Assembly: GCA_963930775.1 (NCBI GenBank)
Contig: OZ005693.1
Span: forward strand, 4,526,001-4,590,000
Direction: 5' to 3'
DNA: 64,000 bases
Source of the DNA: Cliona cf. orientalis
Taxonomy: Eukaryota; Porifera; Demospongiae; Clionaida; Clionaidae
Position 1 is the stretch's first letter. Each line of letters begins with the position of its first letter. The position numbers and the translations under genes were made by a program. The notes under the pieces were generated by a model. It was not told the DNA's origin and did no database searches. It saw nothing but the letters and a program-made list of their open reading frames with translations. This document shows, one piece after another, positions 1-64,000 of the stretch.

Positions 1-797
1 TTATATAAAGGACAACAATGACAGTGAGTGCAGCTATCAGTGACTGTGTGCTGAAGATACACATGTAAGTACACTAAATAACAGAGCTAGGACTATACAT
101 GTACCACTGTCAAGCTCCAAGGCTTATAATAAATAATATAATCATTAATAATTGCTATACACTCACATCGTCATGCTTTGATGAATAACAGAGTGGCCAA
201 ATATTTGACAAGCAACATGCAAGCTTTTTATTAATTTCGTGTGGGGGACCTTACTTGTTCATATGTTATATATTAATAGTTATCATAAGAGAAGCACTGT
301 TTACTGTTACACAATAACTCAATTGCATGACGTACGCTACATGTGCACACTAACAACTATGGGAAAGTGAAAGTAAGCTATGCTAGCCAACAACAGCCAC
401 AAGTATTCCCAACACATACGCAATACATTATTATATATGATTGCATATACAAAACGGTATAAATAATACTATTTATATATATGCTGTATATGGGTTTCAT
501 GAGCAGTTACAGACTAGTGATTTCATCAATCGGACTTCACATTATAATAATTATATCCCATCTGAATCTGATTCAGTGAAGCACTGCATGACAGTGGCCA
601 CTTAGATGTGACAATCACTACCACTCTATACTACACTATTACGGAGAACTATAGTATAGGACTTTTCTTGGAAGTGGGTATAGTGTGCCTGTTTCAGTAT
701 GTACAAACTACAATGGTGAAGCACTAGAGTCTAGTGGAACTTATTTGATTATTTTATGATGTTTACAGTATATTATATAATATTTATGACGCTGTAC

Positions 798-873
798 CTT
801 TTGCTCCATGGTGCCTGGCATGTGGAAGTGAGAGGGTCTTCTCTTAGTCATTCTCTTGAGTGGAGCACTTGAG
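798..873 (-). CDS. Possible alternative 3' exon of the unrecognised gene
   Basis: On the minus strand a TTTCTGCAG acceptor precedes 76 bases with no stop in one frame, followed by a GTACAG donor. If the upstream exon stops at 1154 (donor GTACAC, phase 2), the frame continues in phase into a basic segment (KRMTKRRPSHFHMPGTMEQK). The reading would then go on beyond or near the window edge. A further acceptor-like site at about 57 opens a hydrophobic frame running off the start of the window, but its phase does not match this exon. This is inference from splice signals only. Confidence 0.35.
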
Positions 874-1113
874 CTGCAGAAATACAATTATGTGATAATT
901 CTTTATTACGCTGTACTCTGAACTTGAGCAGGTATTATAGGTAACATGATAGCTCTGTCTGTAAAGAGACCAAGGCGATTTTATCACCCACATGCACCTA
1001 GGTTAGGCCAAGGGTGTGGCACTTGTGATAAATTAAAAAAAGTTTGTGTGTAAAATTAATAAAAGTGACCTACGAGATTAGTGAAGACTGTTGTATGAAT
1101 AGGCTAGAGAGAA

Positions 1114-4056
1114 CTATGAATAGTGCCTGTGCCAATTACTGGCATTAGTGTACCTTTTGTGGCCTTTCATGATGGCATACTTTCTTTGGACATTCCAGGA
1201 TGGGTTTCCATCCAGTGTGCAAACAAAAAGATCGATAATAAACGACTCATTCTTCCCCGCGTCTTTTGGGTAGAACTCGACGTTGTCCTCCCACACCCTC
1301 TCACTCTCCCCCGTCCCTATCGTGTAGAGGCCACTAGACGGGAAAATCACGTTCGACTTGAAGACTGTCGTCTGTCTGTGTGCGCGGATTGCGATACCAA
1401 TCTTCTTCCCTGTGGTGTTGGTCACCTTCATGGTGACTGTAGATTTCTCGGGGTCAATCCCTGTCACAATTCCGGTAATCAGGCCAATAGAGGAGCTGAG
1501 ACGGAAGTCGACCTTTAACCTGGGGTCCCACATCAGTAGAGGGTACGTGGTCTCTCCAAACTGACTCACGATCACGTTATTGTCAAGCGTGCTTGTGTTC
1601 CAAAGCTTGTGGCCCGGAATCAGCTTTCTATCTGCCGATGACGTCGGGTAGTTGTATTCGTCCAATGAGACTTCAGAGTCAGTAGACGGGGGTCGGTGCA
1701 GGTGAGCTAAGCTGTCTTTGCGCTTGGTGGGACCGTGCCTCTTTCTCGAGCTCGAGGGTGAGGCATTCTCCGTGGGAGTGGCCGGAGTATCGCCGTCTTC
1801 ATCAATGTTTGGCAGAGAGCTGGTGCTAGTGGTGGTAGAGGGAGAGGAGAACACGCTCACACCAGAGGTAGACCTCTCCGACTTGCCGGAATAAATTGAG
1901 GAATTGCTCGACTGATTCTTGAGTGCAGAAAGGTCCACTTGCAGATGTGGTGATGTCGACCCGTTTTGCTCACAATCAGGTGTAGGTGCCACCGAAACTT
2001 CACCTTTGTCTCCGGTGGATTTCTCTGGCTTATGGTAGCCATTCTTTAGCGGTGGAGTCGACCTTTTATGGTTGAGGGAGGAGTGGCATATCACTGGTGG
2101 GATGTGGGGCGTGACAACTTGGGAATGCACTGGGTTATAGTTGTAGTTCATTGCCGTTGAGATGACTGCTTCAGCTTGCTTGGCTCCCTTGGCACTGTGG
2201 CTACGCAGTAGGGCATAGATGGCCGTATCGATGGGCAGACCGAGTCGGATGTGACCCTCCAGGAGGTACTCGTCCAGTTCAAAGCTAGCAGTGCCTCGGT
2301 TCTCTCTCACTTTCCACCCACTGGTCAGGTCGTCTTTATCGACATAGCCAAAGAAAGGGTACTGCATCATCTGTGGGAGGAGCTGAGGCATTTGCTTGTC
2401 CATGGATTGGAGGCCAAACAGTGCTGGCTGGATTTTGGACATATCTGAAAATCAAGTGTGTGTGTAAAAAGTTTGACGTGTTAGCCTGGGATGTTTACAG
2501 TTAGGGCAAAGGTCAATTCTTGATAATGTACTGTGGTAAAAATATGTTTACAGATGGTCTAATCAGTAGCGAGTTAAGGATAGTTGAACATAACCCTGCA
2601 ATCACAAAACAACTACAATACAATATTATGCACTAGATTGAGGTGTGTGGTCCGGCCTTGCTATGTCACAGCTATCGGTGGGGTACCCAAACAAGGCATA
2701 AAGTTATTAACATAACCTTCAGTTTGTTGATAATACATGCACTATTTGTAATATTGTACAACATACATGTATGTAGAATCTTATAGTAGTACCATCTGGC
2801 ATTGATTGTATAACTATACAATCGTATGTGCAAACAGTACATAATATCTCGAATGATTGCATTGGTCTGCATGGTAATTCTTGGTACTGTTCCATCACAC
2901 ATTGCAAAACATGTGGACTGCTTTCCACCAGCGACCCTTTTGTTATTACAAATATTGCTCAATTAGCAAACACAGGGCCGCTCTGAAGCATACACACTGG
3001 GCTACTTCGAAAACAGTTACCCCTATTCACTCAAAAGGACAACTGCATGAACTCACATTATGCCCTTTAGAAGACTTTAGAATAATGGCTTCTTTGGTGT
3101 TTCAGGATAAATGCACTCTGTGGTTAACCCCCTCACCTTTCTCTCCCTTCCTCTCTCTCTCTCCCTTTCTCTCCCCCTATTCTTCCTCCCACCCATGGCA
3201 TGTACACTGTCCCCTTCTCTTCTCTCTTACCCTTCCAATCTCTTCCCTCTACTCCCACCATCCCTTATCTTTCCTCACCTCCTGGTTCTCCTTGGATGGT
3301 TAGTTTGCTTGTTCTCAGTATCCCTGCTGCCAGTTCTTCAATTCCATCCATGCAGTCGTCCAGTGGGTCACGATACACTGCTGCAATAACGGTCTCAGAG
3401 TTTGGCTCATCCGCTAAAAATGCAAAAAAATGGTCATTATTATCATACAACACAATACCTGTTTGATAACTGAAAATGTACATTCTGTAACGTTGTACAC
3501 TAAAATGTACAGAATTTGGAAACCAGCTTATTTTCACACAATCAGTAGCTTTTGTAATGACAATAGCGCTGGTATGCAGACAAATGTATGCACAATTCAA
3601 TAAAGGCAAGCAGCATACAAACAAAACCCATATAAGTCCAACGACTCACTAATAGCGTAGTAAGTTGATATAATTATTTTGAAGTTTACCTGAGTCGCTG
3701 GTGCTGCTGGAGAGGAACAGGCTGAGAGAGTGAGCCTGAGCAGCTGGAGAGAGGGACAGGTTGTGATCTCTCCCATCGTCGGAAGAGTCCACCTCGTTAA
3801 CCTCAATAGTAGGCGGTAGTGTAGGGGCATCGAGATGGTGAAGGGGGCCCCTGTGATCAACATGATGGGGATTGGCGGGGGTAGGCTTTCGGCCTGCAGG
3901 TTTTTGTGTAGCAGTCCCAGTGGTATTCCCTTTCAGATTTCCTCCGGCTACACTGCTGTCAACGCTATTAGCACACTGGTTGTTTTGTTGGATGGAGTAG
4001 ACGCCGACTGGCTTGGTGGTGAACGGTCCTGATAGTCCACTATTGGTTATGTTCAT
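1114..4056 (-). CDS. Unrecognised 610-residue protein with a C-terminal beta-sandwich-like domain
   Basis: I do not recognise this protein. Three coding exons join with matching phases: 4056-3690, 3413-3279 and 2444-1114. Together they give an open frame of exactly 610 codons plus stop. The start is the first ATG after a strong polypyrimidine acceptor (4100-4060), so a non-coding exon probably precedes it. Residues 1-120 are Ser/Thr/Asn/Pro-rich. Exon 2 encodes a short acidic segment (DDCMDGIEELAAGIL). The region after GYVDKDDLTSGW looks like a small ordered domain. A low-complexity Ser/Pro/Thr and Lys/Arg-rich linker follows. The last 130 residues, from YPLLMWDPRLKVDF on, alternate beta-strands (VTMKVTNTTGKK, FIIDLFVCTLDG) and resemble an MSP- or Ig-like sandwich, but I cannot assign a family. 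No signal peptide is visible. Exon 3 may end early at 1154 and splice to 873-798 (separate entry). Confidence 0.65.
3122..3260. repeat. Polypyrimidine tract inside an intron
   Basis: A long C/T-rich run with many CTCTCT units occupies much of the intron between 3279 and 2444 of the minus-strand gene. On that gene's sense strand it is a polypurine tract, so it does not act as the acceptor pyrimidine tract. Confidence 0.7.
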
Positions 4057-4833
4057 CTTGAGAGCTACAGGTAGAGACAGAAGAGGGGAAATGGACAAAC
4101 GACCGTGAAATTTGATCGTGATTTGTAGTGTGATCAGGTAGCACTAACAAAATTCCCAGCCACAAAACAAGCAGTACATATCTGCATGCCGTTGGGTCAA
4201 GCTTACTGCGCAGAAGTAGTTCAGTGACTGATCGTGATAAATTAAATTTAGAAAGTGGATTTACACAGATGCCATAAGATTAAGGTACTCGATAAGTGTG
4301 TAATTTAATAATCTAATATCCATACAACTCAGGCAACTTTAGACTTCATATGGGTACTGTTAATTTTAACTTAATATGATTACATCTAGATCTGTACCAC
4401 TATTTGCACACTTGAATTTCTATTGCTGATTAGCCACCTCTGAATCATGCATTATGAACACAATTATTGTATACCACTAACTGCTACACATCATATCCGC
4501 AATAGAAAATTTAATTCACAATATATAGTGTTTTTATCGATACAATATGCACGTACTAAAAGAAGAATCAAGGAACTGCTACCAATTTTTTTTAAAACTG
4601 ACTATAACTCTGCCCGTCCTTCACTCATGCACCACTGTAGCCACACAAATGCAGCCAATCAGCCCCGTCAACCCTAGCTAGCCCCCGCACAAAAATTTAA
4701 TTTAGCTTGCACCGTGCAAGTTACTGATGCCAAACACACGACAGAGTATGGCTTCGAGCGATCGTGCAGATTAGAACCGCAAGTGCAAATAAACAACAGA
4801 ATTAGACACAATTTGAAGCCGAGTGGCACTTAC

Positions 4834-5050
4834 AGTTTGTTGCTGGGCTCACTTGCGTCGCCATCGCTGGTACTGATATTTATCTAGACTGTTCTGACTG
4901 GCAGTTTTTGATTCGATCGCTCTGTACAATCGGGATTGATCGGTTGTGTCGACAATGACTTTGAGCTTGCAGTGACTTGAAGTTGCAGTTCTGAGCTCTG
5001 TATATAGTAGCTGAGATAGCCGCTCACGGAGTGGTCTTGCACGGATCACT
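4834..5050 (-). other. Probable non-coding first exon and promoter side of the unrecognised gene
   Basis: A consensus donor (ACT then GTAAGT) sits at 4833-4828 on the minus strand. It lies about 770 bases upstream of the acceptor that precedes the start codon at 4056. The stretch from 4834 to about 5050 has no frame that would reach the coding start without a stop, so it is best read as 5' untranslated. The 5' limit is not visible from sequence. Confidence 0.4.
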
Positions 5051-5372
5051 GGAGGTAGGCGTCACACGCTTTTGCCTAGCTGAAACTTTGACAGGACGGA
5101 CACCCACTTTCAGATGAGCTGGTCACGTCATGCAGTGGTGTTTTCAAGGCGAAGAGGATAATGATATTCATATCCAATGGTTGGTATGCAGGAAATTCCC
5201 TGGATTTCCGCAATGACTGTATCCTGGGCAACACCAAGTTGGAGCATGCACATAATTAAGCCGAGCACACGCGTTTTGCTTTTCGATGATGTTAATACTT
5301 AGGCCATGCACTAACTTGCCTTCAGCACAGCTCAGCTAGTGGCTATGATACTAATAATTGTGCTGATCCAGG

Positions 5373-5646
5373 CAGGGCTGGTTTCATCTAGTGACAAAAA
5401 ATTTGGGGTGGAAGCGCGGTAAATGAGTGGGCGTATTTAGCACACAAAGCTCCTTGAGATGGATTTTAGGAGAATTCCTCCAGATTATTTCGGGTAGTTT
5501 TTGATCAAAATTAATATATACTTGTGATTTGATTTGGTGACTTATTGTGATATTATGATGCTTAATTTAATTAAAGTCAAATTTGGGGGGGGGGGGGGGG
5601 GGGGTGGGGGAGCTTTCTCCTGTCCCCCCTACTGGATGAAACCCTG
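5373..5646. mobile_element. MITE with CAGGG ends, 5-bp target duplication and internal G-run
   Basis: The element has inverted ends (CAGGG..TTTCATC at the left, GATGAAACCCTG at the right). It is flanked on both sides by the direct repeat CCAGG (5368-5372 and 5647-5651). A 20-base G homopolymer (5585-5604) lies near the right end. The same plan is seen in the element at 50884-51310, so the two belong to one family. A 5-bp duplication argues against Tc1/mariner. It has no coding capacity. Confidence 0.75.
5585..5604 (+). repeat. G20 homopolymer
   Basis: Twenty consecutive G, followed by T and five more G, inside the MITE at 5373-5646. It is a potential G-quadruplex and a likely site of assembly or length error. 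Confidence 0.9.
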
Positions 5647-8600
5647 CCAGGTAGGAAACGCTGTGTCTACAGTGCCGGTACCGGCACCGCAATTTAAGCG
5701 TTATAGTGCCGGTAAGTCCATATAAAATACTGTACTCTTACGTAGCCCTAGTCCCCGCCCCCTCCTGCATATGGCAATATAAATTTGTACATAAATTTGC
5801 CGGCACTCTAGACACTGCGGGTAGGAAAAGCAACCTTTCTGAGGCAAGTAAAGATGCATGCATCCAAGGTGCAACTGTACACCGGTATTGCACACCATGT
5901 CATTGTCATGGTTTATTATACATGTGGACAGCCATCCATTTTAAATTAGTGATTGTAATTTTTAATTGCAGTAAATATTCGACAAGATAGTATAGTTTCT
6001 TCATCATGATCTAGTCTACTAGCAGCTGGTGTAACAGTCATGGATGAATTTGAGAAAGAATGGAACTCGCAGTGTACTACCAAAAGTGGTCCTACTCACT
6101 CGCTCCTTTGGGAATCACACATGATGGCTTGGATGGAATTCCAAATATGCAAATTATTGCTTTTTGTGATCTGTGAAACATTTTCAGTTGACTTTGAACT
6201 AACCAGCTCCAATCAATCCCAGAAGCCTCTTGACATATTTGGAGTTATCTGTTTCACACACTTAAAACTTTGTTCATGTTGTAAGAATTAATTATTGCAT
6301 TCTTGTAGGTCGTACCTACTTGTGGTTTTTCATTTTCCTATAGGCTAAGCTAAACCAGTCCAATTAAAGGTGCACCATTTGTACCAGGCCGAGATGGAGC
6401 CAAGTTCATGTACATTCAGAATGCAATCTACCAGTCGATATCAATTGTTTCAAGTACATGCGACCTGTTCAGCAGCTTTTAGCCTTGCTCTTGTAGTCAT
6501 ACAGGGTGCATTACTGTAACATTGAAAATTTATCAGGAGAAGCTCGCAAAGCCAGGGGAATTAGACAGTATACCTTTTACACATGATTTGTTTTACACAG
6601 GTATAGCTATAGTTTCTCGAATATTCTGTACATGTACATAGCTCATCACATATGTATACACTCATCAATAGTCAGCTGATTTTGAGGCTGAGATGCTCAT
6701 GACGATTATGACGGAAGGTCATATAAGCACATCACCTTATTATTGCTGAAGCCACAATGTACAACACCCCCTCTCACTCATTATGGCCTATTTACAACCC
6801 CAAACATGAGCATTCCTACAATAATAATAGTGAACCAGCTGCAGCAACAATACAATAATAATACCCTTCCAGAAGCTCAAAACAGGCTATTTAGTAGTAA
6901 ACTGGCAGAAGTTGTCAGAAATGACAACAATATTCATGCATGCACTCTTAGACTATGCCTGCCCTTATATACAGCTATGAATAACATTGTATCTATGGAG
7001 AGCCAAATGACATGCAATCTTGGATTATTCATGAGCTGAACTGCCAGGGGAGGGTGACAGGACGAGGAGGAAACAGACTAAAGTTGGTACAAGGAATTTC
7101 CCCGCAGTGTCATGCGTTCGTGGAGTGGCATGGGGGAGCTGGGCTGCCACTAGACAAACACTGGCTCAGGAAGACCTTCGTTAGCACATACCTCAGTCTG
7201 ACGTGGTTTATTTACCGACCATCTAGTCACACCGCTTGAAAAAACACTGCACAGGATTAATGTGTGTGTGCATTTGTGACGTACACCTTGAGTGTATGTG
7301 TGACACTCTATCTATGAGTGACACTATTACAGTATTGTGCATGTGCGTGTGTGAGGTAACGTTACGTGTGCGATGACGATGTGTTAGAGCTTGTGTGCAT
7401 AATTTCTGTGTAAGATCTCGAGTCCATAAGCCACTCAATTTTGTCAAAAGCATTCTTGTTCCAAATCTACTCATAACAGATTCTCCACGGCGGTCTTCCC
7501 CATTCGTTACAGCAAAGAACACAAAGCCCTTTTACACAGACGCAATTTTCCAAGCATGTTTACTGACACAAGTTTCACTGTGCAAGTTACAATGTTTATT
7601 TTTCTCTGGAAATCATCATAACTCATAATCCGCTAGATAATCTGATATAATATGCTATAAGCCAAGAGTTACCGAACACCGACGATTATGGAATCAATCA
7701 ACTGAGGCTATAGCAACTTGGGGATTTTGCGCTGTATTTGGTGTACTATAAACTCAAACACGTGAAGGGATCAAATATTTGTCACGGAGGCTGCAATGGA
7801 AAAGCCCCCTCCTTCAGTCCTATGTACATGTAACTCTAGTATCTGCACGGTGTATGTTTACACAGAGGTGAGGGAGTATGTGCCCGCTAAAAATCATATT
7901 CGATGACGACATGACAGTTGACAATGGTTAATGATATTCATGGGATAGAGGGAATGCTTACTCGTGATGACGGTGTTTGTTTAGAGTGGGTTACAGTTCA
8001 CCTCCTCAAGCTAGAGGTCATTGACTCCTATGAATATTAATAACGTTTGTGATGTGCACGGGGTCAAGTGATCAAAATCTGTGGTGATTGGAATTTGATG
8101 ATGATACTAAGTCTTTATGTTTCACGACAGCCAATAAAGTGGAGATTATAATTCTATCAGGCCTGGAAAACAAGCTCTCAATTCTCTAGGCTTCTATTTT
8201 GTAAACCATTATATTATCAAATATTATTGGTAGATCAGACACCAGAGTCCATGGACCGAGTTATGAATAACTTCGAATTCTTGGGATATAAATATTATAC
8301 ACATCAGCACTACGTATATTATACATAGTTCTGATCTAATGGGGGTTAAGTGATTCTAAATTAGTGGTGGATTGACTGCTAGCTTTGAAGACTGGTCAAT
8401 GTCAAACAAAGTCTGCTCATAAAGTTTAATGTTCCATCTCAATAAAATTTACGTACAGGTATTAGGACTCATCTACTTTTGTATAGCTCATGGGTGATTC
8501 TGATTGTTCATTGATTATCGTGTGCTACTAGCTAGTACCTCATGTATGTATCTACTGCCAGCTATGGTTTGAATTAAAGTGTATATTGAGGTCCACCATG

Positions 8601-9815
8601 CTCATTGATCACGGCCAAACTGCACTATACTTTGAGAGCATGCATAATAATATTATTATTATACCTCAACATTAGTTTTATGAATTTAGGTGTATGTATA
8701 TGATTTTGGGTGCAGTGTAATAATTGATTTCAGTTAGGTGCAGCATGTATGATAACCTTGAGCCCATGCAGTTCTTGTACAAGTATTATTCAATTAGCAC
8801 ATAATAATAACTATTGTGACTATAATAATATTATTGTATATTGTTTGATTATCATGCATTATTATCATCATAGTAATTACCTCTTAAAGGGACACGTGCA
8901 CATCTCATGTACTAGCTGTTCTTATCTAACTGTAAACGAATCAATATCAGCAATGGTATTCCTATTAATTAGGAAACTGATGAGAAAAATCCACACTGTA
9001 TATTATGATATAGTGTATAAAGATTGGCAAAGCCAATGTTAGTGTGTACATTATTGGATGATAGATATATGGGCTCTGGCTGCTGGGACTCATGAAGGGG
9101 ATGGTGTATAAGAGCTAACAGTTAATGTTGATACTCCGTCAAACATGAACAATAACATGGGCCGGACCAGTTTGAACAACAATCTTACCTGGCAATGTGC
9201 ATTATAACAATTAATGTTGCAGTAATGTCAGTGCATGGACGATGAGTGTAGTACTTCAACAGTAATTGAATTTAAATTAGGTAAGTTTCAGTGTGCTACT
9301 TCTTTGTCGTGACAGTTATTATACAATGGCATAATTCATGTAATGCAAGATCGAGGCTTATTGTTACAATAGGATAATATATGGAATTAATTGGCAATTC
9401 TGGTCCCTCCATCTAAAAGTATATTTATGCATGCTCAGCTCATAGTACTGCTATCACGTTTAAGGAAAGGATAGACTAATGCCATGGTCATTAAAATAGA
9501 TGTGTGCTCACTAATTGAGTGTAATCAGGAAGTAGCATATCATATTCTGCTGAGCTGGAGTACTTCAGTTACGACCTCTGACCTTTCATGGAGGGGATTA
9601 CCACTGCCTTTCTTTTCCTGCTACTTTAATGCTCTTCCTTGTTTAATTAATTAATTAATGTACCACTACAGTCACAACAACAGTGCTGGTGTGCACGGGA
9701 TAGAAGATTATTACAGATCATGTAGTGATATTGCAAAAAAATAATTATAATTAGTAATTAGACAATAATATATAAACTACTACATATAGATTGAAGCAGG
9801 GGATTTCAATTATTA

Positions 9816-10054
9816 GACCCGTTTACACTAGGCCCTTAATCCAGATTAGAATCCAGATTAAACTAATCCAGGTTCTGTGTAAACGCCTTAATCCACTTTT
9901 AATCTGGATTAGTTAATCCAGATTAGAATCCACGTCCTGATGTGGATTAAAAGTGGATTACATGCAAAGTAATGGGCCATGAAAATGTTAATCCGGATTA
10001 AACACTAGTGTGTAAACACAGTTTAAACCATTAATCTGGATCAGTAAACAGGGC
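9816..10054. mobile_element. MITE rich in AATCCAGATTA subrepeats
   Basis: The left end (GACCCGTTTACAC) and the reverse complement of the right end (GCCCTGTTTACT) match imperfectly. Both are flanked by TA (9814-9815 and 10055-10056). The interior is built from repeated and inverted AATCCAGATTA and TAATCTGGATTA units and would fold into hairpins. It is non-coding. A TA target suggests Tc1/mariner-like mobilisation, but only the TA supports this. Confidence 0.6.
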
Positions 10055-10139
10055 TAATGAATAGCTCTTGAGTATAGTTTCAAGTAACATCATTCTATCA
10101 CACTAATCATAAATAAAATTAACCTTGCAAACCACGACT

Positions 10140-10300
10140 TTGTACTTTACATAGTGTGGGTTTGAGGGTTACGGTGAGGGTCAGTGCTGTGGAGGAATCA
10201 GGAGAGGGTCAATGCATGCATGGCCACAGGGAGGTAAGGGTCAATGCATGCATTGTCACGGTGGAATGAGGCGAGCGAGGGTTAGTAGCTCGTGGAATGA
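10140..10300 (+). repeat. G-rich region with repeated GGGTCAATGCATGCAT
   Basis: The unit GAGGGTCAATGCATGCAT occurs near 10204 and again, slightly changed, near 10237. It is embedded in G-rich sequence with repeated GTGGAATGAGG. It looks like a degenerate tandem array. No coding frame is seen. Confidence 0.5.
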
Positions 10301-10479
10301 GGAGTTTATACAAGAGCCGAGACAGGGTGTTTTGATAGAGTAGGGTTATCCCGGGATCAAGCTATAGACACAGGATAGTTCAAGCAATGGCACACCCTCA
10401 AATTCGGAATTTCCCATGTACAGCAATACTAGTGTAGAGACACACACTGTATGTGTCTATAGCAGTCTAAGAGTATATG

Positions 10480-10925
10480 CTGTCATGGTAAAATTTGGGG
10501 ATTTATGATGAATAAGCTTAAAAAGATGCCCACTATATTATATGTCTGATAGAGTACATACAAATGTTACTGATCATGACTAAGGTATACACTCCCTATG
10601 GAATTACAATTTATTTAATGGGCCACTTACGTAGTTTAGGGGGGTTACTGCTGACAATGAACTGAGCAGGTAGAGTATAATTATGTTGCTGACTAAGGCA
10701 CACGCTGTTACAGTATCGTAAAAAAATTAATTATGATTTGGGATTTATGATTATAATAAGTCAGTTGTATAGTGTAGAGATGACTGTATATGTCTGGTAG
10801 AGTATATAATATTGCTGACTAAGGTGTATACGCTCAGTATGGTAAATTCAATTATGATTTGGGATTTATGCTGAATAGGTCACTTAGTTTTGGGGGGTTA
10901 CTGCTGACAATGAGCTGAGCTGGCT
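10480..10925 (+). repeat. Diverged tandem repeat, about 253-bp period
   Basis: GGGGTTACTGCTGACAATGA occurs at about 10641 and again at about 10894. TTTGGGGATTTATG-like blocks, the phrase TGCTGACTAAGG and a TATGTCTG-TAGAGTA phrase also recur between 10495 and 10870. The copies are diverged, with partial internal units. The array is non-coding. Confidence 0.65.
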
Positions 10926-11933
10926 GCACATGCACATACGTACGTACATGGTGAGGCTGTTTTGATTCAGCTAGAGAATAACGTAACAGTTTCTATTTCC
11001 CTGAGAGGAATTGTACTGTCAAAACCGACCCTATTTGTTTTAAACTCGTTTACTATGCATGAAGCATTATTTGTGCATATTGATTTTCATGACAAGTGCA
11101 TTTTCACAATGGTGTGATTCAAGACTAAAAAGCAGGCCTAGGGTCTAGAAGTTAGGGGATCTAATTTGAATCTATTAGGGCAAAAACGAAATATTTATGA
11201 TGTGTATACATCCTTGGCATGTGGCACATGTGTGCAAAGTGGTCATGCACAATCTTATGTAGCCCATTACGTGGATAACTAAGCTATTGCAAGTTCTAAC
11301 CATATGAATACAATAATTATTATGACATAACAATTAATTATAGTTTACGCTCGGCTGGGAGTAGCACTGATCCATGGTGAAAAACAACGATGTGCCACTA
11401 GAGTACATTACGTAGCTATTGGCTTGTGCGCAGACATTTATAATAATTTTGTGTAGAGGTCAAATGGTCAGGATTGCTGGATAATTAGATTTTAATTGTT
11501 TTTCCCGATTTGGAATTTCACGGGTGGCTGGTCTTGCCTCGCCTGAGCTAGCTAGCCCTCTCTCCCCGCCAGTCAGCCTGGAATGACAATCGTTTCTAAT
11601 TCCCATATCACATTACACCAACGTGATAGCGGCCAGGCTGTGGCCGTTATTGGAGTAATTAGTCTGAGAGTAACGGGAAGTCAGCTATGTAGCTCTCCCT
11701 CTCTCATGAGTAAGCCCACACACATACTACGAACATCCCTCACTCTTACAAGCTCTATAATAGTGCAGTTGGACTCATGCACACTAGCTAACTTAGTGAT
11801 ATGAGATTCCAACGATTAAAGATAGTATTTAGCAGGATTATAGTTTTATGTTTAACTTAATTAGCATTAATTAATTTTTATCTTTATACAGTTAGTTAAT
11901 TGAGTACACACAAATATTATGCACACACCGTTG

Positions 11934-12015
11934 TAATTTCTTCGCCCTTCAATTGATCTTGTACATTTTATTTGGTGTTATAATTTCTTCACCCTTGATC
12001 TTGTACATTTTATTT
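11934..12015 (+). repeat. Short tandem duplication (about 40 bp, two copies)
   Basis: The unit TAATTTCTTCGCCCTT, continuing to CTTGTACATTTTATTT, is repeated immediately. The second copy has one base change and a short deletion. It is a simple local duplication. Confidence 0.75.
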
Positions 12016-12579
12016 TTGTGTGTCAGATTAGATGTTCGAGCACACCTTGCAAAGTGAGTTCACTTCCACTCTGTTTTTACAACACCACTCCACCCTTGTT
12101 AGGAGTGATATCATCACAGGATTATAATATTTCACCTTTCTTTAATTAAGTGGTTGGTTGTTTGTTTGAGAGCATGGGCGTGTCACAGGGACATCTGTGA
12201 CCTGCTCCCACTTAATACTACAAGTAACACCAGATGACATAATAATTAGCCTTCTAGTGACTTCCCACCTCAAAGCAGCTGTTGTAACTGCCACCTACTA
12301 CTACTTAAACTCAATACTACATTTTGCCCATTTAAAGTGATCACTGTAGAACTATAAATGACAAGCTGATAATTAGTGTTCCATAAATGCAAAATGTAGT
12401 GATCTATATTATAGCTCCTTTGCCTAAATACATAATCCAAATTTTCATAGTTCATGATATGTACATGATAAAAAAAAAGGGTACTGCAATCTTGTAGACA
12501 TGTAGCATAGCTTGGCCATTCATTTATACTATGGAGCTATCTGGTCTTCGAAGGGCAGAAACTCATCCCCACTCCCATC

Positions 12580-12605
12580 ACCCCCCCCCCCCACCCACCC
12601 ACCCA
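12580..12605 (+). repeat. C-homopolymer followed by (CCCA)n
   Basis: A run of 12 C followed by CCCA repeats. It is low-complexity sequence and possibly the remnant of a G/C-run MITE like those at 5373 and 50884, but no ends are seen. Confidence 0.7.
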
Positions 12606-13320
12606 AAATTTATAAACTTACCTGAAACAGTCTAACTAAGGGCACTATAGTTAATTTCTTGTAAATACATCCCAATAATATAATAATATTAGTTGACTAG
12701 TAACCTTGATACCTATATACTTACTTATCACGCTCATCACCCCATCCCCCACCCTCACCACATGACTCCAATTTTTGTTGTTGGATGAAAAAAAATCCCT
12801 TTACATAGCTCAATCTATCCACCAGCAGTCCATCAGTTCATGTACTAATTAAGCCATCATGTACTTCCTCTCATAAACAACAATTTGTACAACTGTAATA
12901 ATTATACCTTATGAAGCCATCTTGGTTTACCAACATGGCTTCCAAAACGTCCCGTCTTAATGGGACTTACCACTCATCCGAGAAAAATTAACGTGGAGGA
13001 GAAGAATTATATTAAAGAACAAATACATTATTATATTGTGACGACTGCTTAATTACAAGAGTGGCAATTAGTAATTTTAATGGCAAGACGATGATGGAAC
13101 ATGATTTTCCTCGATAGCCAACATCAGCAACATCCCAGACAAGGACACTCAGGCTCCAACTACACACATATCACTCATTTTGACGCGTGCTCTATTGTTA
13201 AGCCAAAACAGGCGTAATGGCCGGGATACCATATCATGACCACTCAAGGAATGGCATCCTGCAATCACTGCATGATTATATAATTATGTCTATCTACATA
13301 GTATTACATGTTATGATATA

Positions 13321-13438
13321 CAGGGTTCTCCCCAGGAGTAATTTAAGGCATAGAGGGTGGGTGGAATTTGTGATCATATATTATCAATCATTTTGGTTAC
13401 CATATCCGCTATACTAAAAGGGCCTGGGGAGAATACTG
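13321..13438. mobile_element. Short inverted-repeat element with CAG..TTCTCCCCAGG ends
   Basis: The left end is CAGGGTTCTCCCCAGG. The right end reads CAGTATTCTCCCCAGG on the other strand. It is 118 bp long and non-coding. No clear target duplication is visible, so it may be old. Confidence 0.55.
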
Positions 13439-15429
13439 ATGCATCATTACCATTATGATAATATCTGAGTGCCATCCAATAATGGTTGGTAATATTACAT
13501 GTTACAGGTACCTTCATGGCAAAGCATAGGTGAAGGGTTACTGCATGAGCAATTAGTCAGAGATTCTCTGTCTGCATGTCTAACTATCTGTCAATACCAT
13601 GTACATAATTAAAAGCTGATAAGGGATACTATCAGGAGCGAGAGCATGACAGAATCATGTGCTCCTGACATCATCTACTGGACTATAGACTATTGTCCTC
13701 GCGTGAAAGGCATACATCCCAAGGGTATATAATAATATTATACCAACTTGAATAGTCTAAGAGTGAACAAGTTAAACCACAAATGGCTTATCAGAAGCAG
13801 TTCACCTACAAATGATTAAGGTCTTGGAACCATTTTGTTGGTCCATGACCCCTGGCCTATGCTAATTTTAATATGTGATCACCCACACTCCCCTGGTAGT
13901 CAGTGTCAGCAATTTGCCTTGGCTGCTGCTAGGCGATGGATACATGCGAGTACATGTTCATTAAATTCGTGGTCATGTGAGTATATGTATATACATGTAT
14001 ACTGATGCTTTTCTTCCTTGTATACTGTACAATAATATAAATATGCAGTGAGAATTTTGCATACCAGTTCTTTAGTTATGAATGCAATATCCAATTAAAT
14101 AATATACTAGTGCTTAATTTGTGTCTGGCTAGCCTATCAGCTGTGCTGTGTAGTTGACAAGGGTGTATTGACGTTGGAATGTGCAACACGTTAATTACGC
14201 ATGATATCTGTCATGTTAGGCATTGTTCTACCGAGCCTATGCAAGCCTGATATGGTGCTAAAGTTAACACATGCATGTAATAATCACATTATCCTATACA
14301 ACTTATCGTTATAATCCTAGCTGACACCCTAATAAGGTGTTCCTTTATCGATCGTTCTGTGGCTGTGAATCATAACATTATTTCAAACTGGGTTTGAGTG
14401 AGTTAGCTGAGTAGTTAGCAGTCAGTGAGCCTGGACTGGCTGCAAATGAGATAATTGTATAATTATTCTTATGGTTATGAATGACAAAGGTAATTAGCCG
14501 ACATCTCCTAAACAACCACAAGCCACAACTTGATCAACCCGTTGTCACAGAACAAGACAGTATGACCAGCAGCCAGTCTTTGACATGTGTAATATACATG
14601 TACATATCTAATTTTAGTACATTATAATTAGACCCCACACACAGTAGCCTACATGTATAATTATTGCTCTGAGCTAGGGAACAGTGTGTGGGGGACACAG
14701 CAATCAAGGCAGACTTCAGAGGGTAGATTTTAATGTGTTGAAATTTGAAAGTGATTCAGTACATTCAAGAGGTTAATGCATATGTGTGTGCATCAATATA
14801 TGTCACCAGTAGAGTACTAGCTAATTTGGGAATAATTTCCAGTACTAGTGTACCTCTGTATACATGTAGGTGTGGTTGACTGAAACCTCCAGCTAGTGTA
14901 TTAGTGAGACAGGTGCAGCTGTGCTGGTCCAGTCATACATGCAAGGGCATGTACATACTCATGCTTTGAATTTGTTCACAGATAACCCACCCAATAGGAT
15001 GTGCAACACTTGAAAGAGAGAGAGGTGAAACCGCCCAGAGCTCTTAATATAGCTAACTTGCTCTTCCTGACCCACCCCAAATATCAGAGTTAAATTTTGT
15101 GTCCAAGAATTCAAAATACTTGTGCCCATAACGTTACTGTAACAGCAACAGCATGTATAATGAAGCCCTAGTAGACTAATTAAAAAACCAATTTTTTTCT
15201 CATTAAGTTTTATCTGCCAGTATAGCTAGTGGTGCCTTCTCATAGTACTGGTATGTGGGGATGGATGGCCATTTCGATTTTAACATGGGCTAAACAGGAA
15301 CTTACTTGCTAGCTCATTGTTGCATCTTTATGGGAAACATTTCACAGGCTATACTATCACAGACAAATTCATAATAATTATATACGAGATATTACCACTC
15401 CGCTAGCTGGAAAGAAAACAAATGTAATG

Positions 15430-15503
15430 AGGCCCTGACCGGATTCGAACCGGTGATCTCCTGTTTACTAGACAGGCGCTTTAACCAACTAAGCCACAGA
15501 GCC
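15430..15503 (-). tRNA. tRNA-Thr (anticodon AGU)
   Basis: On the minus strand a full cloverleaf can be drawn. The acceptor stem GGCTCTG pairs with CAGGGCC, allowing one G-U pair. The D arm includes TTAGTTGGTTAAAGC. The anticodon arm CCTGT-CTAGTAA-ACAGG places AGT at positions 34-36. The T arm is CCGGT-TCGAAT-CCGG, and the B box matches GGTTCGANTCC. No intron is present. A T-run (GTTTTC) downstream is a plausible Pol III stop. A near-identical copy lies at 19219-19292 in the opposite orientation. Confidence 0.95.
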
Positions 15504-16196
15504 ACGGCTGGCAATGCAAGCCAATACAAGCCAATACAACAGGGTCCATGAAATTATGGATAACGGTACATCTCATGATCTGACAGGTATTAATACTGTA
15601 GTATGCATAAATAGATAAGCCAAATATTAAAATCATGGGTTACAATACACCTGCTTACAAGAACAGACACATCACCGTATACAAGTTACTGCAGCATACC
15701 CACTTCAAGGTTCCACCTCCTACTTTATACTTTAACCATAATATTATACACATGTACCTTAATTCCCAAGTATGGATGGTCACCCGGCCGTCCGGGGACA
15801 TACTGCCTGTGCTGCCTTAGCTTATGAAAGCCTACAGTGGCATCTGGCACACTGGGATGCGCTGCCATTCCTTGACTCCTGCAGATTGATTGCACACTCT
15901 TAGTTAAAGACTTTTAAGTAAAGAGGAGACAATTGGTCCTAACATGTCCTAATGAGCTCATCAGTACAGATGAATTACAAAATGAACTCCTCAAATGCCT
16001 ATAATAGCCCCCAACACACATAATACCATTGTATTAACTAATGGCAGACACTAACTTGGGAAGTGGTACTCTCAAACTGGCCGTAGCATGCTGCATGAGC
16101 ATGACATGTCCACATTGAAGAAGAGCAGCACTCTGACATTGTGTTAGATGGTAAAGGTCGTCATAGCGCTACGTACTTGTACGCCCACGTGCTCCT

Positions 16197-16210
16197 ATCT
16201 CCATAGCAAC
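16197..16210 (+). promoter_or_regulatory. RFX X-box upstream of the LRGUK-type gene
   Basis: ATCTCCATAGCAAC fits the RFX-family X-box consensus RYYNYYATRRNRAC at every position. It lies 26 bases before the start codon at 16236. X-boxes at this position are a known mark of ciliary and flagellar genes. LRGUK is a sperm-flagellum gene in mammals, so motif and gene product agree. The motif is seen; its function is inferred. Confidence 0.6.
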
Positions 16211-16235
16211 CAGCCCAAAGGAGAACACAGGAGAG

Positions 16236-19200
16236 ATGGAGATGTCAGCCTCTGCTGTGAGTCCTCTGTCGTGGCGAGGCCGTCCGTTTCTCAACCAGGC
16301 CTACGACCCCACCCAGTCGTTCGCCTACACGTCAGCCTACTCTGGAGTGAGGGCTGAGAGCACTACAGAGACACCAACCTGTGACACTGCAGGACCTGTG
16401 GTGGGTGGGCTGATCTGATCAAGTGATGCTTAATCCTAATTGTTTTGGACAGAGCTAATTTCCTTCTGAGGTTTAATTGTTTTGTTGTTACTTATTGCAC
16501 CATAGATTATAATGTATGATTGCACTGCCACCAGTGTGCCTACAGTAGTAGCTTTCAATATCCCATTGTTTCATGTCACTGTACATGTACGTGTACATGT
16601 AAGTTTTCTGCGTGTGATTATGAAAAGTGGGCTGGGCGGCTGGAGCCTAGGGACGAGGCTAATCTAGTGTAATAAGGGATTCACTGAGGCTTGCTCCAAA
16701 GTGCCTGCATGTTTATGAGGACATACCAAGTATTTTGTGTAGGAGAGAGCAGAATATTGTAACTATCCATCTTGGTTGTCATTCAGGATGGAGTTTTATC
16801 CCAGGAGCTAGTTCACAGTGGGTTGAGTGACCTGGGAAGAACCGGCGATGGCATGAAGATGAGCTACCTCACCCTCTCCCTCTCCGTGAGTCTAGATGAA
16901 TTCATAGCCTATATTATTTGTATGTTACAAGAATACTTTGCTCTCCTTACTTTTGTGTATACATGTGGCACATGCAGGACTATGGTCTGGTTGACATCAG
17001 TCTGCTCTCCTCCTACCCTCACCTCCAGAGACTGGTGCTGGCTTCCAACAATCTCACTGGTGCTTACCTACATGTGCATGTATATAGCACATCCACCCAT
17101 ATACTACAATCATGAGAACAAGCATTTTGTTAATAAAATTTAAATTGATTCTAAATCCAGAACTACATGTACATAATACTGGTAGTACAATATTGTGTGT
17201 GTTTGTTTATGATCATAATATCTGCAATATAATGTTATTGTCAAATGTGGTTCATAAACAGCTTGCATCATTCCTTTCCAGATGTGTCAGTCTTAGGCAG
17301 CCTTCCTTATCTCATCTTCCTTGATCTATCCTACAACAAACTGACCACTATACTGGACTTTCAGCCACCTAAAAACTTACTGGTAAGTGGGCTAGTGCAC
17401 TAAATACAAGTTTAGAACTTTCGTAACATTTCCAGGAAGTCAACTACTCTCATAACGAGATTGAGGAGATTTGTGATCTGTCAGTTCATCACTCCCTCAC
17501 TAGGCTAACTCTCGACTGTATCCTTATAATACAATGTCATGATAAATTCTCATCTTTATGCTTAAAATTCTCTTAGCATCACAGAGTGATAGTGTTAACA
17601 GGAAAGTTATACATACACGTACACACCACTATAGCTATTGTCCATGAATATACATTCATATTCGCCTCATGCCTAAGATTGAATATGATCAGTCCAAGTA
17701 TTTGATCTCTTAAAGTATTTTCTTTGACGTGTGATTACCTGTTCAGATAACCAGATCACTGAAATCAGTGGTATCAGCTCACTACGTCGACTGACTCACC
17801 TTAGTCTTAGTGACAATCGACTGGAGCATATCACTAACCTGGACAACCTACCACTCAAGATGCTCAATCTCGTAAGTTGCATAATATTATTGCTCAGCTA
17901 TTGATATGAACCTCCTATATTTCCTTTGATGAGGTCATTTCAATTTCACTGACGATTATCATATTGCTTGCTGGAGGGGGGGGGGAGACTCTGATGTAAT
18001 TATTATTGTATAATGTACATGCATACACGCTGCAGAGATGCAACAGTATCAAGGTCATAGAGAATCTCTCCACCCTCACTAACCTACAGGTAGCCTGGAT
18101 TTCTATACTTGCATGTGTGCATAGTTACACATACATGTATGTGCTGTCTGCATGATCATCACCCCATCACCCAGGTGCTGGACTTGTCTGGTAACAGTAT
18201 CTCCAGTCTGGAGGGGCTGGAGGGCTTACCGTGCCTCTATGATATCAACGTCGAGGAGAATGAGGTATTGTATAATTATTATTACATTCATGTACATGTA
18301 GAGTGTATGTTGCCATACTTAGAATCTACAAGCACGTACATGTGCATATGCATGTGCACACATACATCTACTTTCTCCAAATTCTTTCTATTTCAGGTTG
18401 TTGACATCAGAGAGGTGGAGCATTTGAAGGGGCTGAAACTCCTAAGAGCTCTCAACCTCTCGAACAACCCCATACAGGTGAGCATGCTGTCATCCATACG
18501 GATGGTACAATTACCTTGTATGAAAATTGCTTCCATCGCCCATCATCACGAAACTATTCAATCTTGAGATACTATAGGCTCAATGAGTACCTAGCCACCT
18601 TGCTGTTTCCTGTAGGCATTAGCCGACTATCGGCCAATTGTGCTATTTCACCTTGGCTCTCTCACACTGCTGGACAACAGGAGGGTGGATCTCAAGGAAA
18701 AGGTAACACATCCAATTGCTTGGTGTTGCTTGCTTTACATTAATTTTGTGTGAATTTTATCGTGATCGTAAAATCATTATATAGGTTGGAGCTCGGAATC
18801 GCTTTGCCCCGCCCCCTGAAGTGGTGGCATCACATGATCACAGGATGAACACAGTGGGAGCAGTCAGGAAGCCAGCCAGGCTCAGGTTCAGGTAGGTCAG
18901 AGTGCAGCATTATACCCCTGAGGTTATGACCAGTGTACATGTATGTGTGCATACATGTATGTAATTATGTACTTTATTGAATCTGTGTACATGTACATGT
19001 ACATTGTATGTGCAGTACCCTGACTCGCATTGATGAGCCGTACCCTATGCTGGTGCTGTGTGGGCCACCTGGCTCTGGTAAGGGATACTTCTGCAAGCTA
19101 CTGGTGGAGGAATTTCCCAGCTTCTTTGGATTAGGGTGAGTACATGTACATGTAGCTACTTGTGTCTTTTGATTCTTGATGCATGGGCCCCGTTTTATCG

Positions 19201-21811
19201 ACTTGCATCACCATCTGAGGCTCTGTGGCTTAGTTGGTTAAAGCGCCTGTCTAGTAAACAGGAGATCACCGGTTCAACTCCGGTCAGGGCCTTTTTTTTT
19301 TTACTTCTGTAGCAATGAGCCCACGATCAATTCAGATTATTCCCCCTCCCAAAAAGCTTGTCTTCTATAAATCCCTTGTACATGTACCATTTTGTGATAC
19401 TGATTTCATGACTCTCATCTTTGTTCCAGTGTTTCCCATACAACCTGCTGTCAGAAGGCCAAGGAGAGTCACGGCAGAGACTATTACTTTATCGATGACA
19501 ACACGTTTGAAAGAGCTGCAAAATCGGTAGGAAATGAACTACATGTATATGATATTATTTTGTATACTGTAACTTAATTATTACCATTGATTCATGTACA
19601 TAACCAGTTGTCCACCATTGCTTTTCCAGGGTGAGTTTATTGAAACAGTGAAGACTGAGAGGGGTCTCTATGGCCTCACTATGGCTGCCGTTGAGCAAGT
19701 TGCTCAGCAAGGACTGGCCTGTGTCACTCACATGAGCCTCGAGGTCAGTACATTGTGAACATCGTGATATAGAATGGGAGCTAGGTGTATCAATGGCTAT
19801 GCCTTTCGAATTACTCATTTAAGATTTCATAAATAGGCAGCGGGTGATTTTGTGGTCATACAAATGTCCAGTTGAATTCTTGGGCGTGATTAGTAGCACG
19901 TCAATGTCACATGGAAACATTATATTATAAATTTCATACTGTAGGGTGTTCTCTCCCTGAAGAATACGTACTTTGAGCCGAGATACATCCTCACCCTCCC
20001 TCTAACTCCCCAGGTAAGAACTATTATTACCAATGTTATGTAATGTAGGCCTAGTTGACATAGCACACCCATCATACATGTAGATCCACGAGCAGCGTCT
20101 GAAGGCGGAGGGCTGCTACTCTGACAAAGAGATCAAACGGGCACTCCAGCAAGTTCAGGAATACAAGAAAGTCAACCAGGACAGACCTGGCTTCTTCGAT
20201 ACTGCTATTAATGCAGGTTAGAAATCAGGTTGATTATGCACATCAAGCAATAAATGGCCCAGAGAACCACTCATAATTACTATTCATTCAAAAAATTATT
20301 AACTTTGTGCATTAGTTCTTGTGCACAGTGTGTATGTACCCTGGTAGCTGGTCAAACTTAATTGATCTGAGGTACTGAATGCCTTTGTACATGTACATGT
20401 ACATAAATGTGTGGTATTCCAACTATGGGCTTCATATAATGTACAATGTACATGCATTGTGCCACTTGCAGATAGCCTTCGTGAGGGCTACAGTCACCTG
20501 AGAGCCCTGGTGATGGCCTATGGTGACATATCTCCTCAGTCTCCCCTCTCTATGATGTCATCATCACAGCAGACCACCCACCAGACATCCACCACACTCT
20601 CCTCGTCAGAGAGGACAACCCCTCAAATTAACGAGGAGGAGAACCCCTCCCTGATTGATGCATTTCCTGATGTTGTGTCGCAGCCTGGGCAGGCTCACAG
20701 TGCTCCACGGTCCTGGTCAAGACCACAGTCCCAGCAATCCCGCTCTACTCCCACTAGCAGGCCAATCTCTGGCATAGATAGACCTCGAAATAGAACTCCA
20801 GTAAGTCGTAGTCTCAGCATTGATGATATGCAATGTATGTACACATATATACAATGTCGTAATAGCTAAGCAGTGTACTCTAATCTAAATTTCATGTGTT
20901 GATTGTCTTCAGCTTTCAGACCAAGGAGGCAGGCGTCATAAGATGATCAAGGCTGCCGTGGCTGGCAGGGAAACACCTTATCAAGACTCAAATGCAAGGT
21001 ATAAAGTTAATACACAACATTGTGTTATTGATGCTCACTAAGCATAATAAAACGGCATCGATCATAGTAGAATAAGTGATCAATCTTCAAACAGCAGCAA
21101 AACTCGGATGCTGCAGTATAGTAACAAGGGGGGTATCACTGTATGGTTGCATTGTGATATACATGTAGCCTAACAGGGTACATACAGTACATACGTAGGG
21201 CCTGTCACGAAAATTTGGATCCTTTGTTCCCCCAGTCCATAATTATTTCAAAATATTTGGACCCCCATGCATCTGCTATGGTAGAGATTCAGAGGAGTCA
21301 ATGGCTGTTCTGGGTATAAAATTAATGGTTAGCAGGGTTAGTTTCAGGATCTGTATGGCAGGGTTATATAGTCTGTATGGGGGCGGGGGGTGGTCCAAAT
21401 ACTACGTGATAGGCCTATAGACACAGATGTGTGTACCTTTGGAGCCATGCAGAGCCGCTCAACCCGGGTGATGTTCTACCTCTGCTACACAATAGTATTA
21501 ATTTGGATTGCTTGAACTTATTATAATGTCATATTTAAGTGCTTGACATGCAATGTATATTATGACATTGTACCAACCCCCAAATTTGCAATAATAATAA
21601 TATTATAACACAACTTTTACTGAGGCATTGTTTCATTTTTAGCTCGAGTCGACCAGACACCAGTACGTCCAAACAAGAGGAGACAGCTACTCAGCTGGAA
21701 GAGTTCAGTGACGAGAGTTCAGAGGAAGCGGAGCTCTCTGTGAGTGGATCATCAATGTCTAAACTCTCATCAGAAAGAGGATTTTCACCAGCAGTGCCAG
21801 TAACTCCGTAG
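16236..21811 (+). CDS. LRGUK: Leucine-rich repeat and guanylate kinase domain protein (LRGUK-like)
   Basis: Nineteen exons join with matching phases to give 729 residues: 16236-16400, 16787-16885, 16978-17059, 17282-17382, 17436-17517, 17747-17871, 18036-18089, 18175-18264, 18397-18477, 18616-18702, 18785-18891, 19016-19135, 19430-19526, 19630-19743, 19945-20013, 20084-20216, 20472-20800, 20913-20998 and 21643-21811. About eight or nine leucine-rich repeats come first (LVLASNNLT, FLDLSYNKLTT, HLSLSDNRLEHI, VLDLSGNSISSLEG). A guanylate-kinase domain follows, with P-loop GPPGSGKG and the family segments YFEPRYILTLPL and RPGFFDTAINADSLREGY. The Ser/Thr/Pro-rich tail is likely disordered. In mammals LRGUK acts in sperm head shaping and axoneme growth. 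The usual Thr-Thr-Arg of the GMP-binding motif is VSHTTCCQ here. Intron 12 contains a tRNA gene. Confidence 0.9.
19219..19292 (+). tRNA. tRNA-Thr (anticodon AGU), within an LRGUK intron
   Basis: It is identical to the tRNA at 15430-15503 except for two bases in the T loop (TTCAACT instead of TTCGAAT). The conserved purine 57 and A58 are kept. The anticodon loop is CTAGTAA. A run of ten T (19292-19301) directly after the acceptor stem is an excellent Pol III terminator. It lies in intron 12 of the LRGUK-type gene on the same strand, so Pol II would read through it. Confidence 0.93.
21196..21417. mobile_element. MITE in the last LRGUK intron
   Basis: The left end (TAGGGCCTGTCACG..AATTTGGA) is matched by the reverse complement of the right end (TAGGCCTATCACG..TATTTGGA). 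It is about 220 bp and non-coding, with a G-rich tract near the right end. The exact ends and target duplication are not certain. Confidence 0.55.
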
Positions 21812-22734
21812 AACACATGCAGTTGTCATGCTAACTTGATCGTAACAATGTACATGTATGTTATGGTTAATAATTTTCACCAATGATACGGTAAGACTAG
21901 TACACAATAATTATTATCAAAATTTAATGGTTATGCTGCTAGTTTAGACAGGCAGGTTTCTTTGATATACAACTACATGTTTCCATGCGGCAATAGTTTG
22001 ACAGAGTTTAATACTATCAGGAAAATTATCCTCAAACTCAGGGTACTCAGGAAGACCCCACTGATCCAATACCAAAGGAAGAACTTGTGTAATTCTGTAA
22101 AATTATAGTAATACACTCTCTTATAGAGTCTTGAAAGGTATTGCAAACAGCAATGCAATTCTATTTGAGCAAAGCATCTTCATGCTCATTATGGGTGGGT
22201 AATAATCAGCGGGGGTTGGACAACACCACGTGCAGTACATATTTGCTGAGTCAGCAATATTATTGCTATAGCTAGTGTAGCAATACAAATTTCAAAGTGC
22301 TGCAGCTGACTAACTGTAACACGGATCCAATCAACACTCAAGCCCAAGGCTTTTTAGGTGATTTGTAGTGACTTCAGCTATCGAACCCTGTCGAACCTCG
22401 TACAAGATCACGATAATCGAGGAAAACAGTCTTTGTAAAATTATACAGCGATAAAATGGATCTAAATCTCCCGTGTCGAGCTAGGAGTAGAAAAACCTTT
22501 CTAGAACCCATCGCTAAACATCTGTACATTGAATCGTTACCTTTCAGTGGGAGTAGCTACAGGGCTGGGTCAAGTACAGCACTAAACTGCTGAGTCGGCA
22601 CATTTATCATGCGTTAATCACATTCCTGAGCGATTGCGCGCGCATCTTGTCCAACCCCCCTGGGTAATGCTATAATAATATTATTACTGTTATTTGCATG
22701 ATATTCACTTAGTGCTCATGCACCAAACCTTAAC
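21812..22734. other. Convergent 3' intergenic interval
   Basis: The LRGUK stop (21811) and the RNF213 stop (22735) face each other across 923 bp. About half of this is the inverted-repeat element at 22207-22662. No gene is seen. Confidence 0.7.
22207..22662. mobile_element. MITE with CAG-GGGGGTTGGACAA ends
   Basis: The left end is CAGCGGGGGTTGGACAA and the right end on the other strand is CAGGGGGGTTGGACAAG. It is 456 bp long with no frame of note. It sits between the convergent LRGUK and RNF213 genes. No target duplication was identified with confidence. Confidence 0.65.
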
Positions 22735-25612
22735 TTACGGCCATTCAAATTCATTGGCTGGGCAGTACTGAACGTGGGTCTGGATAAACTCAAACAGAAT
22801 CTCCAACAAGAAATTGATGTCATCAAACAATCTCAGGCAATTGTCAAGTTCCTGTTTATCTTCCTTTGATAAATCAACAGCAAGATCCTTCTTCACAGAA
22901 TCAAATGGTTCCTACAATGTCATACGGTCATGTACAATGCCATGGTAAAGCTTGCATAATCATTAAAATTATGATATTTTTGAAGTACATTAAAATTAAT
23001 ATTATTAAATTTTACTCTACATGCACAGTTCAATAAGATCATATACATAGTGACTACTCTACCTCTCCTCTGAAGTAAAGTTGTCTGGCAAGTTCAACAG
23101 ATAGACACTTCCACAGAGATACTGTGTGTCCTAATTTGCAGTACTGTTGGATCTGAAAGAGAGCATCCACATAATTGGTGTATACTGGCCTCGGTGCATT
23201 GAGAGTAACAAGATACACACCTTTGGACTAAACTTTCTCGCCTTCATCTTGAGCACCTTCTCCACATACTCTCCAAGAGGCTTGTCTGCGTCTCCACCAC
23301 CAGATGAGAGGAACCCCAGAACAATATCAACAACATCCAATATCTCACGAACTCTTTCCAATGTGTGCACCTCTGTTAAAATCTCTTGTTGCATTCGTAC
23401 CATAAGGCGCTCCTGTAGTGAATAATTAGTCCAAGAATTTCAAAGTATAAATCTCACTAATTATGTCCCTCTTGACGCATTTCCTCAGGGGACCACAAAA
23501 CAATACTAATTACCACTAGCTTGTATGCTTGGGTAAGTATTAAAAATTCCTTTACGGTATAATGAATAATTATTATTATTCTCAGGTTACCAAGTTGAAA
23601 AGCCTGTAATAATAATAACAGTTTATGATTCTCTTTAGGACCCAAGAGATCAGCAATAGTTTGCCACGTAACTCCCACATTAATTAGCGGAGCATTTATT
23701 ATTTTCTTCCATTGCTAGTCGGGCAATAAAGTATACTCACCTGTGGTGATACTTTCTCTCTGATGGCACCAAACCTGGCAGCTGTGTAGGTGTCTTTGCG
23801 ATAGATGACTTGTGGTATATCAGCCAATATCATCGGTTTTCCGTGGATGAATCGATCCAAAATATCCTTTTCTAGTGCGTCTAGGTCATATCTGACGACA
23901 TGGTTGCTACCAGCAGTGAGAGAATAGTGGCAGTGGGACAAAAGAATAGATTGTAGCTGCTGTTCGTAAATCACAAGGTGACAGTGATTGATGTGAGTAA
24001 TTGCGACTTTGTGCCCGCTCCAAACAGTTTGAAGAGCACTGTGAATGCAATAAAGTCACCAATATGAATCAAGAAATGTTGGTATGGATCGATGTTACCT
24101 TTGCTCCCGGGCAGATATCAGAGACCGGCATCTCTCAATGAAATCATTATGTGTAAGAATGAGGAAGTCTACCAGTGCTGTTGTGCACGCTCCAGCCTCG
24201 GCAGTAGTAGGAATGATGAATTCCAGTGGTGTTTCAGTAGTAATGGCAGGAATAAGGTACTCTTCTTTTACTCTTAGTCGTCCTGAGGATGAAAGCATTG
24301 GCACAATCATAACTACATTGCCAATCTTAAGGCTAATATGTGGTGTGTGTGATCTAGTACTTGGTTATGCTATTGAAATGTGAATATACCATGAGTCCTG
24401 AGTTTTTGAACTGCCAGTTGCCACGCCTTAGTTAAACTTTGCATTTTCTCCTTGAAATTCTCTTTAACAGCATCTGAATAATACACATCTTTATGTTAAT
24501 GTGTCTTTACTATCTATTAATTACCATTAGTGATTGTACTGATAAACTGTCCTATAGTTGTGGTTCTCGCCTGATTTCTATCAACATAGAAATTAAATTT
24601 ATCAAAGAGATATTGTTGTAGGTGCACTATATCTGGTAGGTACTGTGTTGCTCGAAGATTTGGTTCCTAAAATCATCAGTACAGATATTAATGATTGCAT
24701 ACTATTAGCAAAATCTTACAATCATCTACGTACGGCTTGTAAAAAGTGGTGGAGAATTGGATGTTGATCCTTGATGCTCTTTTCTTGAACTTTTTGTGTG
24801 AGACTTTCAAGTGTAACTTTGGATTGAAATGTCCACATATGTGGGATGAGGTTCCCTTTTGATACTTGCACTCTTTCATAAACAAGGTAGAACAATTGGT
24901 CGTGTTCTAAATGAATAAAGATCTCAATAAAATGTAATACAGAAGTTCTGATGCTTAGAATAATGATCAATACCTTGATCATTATCATTCATAATAGCCT
25001 GAAATGCTGTGTGAATGTTTTGATCCACAGTTTCAGTGACTGTCCGGATGTAGGCATCATTAAATGCAGCCTCCCACTGCCTTCTTGCTAATTTAGTATC
25101 CAAGCGAGAATTGTTACCAAGCACCGCTGCATATCATGAAATTATAACAATAATAATATTATTATTATACTTCATCATGCAGGATTAGACCCCACCCCCG
25201 ATATTATCTGAAACTGAGTTAGTGTAATAGTATTACGGTTAGCTAATATTATTACTTACTTGAATATCTCTGTTGTGTAAGGATTTCTTTCAAAACAAGA
25301 TGTACTACCAAAATGGATTCATCTTCTCCTTTCTTCAACACTTTACAGATGACTTCGATGTCTTTCTCCAAGTGCTTCCAGAAAAATTCAGATAGAAGAT
25401 TCGGGCGCACTGAGGGATTGACCAAAGATGCCACATCTCCAAGCAGTCTTTCATTATTTGAGCATGTCCAAATGAATGCTGAATGCATCAGAGCTCGAAT
25501 GATACAAACTGCCAGTGGTGATAAGTCCCTCTCTGGTGATGGTTCAGAGCTTCTCTCAGCAGGATTTCCAAGATCATGCCCTTTCTTTGTTGCATCATTG
25601 CTATACAAATGA
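22735..25612 (-). other. RNF213: RNF213 C-terminal domain exons
   Basis: The exons read GHDLGNPAERS, VVHLVLKEILTQQ, RRQWEAAFNDAYI, PILHHFLQAV, AGACTTALVDFLILTHNDFI, LLSHCHYSLTAGSN, ILDRFIHGKPMILADIPQVIYRKD and VDIVLGFLSSGGGDADKPL. Each has a clear counterpart in order in the C-terminal domain of vertebrate RNF213. The last exon ends DDINFLLEILFEFIQTHVQY..EFEWP and stops at 22735. Confidence 0.85.
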
Positions 25613-28600
25613 ATTAAAAATTTACTAATAATATTATTATAGCTATAATGCACTATTCTTACGTTCTTGCACTCCGGTTGTCAGCCCTCAAGTTATGGTG
25701 CTTTCCTCCAATCTTTGAGCCACATATGTTGCAGGTATATTCTTGCATAGGGCGTCCACACTATCAGAATTAATAAAGTACAATGTCATGTTTATCATTT
25801 TTTATGCAGAGAATGTGCCATTCGATGATTTTACTTAATAGAGTTGGTCTCACACATGCAAGTGCTCACTGTGACCATACAAAAAGGCTAGCAAGTGAGA
25901 GAAATTATCATTCACACAAGTATAGAGCTGGACCTGCATAGAAATCATTAACTTATTCAGTAAGGCTTATCACAGTCAGTATTAATTTTTTTACCAGTTA
26001 GCATTCCATACACTACATTGTGTCACTGTATATGCATGCATGAAGTTATTATGATAATCGGAGTGCCTCATCAGGCACACCGATCCCACGGTTGATACGT
26101 GCAATGATTCATGATCATTGCAACTCTAGTTCTTCTTACCTCTCCTACATAGTAGGGATGACCTCTTGGACACTCTATACAATACAAAGGGATGATACTA
26201 TAGCAAACCATGAGTCAATATTTGCTTACGGTAAAATCTGCCTCCAGCTCGCTGGACTTCAAAGAGGGAGTCTTCTGCCATCGTAGGCAAGTAAGCAGAC
26301 TAGCAGTGTATAAAGTGATCTAATAATAATAATAATTGTCAAATTATTACAATTCCAATGATACCTTAAGAACAGCTGGGTTTTGAAGTATGTTGATGAA
26401 AGGCAACAGAAGAGGGTTTCCCGCATTAGATGAAAGAACTACAGCAGCATGAACTATCACGGCCACAAGAGTTCTAAAATGCTTTGGTTGCTTAGGTGCC
26501 ACAATCAAGCTGGCAAGATTTCGTCCTTGCTCATTAGCAATTAGCATTCTTCCTATTGTCTTCATCTCGCCATTCATTGCATTCAGATTTGAGATGTGCC
26601 TATCCAATTTCATTAGAACCTAGAGATTTGGTTTGGATGTAAGATAGACACACAGTCAATATTGTGCATGTGGATATTAGATTGCTTCAGGAGATGGACA
26701 TCATCACATGTGAACGTTCTGGAATACAATATCCATAATTACTATAATGATTATTGATTTAACTGTTCTATGGTGTTTGTGGTGCGTAGATTATATCAAC
26801 GTAGCTAACACATGTCACACAGGATGCAGGGCTCAAACATGATTGGCTAAAAACCATTACTGAGTTGTGTGTAAAAACTCACATCAGGTACGATCTGTCT
26901 TGCACTTGATGTTGCCACTCGACTTAGAGTCACCTTCCGGTATACTGCTAACAACAGTATCGCTGCACTTTGAACATTCATACCCTATTAAAGAATCAAG
27001 TGCATTTATAATTAGAGTATGATACAAATGTTAGGCACATAAGCTACCTTTGTATGTTGGGTGAGTTGATCCATTTGGCGTCCATAGGCAGCTCTGTCAA
27101 GGCTCTCTCTCAATCCAGAATAACCATGGGCATTATATAGCACGAATGGATCCAAAATCTTTTCTGCATCCTATTATGGTTTAATAGTGCTGAAAGACAC
27201 GCTTTAAACTACCAAAGCTATAACTATACACACTGTGGAGGAAGGCATGCAATCATAATAATATTATAGCTATGGTATCATTAACCATTAGTGCGTGTGT
27301 GAAAGTTCAGTCATTTGCAGTGTGTGCATCTCTCTATTTGGTGCCATGCTATGCCTACTATAAGGATTTATCAGATAATACATTTCTTATGGCATTTTTA
27401 TGATTTGAGAATGCTCATGCTTTGTTTGGCGTCACTTGCTGACTAGTATACCACTGCCATCCATGCTCCTTGATGAGCTCACACAACAAAACTATGATTA
27501 ATAGTTTAAATCACCTGTTTATTTCTCAGCTCCTTAGGTATAGCCCATGAATAAGCACTAGCAACTTTTTCCAAGCAGGACATACCATACTGTCTCACTA
27601 GCAGTCTCATCAGATATACAATAGGTCCACTTGTATCAAGACTTCCAGTGGTATCAATAACATTAATTTTCAGGTCGCAACAAACATTTTGTGTCGTATA
27701 TACTAACTGCTTCACGGGAGAACTGATCTGCTTTGATGATGATTGCTTTTCGAAAATATCTGCTGCAACTGACAAAGAAAATCTGATTTTAGCCAAACCT
27801 TCAAGAAGCAGCACAGAAATGTTAGCTGGTCCTGAAGCAGTCTCATAGAGGACAGCTACATAGCCTTCATTCATTGTTTCAGCAATTCTTCTTAGGCTCA
27901 GCTCAGATGTTGTATCAGGAAAGGATCTTAATAATGCATCCTACAAAATAAATTGGTATGTGCATGGTCAAAGTATCTTCCATTGGCATGATTTTGTGCT
28001 TACCTCAAAGCATTGAATGCAAAGCAGACAAAGGTTTAAGTCAATTGTTCGCATTCCGAGGACTTGACAAGAATGAATGAAATAGGCTTGTAAGTGTGCC
28101 TTCACAGCATCGGAACTTGGAGCAAAAATATAAAATATGAGACTATTGACAGGAACCAGTAGCTAAATATTAACTACTCACTTGTGTTCCAGAAGAAGTT
28201 GTAAGAGAAATGACCGTATTACAGGCACATCATCACACTGTGACTCGTGGTCGTACGGTGTAATATCTCGTGTGCTAAACATAGCACCTGCTTTTGTGGC
28301 AAATACAGTTTCCATCAAACACTGAATGAGTTCTGGTTCTGGAGCTGCTTGATCACCAAAACATAGGCTCGATACGACTTCCATGAAGAATTGTTGACAG
28401 CTGGTTAGCAAATATTTATGCTGTTGGCTATTTGATTAGTGGTGCATCAAGCGATGATACAAATTAATTATTTATGAATAAGTTTACCTTGATCTGGACT
28501 TCTGCTCTCGGTCAATTTGCATTAGAATTTCTTTAACCCTTTGAAGAGTACTTGCCTGACGAAAATTAGGTCCACACTGTCTTAATGTCTGGCAAAACAT

Positions 28601-31600
28601 AATAATGATACAACATATGAGATTAAAACTTCATCCTATACGTTCCGTGGTAAAAATGTAATGCACTGCAATGACTCACTGTTTCTAATCGTCTGGCGTA
28701 CTTGACAGAGACTTTAGTGTGATGTAACATGACATGTTCAAGGAACATCCTCATAGCTTGAATGAGCTGCCAATTGAGCTTAAGCTCATCCATCCACTGA
28801 TTTTGTGAAGTTAGAGAGAGAATGGAGTTCACAGTATTTTGGCACATTCTTATGTCATTCAACCAGGGTACTAGGTTTTGCTTTAGACTCTCTTTGTTCA
28901 GAGGCGGTTGCAATTCACGAAGGAGCTTATCCACAGCAAGCAAATGCAACACCTATAGCAATGGAGACATAACAGTATTTAGATACACACCAGCACAATT
29001 TTATGGATCAAGCTAAGCTTACCATTTCTGATCTGTGTTGACGTTGAGATGCAGTACTCCTCAGGGAAAGCATGATCCCAGGATTAAAGGACACCAGTTG
29101 ACTAAACCATTCCACTCTTGTTTTATTTTCGTGGTATGCAATATGCAGGGCAGCAAGATAGTGAATCAATGATCTGTTGGCACCCACACCATTGGTGGAA
29201 ATCACAGCATGGAAAGAGTTAGTAATGAGCTGTGTAAGAAAATGAAACCATTAGATTATAATATTTCATATACACAATACAACTTTTACCTCATATTCAA
29301 GTTCTTCCATGTCTCTCCTCTTATGACTGCATTTGTGCACCATTTGTACAAAGTCATGCAAATAAAACCGACTAAATTCCTCTCTGTGTAGCTCTAGAAG
29401 CTCAAATGTATCAAGAATTGCACCAATATTAGTTTGACAGAAGGATTCGGCTAGCTGAGTATGAAATCTCACCATATCATCACCTGGATTAACAAATGTA
29501 TTATAATATAAATAAATCAACCCTTGGGATAATCAATACACCTGCTATTCTCTTTGCATTGTTCCATAGAGCACTTATGGTATCATTGATGATCCAAGAA
29601 AAGGGGAACTGACATGTAAAATCTTCTTCTGATCTTCTACTTCCAGCACCAGGTAGCTTCTCTTTTGAGGCAGCAATAGCATCATAGTTAAATGGCAACA
29701 CGTTGGAATGTTGAAAAATCGCAAGCCAAAGTTGTGATACTGGTAGAATGAGTTTATTGCCTGGCTCTAATAAGTCAAGATTGTAATTTTGATCAATTAC
29801 AGATATGATGTAAGCAAAAATAGGCACAATGACTTCATCCACTTTGCGGGCTAACACGTTTCCAAATGTTCCCCCAGTGTGAAGTTTCTTGAGGTTCATT
29901 GCCTCATCCAGTACCCAACGTTTCCTGGGATCAAGGATATTGTCCCTTTCTCTCATCACTTCAGCAATGCGATTGACTAATATTCCATGAAAAGTGGACA
30001 TATCTGCAATCAGAAACCTTATGATACATACTGTATAGCCAAGAATTATTGCTGGATAATAATGAAATTTTCTCCTGATGAGAATCTCTGGCTATACGGC
30101 ACTCACAGCAGAAAATGGCTCTATTACTTTATGTATAATGGAGCGCAATCACTCATTTAGTCATGCATGCACTGGGACATACCTGGAGTAGCAGGTGAAT
30201 CTTTTGGAATAAGTCCTACTAGGCTATCAATCCTTTTACTGGCTCTCTTCCAAGTTACATCTTGTAGCTTTGAAACCGATGATTGAATACAGTCCTGAAG
30301 TCTTCTGTACAGTGGAGCAATTTGAACTTCTGTAGAAGATGGAGTAACTTTAGTTTCATTTTCAGCAGTGAATCTTCTTCCAATAAAAAGCTCGCTGATA
30401 GAGAAACCAAGAGCTGTGTGTGGGGTCACCGAGGTCTCATCAGTACTTGATCTGAGATCGTCTACATGAGCAGAAATCCATGGATCTCCAAGATACCCAA
30501 TGGTAGTCACCGATGGAGAAGTATTTTGACCAGTGGTGGTGTTATGACGTGGTAAGCTGATGACAAAAACGACATGAATCTTTCCTTTCTTCTCATTACG
30601 AGCACGCTCATCATATACTCGATATCGTGCACAAGCAATGAGATCACTATTTGTGTACACTGAATCGCACTGAATGATTAGCAAGGTATTGAACGGATTA
30701 TCTGGTTCTTGTTTGAAATGTGGTCTGCAATGAAAGATAGACCTATTATAAGAGATACAAACCATGATAAGGAATGACCAACCCTATTTTGTTGCAGAAA
30801 TCAAGCTCTGTCTCAAATTCATGAAGGTGAAAGGACACAACATTCATCTCCATTGTACCCTCTAACTGGCTGAGCTCGTTGTGGGAGAGAAGTTGGCTAT
30901 GTGTTGTCACCTAGATCAAAGGTTTAGTAATAGTCCACATAGCTAATATTAAATTTTAAACTGTTCCATTATCATGTATGCACAGTGGAACCCCGCTTAA
31001 CGGACACCTGCGATATAATGGACAATCTGAATGTCCGGATTGTATTTCCATAGACTTCAATATATTCAAACCCCCTTAACAGCGGACACCCCGCTATTTT
31101 GTATAACGGACACTTATTTTGGTCCCGTTCGAGCCTGCGCAGTAGTGAATAACCTCGCATAACGGGCAGTTAGGCCACACCCACCATTAAAATCAGTCGG
31201 TTTCAGCGACGTGTAAGCCTAAATATGTCTCAAATTCTTGCTTAGGAGTATCTATTGGCAATGCAAGCTTATTGTACTTAAACATTAAGGGAGATTGAGT
31301 GCCTTAAGTGTGTATTAAGGAATTAATTTCAGCAACACAGCATCCTTTAGTGACTTTAGCTCACCAACATACCTGTAAGAGCAATCCTGCAGAATGAGAC
31401 TCTCTGTTGTATTTTAAATGAAATTTCAAGAAGAAATCAATTGAACCATGAGCCTGCTTTCCAAAATAGACTTTCTGCAATGTTTCACTTTCATGGGCCA
31501 AGCTTGTACTTTGCAGTCTAACAATCGCATCAGGAGAAGCAGTTTGCAGCAACTGATACTGACTCATCTTAAGGATCTGCTCCATAACCAAAGTACACGG

Positions 31601-34600
31601 TATTGCATGATTAAAAATTTTGTTAGCTACATACCGCTTCTTTCCACTGTTCAGAGTCTTCTTGAAGTGTTACTAATTCTTCAGGTGCTACACCACTGAG
31701 GGCACCAGCATTCTGCACCACCCCCCATCCTGTAATGTTTGCTGCACCTTGCTCTCTCAACTTTCGTAGAAAATTAGTTGACTGAAAAATTACAGCTGCA
31801 GGAGTATCAGTCTGAAAACCAATGAACGCATGTCCTGGACAAAATTTGTCATTCCTGAAGAAGACAGCAGTTATTATAATTAGTAGTTCTTAAAACTTCA
31901 GCAAACCTTATTGGAGAAAATGCTTTGATCCAATTTTGCAACCGATCCAAAACTTCCATCTGCCATTCTTCAAGAATTGATGACATTAAAACAAAATGTT
32001 TTTCAAGTCGATTAATCAGAGGAGTAGGGAAATGACTATACACTGTTTCTTTCTCAGCAATGAGAATCAATCTGCATAAGAATTTAATGTTTGTTGCGTG
32101 AATATAAAATACCAATTCCATCAATACACAAATGAAACCTCACTTAAAATTATCATGCACTCTGCAGCGCACTCTGTGAGTTTGGAGACCAAGATCCACA
32201 TATCGGTTCCCAAAGTTGTAGATGTAGTATTGGTTGAGTACATCATACAGGCTTTCATATAAATTCTCCAAATTCAACAGTATCACAGTTCTGCCGGTCT
32301 CCATACAAACCTTAACTTGATTGATGTTTCTGCATACCTACGTATACATGTATAGAAGTGTTATGTATCTCATCCATCGAGTTATTCATAACTTCAAGGA
32401 GTATTATTACCTGAGTATACTCCTTATCCTTTGGAAAACTGCTTCCAAAGAGTATGTAGGGTTCCATCTCCTCATGATGTCCTTCTGCCAAATTTACGTT
32501 TCCCAGATAATGTTTTAAGATGTCAAGTGCAACATAGTTCTCAGTTAAGAAGAGCAGGTAACGACTCTCCCTGTAGAATATTATTTTGTATGCAATGGTC
32601 ATCTTTGTTGCTTGATTCAACACAACCATGCAACAAGTTTGCCTACCCATGCCATGTCTTTTCCGTAGAGCTGAGGCTGGTTTTAATCAATCCAAGCCTT
32701 GAGCAGTCCGGATTCATTATTGGATGCAGCTATAAAGAGTAATAGTGCATTAAGGAAAATGATGTCAGGAATTTTATTTGGGGGGGGGGGGGGGGGGGGT
32801 GGGTTGGGGAACGGACTTTGTACCATCTCCCCATTAATTTTCATCACACCCATTCTTCTATAAGTGAATAATTATTAACATCAATGGTGCTTTTTTTTAG
32901 AAGCATATGCTTCCTTGAGTCACCAAATCCTTCATCATAGGAATAGTATTGATAAACACGCATGGCTTACTTTGGGGAGGGGGTACTGCCCCCACTTCAG
33001 GCTTGGGACATACTCCCGAAATATACCCTCCTATTTTCACCAGTGGCACCTATTAAAGATTATTAAGATCCACCTACCTCTGGAGGCATTTGAGTTACGT
33101 CAAGAGGTTCTTTAATGCAAGGAAGATTCCGCTTGAACTCATCAAGTGGGTTTAGTGTTGCCTCGTCCAGTCCACCAAAGTTTCTTCTGATGGCATGCTC
33201 AAGCTGGGGCCAAGTTGGAGGGCAACCTGACTTATCACACATCCAGTATATCATCTTTATCAAACTGTATTTCAAAAGATAACACGACCAATGCCAATTT
33301 ATAGAAAAAGATAATGATCACCCACCTGTAAAAGTCTCTCAAGCCAAAGAATTGTCTTTTCTGTTTCTTGCATATTTCAACATATGATTTTGCCAGTGGT
33401 TGGAAGTATTCTTCTAGCCTCTCTCTCACCGGATCATTCTCCTTATTGGAACAAATACCTCTGGCGCTCAATTCAAGTTCTCGCTCAGTTGGATCCCCTC
33501 TAGTTACCATCACACCACGATTCATCTTCGCTGGATCCAATGCCCAGTTTGAGATGCCGATAAACGCTACTCTCTCTTCTCTGCTGATAACCTACACATC
33601 ATTATGGTATTACTATAATAATATGGAGTTTAAGGGGATCAAAAAATTTATATCAATTTACTTTATCTTGAAAGTTTTGATGTCCTTCATCTCCTCCTCC
33701 AGCCGTTCCATCTTCTAGCAACGGGTGAAGAGCCTTAAGAGGCAGGTTAGGAGAGTCCTCAGCCAGCCCAACTTCGTCTAATACTACTACAGCAACATAT
33801 TTTGAAGTATCTTGCTTCTGCTGGAAGTTTTTGGCAGTTTTAAACACTTCAATTACACTCTCAGAGGTGGATAGCTGACTGCACTGGTAAGAAAACATGT
33901 CCACTTCCTTGAAGCACTTCATCAGTGTATTTCTCGAGGCCTTTCCTTTCATTGATTCTTGAATGATAGATTTAGCTAGTGATTTAGAGCTCCCAGGCTT
34001 CCCTACTACAAACAGTGGTATTCTCAGCTCAATACAGATCGCCATCATGAAGGCATTTTCCCGTAGAGCAGCATTCTTAGCAATGTTTTCTCCTAACCTC
34101 ATATTGTTAAGGAACACTTCCTGACACCTGCATATACACAGTTGGATGGGGTAATATCCAATCCATATGTTTGCCTGCTTAATTTACACACAACTACTAT
34201 CGCTATCCCTCGTAATAATCTTAAATGGGTGCCACTGGTGAAAACAGGAGGGTATATTTCAGGAGTAAGTCTCAAGCCTGAAGTGGGGGCAGTACCAATT
34301 AACCTAAACGAGAAATTTAGAATGATCTTGGGAAGGGGACATACACTCTATCCCACTAAACTGAATGCTTAGATAGAAGTATGCTATATAGCTAGCTATT
34401 ATACTACAATCGTTATTATGGTACAAAAATTGTGCAAGAATTGCTTGAGGCGGGAATTTACACCTTATTGCTCATAATAATGGCTGTTGTGTATGGCTCG
34501 CCAATTGCAGTATCATACCATTGTATTTCATTTCGGAATTGCTTTGCTCCACCAGGAAGTTTCAGAGGTGACGAGAATTGTTTGGATACTTCAACTTCAT

Positions 34601-37600
34601 ACATTGATCTGTCTTGAAGTCTTGCATGGTAACATACACTCAACGAAAGTATCAATGATCGTGTAAGAGAAGTGGTACTCTCACTATAGTTCTACAACAA
34701 TACTGTAGCAATGAGAATTGGCAATAGTTACAATTTAAACAACTTACATGGCCATATTCTCTTTTGTGATCATCAATCAGAGGTGAAAGCTCGTTCATAT
34801 GATCATAAAAGTACACTAAAACAATCATTGCTCTTTCTACATCACGCAAGCTAACAAAGCTGCATTCATTCTGTGAATGGAAAAAAAATTGTGTGTAAGA
34901 TCTTATATACTCATCAGCCGCTTATATAGCTACCTTTGTGCGTTTCATATAGTCCTGAGAACAATTCAAAACTTTAGCTATTGCAGCAACAGCATGATGC
35001 CCTATAGAACGAAGTCCTCTATGCCGATTTACCTGCATGCAGATACAAAACTTTATGCTGAAATGTCCAACGCTTGTTCTATATTTAAGTGAACAATTTC
35101 TTACATGATTAGAAACTACTTGATGTATGTACTGATATTCTGTGTCTGTTTTCAGCTGTCCAAAATCATAAACAAGAGGTCTCATACTTGGAGGAAGATC
35201 AAGTACACGATAGACGAGATGCCGTAAAGGAATATTGCCTAATGATAGATAAGTAGCGACATCAATAATAATAATAATTAATGTAGAGCAAACAAACCTA
35301 GTTTGTGCACAGTTTCACTTTCTCGTACATAGAACCCAAGGCCTGCATTTCTGAGTCTATCAATCATTTCGTCACTATGCCTGTCACAAAACAAAGGCAT
35401 CTTATAGGCATCTCCATATGTCATAATACAAATCATAGTTCTTACTTTCTGTATGGATTACAAGCTGCAATAAACTTTATATGTTCTGAAATTGGTTGAC
35501 CATTGATACGATGATCACACATGACTTCTTTGATCAATCCGAGAGCGTCAGTGGTGTTGGCTTCATCAAAAAAGGCAATAGTCATATGCACACCTTGTTT
35601 TGCATTTCTTTTCGCTTCTTTATTCACATAAAGTACAAATTCCTGCACATCACTTTCTGTAATCCCTCCATGAATCTGTATATATGTATAGCATAGTGCT
35701 CGATACGCATTCTTACATTACACAATATTACTCAGCTATACCTTCATTATGTACATGTTTCTAACGTCAAGCTCTTGACGAGATAATTCACTCATATACC
35801 GAATTAATCTGGTCTTTCCACAGCCTGTTTCACCCATAATAACAACGGGAATATTACATCTGCACACAAAGTAAAATAATATATGAAGTGGGTAAGGTAG
35901 AATGTATCATGTGATCTTGGAGTATTACCTGAACCTCATATAAATTGCTAAAATTTTAACAATGTTATCCATTGTTAGCACATAGGAGGTATCTGGATCA
36001 TGATGTTTCACCCCCATGACTGCACATAACTTCTGAATCATATCAGGCTTTCCCCATTGAGTGTAGTCCTCAGAGAAGTTAACCCCATTTCGTTGCAGAC
36101 CAGTGAAAAGATTACTTGACATTATGTTAGCTTCGAGTACACTTCCACTGACAGGGTGTACAAGATTTCCTTGTTGTGTGACTTTGAAGCCAACAAAAGT
36201 AATAGTACCATCAGAGGTTTGGTTGAAGAAAAGGTAAGGATGGATACTGCATAGTGTTATCATGAAGCTTAATCAAAAATAATATTATAGTATCATAATG
36301 GTATAAAGACTGGAATAGGTCCACAGAAACATTTACTGTAGAATCCCGCGATTATGCCCCCCTGCATTTTTAGTTCAAGTTCCTGCATACCGGTAGGTAG
36401 TTTTATCCTGTGCATAAGCCCCCCCCTCCCCCTCTGACTGTAAAATGCAGACATTACAGACCATAAGCCAAGTAAAAATAGTAGCCACAACTAATAAACT
36501 AAATATTTGTGTTATAATCTTGATTGGTAATTGTGCTTGCTGAAATCAATGGTAGCTGCTGCTATGATGATAGCGTGGGTAGCACTCTTTTGCATCTAAA
36601 TGCGATACTGATACCTCAAATATTGGCCCATCCCTCAGTCTTGGCCCAATGTAAGGTGCACTGCCCATGGGCCGTCTTTCGTGAGGGTATGGTAAAACGT
36701 AACAAATGTGTGCCTTACTTTTGTTCCCAACGTTTTCTTGAGTCAATCTGATACTGATTTAGCTGTGTTTGTACAGCCTGGTTCTTCCTAGCTAATTCTC
36801 CTTCCAGAGAAGGTGTAGCAAAATCCTTTGACATACGGATCATGAATTTGACAACAAAACTTTTTAACCCAGCCAAAACATCACCAACAAGTGCTTCATT
36901 ACAGTAGACTGACTCTTCACATGATTGCAACTGGATGCTAAGGAATTCGATAAAATGTTTTATCTCTCTCCAAGAAGGATTTTTCACTCCACAGTTCCTA
37001 TAGTATGTTATTGATCACACAGTACATTTTAATCACTGAGATAAGGATAGATGTTTGGATTTACCTCGAAATTATTTCTAAGCAGTTTATATCACTCCCT
37101 TCCACTTTTCCGCTGTAGTGGAATCTATCAATATTTCCTTTTTCATGACGACAAAGATACTGATAAGCTCTCTGATACGTTGCACTCCGGAACTCGTTTC
37201 TGTCCATTACTATATTCAATGCCTCTATATTAATTACATTCAATACATTAAATAACCTGTTTTGCAAGCACATGTGCTTATCATTAATATTGTGATCATA
37301 CTGAAATATCGTTATGCTTATTTGAGTGTAATTTTGTCCTTCTGTATGTACATAATATGTGACCGGATCTGAGAAAACCCGCATATTTGTCAAATGTGAA
37401 TATGGCGCAATGCGCATTTTTAGTATCTCCTGTCCAAAAATATGAAAGTCCAGTTTTTGTCATATTTGTGTCAAAGAACCTTTCTACTAACTGTTGCCAC
37501 CACCTACGGAGGGTAAACGTAAGTTACCAAGGCGAAATAAGCCTTCATCTTGACCTACCTAGTCAGTACGGCTGCCGTACACGGAGCCCGTTGCTATGGG

Positions 37601-40600
37601 CACTAATTAGAATTCTCTACCTAGATACAGCTAGATTCATCGAACTACTGTACCTTCGCTCACCTTTTTAGCTTCTTGGGCATCGAAGAACAATCGGCGA
37701 CCGTTGTCAACATTGAAATCCGACCCTTGCTTGATCTTTACGTTCATTTCGAACGGCTCTGCCCAGGTCCATTTAATTGATTTCCGGTTCATGTGTAGTA
37801 TACAGAAACGCCATACGCGTGCATAGCAATGCCTTTAGACCGTAATTTCTCGATTATTGAGGGTGTGGCGCGATCACAAACAAAGCACTCTAGCTCCACT
37901 GCCAAGCGCGCGATGTGTCACAGACTTGGAGGCAGGTTAGCCCTATGATACAGCTAACTAAAATTTCATGGATTGATGAACACGGCAGGTTTTCTCAGAT
38001 CCAGTCACATATAAACACTAATAATATAGCGTACGAGTATGACTGGAAGCCATCGTAACTACAGAAGAAAATCGCGCAAAGTAGATTGAGTCGGTGACAG
38101 TACAATTTCATTTTCACAGTGTTGAGGATAATTCCCACTCTATTGCTAACTGTTTGCTAATCTGGTGGAGAATTAACACCATGGCAGCTATATTTTATTA
38201 TTCTCAGAATGGGAGATGCAGATCTTGCAGTCAATGTTATATTCCGCTATAGTTAACTCCTTTCATCACTATTACTTTCTTTTCACAATTCACACTCACC
38301 CAACCTAAAGCTTTCATTTAGTTCTATTAATAGCTATCAGATATACTTCTTTTATACATGCTCTATTTGGCCAACATAATTATACTGACTATTGGGCTTA
38401 CTTAGCTCACCAGGTGCAGAATCTATCCTATGATGGGGAGAAAATGTAGGAAATACTACTATAAAAGCATACTTACGGCTTTGTCCAATGGTCTTGTCTC
38501 TCAACTTCAAAATATCATCAGGGCTCAGGCAATGGACAGTGGGTAAGAGATTGAAAAGATTATAGGTACCACTTTCAGATGATTTGGCAACATCAACCTT
38601 AAATATGAGAGTTAATTATCACAAAAGGTGCAAGTATCAGGTAAATTAGCTATGCCCAGGTGAAAAGGACCGCGCAAATACTCGGTTAACGTGAGTGTTG
38701 GTGGGTAAAACATGGATATCTGTGGATATACGTGAAATATTGATGGTTCAATGTCTGATTATGTGCACATGCAAGCGGTTAAATTTTTAATTGCACTGGA
38801 AATAAATGGTTTGGAGCAGTACTGTGCGGTAATATGTGCAAACTTTGGTATAATAACTACATGTTTTCACTGCACACGCAAGTATTCCTTTTCTCCCAGG
38901 TGGAGCCTACAGCAGTTCGGCAGGCTGATCTATCAATATTCTTGGAAGGCATACGCACCCTTTTAGGAAGAGTTGCTTCAATGGTAAGATAATGTGTTGA
39001 TTGGGTCCTCCAAATCCTTCCCTGGCTGTCAATTAGACCACGAAGAATCAGCAGTGAGAATAGGATTGTATCAACCTTCAATAGGATCTGAAAAGGGAAT
39101 TGAGAGGGACATTACCTTCAAATACTGCATTTATGGCTACTATTAATTTCAGCGTTTCTGGAGTGTGGCTAAAAATTGAGGGAGACTTGGAGCAATGCCT
39201 CGTGGTATCACTTATTATTGAACATACCTATGATGGATTAGTTATTCAGGAATACTTATTGAATAGTTGAGAAAACCAAGCCAAGGACATCCAACATCAA
39301 AGAAACCGTCATCTGTGGCTTGCTACATATGTGGCTACTATTCAAAGGAGGCTACAAATTGGGATATGGCTTCTATTCGAATAAACATGGTATCTAGGGT
39401 TTATTTCAGTGGGGAGGGGCCAGGGGGTGCTTTCGCCCTCCCCCCTTGGAAATTGGCCTTCCCTATAATGATATATGGCCCCCCTTAAAATTTGCTGCTA
39501 TGCGTTTGCCCCTCTTGAGCGAAATTCTGAAATAGTACCGATTCAAAACTAAAGCAAAAAATAAAGATCAAAATACAAACATAGGCACAAATTTTAATGT
39601 GTGATTCACAAAGTAGAAAAAAAGTGCAGCGCAGCCACATTTGCTATCTTTGTGCTATCATGACTGGTTCGATCAAATAAGTTCAAGATTCGGTGAGTAC
39701 AAGTAGTTAACATATTATTTTATGACTGCTGATCTGAATGCTTAAGATGTAATTTTTGTGGGGCTGGCCAAAGGGATTCAGGTAACTTAGGCTTGACTGT
39801 ACTTATATTATAGTACAATCCAATGGTATAAAAGTAAACCCAAGGTGTAGAACTTTCATGTTATCTGGAAGCCTCCTCCTTTGCCAGCTATTAGCCAGTT
39901 CCTCAGCTGTTTGATACATAATTATATTGGTTTCTGAGAGATATCAAGCAGTGAAACCTTGCCTTGTCAACAGATATCAAATCATCACACAGTGGGGATC
40001 AAAGAAATGTAATTTCGGAAAATATTAATATAGCAGCTAGCTAGCCGTGATACATCACTGTCCTTATTATATTTCTTAAAATTCTTATCAAACTTGATAA
40101 TTACTCACATTAGAGGCAATATCAAGATGATACATGGAGCAAAGAGGATCTTGTAAGTGATGAATAAGGAAGTCCATCACTGTATCTGCTGTAACGTCAG
40201 GACCATGTATTGAAATGGTGCAAGAAGCCGATGTCCTTCCCATTGTCTTGGTTATCTGTTGTGCTAATTGCTGTACATAGAAAGACTTTCCCATGCCTGG
40301 GCGATCAGAGGAAACAACCCGAACACATGATCTGTAATTAAAAAAGATCACCTGTAACAAGGTAAATACTCATTATTGCAACAGTACTTTTCACAATCAA
40401 CAGAGCTAGCAGTGGGGACATGCAGACCCCCTGATTTGACTTGGCCAGTAAAATGAGCCTTTAGGTAGCCTTTTAATTGAACATCGTTCTTTGGCTCAGC
40501 GAATTGTCTCCGGCAGCGATGAAGTCTTGAGATGATGAGGGACTTTTCTTCATTCTCATTACTGCAGATAATAACCAGGCGGTAGCCTGCACAAATGTGA

Positions 40601-43600
40601 GTTCAATAATGAAACATTTTACTATTATAGCTAATCACGCATACCTGTCTGTCCTTGGGTGAGCTCAGCTAATGAATGAAGTACTTTGTCGGATACTTGG
40701 TACGAAAGTCTCTCTGCATGCACCAGACAAAATATCCTACTGTATGATGGAGAATCATTGATAGATCTCATCCAGAGAAGTGTAACCTACAAGAATTTAT
40801 AATCATTATACTTGTACGAGCTATAACAAGGTAATACGGGCATTTACCTCTTCTGAAGTTGTGCTTGAACTGCAAATCAATACCTCTTCAAGTGTCGGCA
40901 ATGGTAGTGAGTCATCTTCCATATAAATTGATAGCACGGTCTTTAAAACACTTCCTATAGGAGCAAAAGTGAGATGTTTCTCAAAACCGATAATGATACA
41001 TCTTGTTACCAACCTGGAGAGGTGACTATCAAATTTGGTGATCCAATTTTTAGAATCGGTGTTTTAAACGGACGTGGAAGGAGCAAAGATACTGCAGAAA
41101 TATTAATTAACAATATCATGCTACTATTAAATTTTAATGATCATGGGCGCAATGCACAACCTGGCAAGTTCTTCAGCATTATCCCAAGCTGTTCAAGTCC
41201 GAGGTACATGTGCTTTTCACCTAACACTGAATCTTGAACAATTGCCAACCCAGAAACATATCTTTAAACAGAAGTGTGTGCATAGTAATAGCAGGATAAA
41301 ATGATTCCCTATCCTTTAACCAAAATTTTCAGGTATAAATACATGAGGTTTCTGGAAATAAAGTAAAAATTTGAAGTACAATCATACAAAAAGGGATGCT
41401 GTTGTAAGGAGGTGGTGGCCCGGACGCTTTTAGCACTAGCTTGACATAATAATAAGATGTGATTAATTCAACCTTGAAGGAGGAGGATCTTTGGGGCTTG
41501 CAGCAGCACGACGCTTCTGGGGAGCAAAATACTGCCTTAGACTCTGACCAACCCAACTCATCATGCCAGTGGCAACTTCAGCAGTCTGCACTTGCATTGC
41601 CATAGGCTCCTCACTCTCTGTTTCATTATCACTGATCTCTTCATAAAATTCATACTTTTCAGCATTCTCTAAGCACCAATTTTGAATGTCATACTTGTTC
41701 ACCTCACCCTTGCACACTTCAAATGCTTTTAAAACAAGCTGTTGAGGAAATCCAAAACGGTCTACGACATACATCAAAATCTCTCTTTGCTCATTAGTGA
41801 GTTTATCAGCAGCAGATGTAAAGGACGTTTTTGATGATGCTTTTTCTTGCTTTGTTGCACTTAACTTCGTTATCTTAGCACCCTTTTGCTCGGATAGTGT
41901 TTGACTACTAGTTTTAGAATCAACCTTTGGAAAACTGGACAATGAAGAAGGAAGGTCATCAGGTGCACTAGGTGGTGGGAGTGATGGTACTTCCTTAACT
42001 GCTTTCAAAATAGCTTCCTTAGAGATATCAATGGAAATACTCTGTAAAAGGGACAGCACCATTGGGCTAACTGCATATATGTTAGCATGTGGTAACTTCA
42101 ACTTCCCTAATTCTCTTCTCAGAATGATTAATTGGGGAGTAGTGAAATAGTTGAGCTCATAGTACTGTTTACGAGTCTGCTTCACTTTATCAAGCCAGCT
42201 TGCTAACTCATGTTCCATGAGCCTTGCTTGAGTAGCCAATGCCTCAACTTTGTCTGGTCCACATGCAACCTCCATTGTCCATCCCAGGTAAGATACGTTT
42301 CCACTTTGTTGAAGTTCAATTAGAGCATCCGCAACACGATAGATGCCATGAAATATCTTTAAAAAATAATAAGCAATAATTATTACTTGTGCGCGGTGGA
42401 TAATCACCGTGTGTATGCAATTAGCTACTGATGATGCCATGCAGACACAGCATAAATAATAGGAAATCAATCCTAAAAACTTTAGTTACTAAATGGAGTG
42501 TATTAAAGTTTGGGTTACAGTAACTTTGGTACACTCTGTATCTCAATGCCATAAAGTAGCTCAGTCAAGTATAAAGGTAGCTGGAGCCACTACACTGTTA
42601 ATAGCAGGGGTGGCTCTGATGGTCTGGTCACACCGGCCAGTGCCGGACCACTTTTGGGCCCTGCATTCAATTTTCATACCTAACATATTTACATAGATGC
42701 CTGCTATTGTAGTCTATCTAAGAAGTTAAAAATCATGCCAGTAGCCAGTGCCCTGACTACTGTCGTACTGCCACTAATGCTTTGAGATTGAATCGTTTCT
42801 ACTGATCTTGCGTGGCAGTAAATCTTAATGTGCTTACATTATTATGATTACTACTTACATCAAGAAAGAGATCAACTTCATTCCTATTTTTTGCCTTGCT
42901 ACCAGTAATGAGAACAAGTTTACTTTCCAAATCCTGAAGTGTGATCTTCCTGCCAATGGCGTTCAATTTCAGGGAAACAATATCTTGTAATTTCCTGACA
43001 ACAGAAGATGAAGTTGATCCAATTTTGTACACTCCAAGCTTCAAAATGTTGTTCATTTCTCCGTAAGTAGATGCAGATTCTTGAGTATCTTTAAGTGACT
43101 TATACCACTCGAGCTCATCATTGCAAGTTCTCTATACACAATAAAATAACAGCATTGAGGCTAAAATAGGTAACTCGCTAAAATTCAGTAATGGAAATAT
43201 AGCTATGAAAATCTTGTAGCATCAATAGCCCGAATGTTGTTATGATATCACAAACAAGCTATAGTTACAAGTATTCACACATTCTTGCCTTGAGTCTTAG
43301 ACGGAATTGCTTTAATGTTGAGCATGCATCATAATCAACTAACAGTTACTGTATCACACAAACCAGCATTTGAGGTAGCCGTGGATTTTTTCTGAGCTCA
43401 TCCCAAACAGATCTGCACTTCTCACAGAACACTTCATAAGTTATGTTTCCCTTTAATCCATATATCAGCGGTTCAAATGCTGTAACCACAGTTCTCAGTG
43501 TGGCAAGTTTGTCACTTTCATAGTCACCTTCTCCAGCAGTAGTGTGCAATGCTATGCTAACAAATCTGTGAAGCTCAGTCACCTCTAATAAAGAGTATTC

Positions 43601-46600
43601 ACATGTTGAACTTGTACAGGTATTTTCTAGAATCATTACCTTTTGTGTAAGTTCTGATCCATTCTATAAAATCTGCACAGTTAACAAATGTCTGCAAACA
43701 GTCAAGTTTTTTTTCGTCCCTGAAGTCTTCAAGAAAGGAGCAAGCATTAATCAAATTTTCATCAATAGATGAGAGTGGGCTAGACTTCATGTCAGACATT
43801 CCCTGAAAATACAAGAATTTTAAAGTGAATATCTCTCCACCTGTCTGTATAATACCGTAAATCGCGAATATTTCGTGTCTAAAATATTTCATGCGATAAA
43901 TTTTCACGTTAAATAATTTTCGGACAAACGACCCTGTACCTATTATCGTTAATATTGCGCATGTATTTTCGTGCGTTTAATTTTCGCACAAGCCAGGCTG
44001 TCCGAAAATATTTTAACATCGAAATATTCGCGATTTACGGTATAATTAAGGGTTAGCGTTGATACAAGAACCAGTATCTCTGACCTCTGAGTAGTAGCAG
44101 CTAAAATGCTAGAACTAACAGCAATGGTATAAGCAGAAAATTAATCCTAGCTTCTTGGATAGATTACTATTATAAGAGGCAACATTGGAAAATCGCATGT
44201 ACCAAAACTTGATTTGTAAGAAGATAATGATTGTCTGAGTAATAATTATGGAGGCAGTAGCCTCGTCTTGCCCTCTCTACTCATGTGAGGGACACAGCAA
44301 GTGAGCTGACAATTTTTTTAGGATAGTTAATATCCACATGAATCTCTGAGGGTGAAACGAGCCTCCCCATTCCATTTTGGCTTTCATAAACCAACACAAC
44401 ATAAATACTCCATTCATGGTAACATACTTTTGTTGCTAGAGTTCTCATAAGACTGAAATCACCAGTGATCTTCAGTTTTACACTCACATCAATCACCACC
44501 TTTGCAGCTTTGGTATACTGACACAGTTTCCAGTATTGCACCATAAGGTGTACTGCTCTTTTGAGCCACATGGGATGGTTGCTTGGTCTTCGATTATTTC
44601 TACACATCTCTACACCAGTATACAAACTAAATAGATGAGTAACAATGTGTCTTTCATCATTGTACTGAAGAAAATAAGTGTCTACAGATGAAAGTAAAAT
44701 TGTTAGATCTCGTATTTCATCAAGGAGCCTCATGCATTCTTCAAAAGCAGGTTCCCACAGGTGCTCAACTATCCCCTCCATAGTCAGTTCTACACAGCTT
44801 TTTCTAATGGAATTCAGGGTTTTAAGCCAAATTTTCTGAAATACGTCATTATTATTTTCACCAGCCATGATTCGAAAATGAACCATAATTGGTTCAAGAG
44901 GAGTAGCAGCTGCACAGCACAGATATTCTACAGGACCTCTTCCTTTACTTGGAACACATAAACAGTTAATTGAACAAGAACTAAAATCTCTGTCAAGCTC
45001 ATCTTTAAGTTCATCAAGACCTGAAATAGGTATTCAATATTAAATAGCCACACAGTAGTACAAAACAAAACTTACCTATAACAGGGATAGTAACTTGAGA
45101 ACAGAGAAACTGTAGCAAGTCTTTACGAGCTACAAAGTTCTCACATTCATGTAATCGACGTGCTAAGTCATCTTTAGGGTGTTGCCTCTTGAGTCCTTTC
45201 CAATGGCTAGTAACAGAGCACAATTTTTCCATCTGAGCCCGCTTGGGAAGCATTGTTTGTAGGTCCTTTATAACAACTTCACCATTCGCCAGCTTTTCAC
45301 ACATGCTAGTGAGAATGCTGTTAGCACAAGCACTCAAAACTGTGCAGTGCTCAGTAAGGCAGGATGCTGCCTTGGCTCTTCTTGGCTCACTGGCTGAAAT
45401 GGTAAGATATTTAGACTTAATAGACACGTATAGTATTGTATCTTACTGAAGATTTTGATGAAACAAGGCCACAGTTCCCATTCCAGAAGCTGATCTAAGG
45501 TTATTGTCTCCACTCCAAAGGGATATTGCAAAACAAGGATCTTCTCCATGATTTTTCCAACAGTTTCTCGCTGCTTGGATGTGCCATTGTACAGCCTTTC
45601 TACCCCTTCAGCTGTGTCGGCTAATTTCTTTAATTCAGCAAAAGTAAACCAATAAAGGCATAGAGCAATCAATTTTACACACTCACCATTCGATGTATGC
45701 TTTCCATTACAGCTTCCATGAAGAGAGTTGTAATGTTCGGATCAACAACTTTCTGAGTTTCCAGTACACAGAATAAATCAATTCTTTTGCTTAAGGGCTA
45801 TGAATTAGTATAATATTTTGGCATTACTATTATACAGGAACATATCACTTATAACAAAATTGCTGATAATAAGGGTTACACTTGCTATGAGGCGCAATTC
45901 ATGTATTAACTATTTTTAGCCTTGCACTACACAAGTACATGCATCTGCTCGCATGCTAATTTTAGTTCCAACAGTATAAAGTTAATCAAAATTGCCATGG
46001 GTATGTTCAAATCTAATAGTACCAGTGCACGCTATATTCTGGGTATGTGACTATAAATACGAGCAATCGCACAATTGCCATGCCATTCCATTAAGCACAT
46101 AGATACCACTGGTGTGCATGTACTCCTTGGCACAGCTACTTCTATTTAGGGCATCTCGTGGTAATTGCACCTCGCTATTAAATACAGATTTTCTATCCAT
46201 GGTGCTGTGCTTATACTGACATGAAAATATGTTCAATGCTTAGTGAGAGCAATCACATACCACTTTCCTTATTCGTTCTTTGATTGTTTGCAAGATAGCA
46301 GGTTGCCATGACTCTTGAATATGCTGAGGACAATCTAATTTATATAGGCTTTGACAAAACTGCAAACAAAAGGGAAATAAAATCACCAACATTGAAAAAG
46401 ACTGAACCTTACTTCAAGTTCATCGTTAGCACACAAAAGCGAATGTGTACCAGTACCAATTGGTGATCCAAAGACACCACCATATACTCTTTTCATCCAT
46501 GTAATGATTTCCTTGTGTACACCATGCATTAGTTCTTTACTTTGCTCTTGAACCACACCACGAAGTTCTTCATCTGGAGCATATTTCTTCAGCGTGGTTA

Positions 46601-49600
46601 TTGCATAAAACAATAAACTAGCTGCTGTTCTGATTAATTCTGATGATACGCTTGTTGCTTCTGATAGTTTTGGCATCAATTGCATGTATATGATTCTTGA
46701 AGAATCCAGCATAGACTCCAAAGATTCTAGGCTAAAGAAGGGAGGAAAAAATATATGAAATCAACTAGCTACTCTTTTAGAGCTCTATTCTATCAGGAAC
46801 AAGTATACACACAGTGCTATAATATAGTTAAATTTTACACTGTTACTACCCATGGCACATAAAGGATTTGTCGTAATCATAATTAATTATAGCCAATACA
46901 TACTCCAAATCAATACTTGGTTGCTTTATAACCATCAACAGTGCTTGAAGAAGTTTTGAAAAATACACCACCTGCAAACGAAACAGTTTATTTTCCATGC
47001 ATATAACTATAATATTATGTTAATTTTCGCCCATTATACAGCAGATTATAGGAAGGTATTGCCAATTAGCTAGGTGGCTCATAATGCATAAGTTAACCGT
47101 GTAATGAGTTTAGGTGATAATAGAATCACTCTCAAGTTGGTAGCTTACTATTAAAGGGAATAAGTAAGTTATCGGTATGTTATATAACACAATAATATTT
47201 TCTTACTTCTGAATCTGAAAAAGTTGCATCACGCAGAAGCAATAAAGTAAAAGCAGCTGAAAGGTACAGCGGAATTTGTAGAAATAGTTCTGGTAGTTCT
47301 TTTTCTGGACATAGAAGTATAAACAGTGGAAGAAATAGGGGATCTAATGCACCCAACGGTTTAAGTTCCTTGAAATTCTTTTTCACAACTCTAACAGGAG
47401 GGAGAGAAACAATCAACATCCATAATATTAATATTAAAAACACGAGTCATAATAGAGAACACCCACTACAATATTAATTGTGACCAGAAAATGAGCGCTT
47501 GACACAAATAGCTAAGCTGCATGTGTATTAATATAGGTGTACCACAGGGCACTAAAGTTAAAAACCATATCAGATTCTATTATAGATTATCCTAACCACA
47601 GAGTAATATTGACTATCTTCGCCCTGATAATATTTCATCATAAGTGAGATACATGAATTCATAACAAGTGCCAATGACATACATTAGGTGCATGCTCTTC
47701 CTGCACAAACACTCCCCATGATAATTACACCAGAACAGCAGGGATTAAGTGTATTATAAATCGTTAATGAGCAATTGTACTTAATAACAATACAACGAAG
47801 CTGTTGCCACCTCTGTATCTACTAAGAGAGTAAGTATTAACAAAGGGACGCTACATTTCAAGATGCTCAATGACTATCAACACTATAGAATCCAGAAGTA
47901 AATTAACCAGCAGTGGCGTATCTAGGATTTGAAGAAGGGAGGTGCAAGATCATTTGCGCGCAAAGCGCGCGCGCAAAAATTTTGGCCACGCCCCCTCATT
48001 TACGCGTTCTTGAAGAGAGCTGGCTGACAAAGAAAGCTGTTTAGGCCTAGTTGCGACGAGAAAACGCCGTTTGAGAAGCGAATTTTAGAGGCCAGTAAGT
48101 TTACTGTTGGTAGGAGCTGCCAGTTATCAGTTATCATTGACAATATTTATCACTGAGGTACTGAGCTGGCTATTGTGCCAGAGCTGAGGGGGGTGCTCCA
48201 GCACCCTGAGCTCCATGCTAGATACGCCACTGAACCAGCATCCACGCACAGGTAGATCGAATTACGGATTTGGCTACTAACCCAATGTTGGTTTTTCTTG
48301 CTGTTTTCTCTTTTCTGAGCCTTGCCAGATCCAAATCGGAATCATCCCATAAAATTTTGTCATGGATCTTTTCTGGTTTCCCAAATGGAACACTTCGTTT
48401 CCGCAGAAAGTGAATCAGAGGAATGGCATATACCCACTCTGGATTTCTCAGGTGCTTGGTGAATGCTAGGTGTTTGCAAAAGGAAATAAGAAGCTTTGCT
48501 ACTCTCTCTTCTTCAGGATGAATCAATTTCATGAGGATCTCAAGGTCAAGAGATTTCTGACTTAAAACATCAGGTACTGGATAGAGCAGAGATAGAATTA
48601 AAGAATAGTTGGCAACACTCAGGGATTCCCACGGAAGCTGTGGGCTTGGCATCACTTCGCTAAGGCACATCATTACAGTAATAGTTGATGCCATCCTTTG
48701 TGCATTATCTTCTGGATCAGCAGATCCAATCTTCTTCTTATGCAGAGCCTTAATGATGGAGAGAAGCCAGTCCTGAAATACCTGCATTAAAAGACGAGTA
48801 GAAATGTAGTTAAGGTAGTGCATTAACTACATTTTAATAGCTACTATTAGCTATATTCCAGAGAACACACAATATTATGCTTAATCTGATCTTGCAAAAT
48901 TTGGAAAATAAGTGTATGACACTAACACTTAAGCAGGAGTGAACGACTGGCATATGATTTAAGTTCATGCACATATGTGACCGTCCACGAGAAAAACATG
49001 CATAATGCGCTAGATATCAATCTGAGATACAGGCCAAAACAGTCACCTATGGTGATAACTATTGATTTTCACTCTTTTGTATAGATTGATAGAGGAATCA
49101 TTCCTCTACACAAAAATTTGCTTCGTAGCTTCTAGAATGCTATACTTACCGAGTTATATGGGTCGAAGAAGTCAGGCAAGTAGCTACATAGAGCGGCCAT
49201 GATATGGAGCCGTTGCCATAGTTGCAGCTAGGCAAGCACGGCAGCTGCAGAGAAAAAAGTCTCCAGCCACTTCTTTCTTCGATTCTGTGCACTAACAATC
49301 TTTACAAATGCTTGTCTTCTTGTTCTTTTCCATCGAAACGTTGGCTGCTGCTCTCGCTTGAGCATTTTGGTAGCGGCCAGCTAGCTCATTGACTTGGTGG
49401 GTGGGGCTACGTATTTACCATAAATGGCGAGTATATGGACTTCCGCGTGCAATGTACGTAGCAATGTTCATTACAATTTTTGCAAAACTTTAGTACGGGC
49501 GATCCAGGTATTATTGCTCATATGTCCATGACTACACGGGCTAGAAACTTCAAATTTGCTGGAGCAATAGTTCAAAAAGGTTGTAGTTGGTAATGGTGGC

Positions 49601-52600
49601 CTTAACCCAAAAAATTGTCTCAGCACATTATGCATGGTTTTCTCGTGGACGGTCACATATGTGCATGAAATCAGATGCCAGTCATGAAAGTACACTGGGT
49701 ATTCAATACCTAAGTTATATAGCTATTAACGTGAATACCCAATATGTGCCTTCAAGTATATCATTGTACTGCCATGGTTCATTGCAGTTGAGTAGGTGGA
49801 AAACTGGGAGTCCGTTGGATAGAATACAAGGTGCACAAGATCATGTAGAAACATCTGTCCTGGGCAAGCACCCACTCCTGGGTAAGCACCCATGTACCGC
49901 ATTTCAAGGAGCCACTGTAGCAGCTTCTATAATTTTGATCCCAGTTAAGCGCCCAAAATCATGAGCTATGTTTAAGCGCCCAAGGCACCTACCTGGGACA
50001 CTAGAGTATATATCTTTCATCACATCTAGACACAAGACTACTTTGGATATTGCCTTAACATAACCAAGAGTATATGTGACCCGCTATGGAAAAACCAACC
50101 ACTCGCGATTTTTCATGAAAATCGCGTTTTGGGTATAGATCGACGCAGATTTTACTGTAGAGTTCAATGGTCAAAGAACCAGGCTCTAAAAAGCTTCCTA
50201 AGCCGAGTTATGGCCAAAAAATTGTACACGGGTAACCTGTGCCTCAGTTCACAATTTTTCGAGAAATAGAGCGTTTTGTACGTACATAGCTCAATGTTCA
50301 ATGTTTCCATATACGCTCCGTATTACACCATGCAGTTTGTGCCATAATGAATTTGCCGGGAAAGATGGCCACAGAGAGAGCGCCAGTACAGCAGTCCTGG
50401 TCTTAGGGAGAAGATATCGAGAGAAGCAATGGACTCTACACTTCGTAAGTTGTCTATGATTGTTCTTATAGCTAAGGCTGCATGTAATAAACACCCCTGG
50501 TTGTGATTCAACATGAAGTACTTCTGGCAAAGTACGAAGGAGTCTGACACATGAGATAGCCATTCGTAGCTGTGAATTTACTAGCTAGCTGTGTGCGCTG
50601 TTTGGTATGAGCTAAGGTTGTGAAAAGCTCAGTTTATCTTTGTTGTAGAAAATGTAATTTTGAAGGCTCTGTACTACGCTTTTATACCTTTGTTGTAGAA
50701 AATGAAGGCTCTGTACTGCGCTGTGAGTCTACCAACTGACTGGATGTGATGCTCTCACTGTGAGGATGAGTCTGCTCATTGTTTAAGATTTGGAAAGCTA
50801 AGGTACATGTATAGTAAACAGGGAGAGTTTGTGTGCATGTTGAAGAGTGTGTGTGTGCATGTATGCGTGCATGTACATGTATGCAGGGTTTCATTTAGGG
50901 GGGGGTGGGGGGGCACTCGCCCCCCCTTGGAAGCTGGCTGCCCCCCCCCCCTTGAGAATTGCCACAAACCATATACGCAATAATAAGAAGTTTGAATGGT
51001 GAAAGTGTCCAAATAGGCACTCTTTTTGCTCCTTTTTAATTTCAGCTTCGTGCTCCGCGTGGGAGTAAAACATACTATATTAAAAGGGAGGGGAACCAGT
51101 AGATATCACTGACAAGATAGGTCTCAGAAAGCCACCAGAATCAGTCTCAGCAGTTAAAAAATGTAAAATTTACCTGGGGGAGCATGCCCCCCAGTTAATG
51201 ACCACAATGTTATTCTTGGCCGATAAAATACACTAGTACAATCCTTGCCCCCTTAACTCCGTGATTATCGCGTTTGCCCCCCCTTGACGAAAATCCTAAA
51301 TGAAACCCTGGTATGATGTACTTGTAGGTAGAAATTGGGGGGAGGGGGAAGGAGAGAAGGGCTTAAAGCCGGCGACAAACATGAGGAAGGAGAGTCGACT
51401 AGTCTTGCATGAGATCGTATAAGGTGGGACAGGTAGTATCCAAGATGGCACATTTGAGCTGGGGTTTATGTGGATGTTGACGAGGTAGTGGCTCAGTGTT
51501 GACTCAACAGTGATTCTGAGACTGATACATTGACAAGGTCTTCTCAGTAGCTGTTTATGAAGTTGGCTGCACAGGTACTAGTTCCTTCATCCTCGTCCAT
51601 AACCGTACAAGTAACATGCATGTCAAATTATCCGTGACGTATATGTCCATGTAATTTACCTTGGTATTTACTTCCTCTCTGTCTTTCTCTCTAACTCTCT
51701 CCCTCTCTCTCTTTCACTCTCTCTTTCCCTCTAGATCTCTCTCTCTCTCTGTCTGTCTGTTCCCCCTCTCCCCCGTTCCATCTATCTCTTTCTCTCTTCT
51801 CCCCGCGCCCCCCTCCCTCTTAGATTCTCTGAGTCTTCAGACAGCTCAAGGCACTGTTGTGCTCAAGGCTGTGGTATTGATATTGATTTTAGTAAACAAT
51901 TCAATTCAGTATTATGACAGTGTATTGTTTGATTAGGGGGTGGGGTGGATGGGTGGGACTGTCTTCTTAATTGACTTCTGGTGCCATCAATCGTGGAGAC
52001 GAGGGTGAGCGGCTGCTCTGTGTAGGATCGTAAGCAAGACAAGGGGTTCGAGTGGCCACTACTGACTTACTGTGCTATGCTAGCTCGCTAAGTGCGGGTA
52101 TCGTCATGGTGATCGACCGTGACTTGTAGATTATAATAGATCGATAACACTGTAGGTCCGTTCACGTAGCTAGCTAAAACTGAATGCCATTCTTTCTTTC
52201 GAGCGGTACACACACTGAACAAGCTCGGATTGCGCTGAAATTTTATAAATGGATGGGCAAAGGACTATACTTTCAGAATATCCAAAGAAAAAAATTTGAA
52301 AAAGTAACGTTGAGTCGAGTATCGAACCCCCTACTGCAAAATCATATTTTAGCACGAGTGGTCGATTTTTCCATAGCGGGTCACATATAAACAGGTAGAC
52401 AGAGTGTCAAACTGTGTATAGCTATGCTGTGTGTAACAACTGTTCATATTGTTCATGACCTTTGTAATGATATTCATGTGTGGAGGTCACCCTGCCATGG
52501 AGTGTATCAATGCTTACGCACACGCACAAGCACTACTATGCCATACCCTGGAAGGTGGGTAGCCTAAGAATAGGTGTAGTGGTGGCATAATTAATCAAGA

Positions 52601-55600
52601 CATTATAATAGGTATAGCTATACTTCCACAGCAAATTACCCATATGGAGGGTTGTTAGAGTGAAGGTTAAGCTCTAAATTGTACATGTAGTTGGATGTGG
52701 TGGCTTTTTGGTTTCTGTCGGCAGATGCGCATAACATTTATGACCATTAGCAAGAAGACAAAGGTAGCTACTGATTGAATTTGAAACAGATGATGTGTGT
52801 AGAGAATTTAGAGCAAAAAAACTTGTGCACGTGAAATGTACAGAACACACCGCAACAATGACACCATGGGGGACGGTGCTTTGGGTGGTCGAGTACCCGT
52901 CCCCTTTGCTCTTGGCCTAGTTGATATAGTCCATAAAACAGCCTTCTCCAGCATCCTTATAGCTACTCCAAATGCTACATGCGTGCGCAATCTCTATACT
53001 TTCTCTGCATAGCTACCGTGAATCACGAATATTTCGTGTCTAAAATATTTCATGCAATAAATTTTCACGTTAAATAATTTTCGGACAAACGACCCTGTAC
53101 CGCATTATCATAAATATTGCGCATGTATTTCGTGCGTTTAATTTTGCACAAGCCAGGCTGTCCGAAAATATTTTAATAACGTAATATTCGTGATTTACGG
53201 TATTTGGTGGGCAAAACTCAAGAAAAATGATGAAGTAAGGTATAATTATAATATTATTATTATTATGACACAAATAGCTAGTTTACTAGTTATTTTTACT
53301 TGGCTTATGGTCTGTAATGTGCATAGCTACATTTTACAGTCAGAGAGAGGGGGCTTTTACACGAGACAAAACTACCTACGTAGGAACTTGAGCCAAAAAA
53401 GCAGGGGGGAGGGCGGTGTAATTATGATCATAATAGTTACTCCTTGAAAATCCATATTATTGCTATAATTAGTACTGTACCGTTGTAAATGATAGTCATT
53501 GCTTGTTCACCCCTGAACTCGGTATAGCTTCATACATGATATTTCATGTAGCCATATACCGTATTTCCTCGAAATCTCTCCCGCGGCGAGATTTAATTTC
53601 ACCCTGCGGCAAGATTTCAAGGGCGGCGACTAGTCTACTCACCCGCCTCGCGCCTGCTTTCGATAGTGCGAATCGCGTGCGTGCGCCTGCATTCCGCGTA
53701 CTTTGAATCCGACGACCCTTTTCCATGCGGCGAGATTTCGAGGCCGGCATTTATTGAAACCAACCTCCTTATAGGTGCGGTGAGATTTCGAGGGCGGTGG
53801 GATTTCGAGGTATGGCGAGATTTCGAGGAAATACGGTATGTATGCATGCAAGTGTAATATTATGTAGCAATAAATACCTGTGGCAAGTGCTTAGCCACCT
53901 TGACATGAACGGGAGCCTTTTCTCCAGGATTTAGCTTTATAATCTGTACTTTGGAATGGTAGAGGTGAGAAAAGACATGGCATATTTTCTCCTTAACGTC
54001 ATAAATGCTAAGAGTCGGTGATAATCCACACTTGATTAGGATGTTTTTCATGTCATCAAGATAATGCTGTAAACACTTCTCCTGATAATTATTGAATGTC
54101 TTGTCTGGGGTTTCTTGTGACCTCCAGATCATTTTCAGAGCTTTTGATCCAAACCAAGACTTTGGTTGCGGCATTATAACACCATCAAATTGATGAAAAT
54201 CATCTAATGTTTTAGTGTATAAACAAAATTATCAACTTAAGGCAGATGAAAAAGGGTAGATCTGTTCATAGACTGCCGTCAATGCCCGTCATTGGTATAG
54301 GAAATGCAGAAACAAGCATATATTGTGCTTTTTGTGCACTATAATCATTCTGGTTTACAGTATAGGAGTCATGGGGGGGGGGGGGGGGGTGGGGAGGGGG
54401 AAGGAGGAAGGGGACCGACAGCCCACCCCCTCAATTGATTTCCACTTGCTGGTTTAATTGGGGGCGAGCATGACTGAGCCCCTCAGTTGATCATTTGCAA
54501 GAAGTTTGTTTGTCCATCTGTCCATGTGTCCAGTTTGACTAAATGAGCATGCACGCGAAAATAACACGTGTTCTCTATTGTGCCACACCTCTTTGCCAAT
54601 TATTTGTGCATGCTCAATTGATCAGTGTCAAAGGATATCGAGAACTTGGGAAGAAAGACCAAGAATCAGGATGTTGGATGCAACATTAGCTACAGGGAAC
54701 GAACTGGACAGAGAAGACAGCAACAAAGAGTGAGCAAAGAGAACTTGGGATGAAAGCATACATGTAAATGACGAACGAACGGATCAGTACGTCACAGTAG
54801 TTTTATCAGTATGTTCAAGCTAGTTGCTCGCTAATAAACTCATATTTTTAAGTCCATTGCTAAGTAGTCGAGTCTTGAAAAAGGACAAAAGGACGGCCAG
54901 AGCCATAGAACCCAAGATGCACGTGTGCTAACATCGCGATGTCGCTTGCATAATAATTATTAATTTTGTGCATAGCTACGAGTGTCATGCACACGCAAGC
55001 TCGTGAACGCTCGCCCCCACAATGAAATACATCACACTTAGTCTAGTAATTATTATTAAACAAGAACAAAGTGGGCTGGCCTGTGAGTCGCCTGGTGACA
55101 TTATGCTGTGCTGTATACTACGCCTATAGCACTATCAATAACGCATGAAGGTCACAGTATTGACTCTTGTGAAGCAGCGGCTTTTTGAAACAGACAGGAG
55201 AACAAAATTATGTTAGCTGCACAGAGTGTAGACAACATCCCTCACAACCCACATTCATAAAGTACCTTTTGAGTAAAATCCTTCAATCATTGTACACCTA
55301 CAAGCAGGCTGCTCCTCGTGAGAAAGAAACTCGAAAGGAATATCACTCATATCCACTGAAGATTCAGCAGATCCGTCACGAATTACATATCGGTAAGCAA
55401 CCGCTTCATTCACTAACTCCATTGGAAGCTGCAGTGTACACTGAAACTCTGCCAATCCAGAGTGCAATTTTCTGAAATGAAAATAGAATATGCAGCACTA
55501 ACATGTAAAGTTCCTGCATACCTAAGATTGACAAATTCATTGGACATATAGACAAAGTAGGTTGCTACTGCTTGCTATATCTACTTATTGCTATCCATTA

Positions 55601-58600
55601 TCTGTTTGTTATCATCAGTAGTAAATTGGGACTGTCATATTTAGCACATGTGTCGGAATCATTGAGAAGCTGACAGTGTGATTGAGATCGAGTAGCACAT
55701 TGACTAGCTACACCCTCTAATTCTGTACATGATTTGGCACATGGTAAGCGCCAAGGCAGTGAAAATTGGTGCTTATCCAGGAGCCTACGGTATATAATAT
55801 ATTACTGTTTCATGAGTAAAGCTCCACCATCTTTATTCCAACCACCTAGCGTTGGATCACCAAAGCGAATAGTCATCAGCGAGTTATCATTCCAATTCCA
55901 AGCACTTAATGGCACTATTGCATGAAAGGTCACACTCAAGGATGAATCCAGTGGTAGAGCTAGATCTGTTCCTGATCCTGATTCTTTTGGAGAACTGGTA
56001 TAAAAGAAATGGGATAAAAGGTAAATTAAAGTAGCCTTACTCTAACCACTAGAGAAAAATTTCTCAATATTCTGAGAAATTTCATCTTCTTTGTCACATA
56101 GGTAGTCATGTTTGACAAAAAGTTTTCTCATAGAGCAGTTTGGACAACCATTTTCCATACCATGATAAACATGTGTGAAGTTACAGTAGGAGTCAAAAAA
56201 AACGGTGACGCTTCCGTTCCGTTCTGTCCCGTTCAGACGCCGTTGCACCGTTCATGCCAGCCGTTCCGTTTCCGTTCCTTATGCACACGTGCATAATTAG
56301 TAATTGGGTGTGATCTTTCGACGTGCAAAAAAAATTAAGGACAGCTCGTTGACTCGCCGACTAGAATCGATAGTTTCATACTGCTATGGTCTTCTAAACT
56401 GTTCTGGGGCAGTTTACTACTGCCGCTCTTCGATTTTGAGCAAGTTCTGCGATTGAGGCTCGACTGGGTTCAAAGTCTGCTATCGACGATCGATCGATCT
56501 AGCATTGCCAATCGACTCTGATTGCTTCCAAATGCGATCGCTTGGATAGAGCGACGCTTCTTTTGGCTTTCTTAGGCTTTTGAGGCGTCATTTTCGTGCT
56601 AGCTACGATTGGAATAGTCGACTGCATTTTCCGTCGCGTTGCCTCCGCCCGTCCCGTTTCCATTCTTGGGCATGGGGAACGGCCGTTTCACTTCCGTCTG
56701 AACGGGACGGAACGGAACGGAACGGAAGCGTCACCGTTTTTTTGACTCCTACTGTAGTAGCTAATTCAGGGATTCAGAATCATTATTAATTTTAAACAGC
56801 TCATTTGTCATCATATCTTCCATTGTATATTGTGTTAAAACCTCAAAAGATCACCATTAATGAAGTATTAATAGGATCATCAATAATTAACCACCTTCAG
56901 ATAGTATACTTACAGATTTGCAGAAGTTTGATTTTCTTGTTGCAATGTCATTACACCTTGATTTGGAGGACTAGCCAATGATTCTTCATCGTATGATTGC
57001 TACATAACAAAATAAATTTTACTGTAGCAACATTGGATAATCAATTCTGCTTAACAGACCATGCACATGCATGGCATATCTTGGGCTTGTGATCATATAC
57101 ATGGTGGTTCCATATTCAAGATAGCAATTATAGTGCATAATGGTGCATATTCTCCTGAGACTGGAAAGTGGTCAAACATGCACAGTACATCACAATATAC
57201 CCCTGCCCCCTCTTGGAGTTTCTCTTCATGGTTAATCTCTAGCTTATTTTTCATCCATAACATTAATTTTCTGATGCCAATTATGTAGCAAGAAGGTTGG
57301 ATATGAGTAGCTTAAAAGCTAATACTTATCATCTAAAGTGTCTACTCTCATTCTCAGCCTTGAGAACTGATAAACCAAATTCTTGTGATAATGTGAAGTC
57401 ATGACATGCAGGAAATAAGAATTGAACTGTGAGCTAACTATGGTAATATACACTGTATCATATGATCGTTTGCTACGTAGTAATTTGCTATATATGGCTG
57501 TTCATTGATTGATGTATTATGCTTATTGGTTACTGTGCTTACGTATATTATTCATTACATTGTGCATTTCAATTTTTTCTGTATCTTAATTTAAAAATAA
57601 ATGGCGTGCTAACTTTGCTGTGAAGCGTGTCGTTGAATCCGCTTGCATCCGAGAGAGAAGTCTAACAATAGCATTGTGAACAACTACCAAGCATGTGCAC
57701 TAACAACAAAAATACTGGTATCCTTGCAACCGAGCAAGTAGTCACCAGCTAGCGGAATACAGAACCGAACCGAACCTGAAGTTATGTACATCTTAATTCA
57801 GGCAGATGAAACTTGACCTGCAGGTTGATTGAAGCACAGATGTGAAGGCGTGGAAAATCCATCTATCAGAGCTGGATAAACAAGCACAGACAGAGCAGGT
57901 CCAAGCCTTGACACATTCAAAGCTCTCACGATCGTTGAAACCTCAGCCTCACTGACACTCACAGAGGAAACACAAAAGAAATAGTCATGGCCTATAACTT
58001 GATAGCCAAGCAGATCAAGGGCACTCTCAATAATGCATCTGACGTGTTATCACAGAATCCCGTCTCAGACCCTCTATAGCACAAGATGTTAGCAGAAGCA
58101 ATGTTAACCACACCCACAGGCAGTGGCGTAAGATTTTATTTTTGAGTAGGGAACGCAGGCTATGCCCACCACAAATCTAAGGGGGTCTGGGCCAGGGCAT
58201 GCTCCCCCTCCCAAGGAAAATTTAGATTTTCACATCTTCTTAGAGCGATTCTGGTGCATTCTGAGCACAAATGTGACCTGCTATAAGAAAAGGGACCATT
58301 CATGGTAGTATGAAAACACGACCAACTTTTATCATGATACTGATGGCCAACTTGCTTCCCACAAAATTAATGTAGTAGTGATATACTTGTATCAGTGTAT
58401 AGACACAAACAAGTATGTTTGATGTTACAACCATGGGACAGTGTGACTGAACACTACTAATAGCATGCTTTGTACAACAGTGCAAAATTTTATCTGCTAA
58501 GGCTTCCAGGTTCTAGCCTGAATAGGAACCAGCGACCACTTAGGTATATGAGCTGACATTTGAGAAGTATATTTTCTGACGCTTGAGTGTAGCGAATTAG

Positions 58601-61600
58601 GCAGAAAATAAGCTCTTATTGTTGCACTATAGCTGCATGCATATAGTGTGCATGCGCACAAGGTGGAAGGTGGCGCCTGGCAGCTAGCTAGCGCCTGTAA
58701 TTGCATTCTTGTAAGACAAGACGGAGACAAGCAAGGGCTGGTTGAATCCAGTTTAGGCTGGCAGAGCCAATGTGTTGGCATAAAATGGGCCTGCAGGGCT
58801 GGAAATAGCCACTCTCGCAACAGTTCCATTGTTGCCCAGCAAAGTTTCCAATGGTAACAAATTATAATAATATTTGTATTATTAATTTGTTGGGGGTGGT
58901 ATTTTCTTTACATTGTTCTCGAGTGAAATGCAGAAGATATGGACATGAAGCACCAACATCCCTGGAGTGGCTAATTGTAGTGATGCACAAGAGACCAGGA
59001 CCAACCGCAAGCTCCGTATATATTATATACACGGACTGACACAGGAGTGGCTGTTATATAGTTTTGTCACTGCTACTATATTATATTTAATTTTAGCCTG
59101 GGATGTATTTCTTTTCCGGTTTTTTCCTCTCTTATTTTTCCTCAATAAACGAGGTTTTTTGGAGAGGTTTTTTTTCATGGCTATATTGGCTAGCATAGCC
59201 AAAATTAAAAGTGCAATACTCACAGCCCATCCCAGTTACTGTTAGGCTTACTATTTCTTTGTGTATTAGTACTTGATACACTGTGATGTTTGTCACTATA
59301 CTTTGCTGGCTCGGCTCGCACTGCTGTTGCCATTCCCAATAATTGAGGTGTCAATAATGGATTGCATGCACGGGGGGCTTAAATGAGAGGGGTGGGCATT
59401 CAAGTGGTAGTCCTCCACAAGCTATAAGAGGAAAATTTTCCATGAATTGAATGGAGATCGCCATGCATGAAGTAACTTGGATATACATGAGGTGGTCTGG
59501 TTTGGAGAAAATGCTGGAATAGATGGGTATGTAATCCGTTCTCAAAAGTATCAATAATCTTGGGAACTGATGTTCCTAGAGAACACTATGCATGACCTTC
59601 TGGCAACTTTTAAAATACCCTGATTACTATGAAACAGCCCAGTAAAATACAAATGGACGTATTGCCGAGGTAGGGATGGACAGATCCATGGATAAAGAAG
59701 AACAACATGGGAGAGCTCCACTAACGGATTGATATGACTGACAAGACTGCACAGTGTTGCCAAACATCTTGTGACCGACAACGGGTTACAGATTGTTACC
59801 CCATGTGCCTACATGCGCAGCAAGGGGTAAAACAATCGTCTATGCTAGGTAATGGTCACCACAAGAACATGCATGTCTGCTCGTATCCATAAGATGATAA
59901 AATAATAACAGGCCCTGCAAGATGCAAAATGCACGCGGGGTATGTGCTCCACAGAGCTCTAGTTGTGAGTGTTTAACAACACTAACAGGAAAAAAGCACA
60001 CCTAATCAAGGTCAAAGCATAATCCATGTTTGTACAATGGTTTCAAACATATTATTACGTGACCTGCTCAGAGAAAAGGGACCACTTGGGATATTTCATA
60101 AAAATTGAGTTTTTGGCATAGATTGATAGCTCTGTGTGTGTTGAATCCAATGATGCAAGTTTCATGAAAAAATATTGATCATAAGTGGAGTTATGACCAT
60201 TTTTATGCACTTGGGTAGGTACATTCCTTTTTTCAGAAAATGTACATCTTTTGTATTAAATTGTATGTGTCCAAGCAATTGTTTTCACCCATAATACATA
60301 ACCATAGCATATCAATATGAAGCCAAAATCCTATATTTTCTGGTAGAGTAAAAAACAGAATATAAATTTTCCCCACATTTTAGCTATTATTGGAAAATGT
60401 CATTTTATCCCGAGTGGTCCCTTTTCTCAGAGCAGGTCACATAATATTATCAATACTCCAAAGAGATGGTAGTTACTTCAGAAGGCTACTAGTTTAACAT
60501 GCTGTTGAGTGCAGAGCTATCATGCAGCTGATATTAAATAATGCATTATTGTTTTTGCCAGATGCTGATGACATTGATGATACGACAATTCCAATGGTTG
60601 TCACTGTCCCTTGTAAGATAGTTCCACTGTTGTTAGTCAACATTTGGTACACGTTCAGATGATTGATGCTAAGTGTATAGCTATATTGCTAGCTACCCCA
60701 ACCAGTAGTACAAAGCTTCTATTCATTCTATACAGACGATAATGCTATCTCCAATGTTTACAGCAAGGGTGCTTAAAGGAAATGCATGGCTGTTAAAAAG
60801 TCCACCACAGAGTTCACATAAACTGAAACTATTCCCAATAAAATACAGCATTCCATCACCAATAGACAAACATGTTTATAATACAGACTATTAGGCCAAT
60901 GGGGACCACACTAATAAGAAATACATTTTCATTAGATATGCATATCCTATCAAGAAGCACTGGCTGGTCTCTAATAGTACTGATGGTGCATTATACGCGA
61001 TTAGTGAACTTTATCCCCATAGATGAGAAGATGTGATCACTTTTAATTATCCCGCACGCATGCGCAAGGGGTAAAGTAATCGGTCGTGTCGTCGTCGTTG
61101 TCGTTGTCGTTGTCATTAGCACAAAAATCGCCATATCTCGAGAAGTAGGCATCTAAGCGACTCGTAAATACAACGAATCAATCGAATTCGGTGAAAAACT
61201 GGCTTCAGTGAGCGTCAAATCGAGGGATATGGTCCACGAGCGTCACAAATAGTGCCTTTTTGTTGGCCACCATAGCCATGCCTATCGACAGTACCCATCA
61301 ATGCATGATGCATGCCCATTGTGCTTTCTGCTCGTGCGCACAACCATATGACTGGTAAAGATCGTTGATGTTCTAAATAATGCTCGTGACTTCTATAGTG
61401 ACTGAAATCTGAAGCCCCATGGAACTAATCACTATGTAAGATAATATAGGTACAAGTTCATAACTTCCTAGTCTGGGTGCAGAGAGCACTGTTTTATGTG
61501 TTACCGGGACAACTAAGCAGCATCATAATTTTCCATTTATAGCTACTTCTCTCAAGTTCACAAAATTATAGTCATGCACCAAAAGTAAATCTTTAGATTG

Positions 61601-63344
61601 CTCAATGTGCATGCGGGGTATGTACTCTACAGAGCTCTAGTTTCCTAATGATCCCACTGCCTGCATGCATATACAAGGAATAAAAATGACCAATCAGTAT
61701 CTTTATTACAAAAGATCGGTAGATCTCAAGATGAAGCCCAAAATTTCCCGTTAGCTTACTTATACTAAACGGCCACTAAAAACCGGTCACCATATAGCCG
61801 GACTCGCCTGCATGTTGACACAACTATTGTGGTTCCACAATAGAACAGGCTACTATAATTACGTTATGCTAAGGTATTGTTGCTATAATAATATTGGTGC
61901 ACCTTGCTGAGCTGGCATTACTCAGGTTGACCTTTGCACACCTACATACTTGAGGTTATGCTGAGCCTACAATTTCGTGGTATATCTAAACTCTGCATGG
62001 TCACATGTGCAGACATGAGCATAGATAAATCTTTGGCCCTAAATAATCATGCAATGTTTATGCTAATGTCCAGCTTAGAAAACAGGAAATCGTCAAATTT
62101 TTGTTGCAACATGGTACCATACCTTCAGTGTGAGGCACAATTAATCATTACAAGGGAAATATTTAAGTTGTACAGATATCCATAGTTGTAAGACCAAAGG
62201 TTGTGGTATGTAGTCAAGACCATCATACTCCGAGGAATCTTAAGTTCAAAATTAATGATGCATATACGTACCTATACTTGTATTAGTGTCATTCTTTGGG
62301 AATTACTAGATACTTACGTTAGCAGTCCCCACATTAAGATGCAAACCTTATTATAATACGTGACCTGCTATGGGAAAAGGGACCATTAATTTTGGTTTGT
62401 GTTTTTTGTTCGTAGTATGTAGCTTGTTGCATGTATGGAGTAATGTACTGTTCATGTATAGCTAATCCGTTCTGTTTGTGCCTAATACAAAGTTGGAACA
62501 TAGGCTGTGTAGCTACTCACTACCAGCTATAGAAAGAAGGCTATTTGGGCATAAAATCGAACACTCTTGTCGTCCACAAATGGTCCCTTTTCTCATGGCA
62601 GGTCACGTATTTCACTTTCAAGAGTTGAAACAGCTGATAAGAGTGGGTAACAGGTGAGGTATGGGCTCCTAGATCACATGGCTTATTGTATTAAACACGG
62701 AATTCTGGCTATGAATTGTGACATTAACTTAATACCTGGTTACTGGAACCGGATGCTACTGAGAAATCGTTCACCCCTTCTGATGTCTGGTCTTCAGGAC
62801 TGGGTCTTTCCTCTACTAAAGCTTTTCCAGCTTCATGAGTTTGCGCAGGGATAATTTTGGGCTCTGCCTCAGCCGGTACTGCATCACATTTGCCAGTCAC
62901 TAACTTTTCTGCTTCCCTTGGCTGTTTCTGACTTAAGTCCTTTTCTGTTGAAAGTGTTTCATCTTTGGCAAGTTCTGCCAGAGGTGTAGAATCACCACTT
63001 TCTTCTACCTCAGTTGACTTGGATGGGCCATCAGCATCTTCAACGGCAGAAGCATGCTGTTCAATTGTAGAGTCATGCACTTCTCCCTGATCAGCATGAC
63101 TTGCATTGGGATTATCAGCTACCATAGTATTTTCATGGCCATTCGATATCACAGTACTTTCATGGCCATTCGAGGTGAACCCGTTGGTAGACGAACCATT
63201 CAAGGTCGGTTCACCGTCAGCTTGCTCCAGCTTGACTCTCGGGCAGGCGCATTTGGGACAGAAGTTGAATTCAATCCCACCTGCGAATGCTGAGAAATCG
63301 AAACCACACTTGGTGCACCGTTCGGGCAGTTGCGACTCAGACAT
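22735..63344 (-). CDS. RNF213: RNF213/mysterin orthologue: giant AAA+ ATPase and RZ-finger E3 ligase, RING absent
   Basis: I count about 70 exons on the minus strand, roughly 5,000 residues by eye. Phases match at every junction I checked, which covers the 5' half from 63344 to about 37065 and the RING and RZ region. Order of parts: zinc ribbon and disordered N-terminus; carbohydrate-binding-like domain; helical stalk; AAA+ units; E3 module; RZ finger; C-terminal domain ending EFEWP. Similarity to vertebrate RNF213, recalled from memory, is strong in the core (VVLDEVGLAEDSP, KYVDLG/RYVDLG, NWALDPAKMNRG, VGFLSTAGGD-like LGFLSSGGGD). Mammalian RNF213 is a cytosolic, lipid-droplet-associated E3 that ubiquitylates proteins and bacterial lipopolysaccharide. 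The RING between residues encoded at 28588 and 28400 is missing. Introns are mostly 50-150 bases; the large ones hold transposons. The start is the first ATG before the zinc ribbon. Confidence 0.9.
25663..26174 (-). other. RNF213: RNF213 RZ finger (catalytic zinc finger)
   Basis: Exons 26174-26140 and 25760-25663 join in phase 0 to read QCPRGHPYYVGE then CGRPMQEYTCNICG. The pattern C-x3-H-x6-C-x8-C-x2-C has the same spacing as the human RZ finger (from memory C4505, H4509, C4516, C4525, C4528), including the cysteine proposed to carry ubiquitin. It is followed by the conserved IGGKHHNLRADNRSAR segment. The RZ finger, not the RING, is required for ligase activity in mammalian RNF213, so this protein could be catalytically competent. 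Confidence 0.88.
26347..31160 (-). other. RNF213: RNF213 E3 module without a RING finger
   Basis: Exons from about 30920 to 26360 match the region of human RNF213 from the AAA ring end through the E3 shell (ELDFCNKIG, NTLLIIQCDSVYTN, CQFPFSWIINDTISALW, LHIAYHENKTR, MFLEHVMLHHTKVS). After YARRLET the exons 28588-28488 and 28400-28182 continue as TLRQCGPNFRQASTLQRVKE, then EQKSRSSCQQFFMEVVSSLCF. In human the C3HC4 RING lies exactly between the equivalents of these two phrases. The intervening introns are under 100 bases and contain no CxxC motif. Confidence 0.8.
30983..31165. mobile_element. Partial pogo/Tigger-like element in an RNF213 intron
   Basis: The sequence CAGTGGAACCCCGCTTAACGG is a typical terminal repeat of the pogo/Tigger type, and CGGACAC-type motifs repeat through the next 150 bases. 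A clear second terminus was not found, so the 3' limit is approximate. It is probably a truncated non-autonomous copy. Confidence 0.5.
31370..34870 (-). other. RNF213: RNF213 AAA4 and following units
   Basis: The exon at about 34130-33670 carries Walker A VGKPGSSKSLAKS (33981-34003) and Walker B VVLDEVGLAEDSPNLPLK (33751-33778). The next exons hold FIGISNWALDPAKMNRG, FFGLRDFY, YLLFLTENYVALDIL, GSSFPKDKEYTQ, CRNINQVKVCMETGR, NLYESLYDVLNQYY and FPTPLINRLEKHFV. These are among the most conserved stretches of the family, and no inactivating change is visible. Confidence 0.88.
32780..32799 (+). repeat. G20 homopolymer in an RNF213 intron
   Basis: Twenty G followed by TGGGTTGGGG. On the transcribed strand this is a C-run. 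It is a likely assembly or replication trouble spot, possibly the core of a decayed G-run MITE. Confidence 0.9.
34930..36996 (-). other. RNF213: RNF213 AAA3: active ATPase unit
   Basis: Walker A is GETGCGKT (35811-35834) and Walker B/sensor is FFDEANTT (35553-35567), followed by AACNPYR (sensor 1) and then SDEMIDRLRNAGLG. Preceding exons carry MIRMSKDFATPSLEGE and LTMDNIVKILAIYMRFR. All catalytic positions expected of an active AAA unit are present. This is one of the two units known to bind and hydrolyse ATP in vertebrate RNF213. Confidence 0.88.
37355..38012. mobile_element. TGTGACC-family inverted-repeat element carrying an exon-like ORF
   Basis: The left end is ATATGTGACCGGATCTGAGA and the right end on the other strand is ATATGTGACTGGATCTGAGA. 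The match extends through AAACC. The 658-bp element lies in the RNF213 intron between exons 38597-38477 and 37224-37065. Unlike the other MITEs, its interior is CpG-richer (ACGCGTG, GCGCGCGAT) and contains a minus-strand ORF with a start codon and splice donor (37792-37637). Confidence 0.7.
37637..37792 (-). CDS. 51-codon ORF, or alternative first exon of RNF213
   Basis: The ATG at 37792 opens MNRKSIKWTWAEPFEMNVKI and continues to FFDAQEAKK, where a good donor (AAG then GTGAGC) sits at 37664. Reading on without splicing stops after eight more codons at 37637. If spliced at 37664 (phase 0) to the alternative AG at 37223, the frame continues as ALNIVMDRNEFRS of RNF213. That would give a short form containing AAA3, AAA4 and the E3 module. 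I recognise no family for the 43 residues. Expression is unknown. Confidence 0.4.
   Translation of the reverse strand: MNRKSIKWTWAEPFEMNVKIKQGSDFNVDNGRRLFFDAQEAKKVSEGTVVR
39394..39536. mobile_element. Decayed G/C-run MITE in an RNF213 intron
   Basis: It contains TAGGGTTTATTTCAG at the left, TATTTCAGAATTTCGCTC at the right on the other strand, and the phrase GTTTGCCCC-TCTTGAG-GAAAT. That phrase is shared with the element at 50884-51310. The ends are degraded and approximate. Confidence 0.45.
43855..44040. mobile_element. 186-bp palindromic MITE, copy 1
   Basis: The ends CCGTAAATCGCGAATATT and its reverse complement are flanked by TA on both sides (43853-43854 and 44041-44042). It shares nearly its whole length with the copy at 53016-53200, including TTTTCGGACAAACGACCCTG. 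It is in an RNF213 intron. TA targets and the CCGT terminus suggest a Tc1/mariner-type source. Confidence 0.8.
47911..48232. mobile_element. MITE with CAGTGGCGTATCTAG ends and AACCAG duplication
   Basis: The inverted ends CAGTGGCGTATCTAG are perfect. They are flanked by the direct repeat AACCAG (47905-47910 and 48233-48238). It is non-coding, with a CGCGC-rich patch. It sits about 50 bases downstream of the splice donor of RNF213 exon 48781-48282. Confidence 0.82.
48945..49683. mobile_element. TGTGACC-family inverted repeat enclosing an RNF213 exon
   Basis: The left arm (48945-49011) and right arm (49621-49683) are inverted copies across about 65 bases, with a four-base gap and a few mismatches. 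They share GACTGGCAT-TGATTT, then CATGCACATATGTGACCGTC, CACGAGAAAA and CATGCATAATG. Between the arms lie RNF213 exon 49227-49150 and a 45-codon ORF (49365-49228). The structure is transposon-like in its ends but host-like inside. Confidence 0.65.
49228..49365 (-). CDS. 45-codon basic ORF abutting an RNF213 exon
   Basis: MLKREQQPTFRWKRTRRQAF continues to RRKKWLETFFSAAAVLA. It is very rich in Arg and Lys and stops at a TAG whose last two bases are the AG acceptor of RNF213 exon 49227-49150. It lies inside the inverted repeat 48945-49683. It could be an upstream ORF of a transcript starting in this element, or chance. No family is recognised. Confidence 0.25.
   Translation of the reverse strand: MLKREQQPTFRWKRTRRQAFVKIVSAQNRRKKWLETFFSAAAVLA
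50884..51310. mobile_element. Nested G/C-run MITE with 5-bp duplication
   Basis: The ends CAGGGTTTCATTTAGG and CCTAAATGAAACCCTG are perfect inverted repeats. They are flanked by GTATG on both sides (50879-50883 and 51311-51315). Several G and C runs of 7-12 lie inside. It is the same family as 5373-5646. Confidence 0.82.
51661..51830 (+). repeat. CT-rich low-complexity tract
   Basis: Long (CT)n and (CTCTCTCT) runs with a few CCCC interruptions. Protein-like frames read from it are artefacts of composition. Confidence 0.85.
53016..53200. mobile_element. 185-bp palindromic MITE, copy 2
   Basis: It is a close relative of the element at 43855-44040 and is likewise flanked by TA (53014-53015 and 53201-53202). 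Differences are a few substitutions and single-base deletions, mostly loss of CpG (CGCGAA to CACGAA, GCGATAA to GCAATAA), as expected from cytosine methylation decay. Confidence 0.8.
53559..53836. mobile_element. MITE with CCGTATTTCCTCGAAATCT ends
   Basis: The inverted ends CCGTATTTCCTCGAAATCT are flanked by TA (53557-53558 and 53837-53838). The interior repeats GGCGAGATTTCGAGG-like units in both orientations. The element ends 41 bases from the donor of RNF213 exon 54203-53878, in the intron. Open frames on both strands inside it are repeat artefacts. Confidence 0.8.
54373..54389 (+). repeat. G17 homopolymer and G-rich tract
   Basis: Seventeen G, then TGGGGAGGGGG. It is intronic in RNF213. 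Confidence 0.9.
56184..56754. mobile_element. 571-bp Tc1/mariner-like MITE
   Basis: The terminal inverted repeats begin CAGTAGGAGTCAAAAAAA and continue through CGGTGACGCTTCCGTTCCGT for about 50 bases. TA occurs at both sides (56182-56183 and 56755-56756). The CAGT terminus plus TA target is the Tc1/mariner signature. It is non-coding. It lies in an RNF213 intron, 58 bases upstream of exon 56126-56047. Confidence 0.87.
59816..59968. repeat. Repeat shared with 61064-61641
   Basis: GCAAGGGGTAAAACAATCG at the left and GCGGGGTATGTGCTCCACAG at the right match the bounds of the longer copy at 61064-61641 (GCAAGGGGTAAAGTAATCG and GCGGGGTATGTACTCTACAG), both followed by AGCTCTAG. The short copy looks like an internally deleted version. 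Confidence 0.55.
60054..60445. mobile_element. TGTGACC-family MITE
   Basis: The ends ATTACGTGACCTGCTCAGAG and ATTATGTGACCTGCTCTGAG (other strand) continue together through AAAAGGGACCAC-T-GGGAT. The interior is AT-rich and non-coding, and shares TTTTGGCATAGATTGATAG with relatives at 49070 and 50130. Confidence 0.78.
61064..61641. repeat. Longer copy of the GGGGTAAA/GCGGGGTATG repeat, with GTCGTT microsatellite
   Basis: It is bounded by the same two motifs as 59816-59968. A short (GTCGTT)n microsatellite lies at 61083-61117. It probably represents a mobile element of unknown type. Confidence 0.45.
62355..62611. mobile_element. TGTGACC-family MITE
   Basis: The ends AATACGTGACCTGCTATGGG and AATACGTGACCTGCCATGAG (other strand) continue through AAAAGGGACCAT. 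It is 257 bp, non-coding, and lies about 120 bases downstream of the RNF213 exon 1 donor. Confidence 0.8.
62736..63344 (-). other. RNF213: RNF213 exon 1: zinc ribbon plus acidic disordered N-terminus
   Basis: It encodes 203 residues and ends in phase 0 (SSNQ then GTATTA). Residues 9-31 hold two Cys pairs (CTKCGFDF and FCPKCACP), a zinc ribbon comparable to the CPSC..FCSQCG at the start of human RNF213. The rest is rich in Glu, Ser, Asn and Pro, with repeated SNGHE-type units, and is likely disordered. Assignment to the same gene as the downstream exons rests on phase, the shared architecture with vertebrate RNF213 and the lack of any other 3' end, across a 5.7-kb first intron. Confidence 0.75.
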
Positions 63345-63492
63345 CTCTTGAGATAGGTACGTCCGTACTATATCATCTATGGTACAGTGTATGCGATTGA
63401 TCGTTACACCGTGTGTATGTGGGTGGACTCCCAAATATTTAAACATTAATTAACATTCAACGAGCCACACCCCCAAATTTTGCTCACGCAAG
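63345..63492. promoter_or_regulatory. Divergent RNF213/GALK2 promoter
   Basis: Only 148 bases separate the RNF213 start codon (minus strand, 63344) from the GALK2 start codon (plus strand, 63493), so both 5' UTRs and any core promoters must lie within or very near it. A CCACACCCC motif (about 63465-63473, KLF/Sp-type) is visible, as is an AT-rich TTAATTAA block. No TATA box is clear at a sensible distance. Confidence 0.6.
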
Positions 63493-64000
63493 ATGGCCGA
63501 CACCAATCCGCCCTCAAAAAAGTCGCGCACGGAAGAAAGCGCTTCTCCTCCCGTCTTCTCGTCCTCAGAGGAGCTGAGTCAAGGGAGCCAGGTCAACAGA
63601 GCACGCTATGACAATCTCATCTCGAGCTTCGAAGCGAAATACGGTCGGAAACCCGAGTTTCTAGCTCGGGCCCCTGGGAGGGTGAATATCATTGGAGAGC
63701 ATATCGACTACTGTGGCTATGCCGTGTTGCCAATGGCCATTGAGCAGGACGTCACGATTGCCTGCTCCACTAATGACAGGGGTGAACTCAATTTTGGAAA
63801 CGTTAATGACTCACAGTATCCTAACCACACATGCCTGGTTGAAGGCTTCACCATCGATGGGCACACTTGGTACAATTACTTGCTGTGTGGTTTCAAAGGG
63901 ATAATTGAGAGTCTCAACTTGAGCTCGCCAACTGGAATGGATATACTTGTCGATGGTAATATCCCGCCAAGTGCTGGCCTCTCAAGCTCGTCCGCCCTAG
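63493..64000 (+). CDS. GALK2: N-acetylgalactosamine kinase (GALK2), 5' part
   Basis: An uninterrupted 169-codon frame runs off the window. After a basic/Ser-rich leader, FEAKYGRKPEF leads into the galactokinase signature GRVNIIGEHIDYCGY and then PMAIEQDV. Further on, VDGNIPPSAGLSSSSAL is the GHMP-kinase ATP-binding motif. The DYCGY form (rather than DYNxG) and the sequence WYNYLLCGFKGI match GALK2, which phosphorylates N-acetylgalactosamine at C1, rather than GALK1. The start is the first ATG after the divergent promoter. The catalytic aspartate expected further downstream lies beyond the window. Confidence 0.93.
   Translation, partial: MADTNPPSKKSRTEESASPPVFSSSEELSQGSQVNRARYDNLISSFEAKYGRKPEFLARAPGRVNIIGEHIDYCGYAVLPMAIEQDVTIACSTNDRGELNFGNVNDSQYPNHTCLVEGFTIDGHTWYNYLLCGFKGIIESLNLSSPTGMDILVDGNIPPSAGLSSSSAL

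What the first reader, a model, noticed from the sequence alone, without database searches (positions are those of the whole stretch)
28182..28953. RNF213 orthologue that has lost its RING finger but keeps the RZ finger
Exon 28588-28488 and exon 28400-28182 join in phase. Their residues (TLRQCGPNF.. and ..SCQQFFMEVVSSLCF) align by eye to the sequences on each side of the human RING. About 65 residues including the whole C3HC4 motif are missing, and nothing with paired cysteines lies in the short introns. The RZ finger (25663-26174) and both active ATPase units are intact. Published work on mammalian RNF213 shows the RING is dispensable and the RZ finger catalytic, so this may be a natural RING-free form, either ancestral or secondarily reduced.
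Basis: partly seen in the sequence, partly recalled or inferred. Interest (0 to 1): 0.85.

Follow-up and report, generated by a model that had tools for sequence, protein, structure and literature searches.

The report
RING-free RNF213 gene family in sponge
A sponge carries six genes for the giant immune protein RNF213, none with the RING finger the protein is named after, and four of them have also lost part of the second enzyme site, so nature offers ready-made variants for asking what each part of the protein does.

Summary
The window gene (minus strand) reads as an uninterrupted RNF213 E3 module over 17 hand-joined exons. It passes from the pre-RING to the post-RING segment through 26 residues where human RNF213 has 107. 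The two introns at the site are 91 and 87 nt; the mouse RING (residues 3940-3999) takes 180 nt. Pfam finds only the RZ finger, whose six key Cys/His keep mammalian spacing. AAA3 and AAA4 keep Walker A and B.

Beyond the finding: the five close paralogs found in the genome are RING-free too. Four of the six (B-E) lack at least one RZ catalytic residue while keeping the zinc ligands: Cys is gone in B, C and E; His in B, C, D and, in the best splice model, E. B also lacks both Walker-B glutamates. Selection still acts on them (dN/dS 0.24 for B-E, the only unsaturated pair).

Loss in sponges versus gain elsewhere is undecided: no other invertebrate RNF213 was available.

The parts
28680..28952 (-). 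Exon: segment before the RING site (..NWQLIQAMRMFLEHVMLHHTKVSVKYARRLET)
   Evidence: non-significant but in-order match to human 3954-3987
28589..28679 (-). Intron 1 at the RING site, 91 nt: too short for a 180-nt RING
28488..28588 (-). Exon: linker in place of the RING (TLRQCGPNFRQASTLQRVKEILMQIDREQKSRS)
28401..28487 (-). Intron 2 at the RING site, 87 nt
28182..28400 (-). Exon: segment after the RING site (SCQQFFMEVVSSLCF..)
   Evidence: matches human RNF213 from 4095 on, E 1.2e-17 for the 377-aa query
28004..28115 (-). E3 module exon
27515..27940 (-). E3 module exon
27048..27158 (-). E3 module exon (ILDPFVLYN..)
26883..26984 (-). E3 module exon
26365..26619 (-). E3 module exon
26230..26299 (-). 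Exon leading into the RZ finger (SAYLPTMAEDSLFEVQRAGGRFY)
26140..26174 (-). RZ finger exon 1 (QCPRGHPYYVGE; Zn ligands Cys and His)
25663..25760 (-). RZ finger exon 2 (CGRPMQEYTCNICGSKIGGKHH; catalytic Cys is its first codon, then two Zn Cys and the catalytic His)
   Evidence: PF20173 7.7e-21; mouse alignment; DNA
25260..25600 (-). E3 module exon after the RZ finger
25000..25126 (-). E3 module exon, cut at an arbitrary codon at 25000
29023..30723 (-). E3 module/hinge exons 30723-30183, 30003-29542, 29483-29290, 29229-29023 (30723 is an arbitrary codon, not a splice site)
35811..35834 (-). AAA3 Walker A, GETGCGKT
35562..35579 (-). AAA3 Walker B, IAFFDE
33707..34129 (-). AAA4 exon with Walker A (GKPGSSKS) and Walker B (VVVLDE)
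62727..63449 (-). Possible N-terminal exon of the same gene: zinc-ribbon-like CxxC...CxxC followed by low-complexity sequence
   Evidence: its first 85 aa match once in the genome; Pfam only weak zinc-ribbon matches below cut-off; assignment to RNF213 is inference

Best explanation
This is a genuine animal RNF213 whose E3 scaffold is built without the RING insert. In mouse RNF213 the RING sits between the last two helices of the E3-back domain; here a short linker joins the two flanks. Shown: the domain order, the absence of the RING in the six close copies found in the genome, intact Walker A/B of AAA3 and AAA4 in five of six, and intact RZ catalytic residues in two of six (the window gene and paralog A). 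Inferred: the window protein and A work as RZ-only ligases, taking ubiquitin from an E2 onto the RZ cysteine, switched by ATP binding to AAA3/AAA4, as engineered RING-deleted mouse RNF213 appears to do. Inferred: paralogs B-E, which keep the zinc ligands but each lack the catalytic Cys, the catalytic His or both, cannot use this route fully and act as AAA+ coat or scaffold proteins or as regulators of the two active copies.
For: Uninterrupted 1224-aa E3 module; post-RING and RZ matches to human/mouse RNF213; only RZ in Pfam; no RING pattern; introns at the site of 91+87 nt (W), 107+111 (A), 111 (B), 205 (C), 60 (D; a further 39-nt 'intron' is probably an aligner artefact, the frame being open through it), 111 (E), so 5 of 6 genes have no intron there long enough for a 180-nt RING, and the 205-nt intron of C shows no RING in its three sense frames; five paralogs RING-free; Walker motifs; RZ codons read in the DNA; dN/dS 0.24 for B-E at dS 0.59, 0.10-0.15 for the other five pairs within B-E at saturating dS. 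Published: precise deletion of mouse 3941-3999 keeps wild-type-like auto-ubiquitylation (PMC7311170, passages read); RING deletion leaves ubiquitylation of Salmonella and Listeria intact whereas RZ Cys or zinc mutants abolish it (PMC11549300, passages read); ATP binding to AAA3/AAA4 promotes the E3 activity (PMC12075652, passages read).
Against: No transcript was examined. I know of no biochemistry on a sponge RNF213 (none appeared in my search listings). The pre-RING alignment is not significant alone. A RING elsewhere in the incompletely modelled N-terminal two thirds of the protein was excluded only by a pattern scan and by a gene-finder protein that misses exons. The absence of stops in A-E is partly built in, since the spliced aligner penalises stops. 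dS is saturated in 9 of 15 pairs (no ratio) and above 2 in five more, so only the B-E ratio is solid. Published views that the RING matters: RING deletion partly impaired ubiquitylation of Toxoplasma vacuoles (PMC11549300); a zebrafish study calls its RING deletion ligase-dead and the ligase activity indispensable (PMC4632019, figure legend seen); disease mutations in the RING are taken as a sign of function (PMC12440826).
Confidence: 0.85

Rival explanations
1. Ancestral absence: the RING was inserted into an already working RZ ligase on the line to vertebrates (or bilaterians/eumetazoans), and this sponge shows the older form.
For: The RING is a discrete insert between two helices in mouse and dispensable for auto-ubiquitylation. 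The six sponge copies lack it, including pairs only 40-42% identical.
Against: Nothing here samples choanoflagellates, cnidarians, placozoans or other sponges. A single early loss in the sponge line explains the same data.
Confidence: 0.4
2. Secondary loss: the animal ancestor had the RING; it was lost once in the sponge (or demosponge) line before the RNF213 duplications.
For: The same data; and this family goes on to lose RZ catalytic residues and, in one copy, Walker-B glutamates.
Against: No remnant of a RING was seen at the site in any of the six genes.
Confidence: 0.5
3. Missed exon or assembly error: the RING exists but is alternatively spliced, far away, or was dropped from the assembly.
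For: No RNA evidence was available to me.
Against: Six loci agree. In 5 of 6 the introns at the site are shorter than the RING itself. Published assembly quality is QV 58.0 for the primary haplotype.
Confidence: 0.03
4. Paralogs B-E are decaying pseudogenes, so their lost RZ residues mean nothing.
For: B has also lost both Walker-B glutamates.
Against: Spliced models of about 1200 codons without a stop for each of the four (the aligner penalises stops); dN/dS 0.24 for B-E; RZ zinc ligands kept in all four.
Confidence: 0.05
5. The sponge supplies the RING function in trans through one of its many separate RING proteins.
For: The genome has very many RING matches (150 matches from the 150 of 565 candidates that were scored).
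Against: No specific partner was found or sought, and the function of the mammalian RING is described as elusive (PMC12440826, passages).
Confidence: 0.07

Closest known systems
Vertebrate RNF213 (mysterin), mouse 6TAX/7OIK and human 9G08/8S24
   Same: AAA3/AAA4 motifs, E3 module order, RZ finger with Cys-x3-His-x6-Cys-x8-Cys-x2-Cys-x8-His
   Different: No RING at the E3-back site; a short linker instead; six close copies, four with a damaged RZ site
Engineered mouse RNF213 with residues 3941-3999 replaced by GSGSG (PMC7311170)
   Same: Lacks the same stretch and keeps the flanking scaffold and RZ
   Different: Made in the laboratory with a 5-residue linker; the sponge forms have their own linkers, and the gap to mouse is larger than the RING alone (107 versus 29 positions between anchors)
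RNF213 RZ point mutants H4509A and C4516S (PMC11549300)
   Same: B, C and E lack the residue equivalent to C4516
   Different: The sponge copies keep the zinc ligand equivalent to H4509; B, C, D and probably E have lost the equivalent of H4537
ZNFX1 (the other RZ-finger protein)
   Same: Probable ZNFX1-like genes with the same Pfam family PF20173 are in this genome
   Different: The label ZNFX1-like is recalled, not tested; those loci (C10, C18, C2) were not studied

Membership tests
RNF213 | AAA3 and AAA4 with Walker A and B | tested here: met
   RNF213 best in PDB, E 3.2e-33 and 2.5e-85; motifs intact in window, A, C, D, E; B has DQ and DN for DE
RNF213 | E3 scaffold homologous to vertebrate RNF213 | tested here: met
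RNF213 | RZ finger with four Zn ligands, catalytic Cys and His | tested here: met
   Window and A complete. B-E keep the Zn ligands; Cys lost in B, C, E; His lost in B, C, D and, by the preferred splice model, E
RNF213 | RING finger between the last E3-back helices | tested here: not met
   Absent at the site in 6 of 6 genes
RNF213 | Six AAA units, N-terminal stalk, CBM20 domain | not tested
   N-terminal exons were not modelled reliably
RNF213 | Ubiquitin ligase activity through the RZ cysteine | not testable with these tools
   Needs protein biochemistry
RING-type E3 ligases | Cross-brace C3HC4/C4HC3 RING | tested here: not met
   (E3 module fully, upstream part incompletely)

The most novel reading that the evidence does not exclude
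In this sponge RNF213 has been taken apart step by step and each stage kept: RING absent in all six genes, then the RZ general-base His lost in the ancestor of B-E, then the RZ cysteine in the ancestor of B, C and E, then both Walker-B glutamates in B. The ligase-dead forms would be dedicated ATP-driven coat proteins that mark or manage vacuoles holding intracellular dinoflagellate symbionts or microbes without ubiquitin, with B as an ATP-locked regulator.
Probability: 0.2. Interest if true: 0.85.

Novelty: new variant of a known kind. Interest (0 to 1): 0.62.

Why it matters
RNF213 is the main moyamoya disease risk gene and a broad innate-immune ligase. What its RING does is open: deletion does not affect auto-ubiquitylation or ubiquitylation of bacteria, yet disease mutations fall in it (PMC12440826, passages; PMC11549300). 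A natural RING-free lineage says that the scaffold, ATPase core and RZ finger can be maintained without it. The RZ-damaged paralogs are natural separation-of-function forms: in mammalian cells the coat on Toxoplasma vacuoles forms without RZ activity but needs the ATPase (PMC11549300, passages), and C, D and E keep the ATPase motifs while missing RZ catalytic residues.

Tried and rejected
Hidden RING exon at the site: rejected by intron lengths and by six agreeing loci. Genome-wide PF00097 search: 150 of 565 candidates were scored, so the absence of the window from its list proves nothing. A home-made gene finder gave poor N-terminal models; for the E3 module I kept only exons joined by hand or by protein-guided spliced alignment. 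Outside relatives: four scans of viral contigs and genome contigs with two alignments and one protein found none, so the direction of change stays open. The four divergent RNF213-like genes on C3 were tried as an outgroup, but spliced alignment beyond the AAA region was unreliable (two of the four tried, stops inside). Literature: the listings showed no paper whose title or abstract start reports a natural RING-free or RZ-dead RNF213; most listings were capped (for example 25 of 46,611), the library holds open-licence papers only, and Otten et al. 2021 (PMC7610904) was not held.

Weak points. Paralog E: guided by the window protein, the aligner splits the second RZ exon and adds a distant small exon that happens to place a His at the catalytic position. 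On re-check with five guides, B and D gave one uninterrupted 95-nt exon ending at a GTAAGT donor in the same phase as the window gene, with Ile there; C and A gave a different distant exon; the window protein gave the His version. I prefer the uninterrupted exon, so the His loss in E is likely, not certain; its Cys-to-Tyr change does not depend on this. The first try of that check used wrongly cut guides for A, C and D and only its B row is valid. The small first exons of D and E are uncertain. In D the linker and the post-RING segment read as one open exon. dN/dS was computed on the models.
Full report
What the window holds. The genome searched as G000 is 216.8 Mb in 149 contigs, and the window lies on C5. 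Contig lengths of C3 (11.96 Mb), C5 (11.46), C7 (9.99) and C10 (9.79) match chromosomes 3, 5, 7 and 10 in Table 3 of the genome note for the demosponge Cliona cf. orientalis, odCliOrie1.1 (PMC12639293; abstract and passages read). The held set is smaller than the published one (217.17 Mb in 307 scaffolds), so the name is a strong inference, not a label from the record.

The observation. Joining 17 exons from 30723 to 25000 on the minus strand, with GT...AG at each of the 16 internal junctions, gives 1224 residues without a stop. The region after the RING matches human RNF213 from residue 4095 on (E about 1e-17). The region before it is not significant alone but lies in order (human 3954-3987, about -2 bits; mouse, 8.8 bits with a six-sequence profile). 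Human has 107 residues between these anchors, the window 26. [quoted passage not shown] The two introns at the site are 91 and 87 nt. Nothing else seen in the gene looks like a RING: pattern scan, C-x2-C/H list judged by eye, Pfam on the E3 module at E<=1 and on a partial upstream protein at E<=10.

RZ finger and ATPase. The RZ finger scores 7.7e-21 and aligns without gaps to mouse across YQCPRGHPYYVGECGRPMQEYTCNICGSKIGGKHH. The positions equivalent to human C4505, H4509, C4525, C4528 (zinc), C4516 (nucleophile) and H4537 (proposed general base), as named in PMC11549300 (passages read), are all present at the same spacing. AAA3 (GETGCGKT, FFDE) and AAA4 (GKPGSSKS, VLDE) are intact and match vertebrate RNF213 at 3.2e-33 and 2.5e-85.

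It is a family trait. Searching the whole genome with the RING-site region found the window gene and five paralogs on C7, called here A (828 kb), B (768 kb), C (782 kb), D (2.646 Mb) and E (2.748 Mb). The AAA4 exon found the same six plus four divergent genes on C3 (10 of 10 candidates scored). Protein-guided spliced alignment gave models of 1203-1219 residues without stops for each of A-E, 40-47% identical to the window; the aligner penalises stops, so this is supportive, not independent. All five run from ..RRL through a short linker into SCREFFME (A, D), SCRGFFME (B), SGREFFME (C) or NCRAFFME (E), with no RING. Introns at the site: A 107 and 111 nt, B 111, C 205, D 60, E 111 (the further 39-nt gap in D is an open frame and probably not an intron). 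Only C has an intron that could hold 180 nt, and its three sense frames show no RING. A maximum-likelihood tree of the E3 modules, unrooted, gives (((B,E)100,C)98,D)100 apart from the window gene and A. The RING-free state is therefore older than these duplications, unless it arose several times.

The RZ finger is being dismantled in B-E. A keeps the full site. In B, C, D and E the zinc ligands are kept, but the nucleophile Cys is His, Tyr, Cys and Tyr (codons CAT, TAT, TGT, TAT directly after the splice acceptor), and the position of the general-base His is Asp, Ser, Ser and, in the preferred splice model, Ile. For E this last point depends on where its second RZ exon ends: two of five protein guides (B, its closest relative, and D) give the uninterrupted exon with Ile, two give a distant small exon without the His, and the window protein gives another distant exon that would supply a His. 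Either way each of B-E lacks at least one of the two catalytic residues. Pfam still recognises the RZ fold in all four. On the tree, one loss of His in the ancestor of B-E and one change of Cys in the ancestor of B, C and E would suffice. B in addition has Gln and Asn for the Walker-B glutamates of AAA3 and AAA4 (FFDQ, VLDN); the other five keep both. These genes do not look decayed: dN/dS is 0.24 for B-E (dS 0.59) and 0.10-0.15 for the other five pairs within B-E, where dS exceeds 2 and the ratio is rough; the nine pairs with the window gene or A were saturated and gave no ratio.

How it most likely works. A precise RING deletion of mouse RNF213 keeps wild-type-like auto-ubiquitylation (PMC7311170). 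In cells RING deletion leaves ubiquitylation of Salmonella and Listeria intact and only partly impairs that of Toxoplasma vacuoles, whereas RZ Cys or zinc mutants abolish all three (PMC11549300). ATP binding to AAA3 and AAA4 promotes ligase activity (PMC12075652). Against this, a zebrafish study describes its RING deletion as removing ligase activity and finds that activity indispensable (PMC4632019, legend seen); Ahel et al. ascribe a similar earlier claim to an over-long deletion. The window protein and A carry everything the later experiments require, so RZ-only ligase action is the best reading; this is inference from motifs. For B-E the same logic predicts no, or crippled, RZ ligase activity. 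In mammals, coats on Toxoplasma vacuoles need the ATPase but not the RZ finger, so C, D and E could be coat proteins without ligase function, and B a form that binds ATP without hydrolysing it. That they act on symbiont or microbe vacuoles in this sponge is a hypothesis only. Expanded or induced RNF213 has been reported in symbiotic bivalves (PMC9993606, passages), in starved bacteriocytes of a deep-sea mussel (PMC11299980, passages) and in activated cnidarian immune cells (PMC13319465, one passage).

Known or new. The mammalian papers I saw passages of treat RNF213 as having a RING plus an RZ finger. My seven literature searches (capped listings of an open-licence library) listed no report of a natural RING-free or RZ-dead RNF213. 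RING-less invertebrate RNF213 proteins may sit unremarked in protein databases that I could not search. I rate this a new variant of a known kind. The absence of the RING is solid at the DNA level; loss versus late gain is open; the function of all six genes is inferred.

Noticed in passing
C7:770032, 780044, 2648838, 2742553 (L026, L027, L028, L029): Four RNF213 paralogs keep the RZ zinc ligands but each lack the catalytic Cys, the catalytic His or both.
   Followed up: yes
C7:761508 and 763016 (L031, L026): Paralog B has Gln and Asn in place of the Walker-B glutamates of AAA3 and AAA4: a natural double Walker-B variant with an open reading frame.
   Followed up: partly
C3:1043302, 1108566, 5202153, 6956140 (L040-L047): Four divergent RNF213-like genes: AAA3 Walker A GETGVGKT seen in three, AAA4 Walker A GAPGSSKT or GSPGSSKT in four; a pattern scan of the 15 kb fetched around each found no RING and no complete RZ finger; the copy at 1108566 has an altered AAA4 Walker B.
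   Followed up: partly
C10:8595543-8622319, C18:2636387, C2:14263002: Six further RZ-finger matches in long open frames (629-2002 aa), four of them close together on C10 (ZNFX1-like by recall, not tested).
   Followed up: no
window 62727-63449 (-): 241-aa open frame with a CxxC...CxxC zinc-ribbon-like start followed by low complexity; may be the N-terminal exon of the window RNF213 gene.
   Followed up: partly
window 43949-44140 (-) and 53073-53282 (-): The same short stretch (KIFSDSLACAK) occurs in two open frames, probably an interspersed repeat.
   Followed up: no
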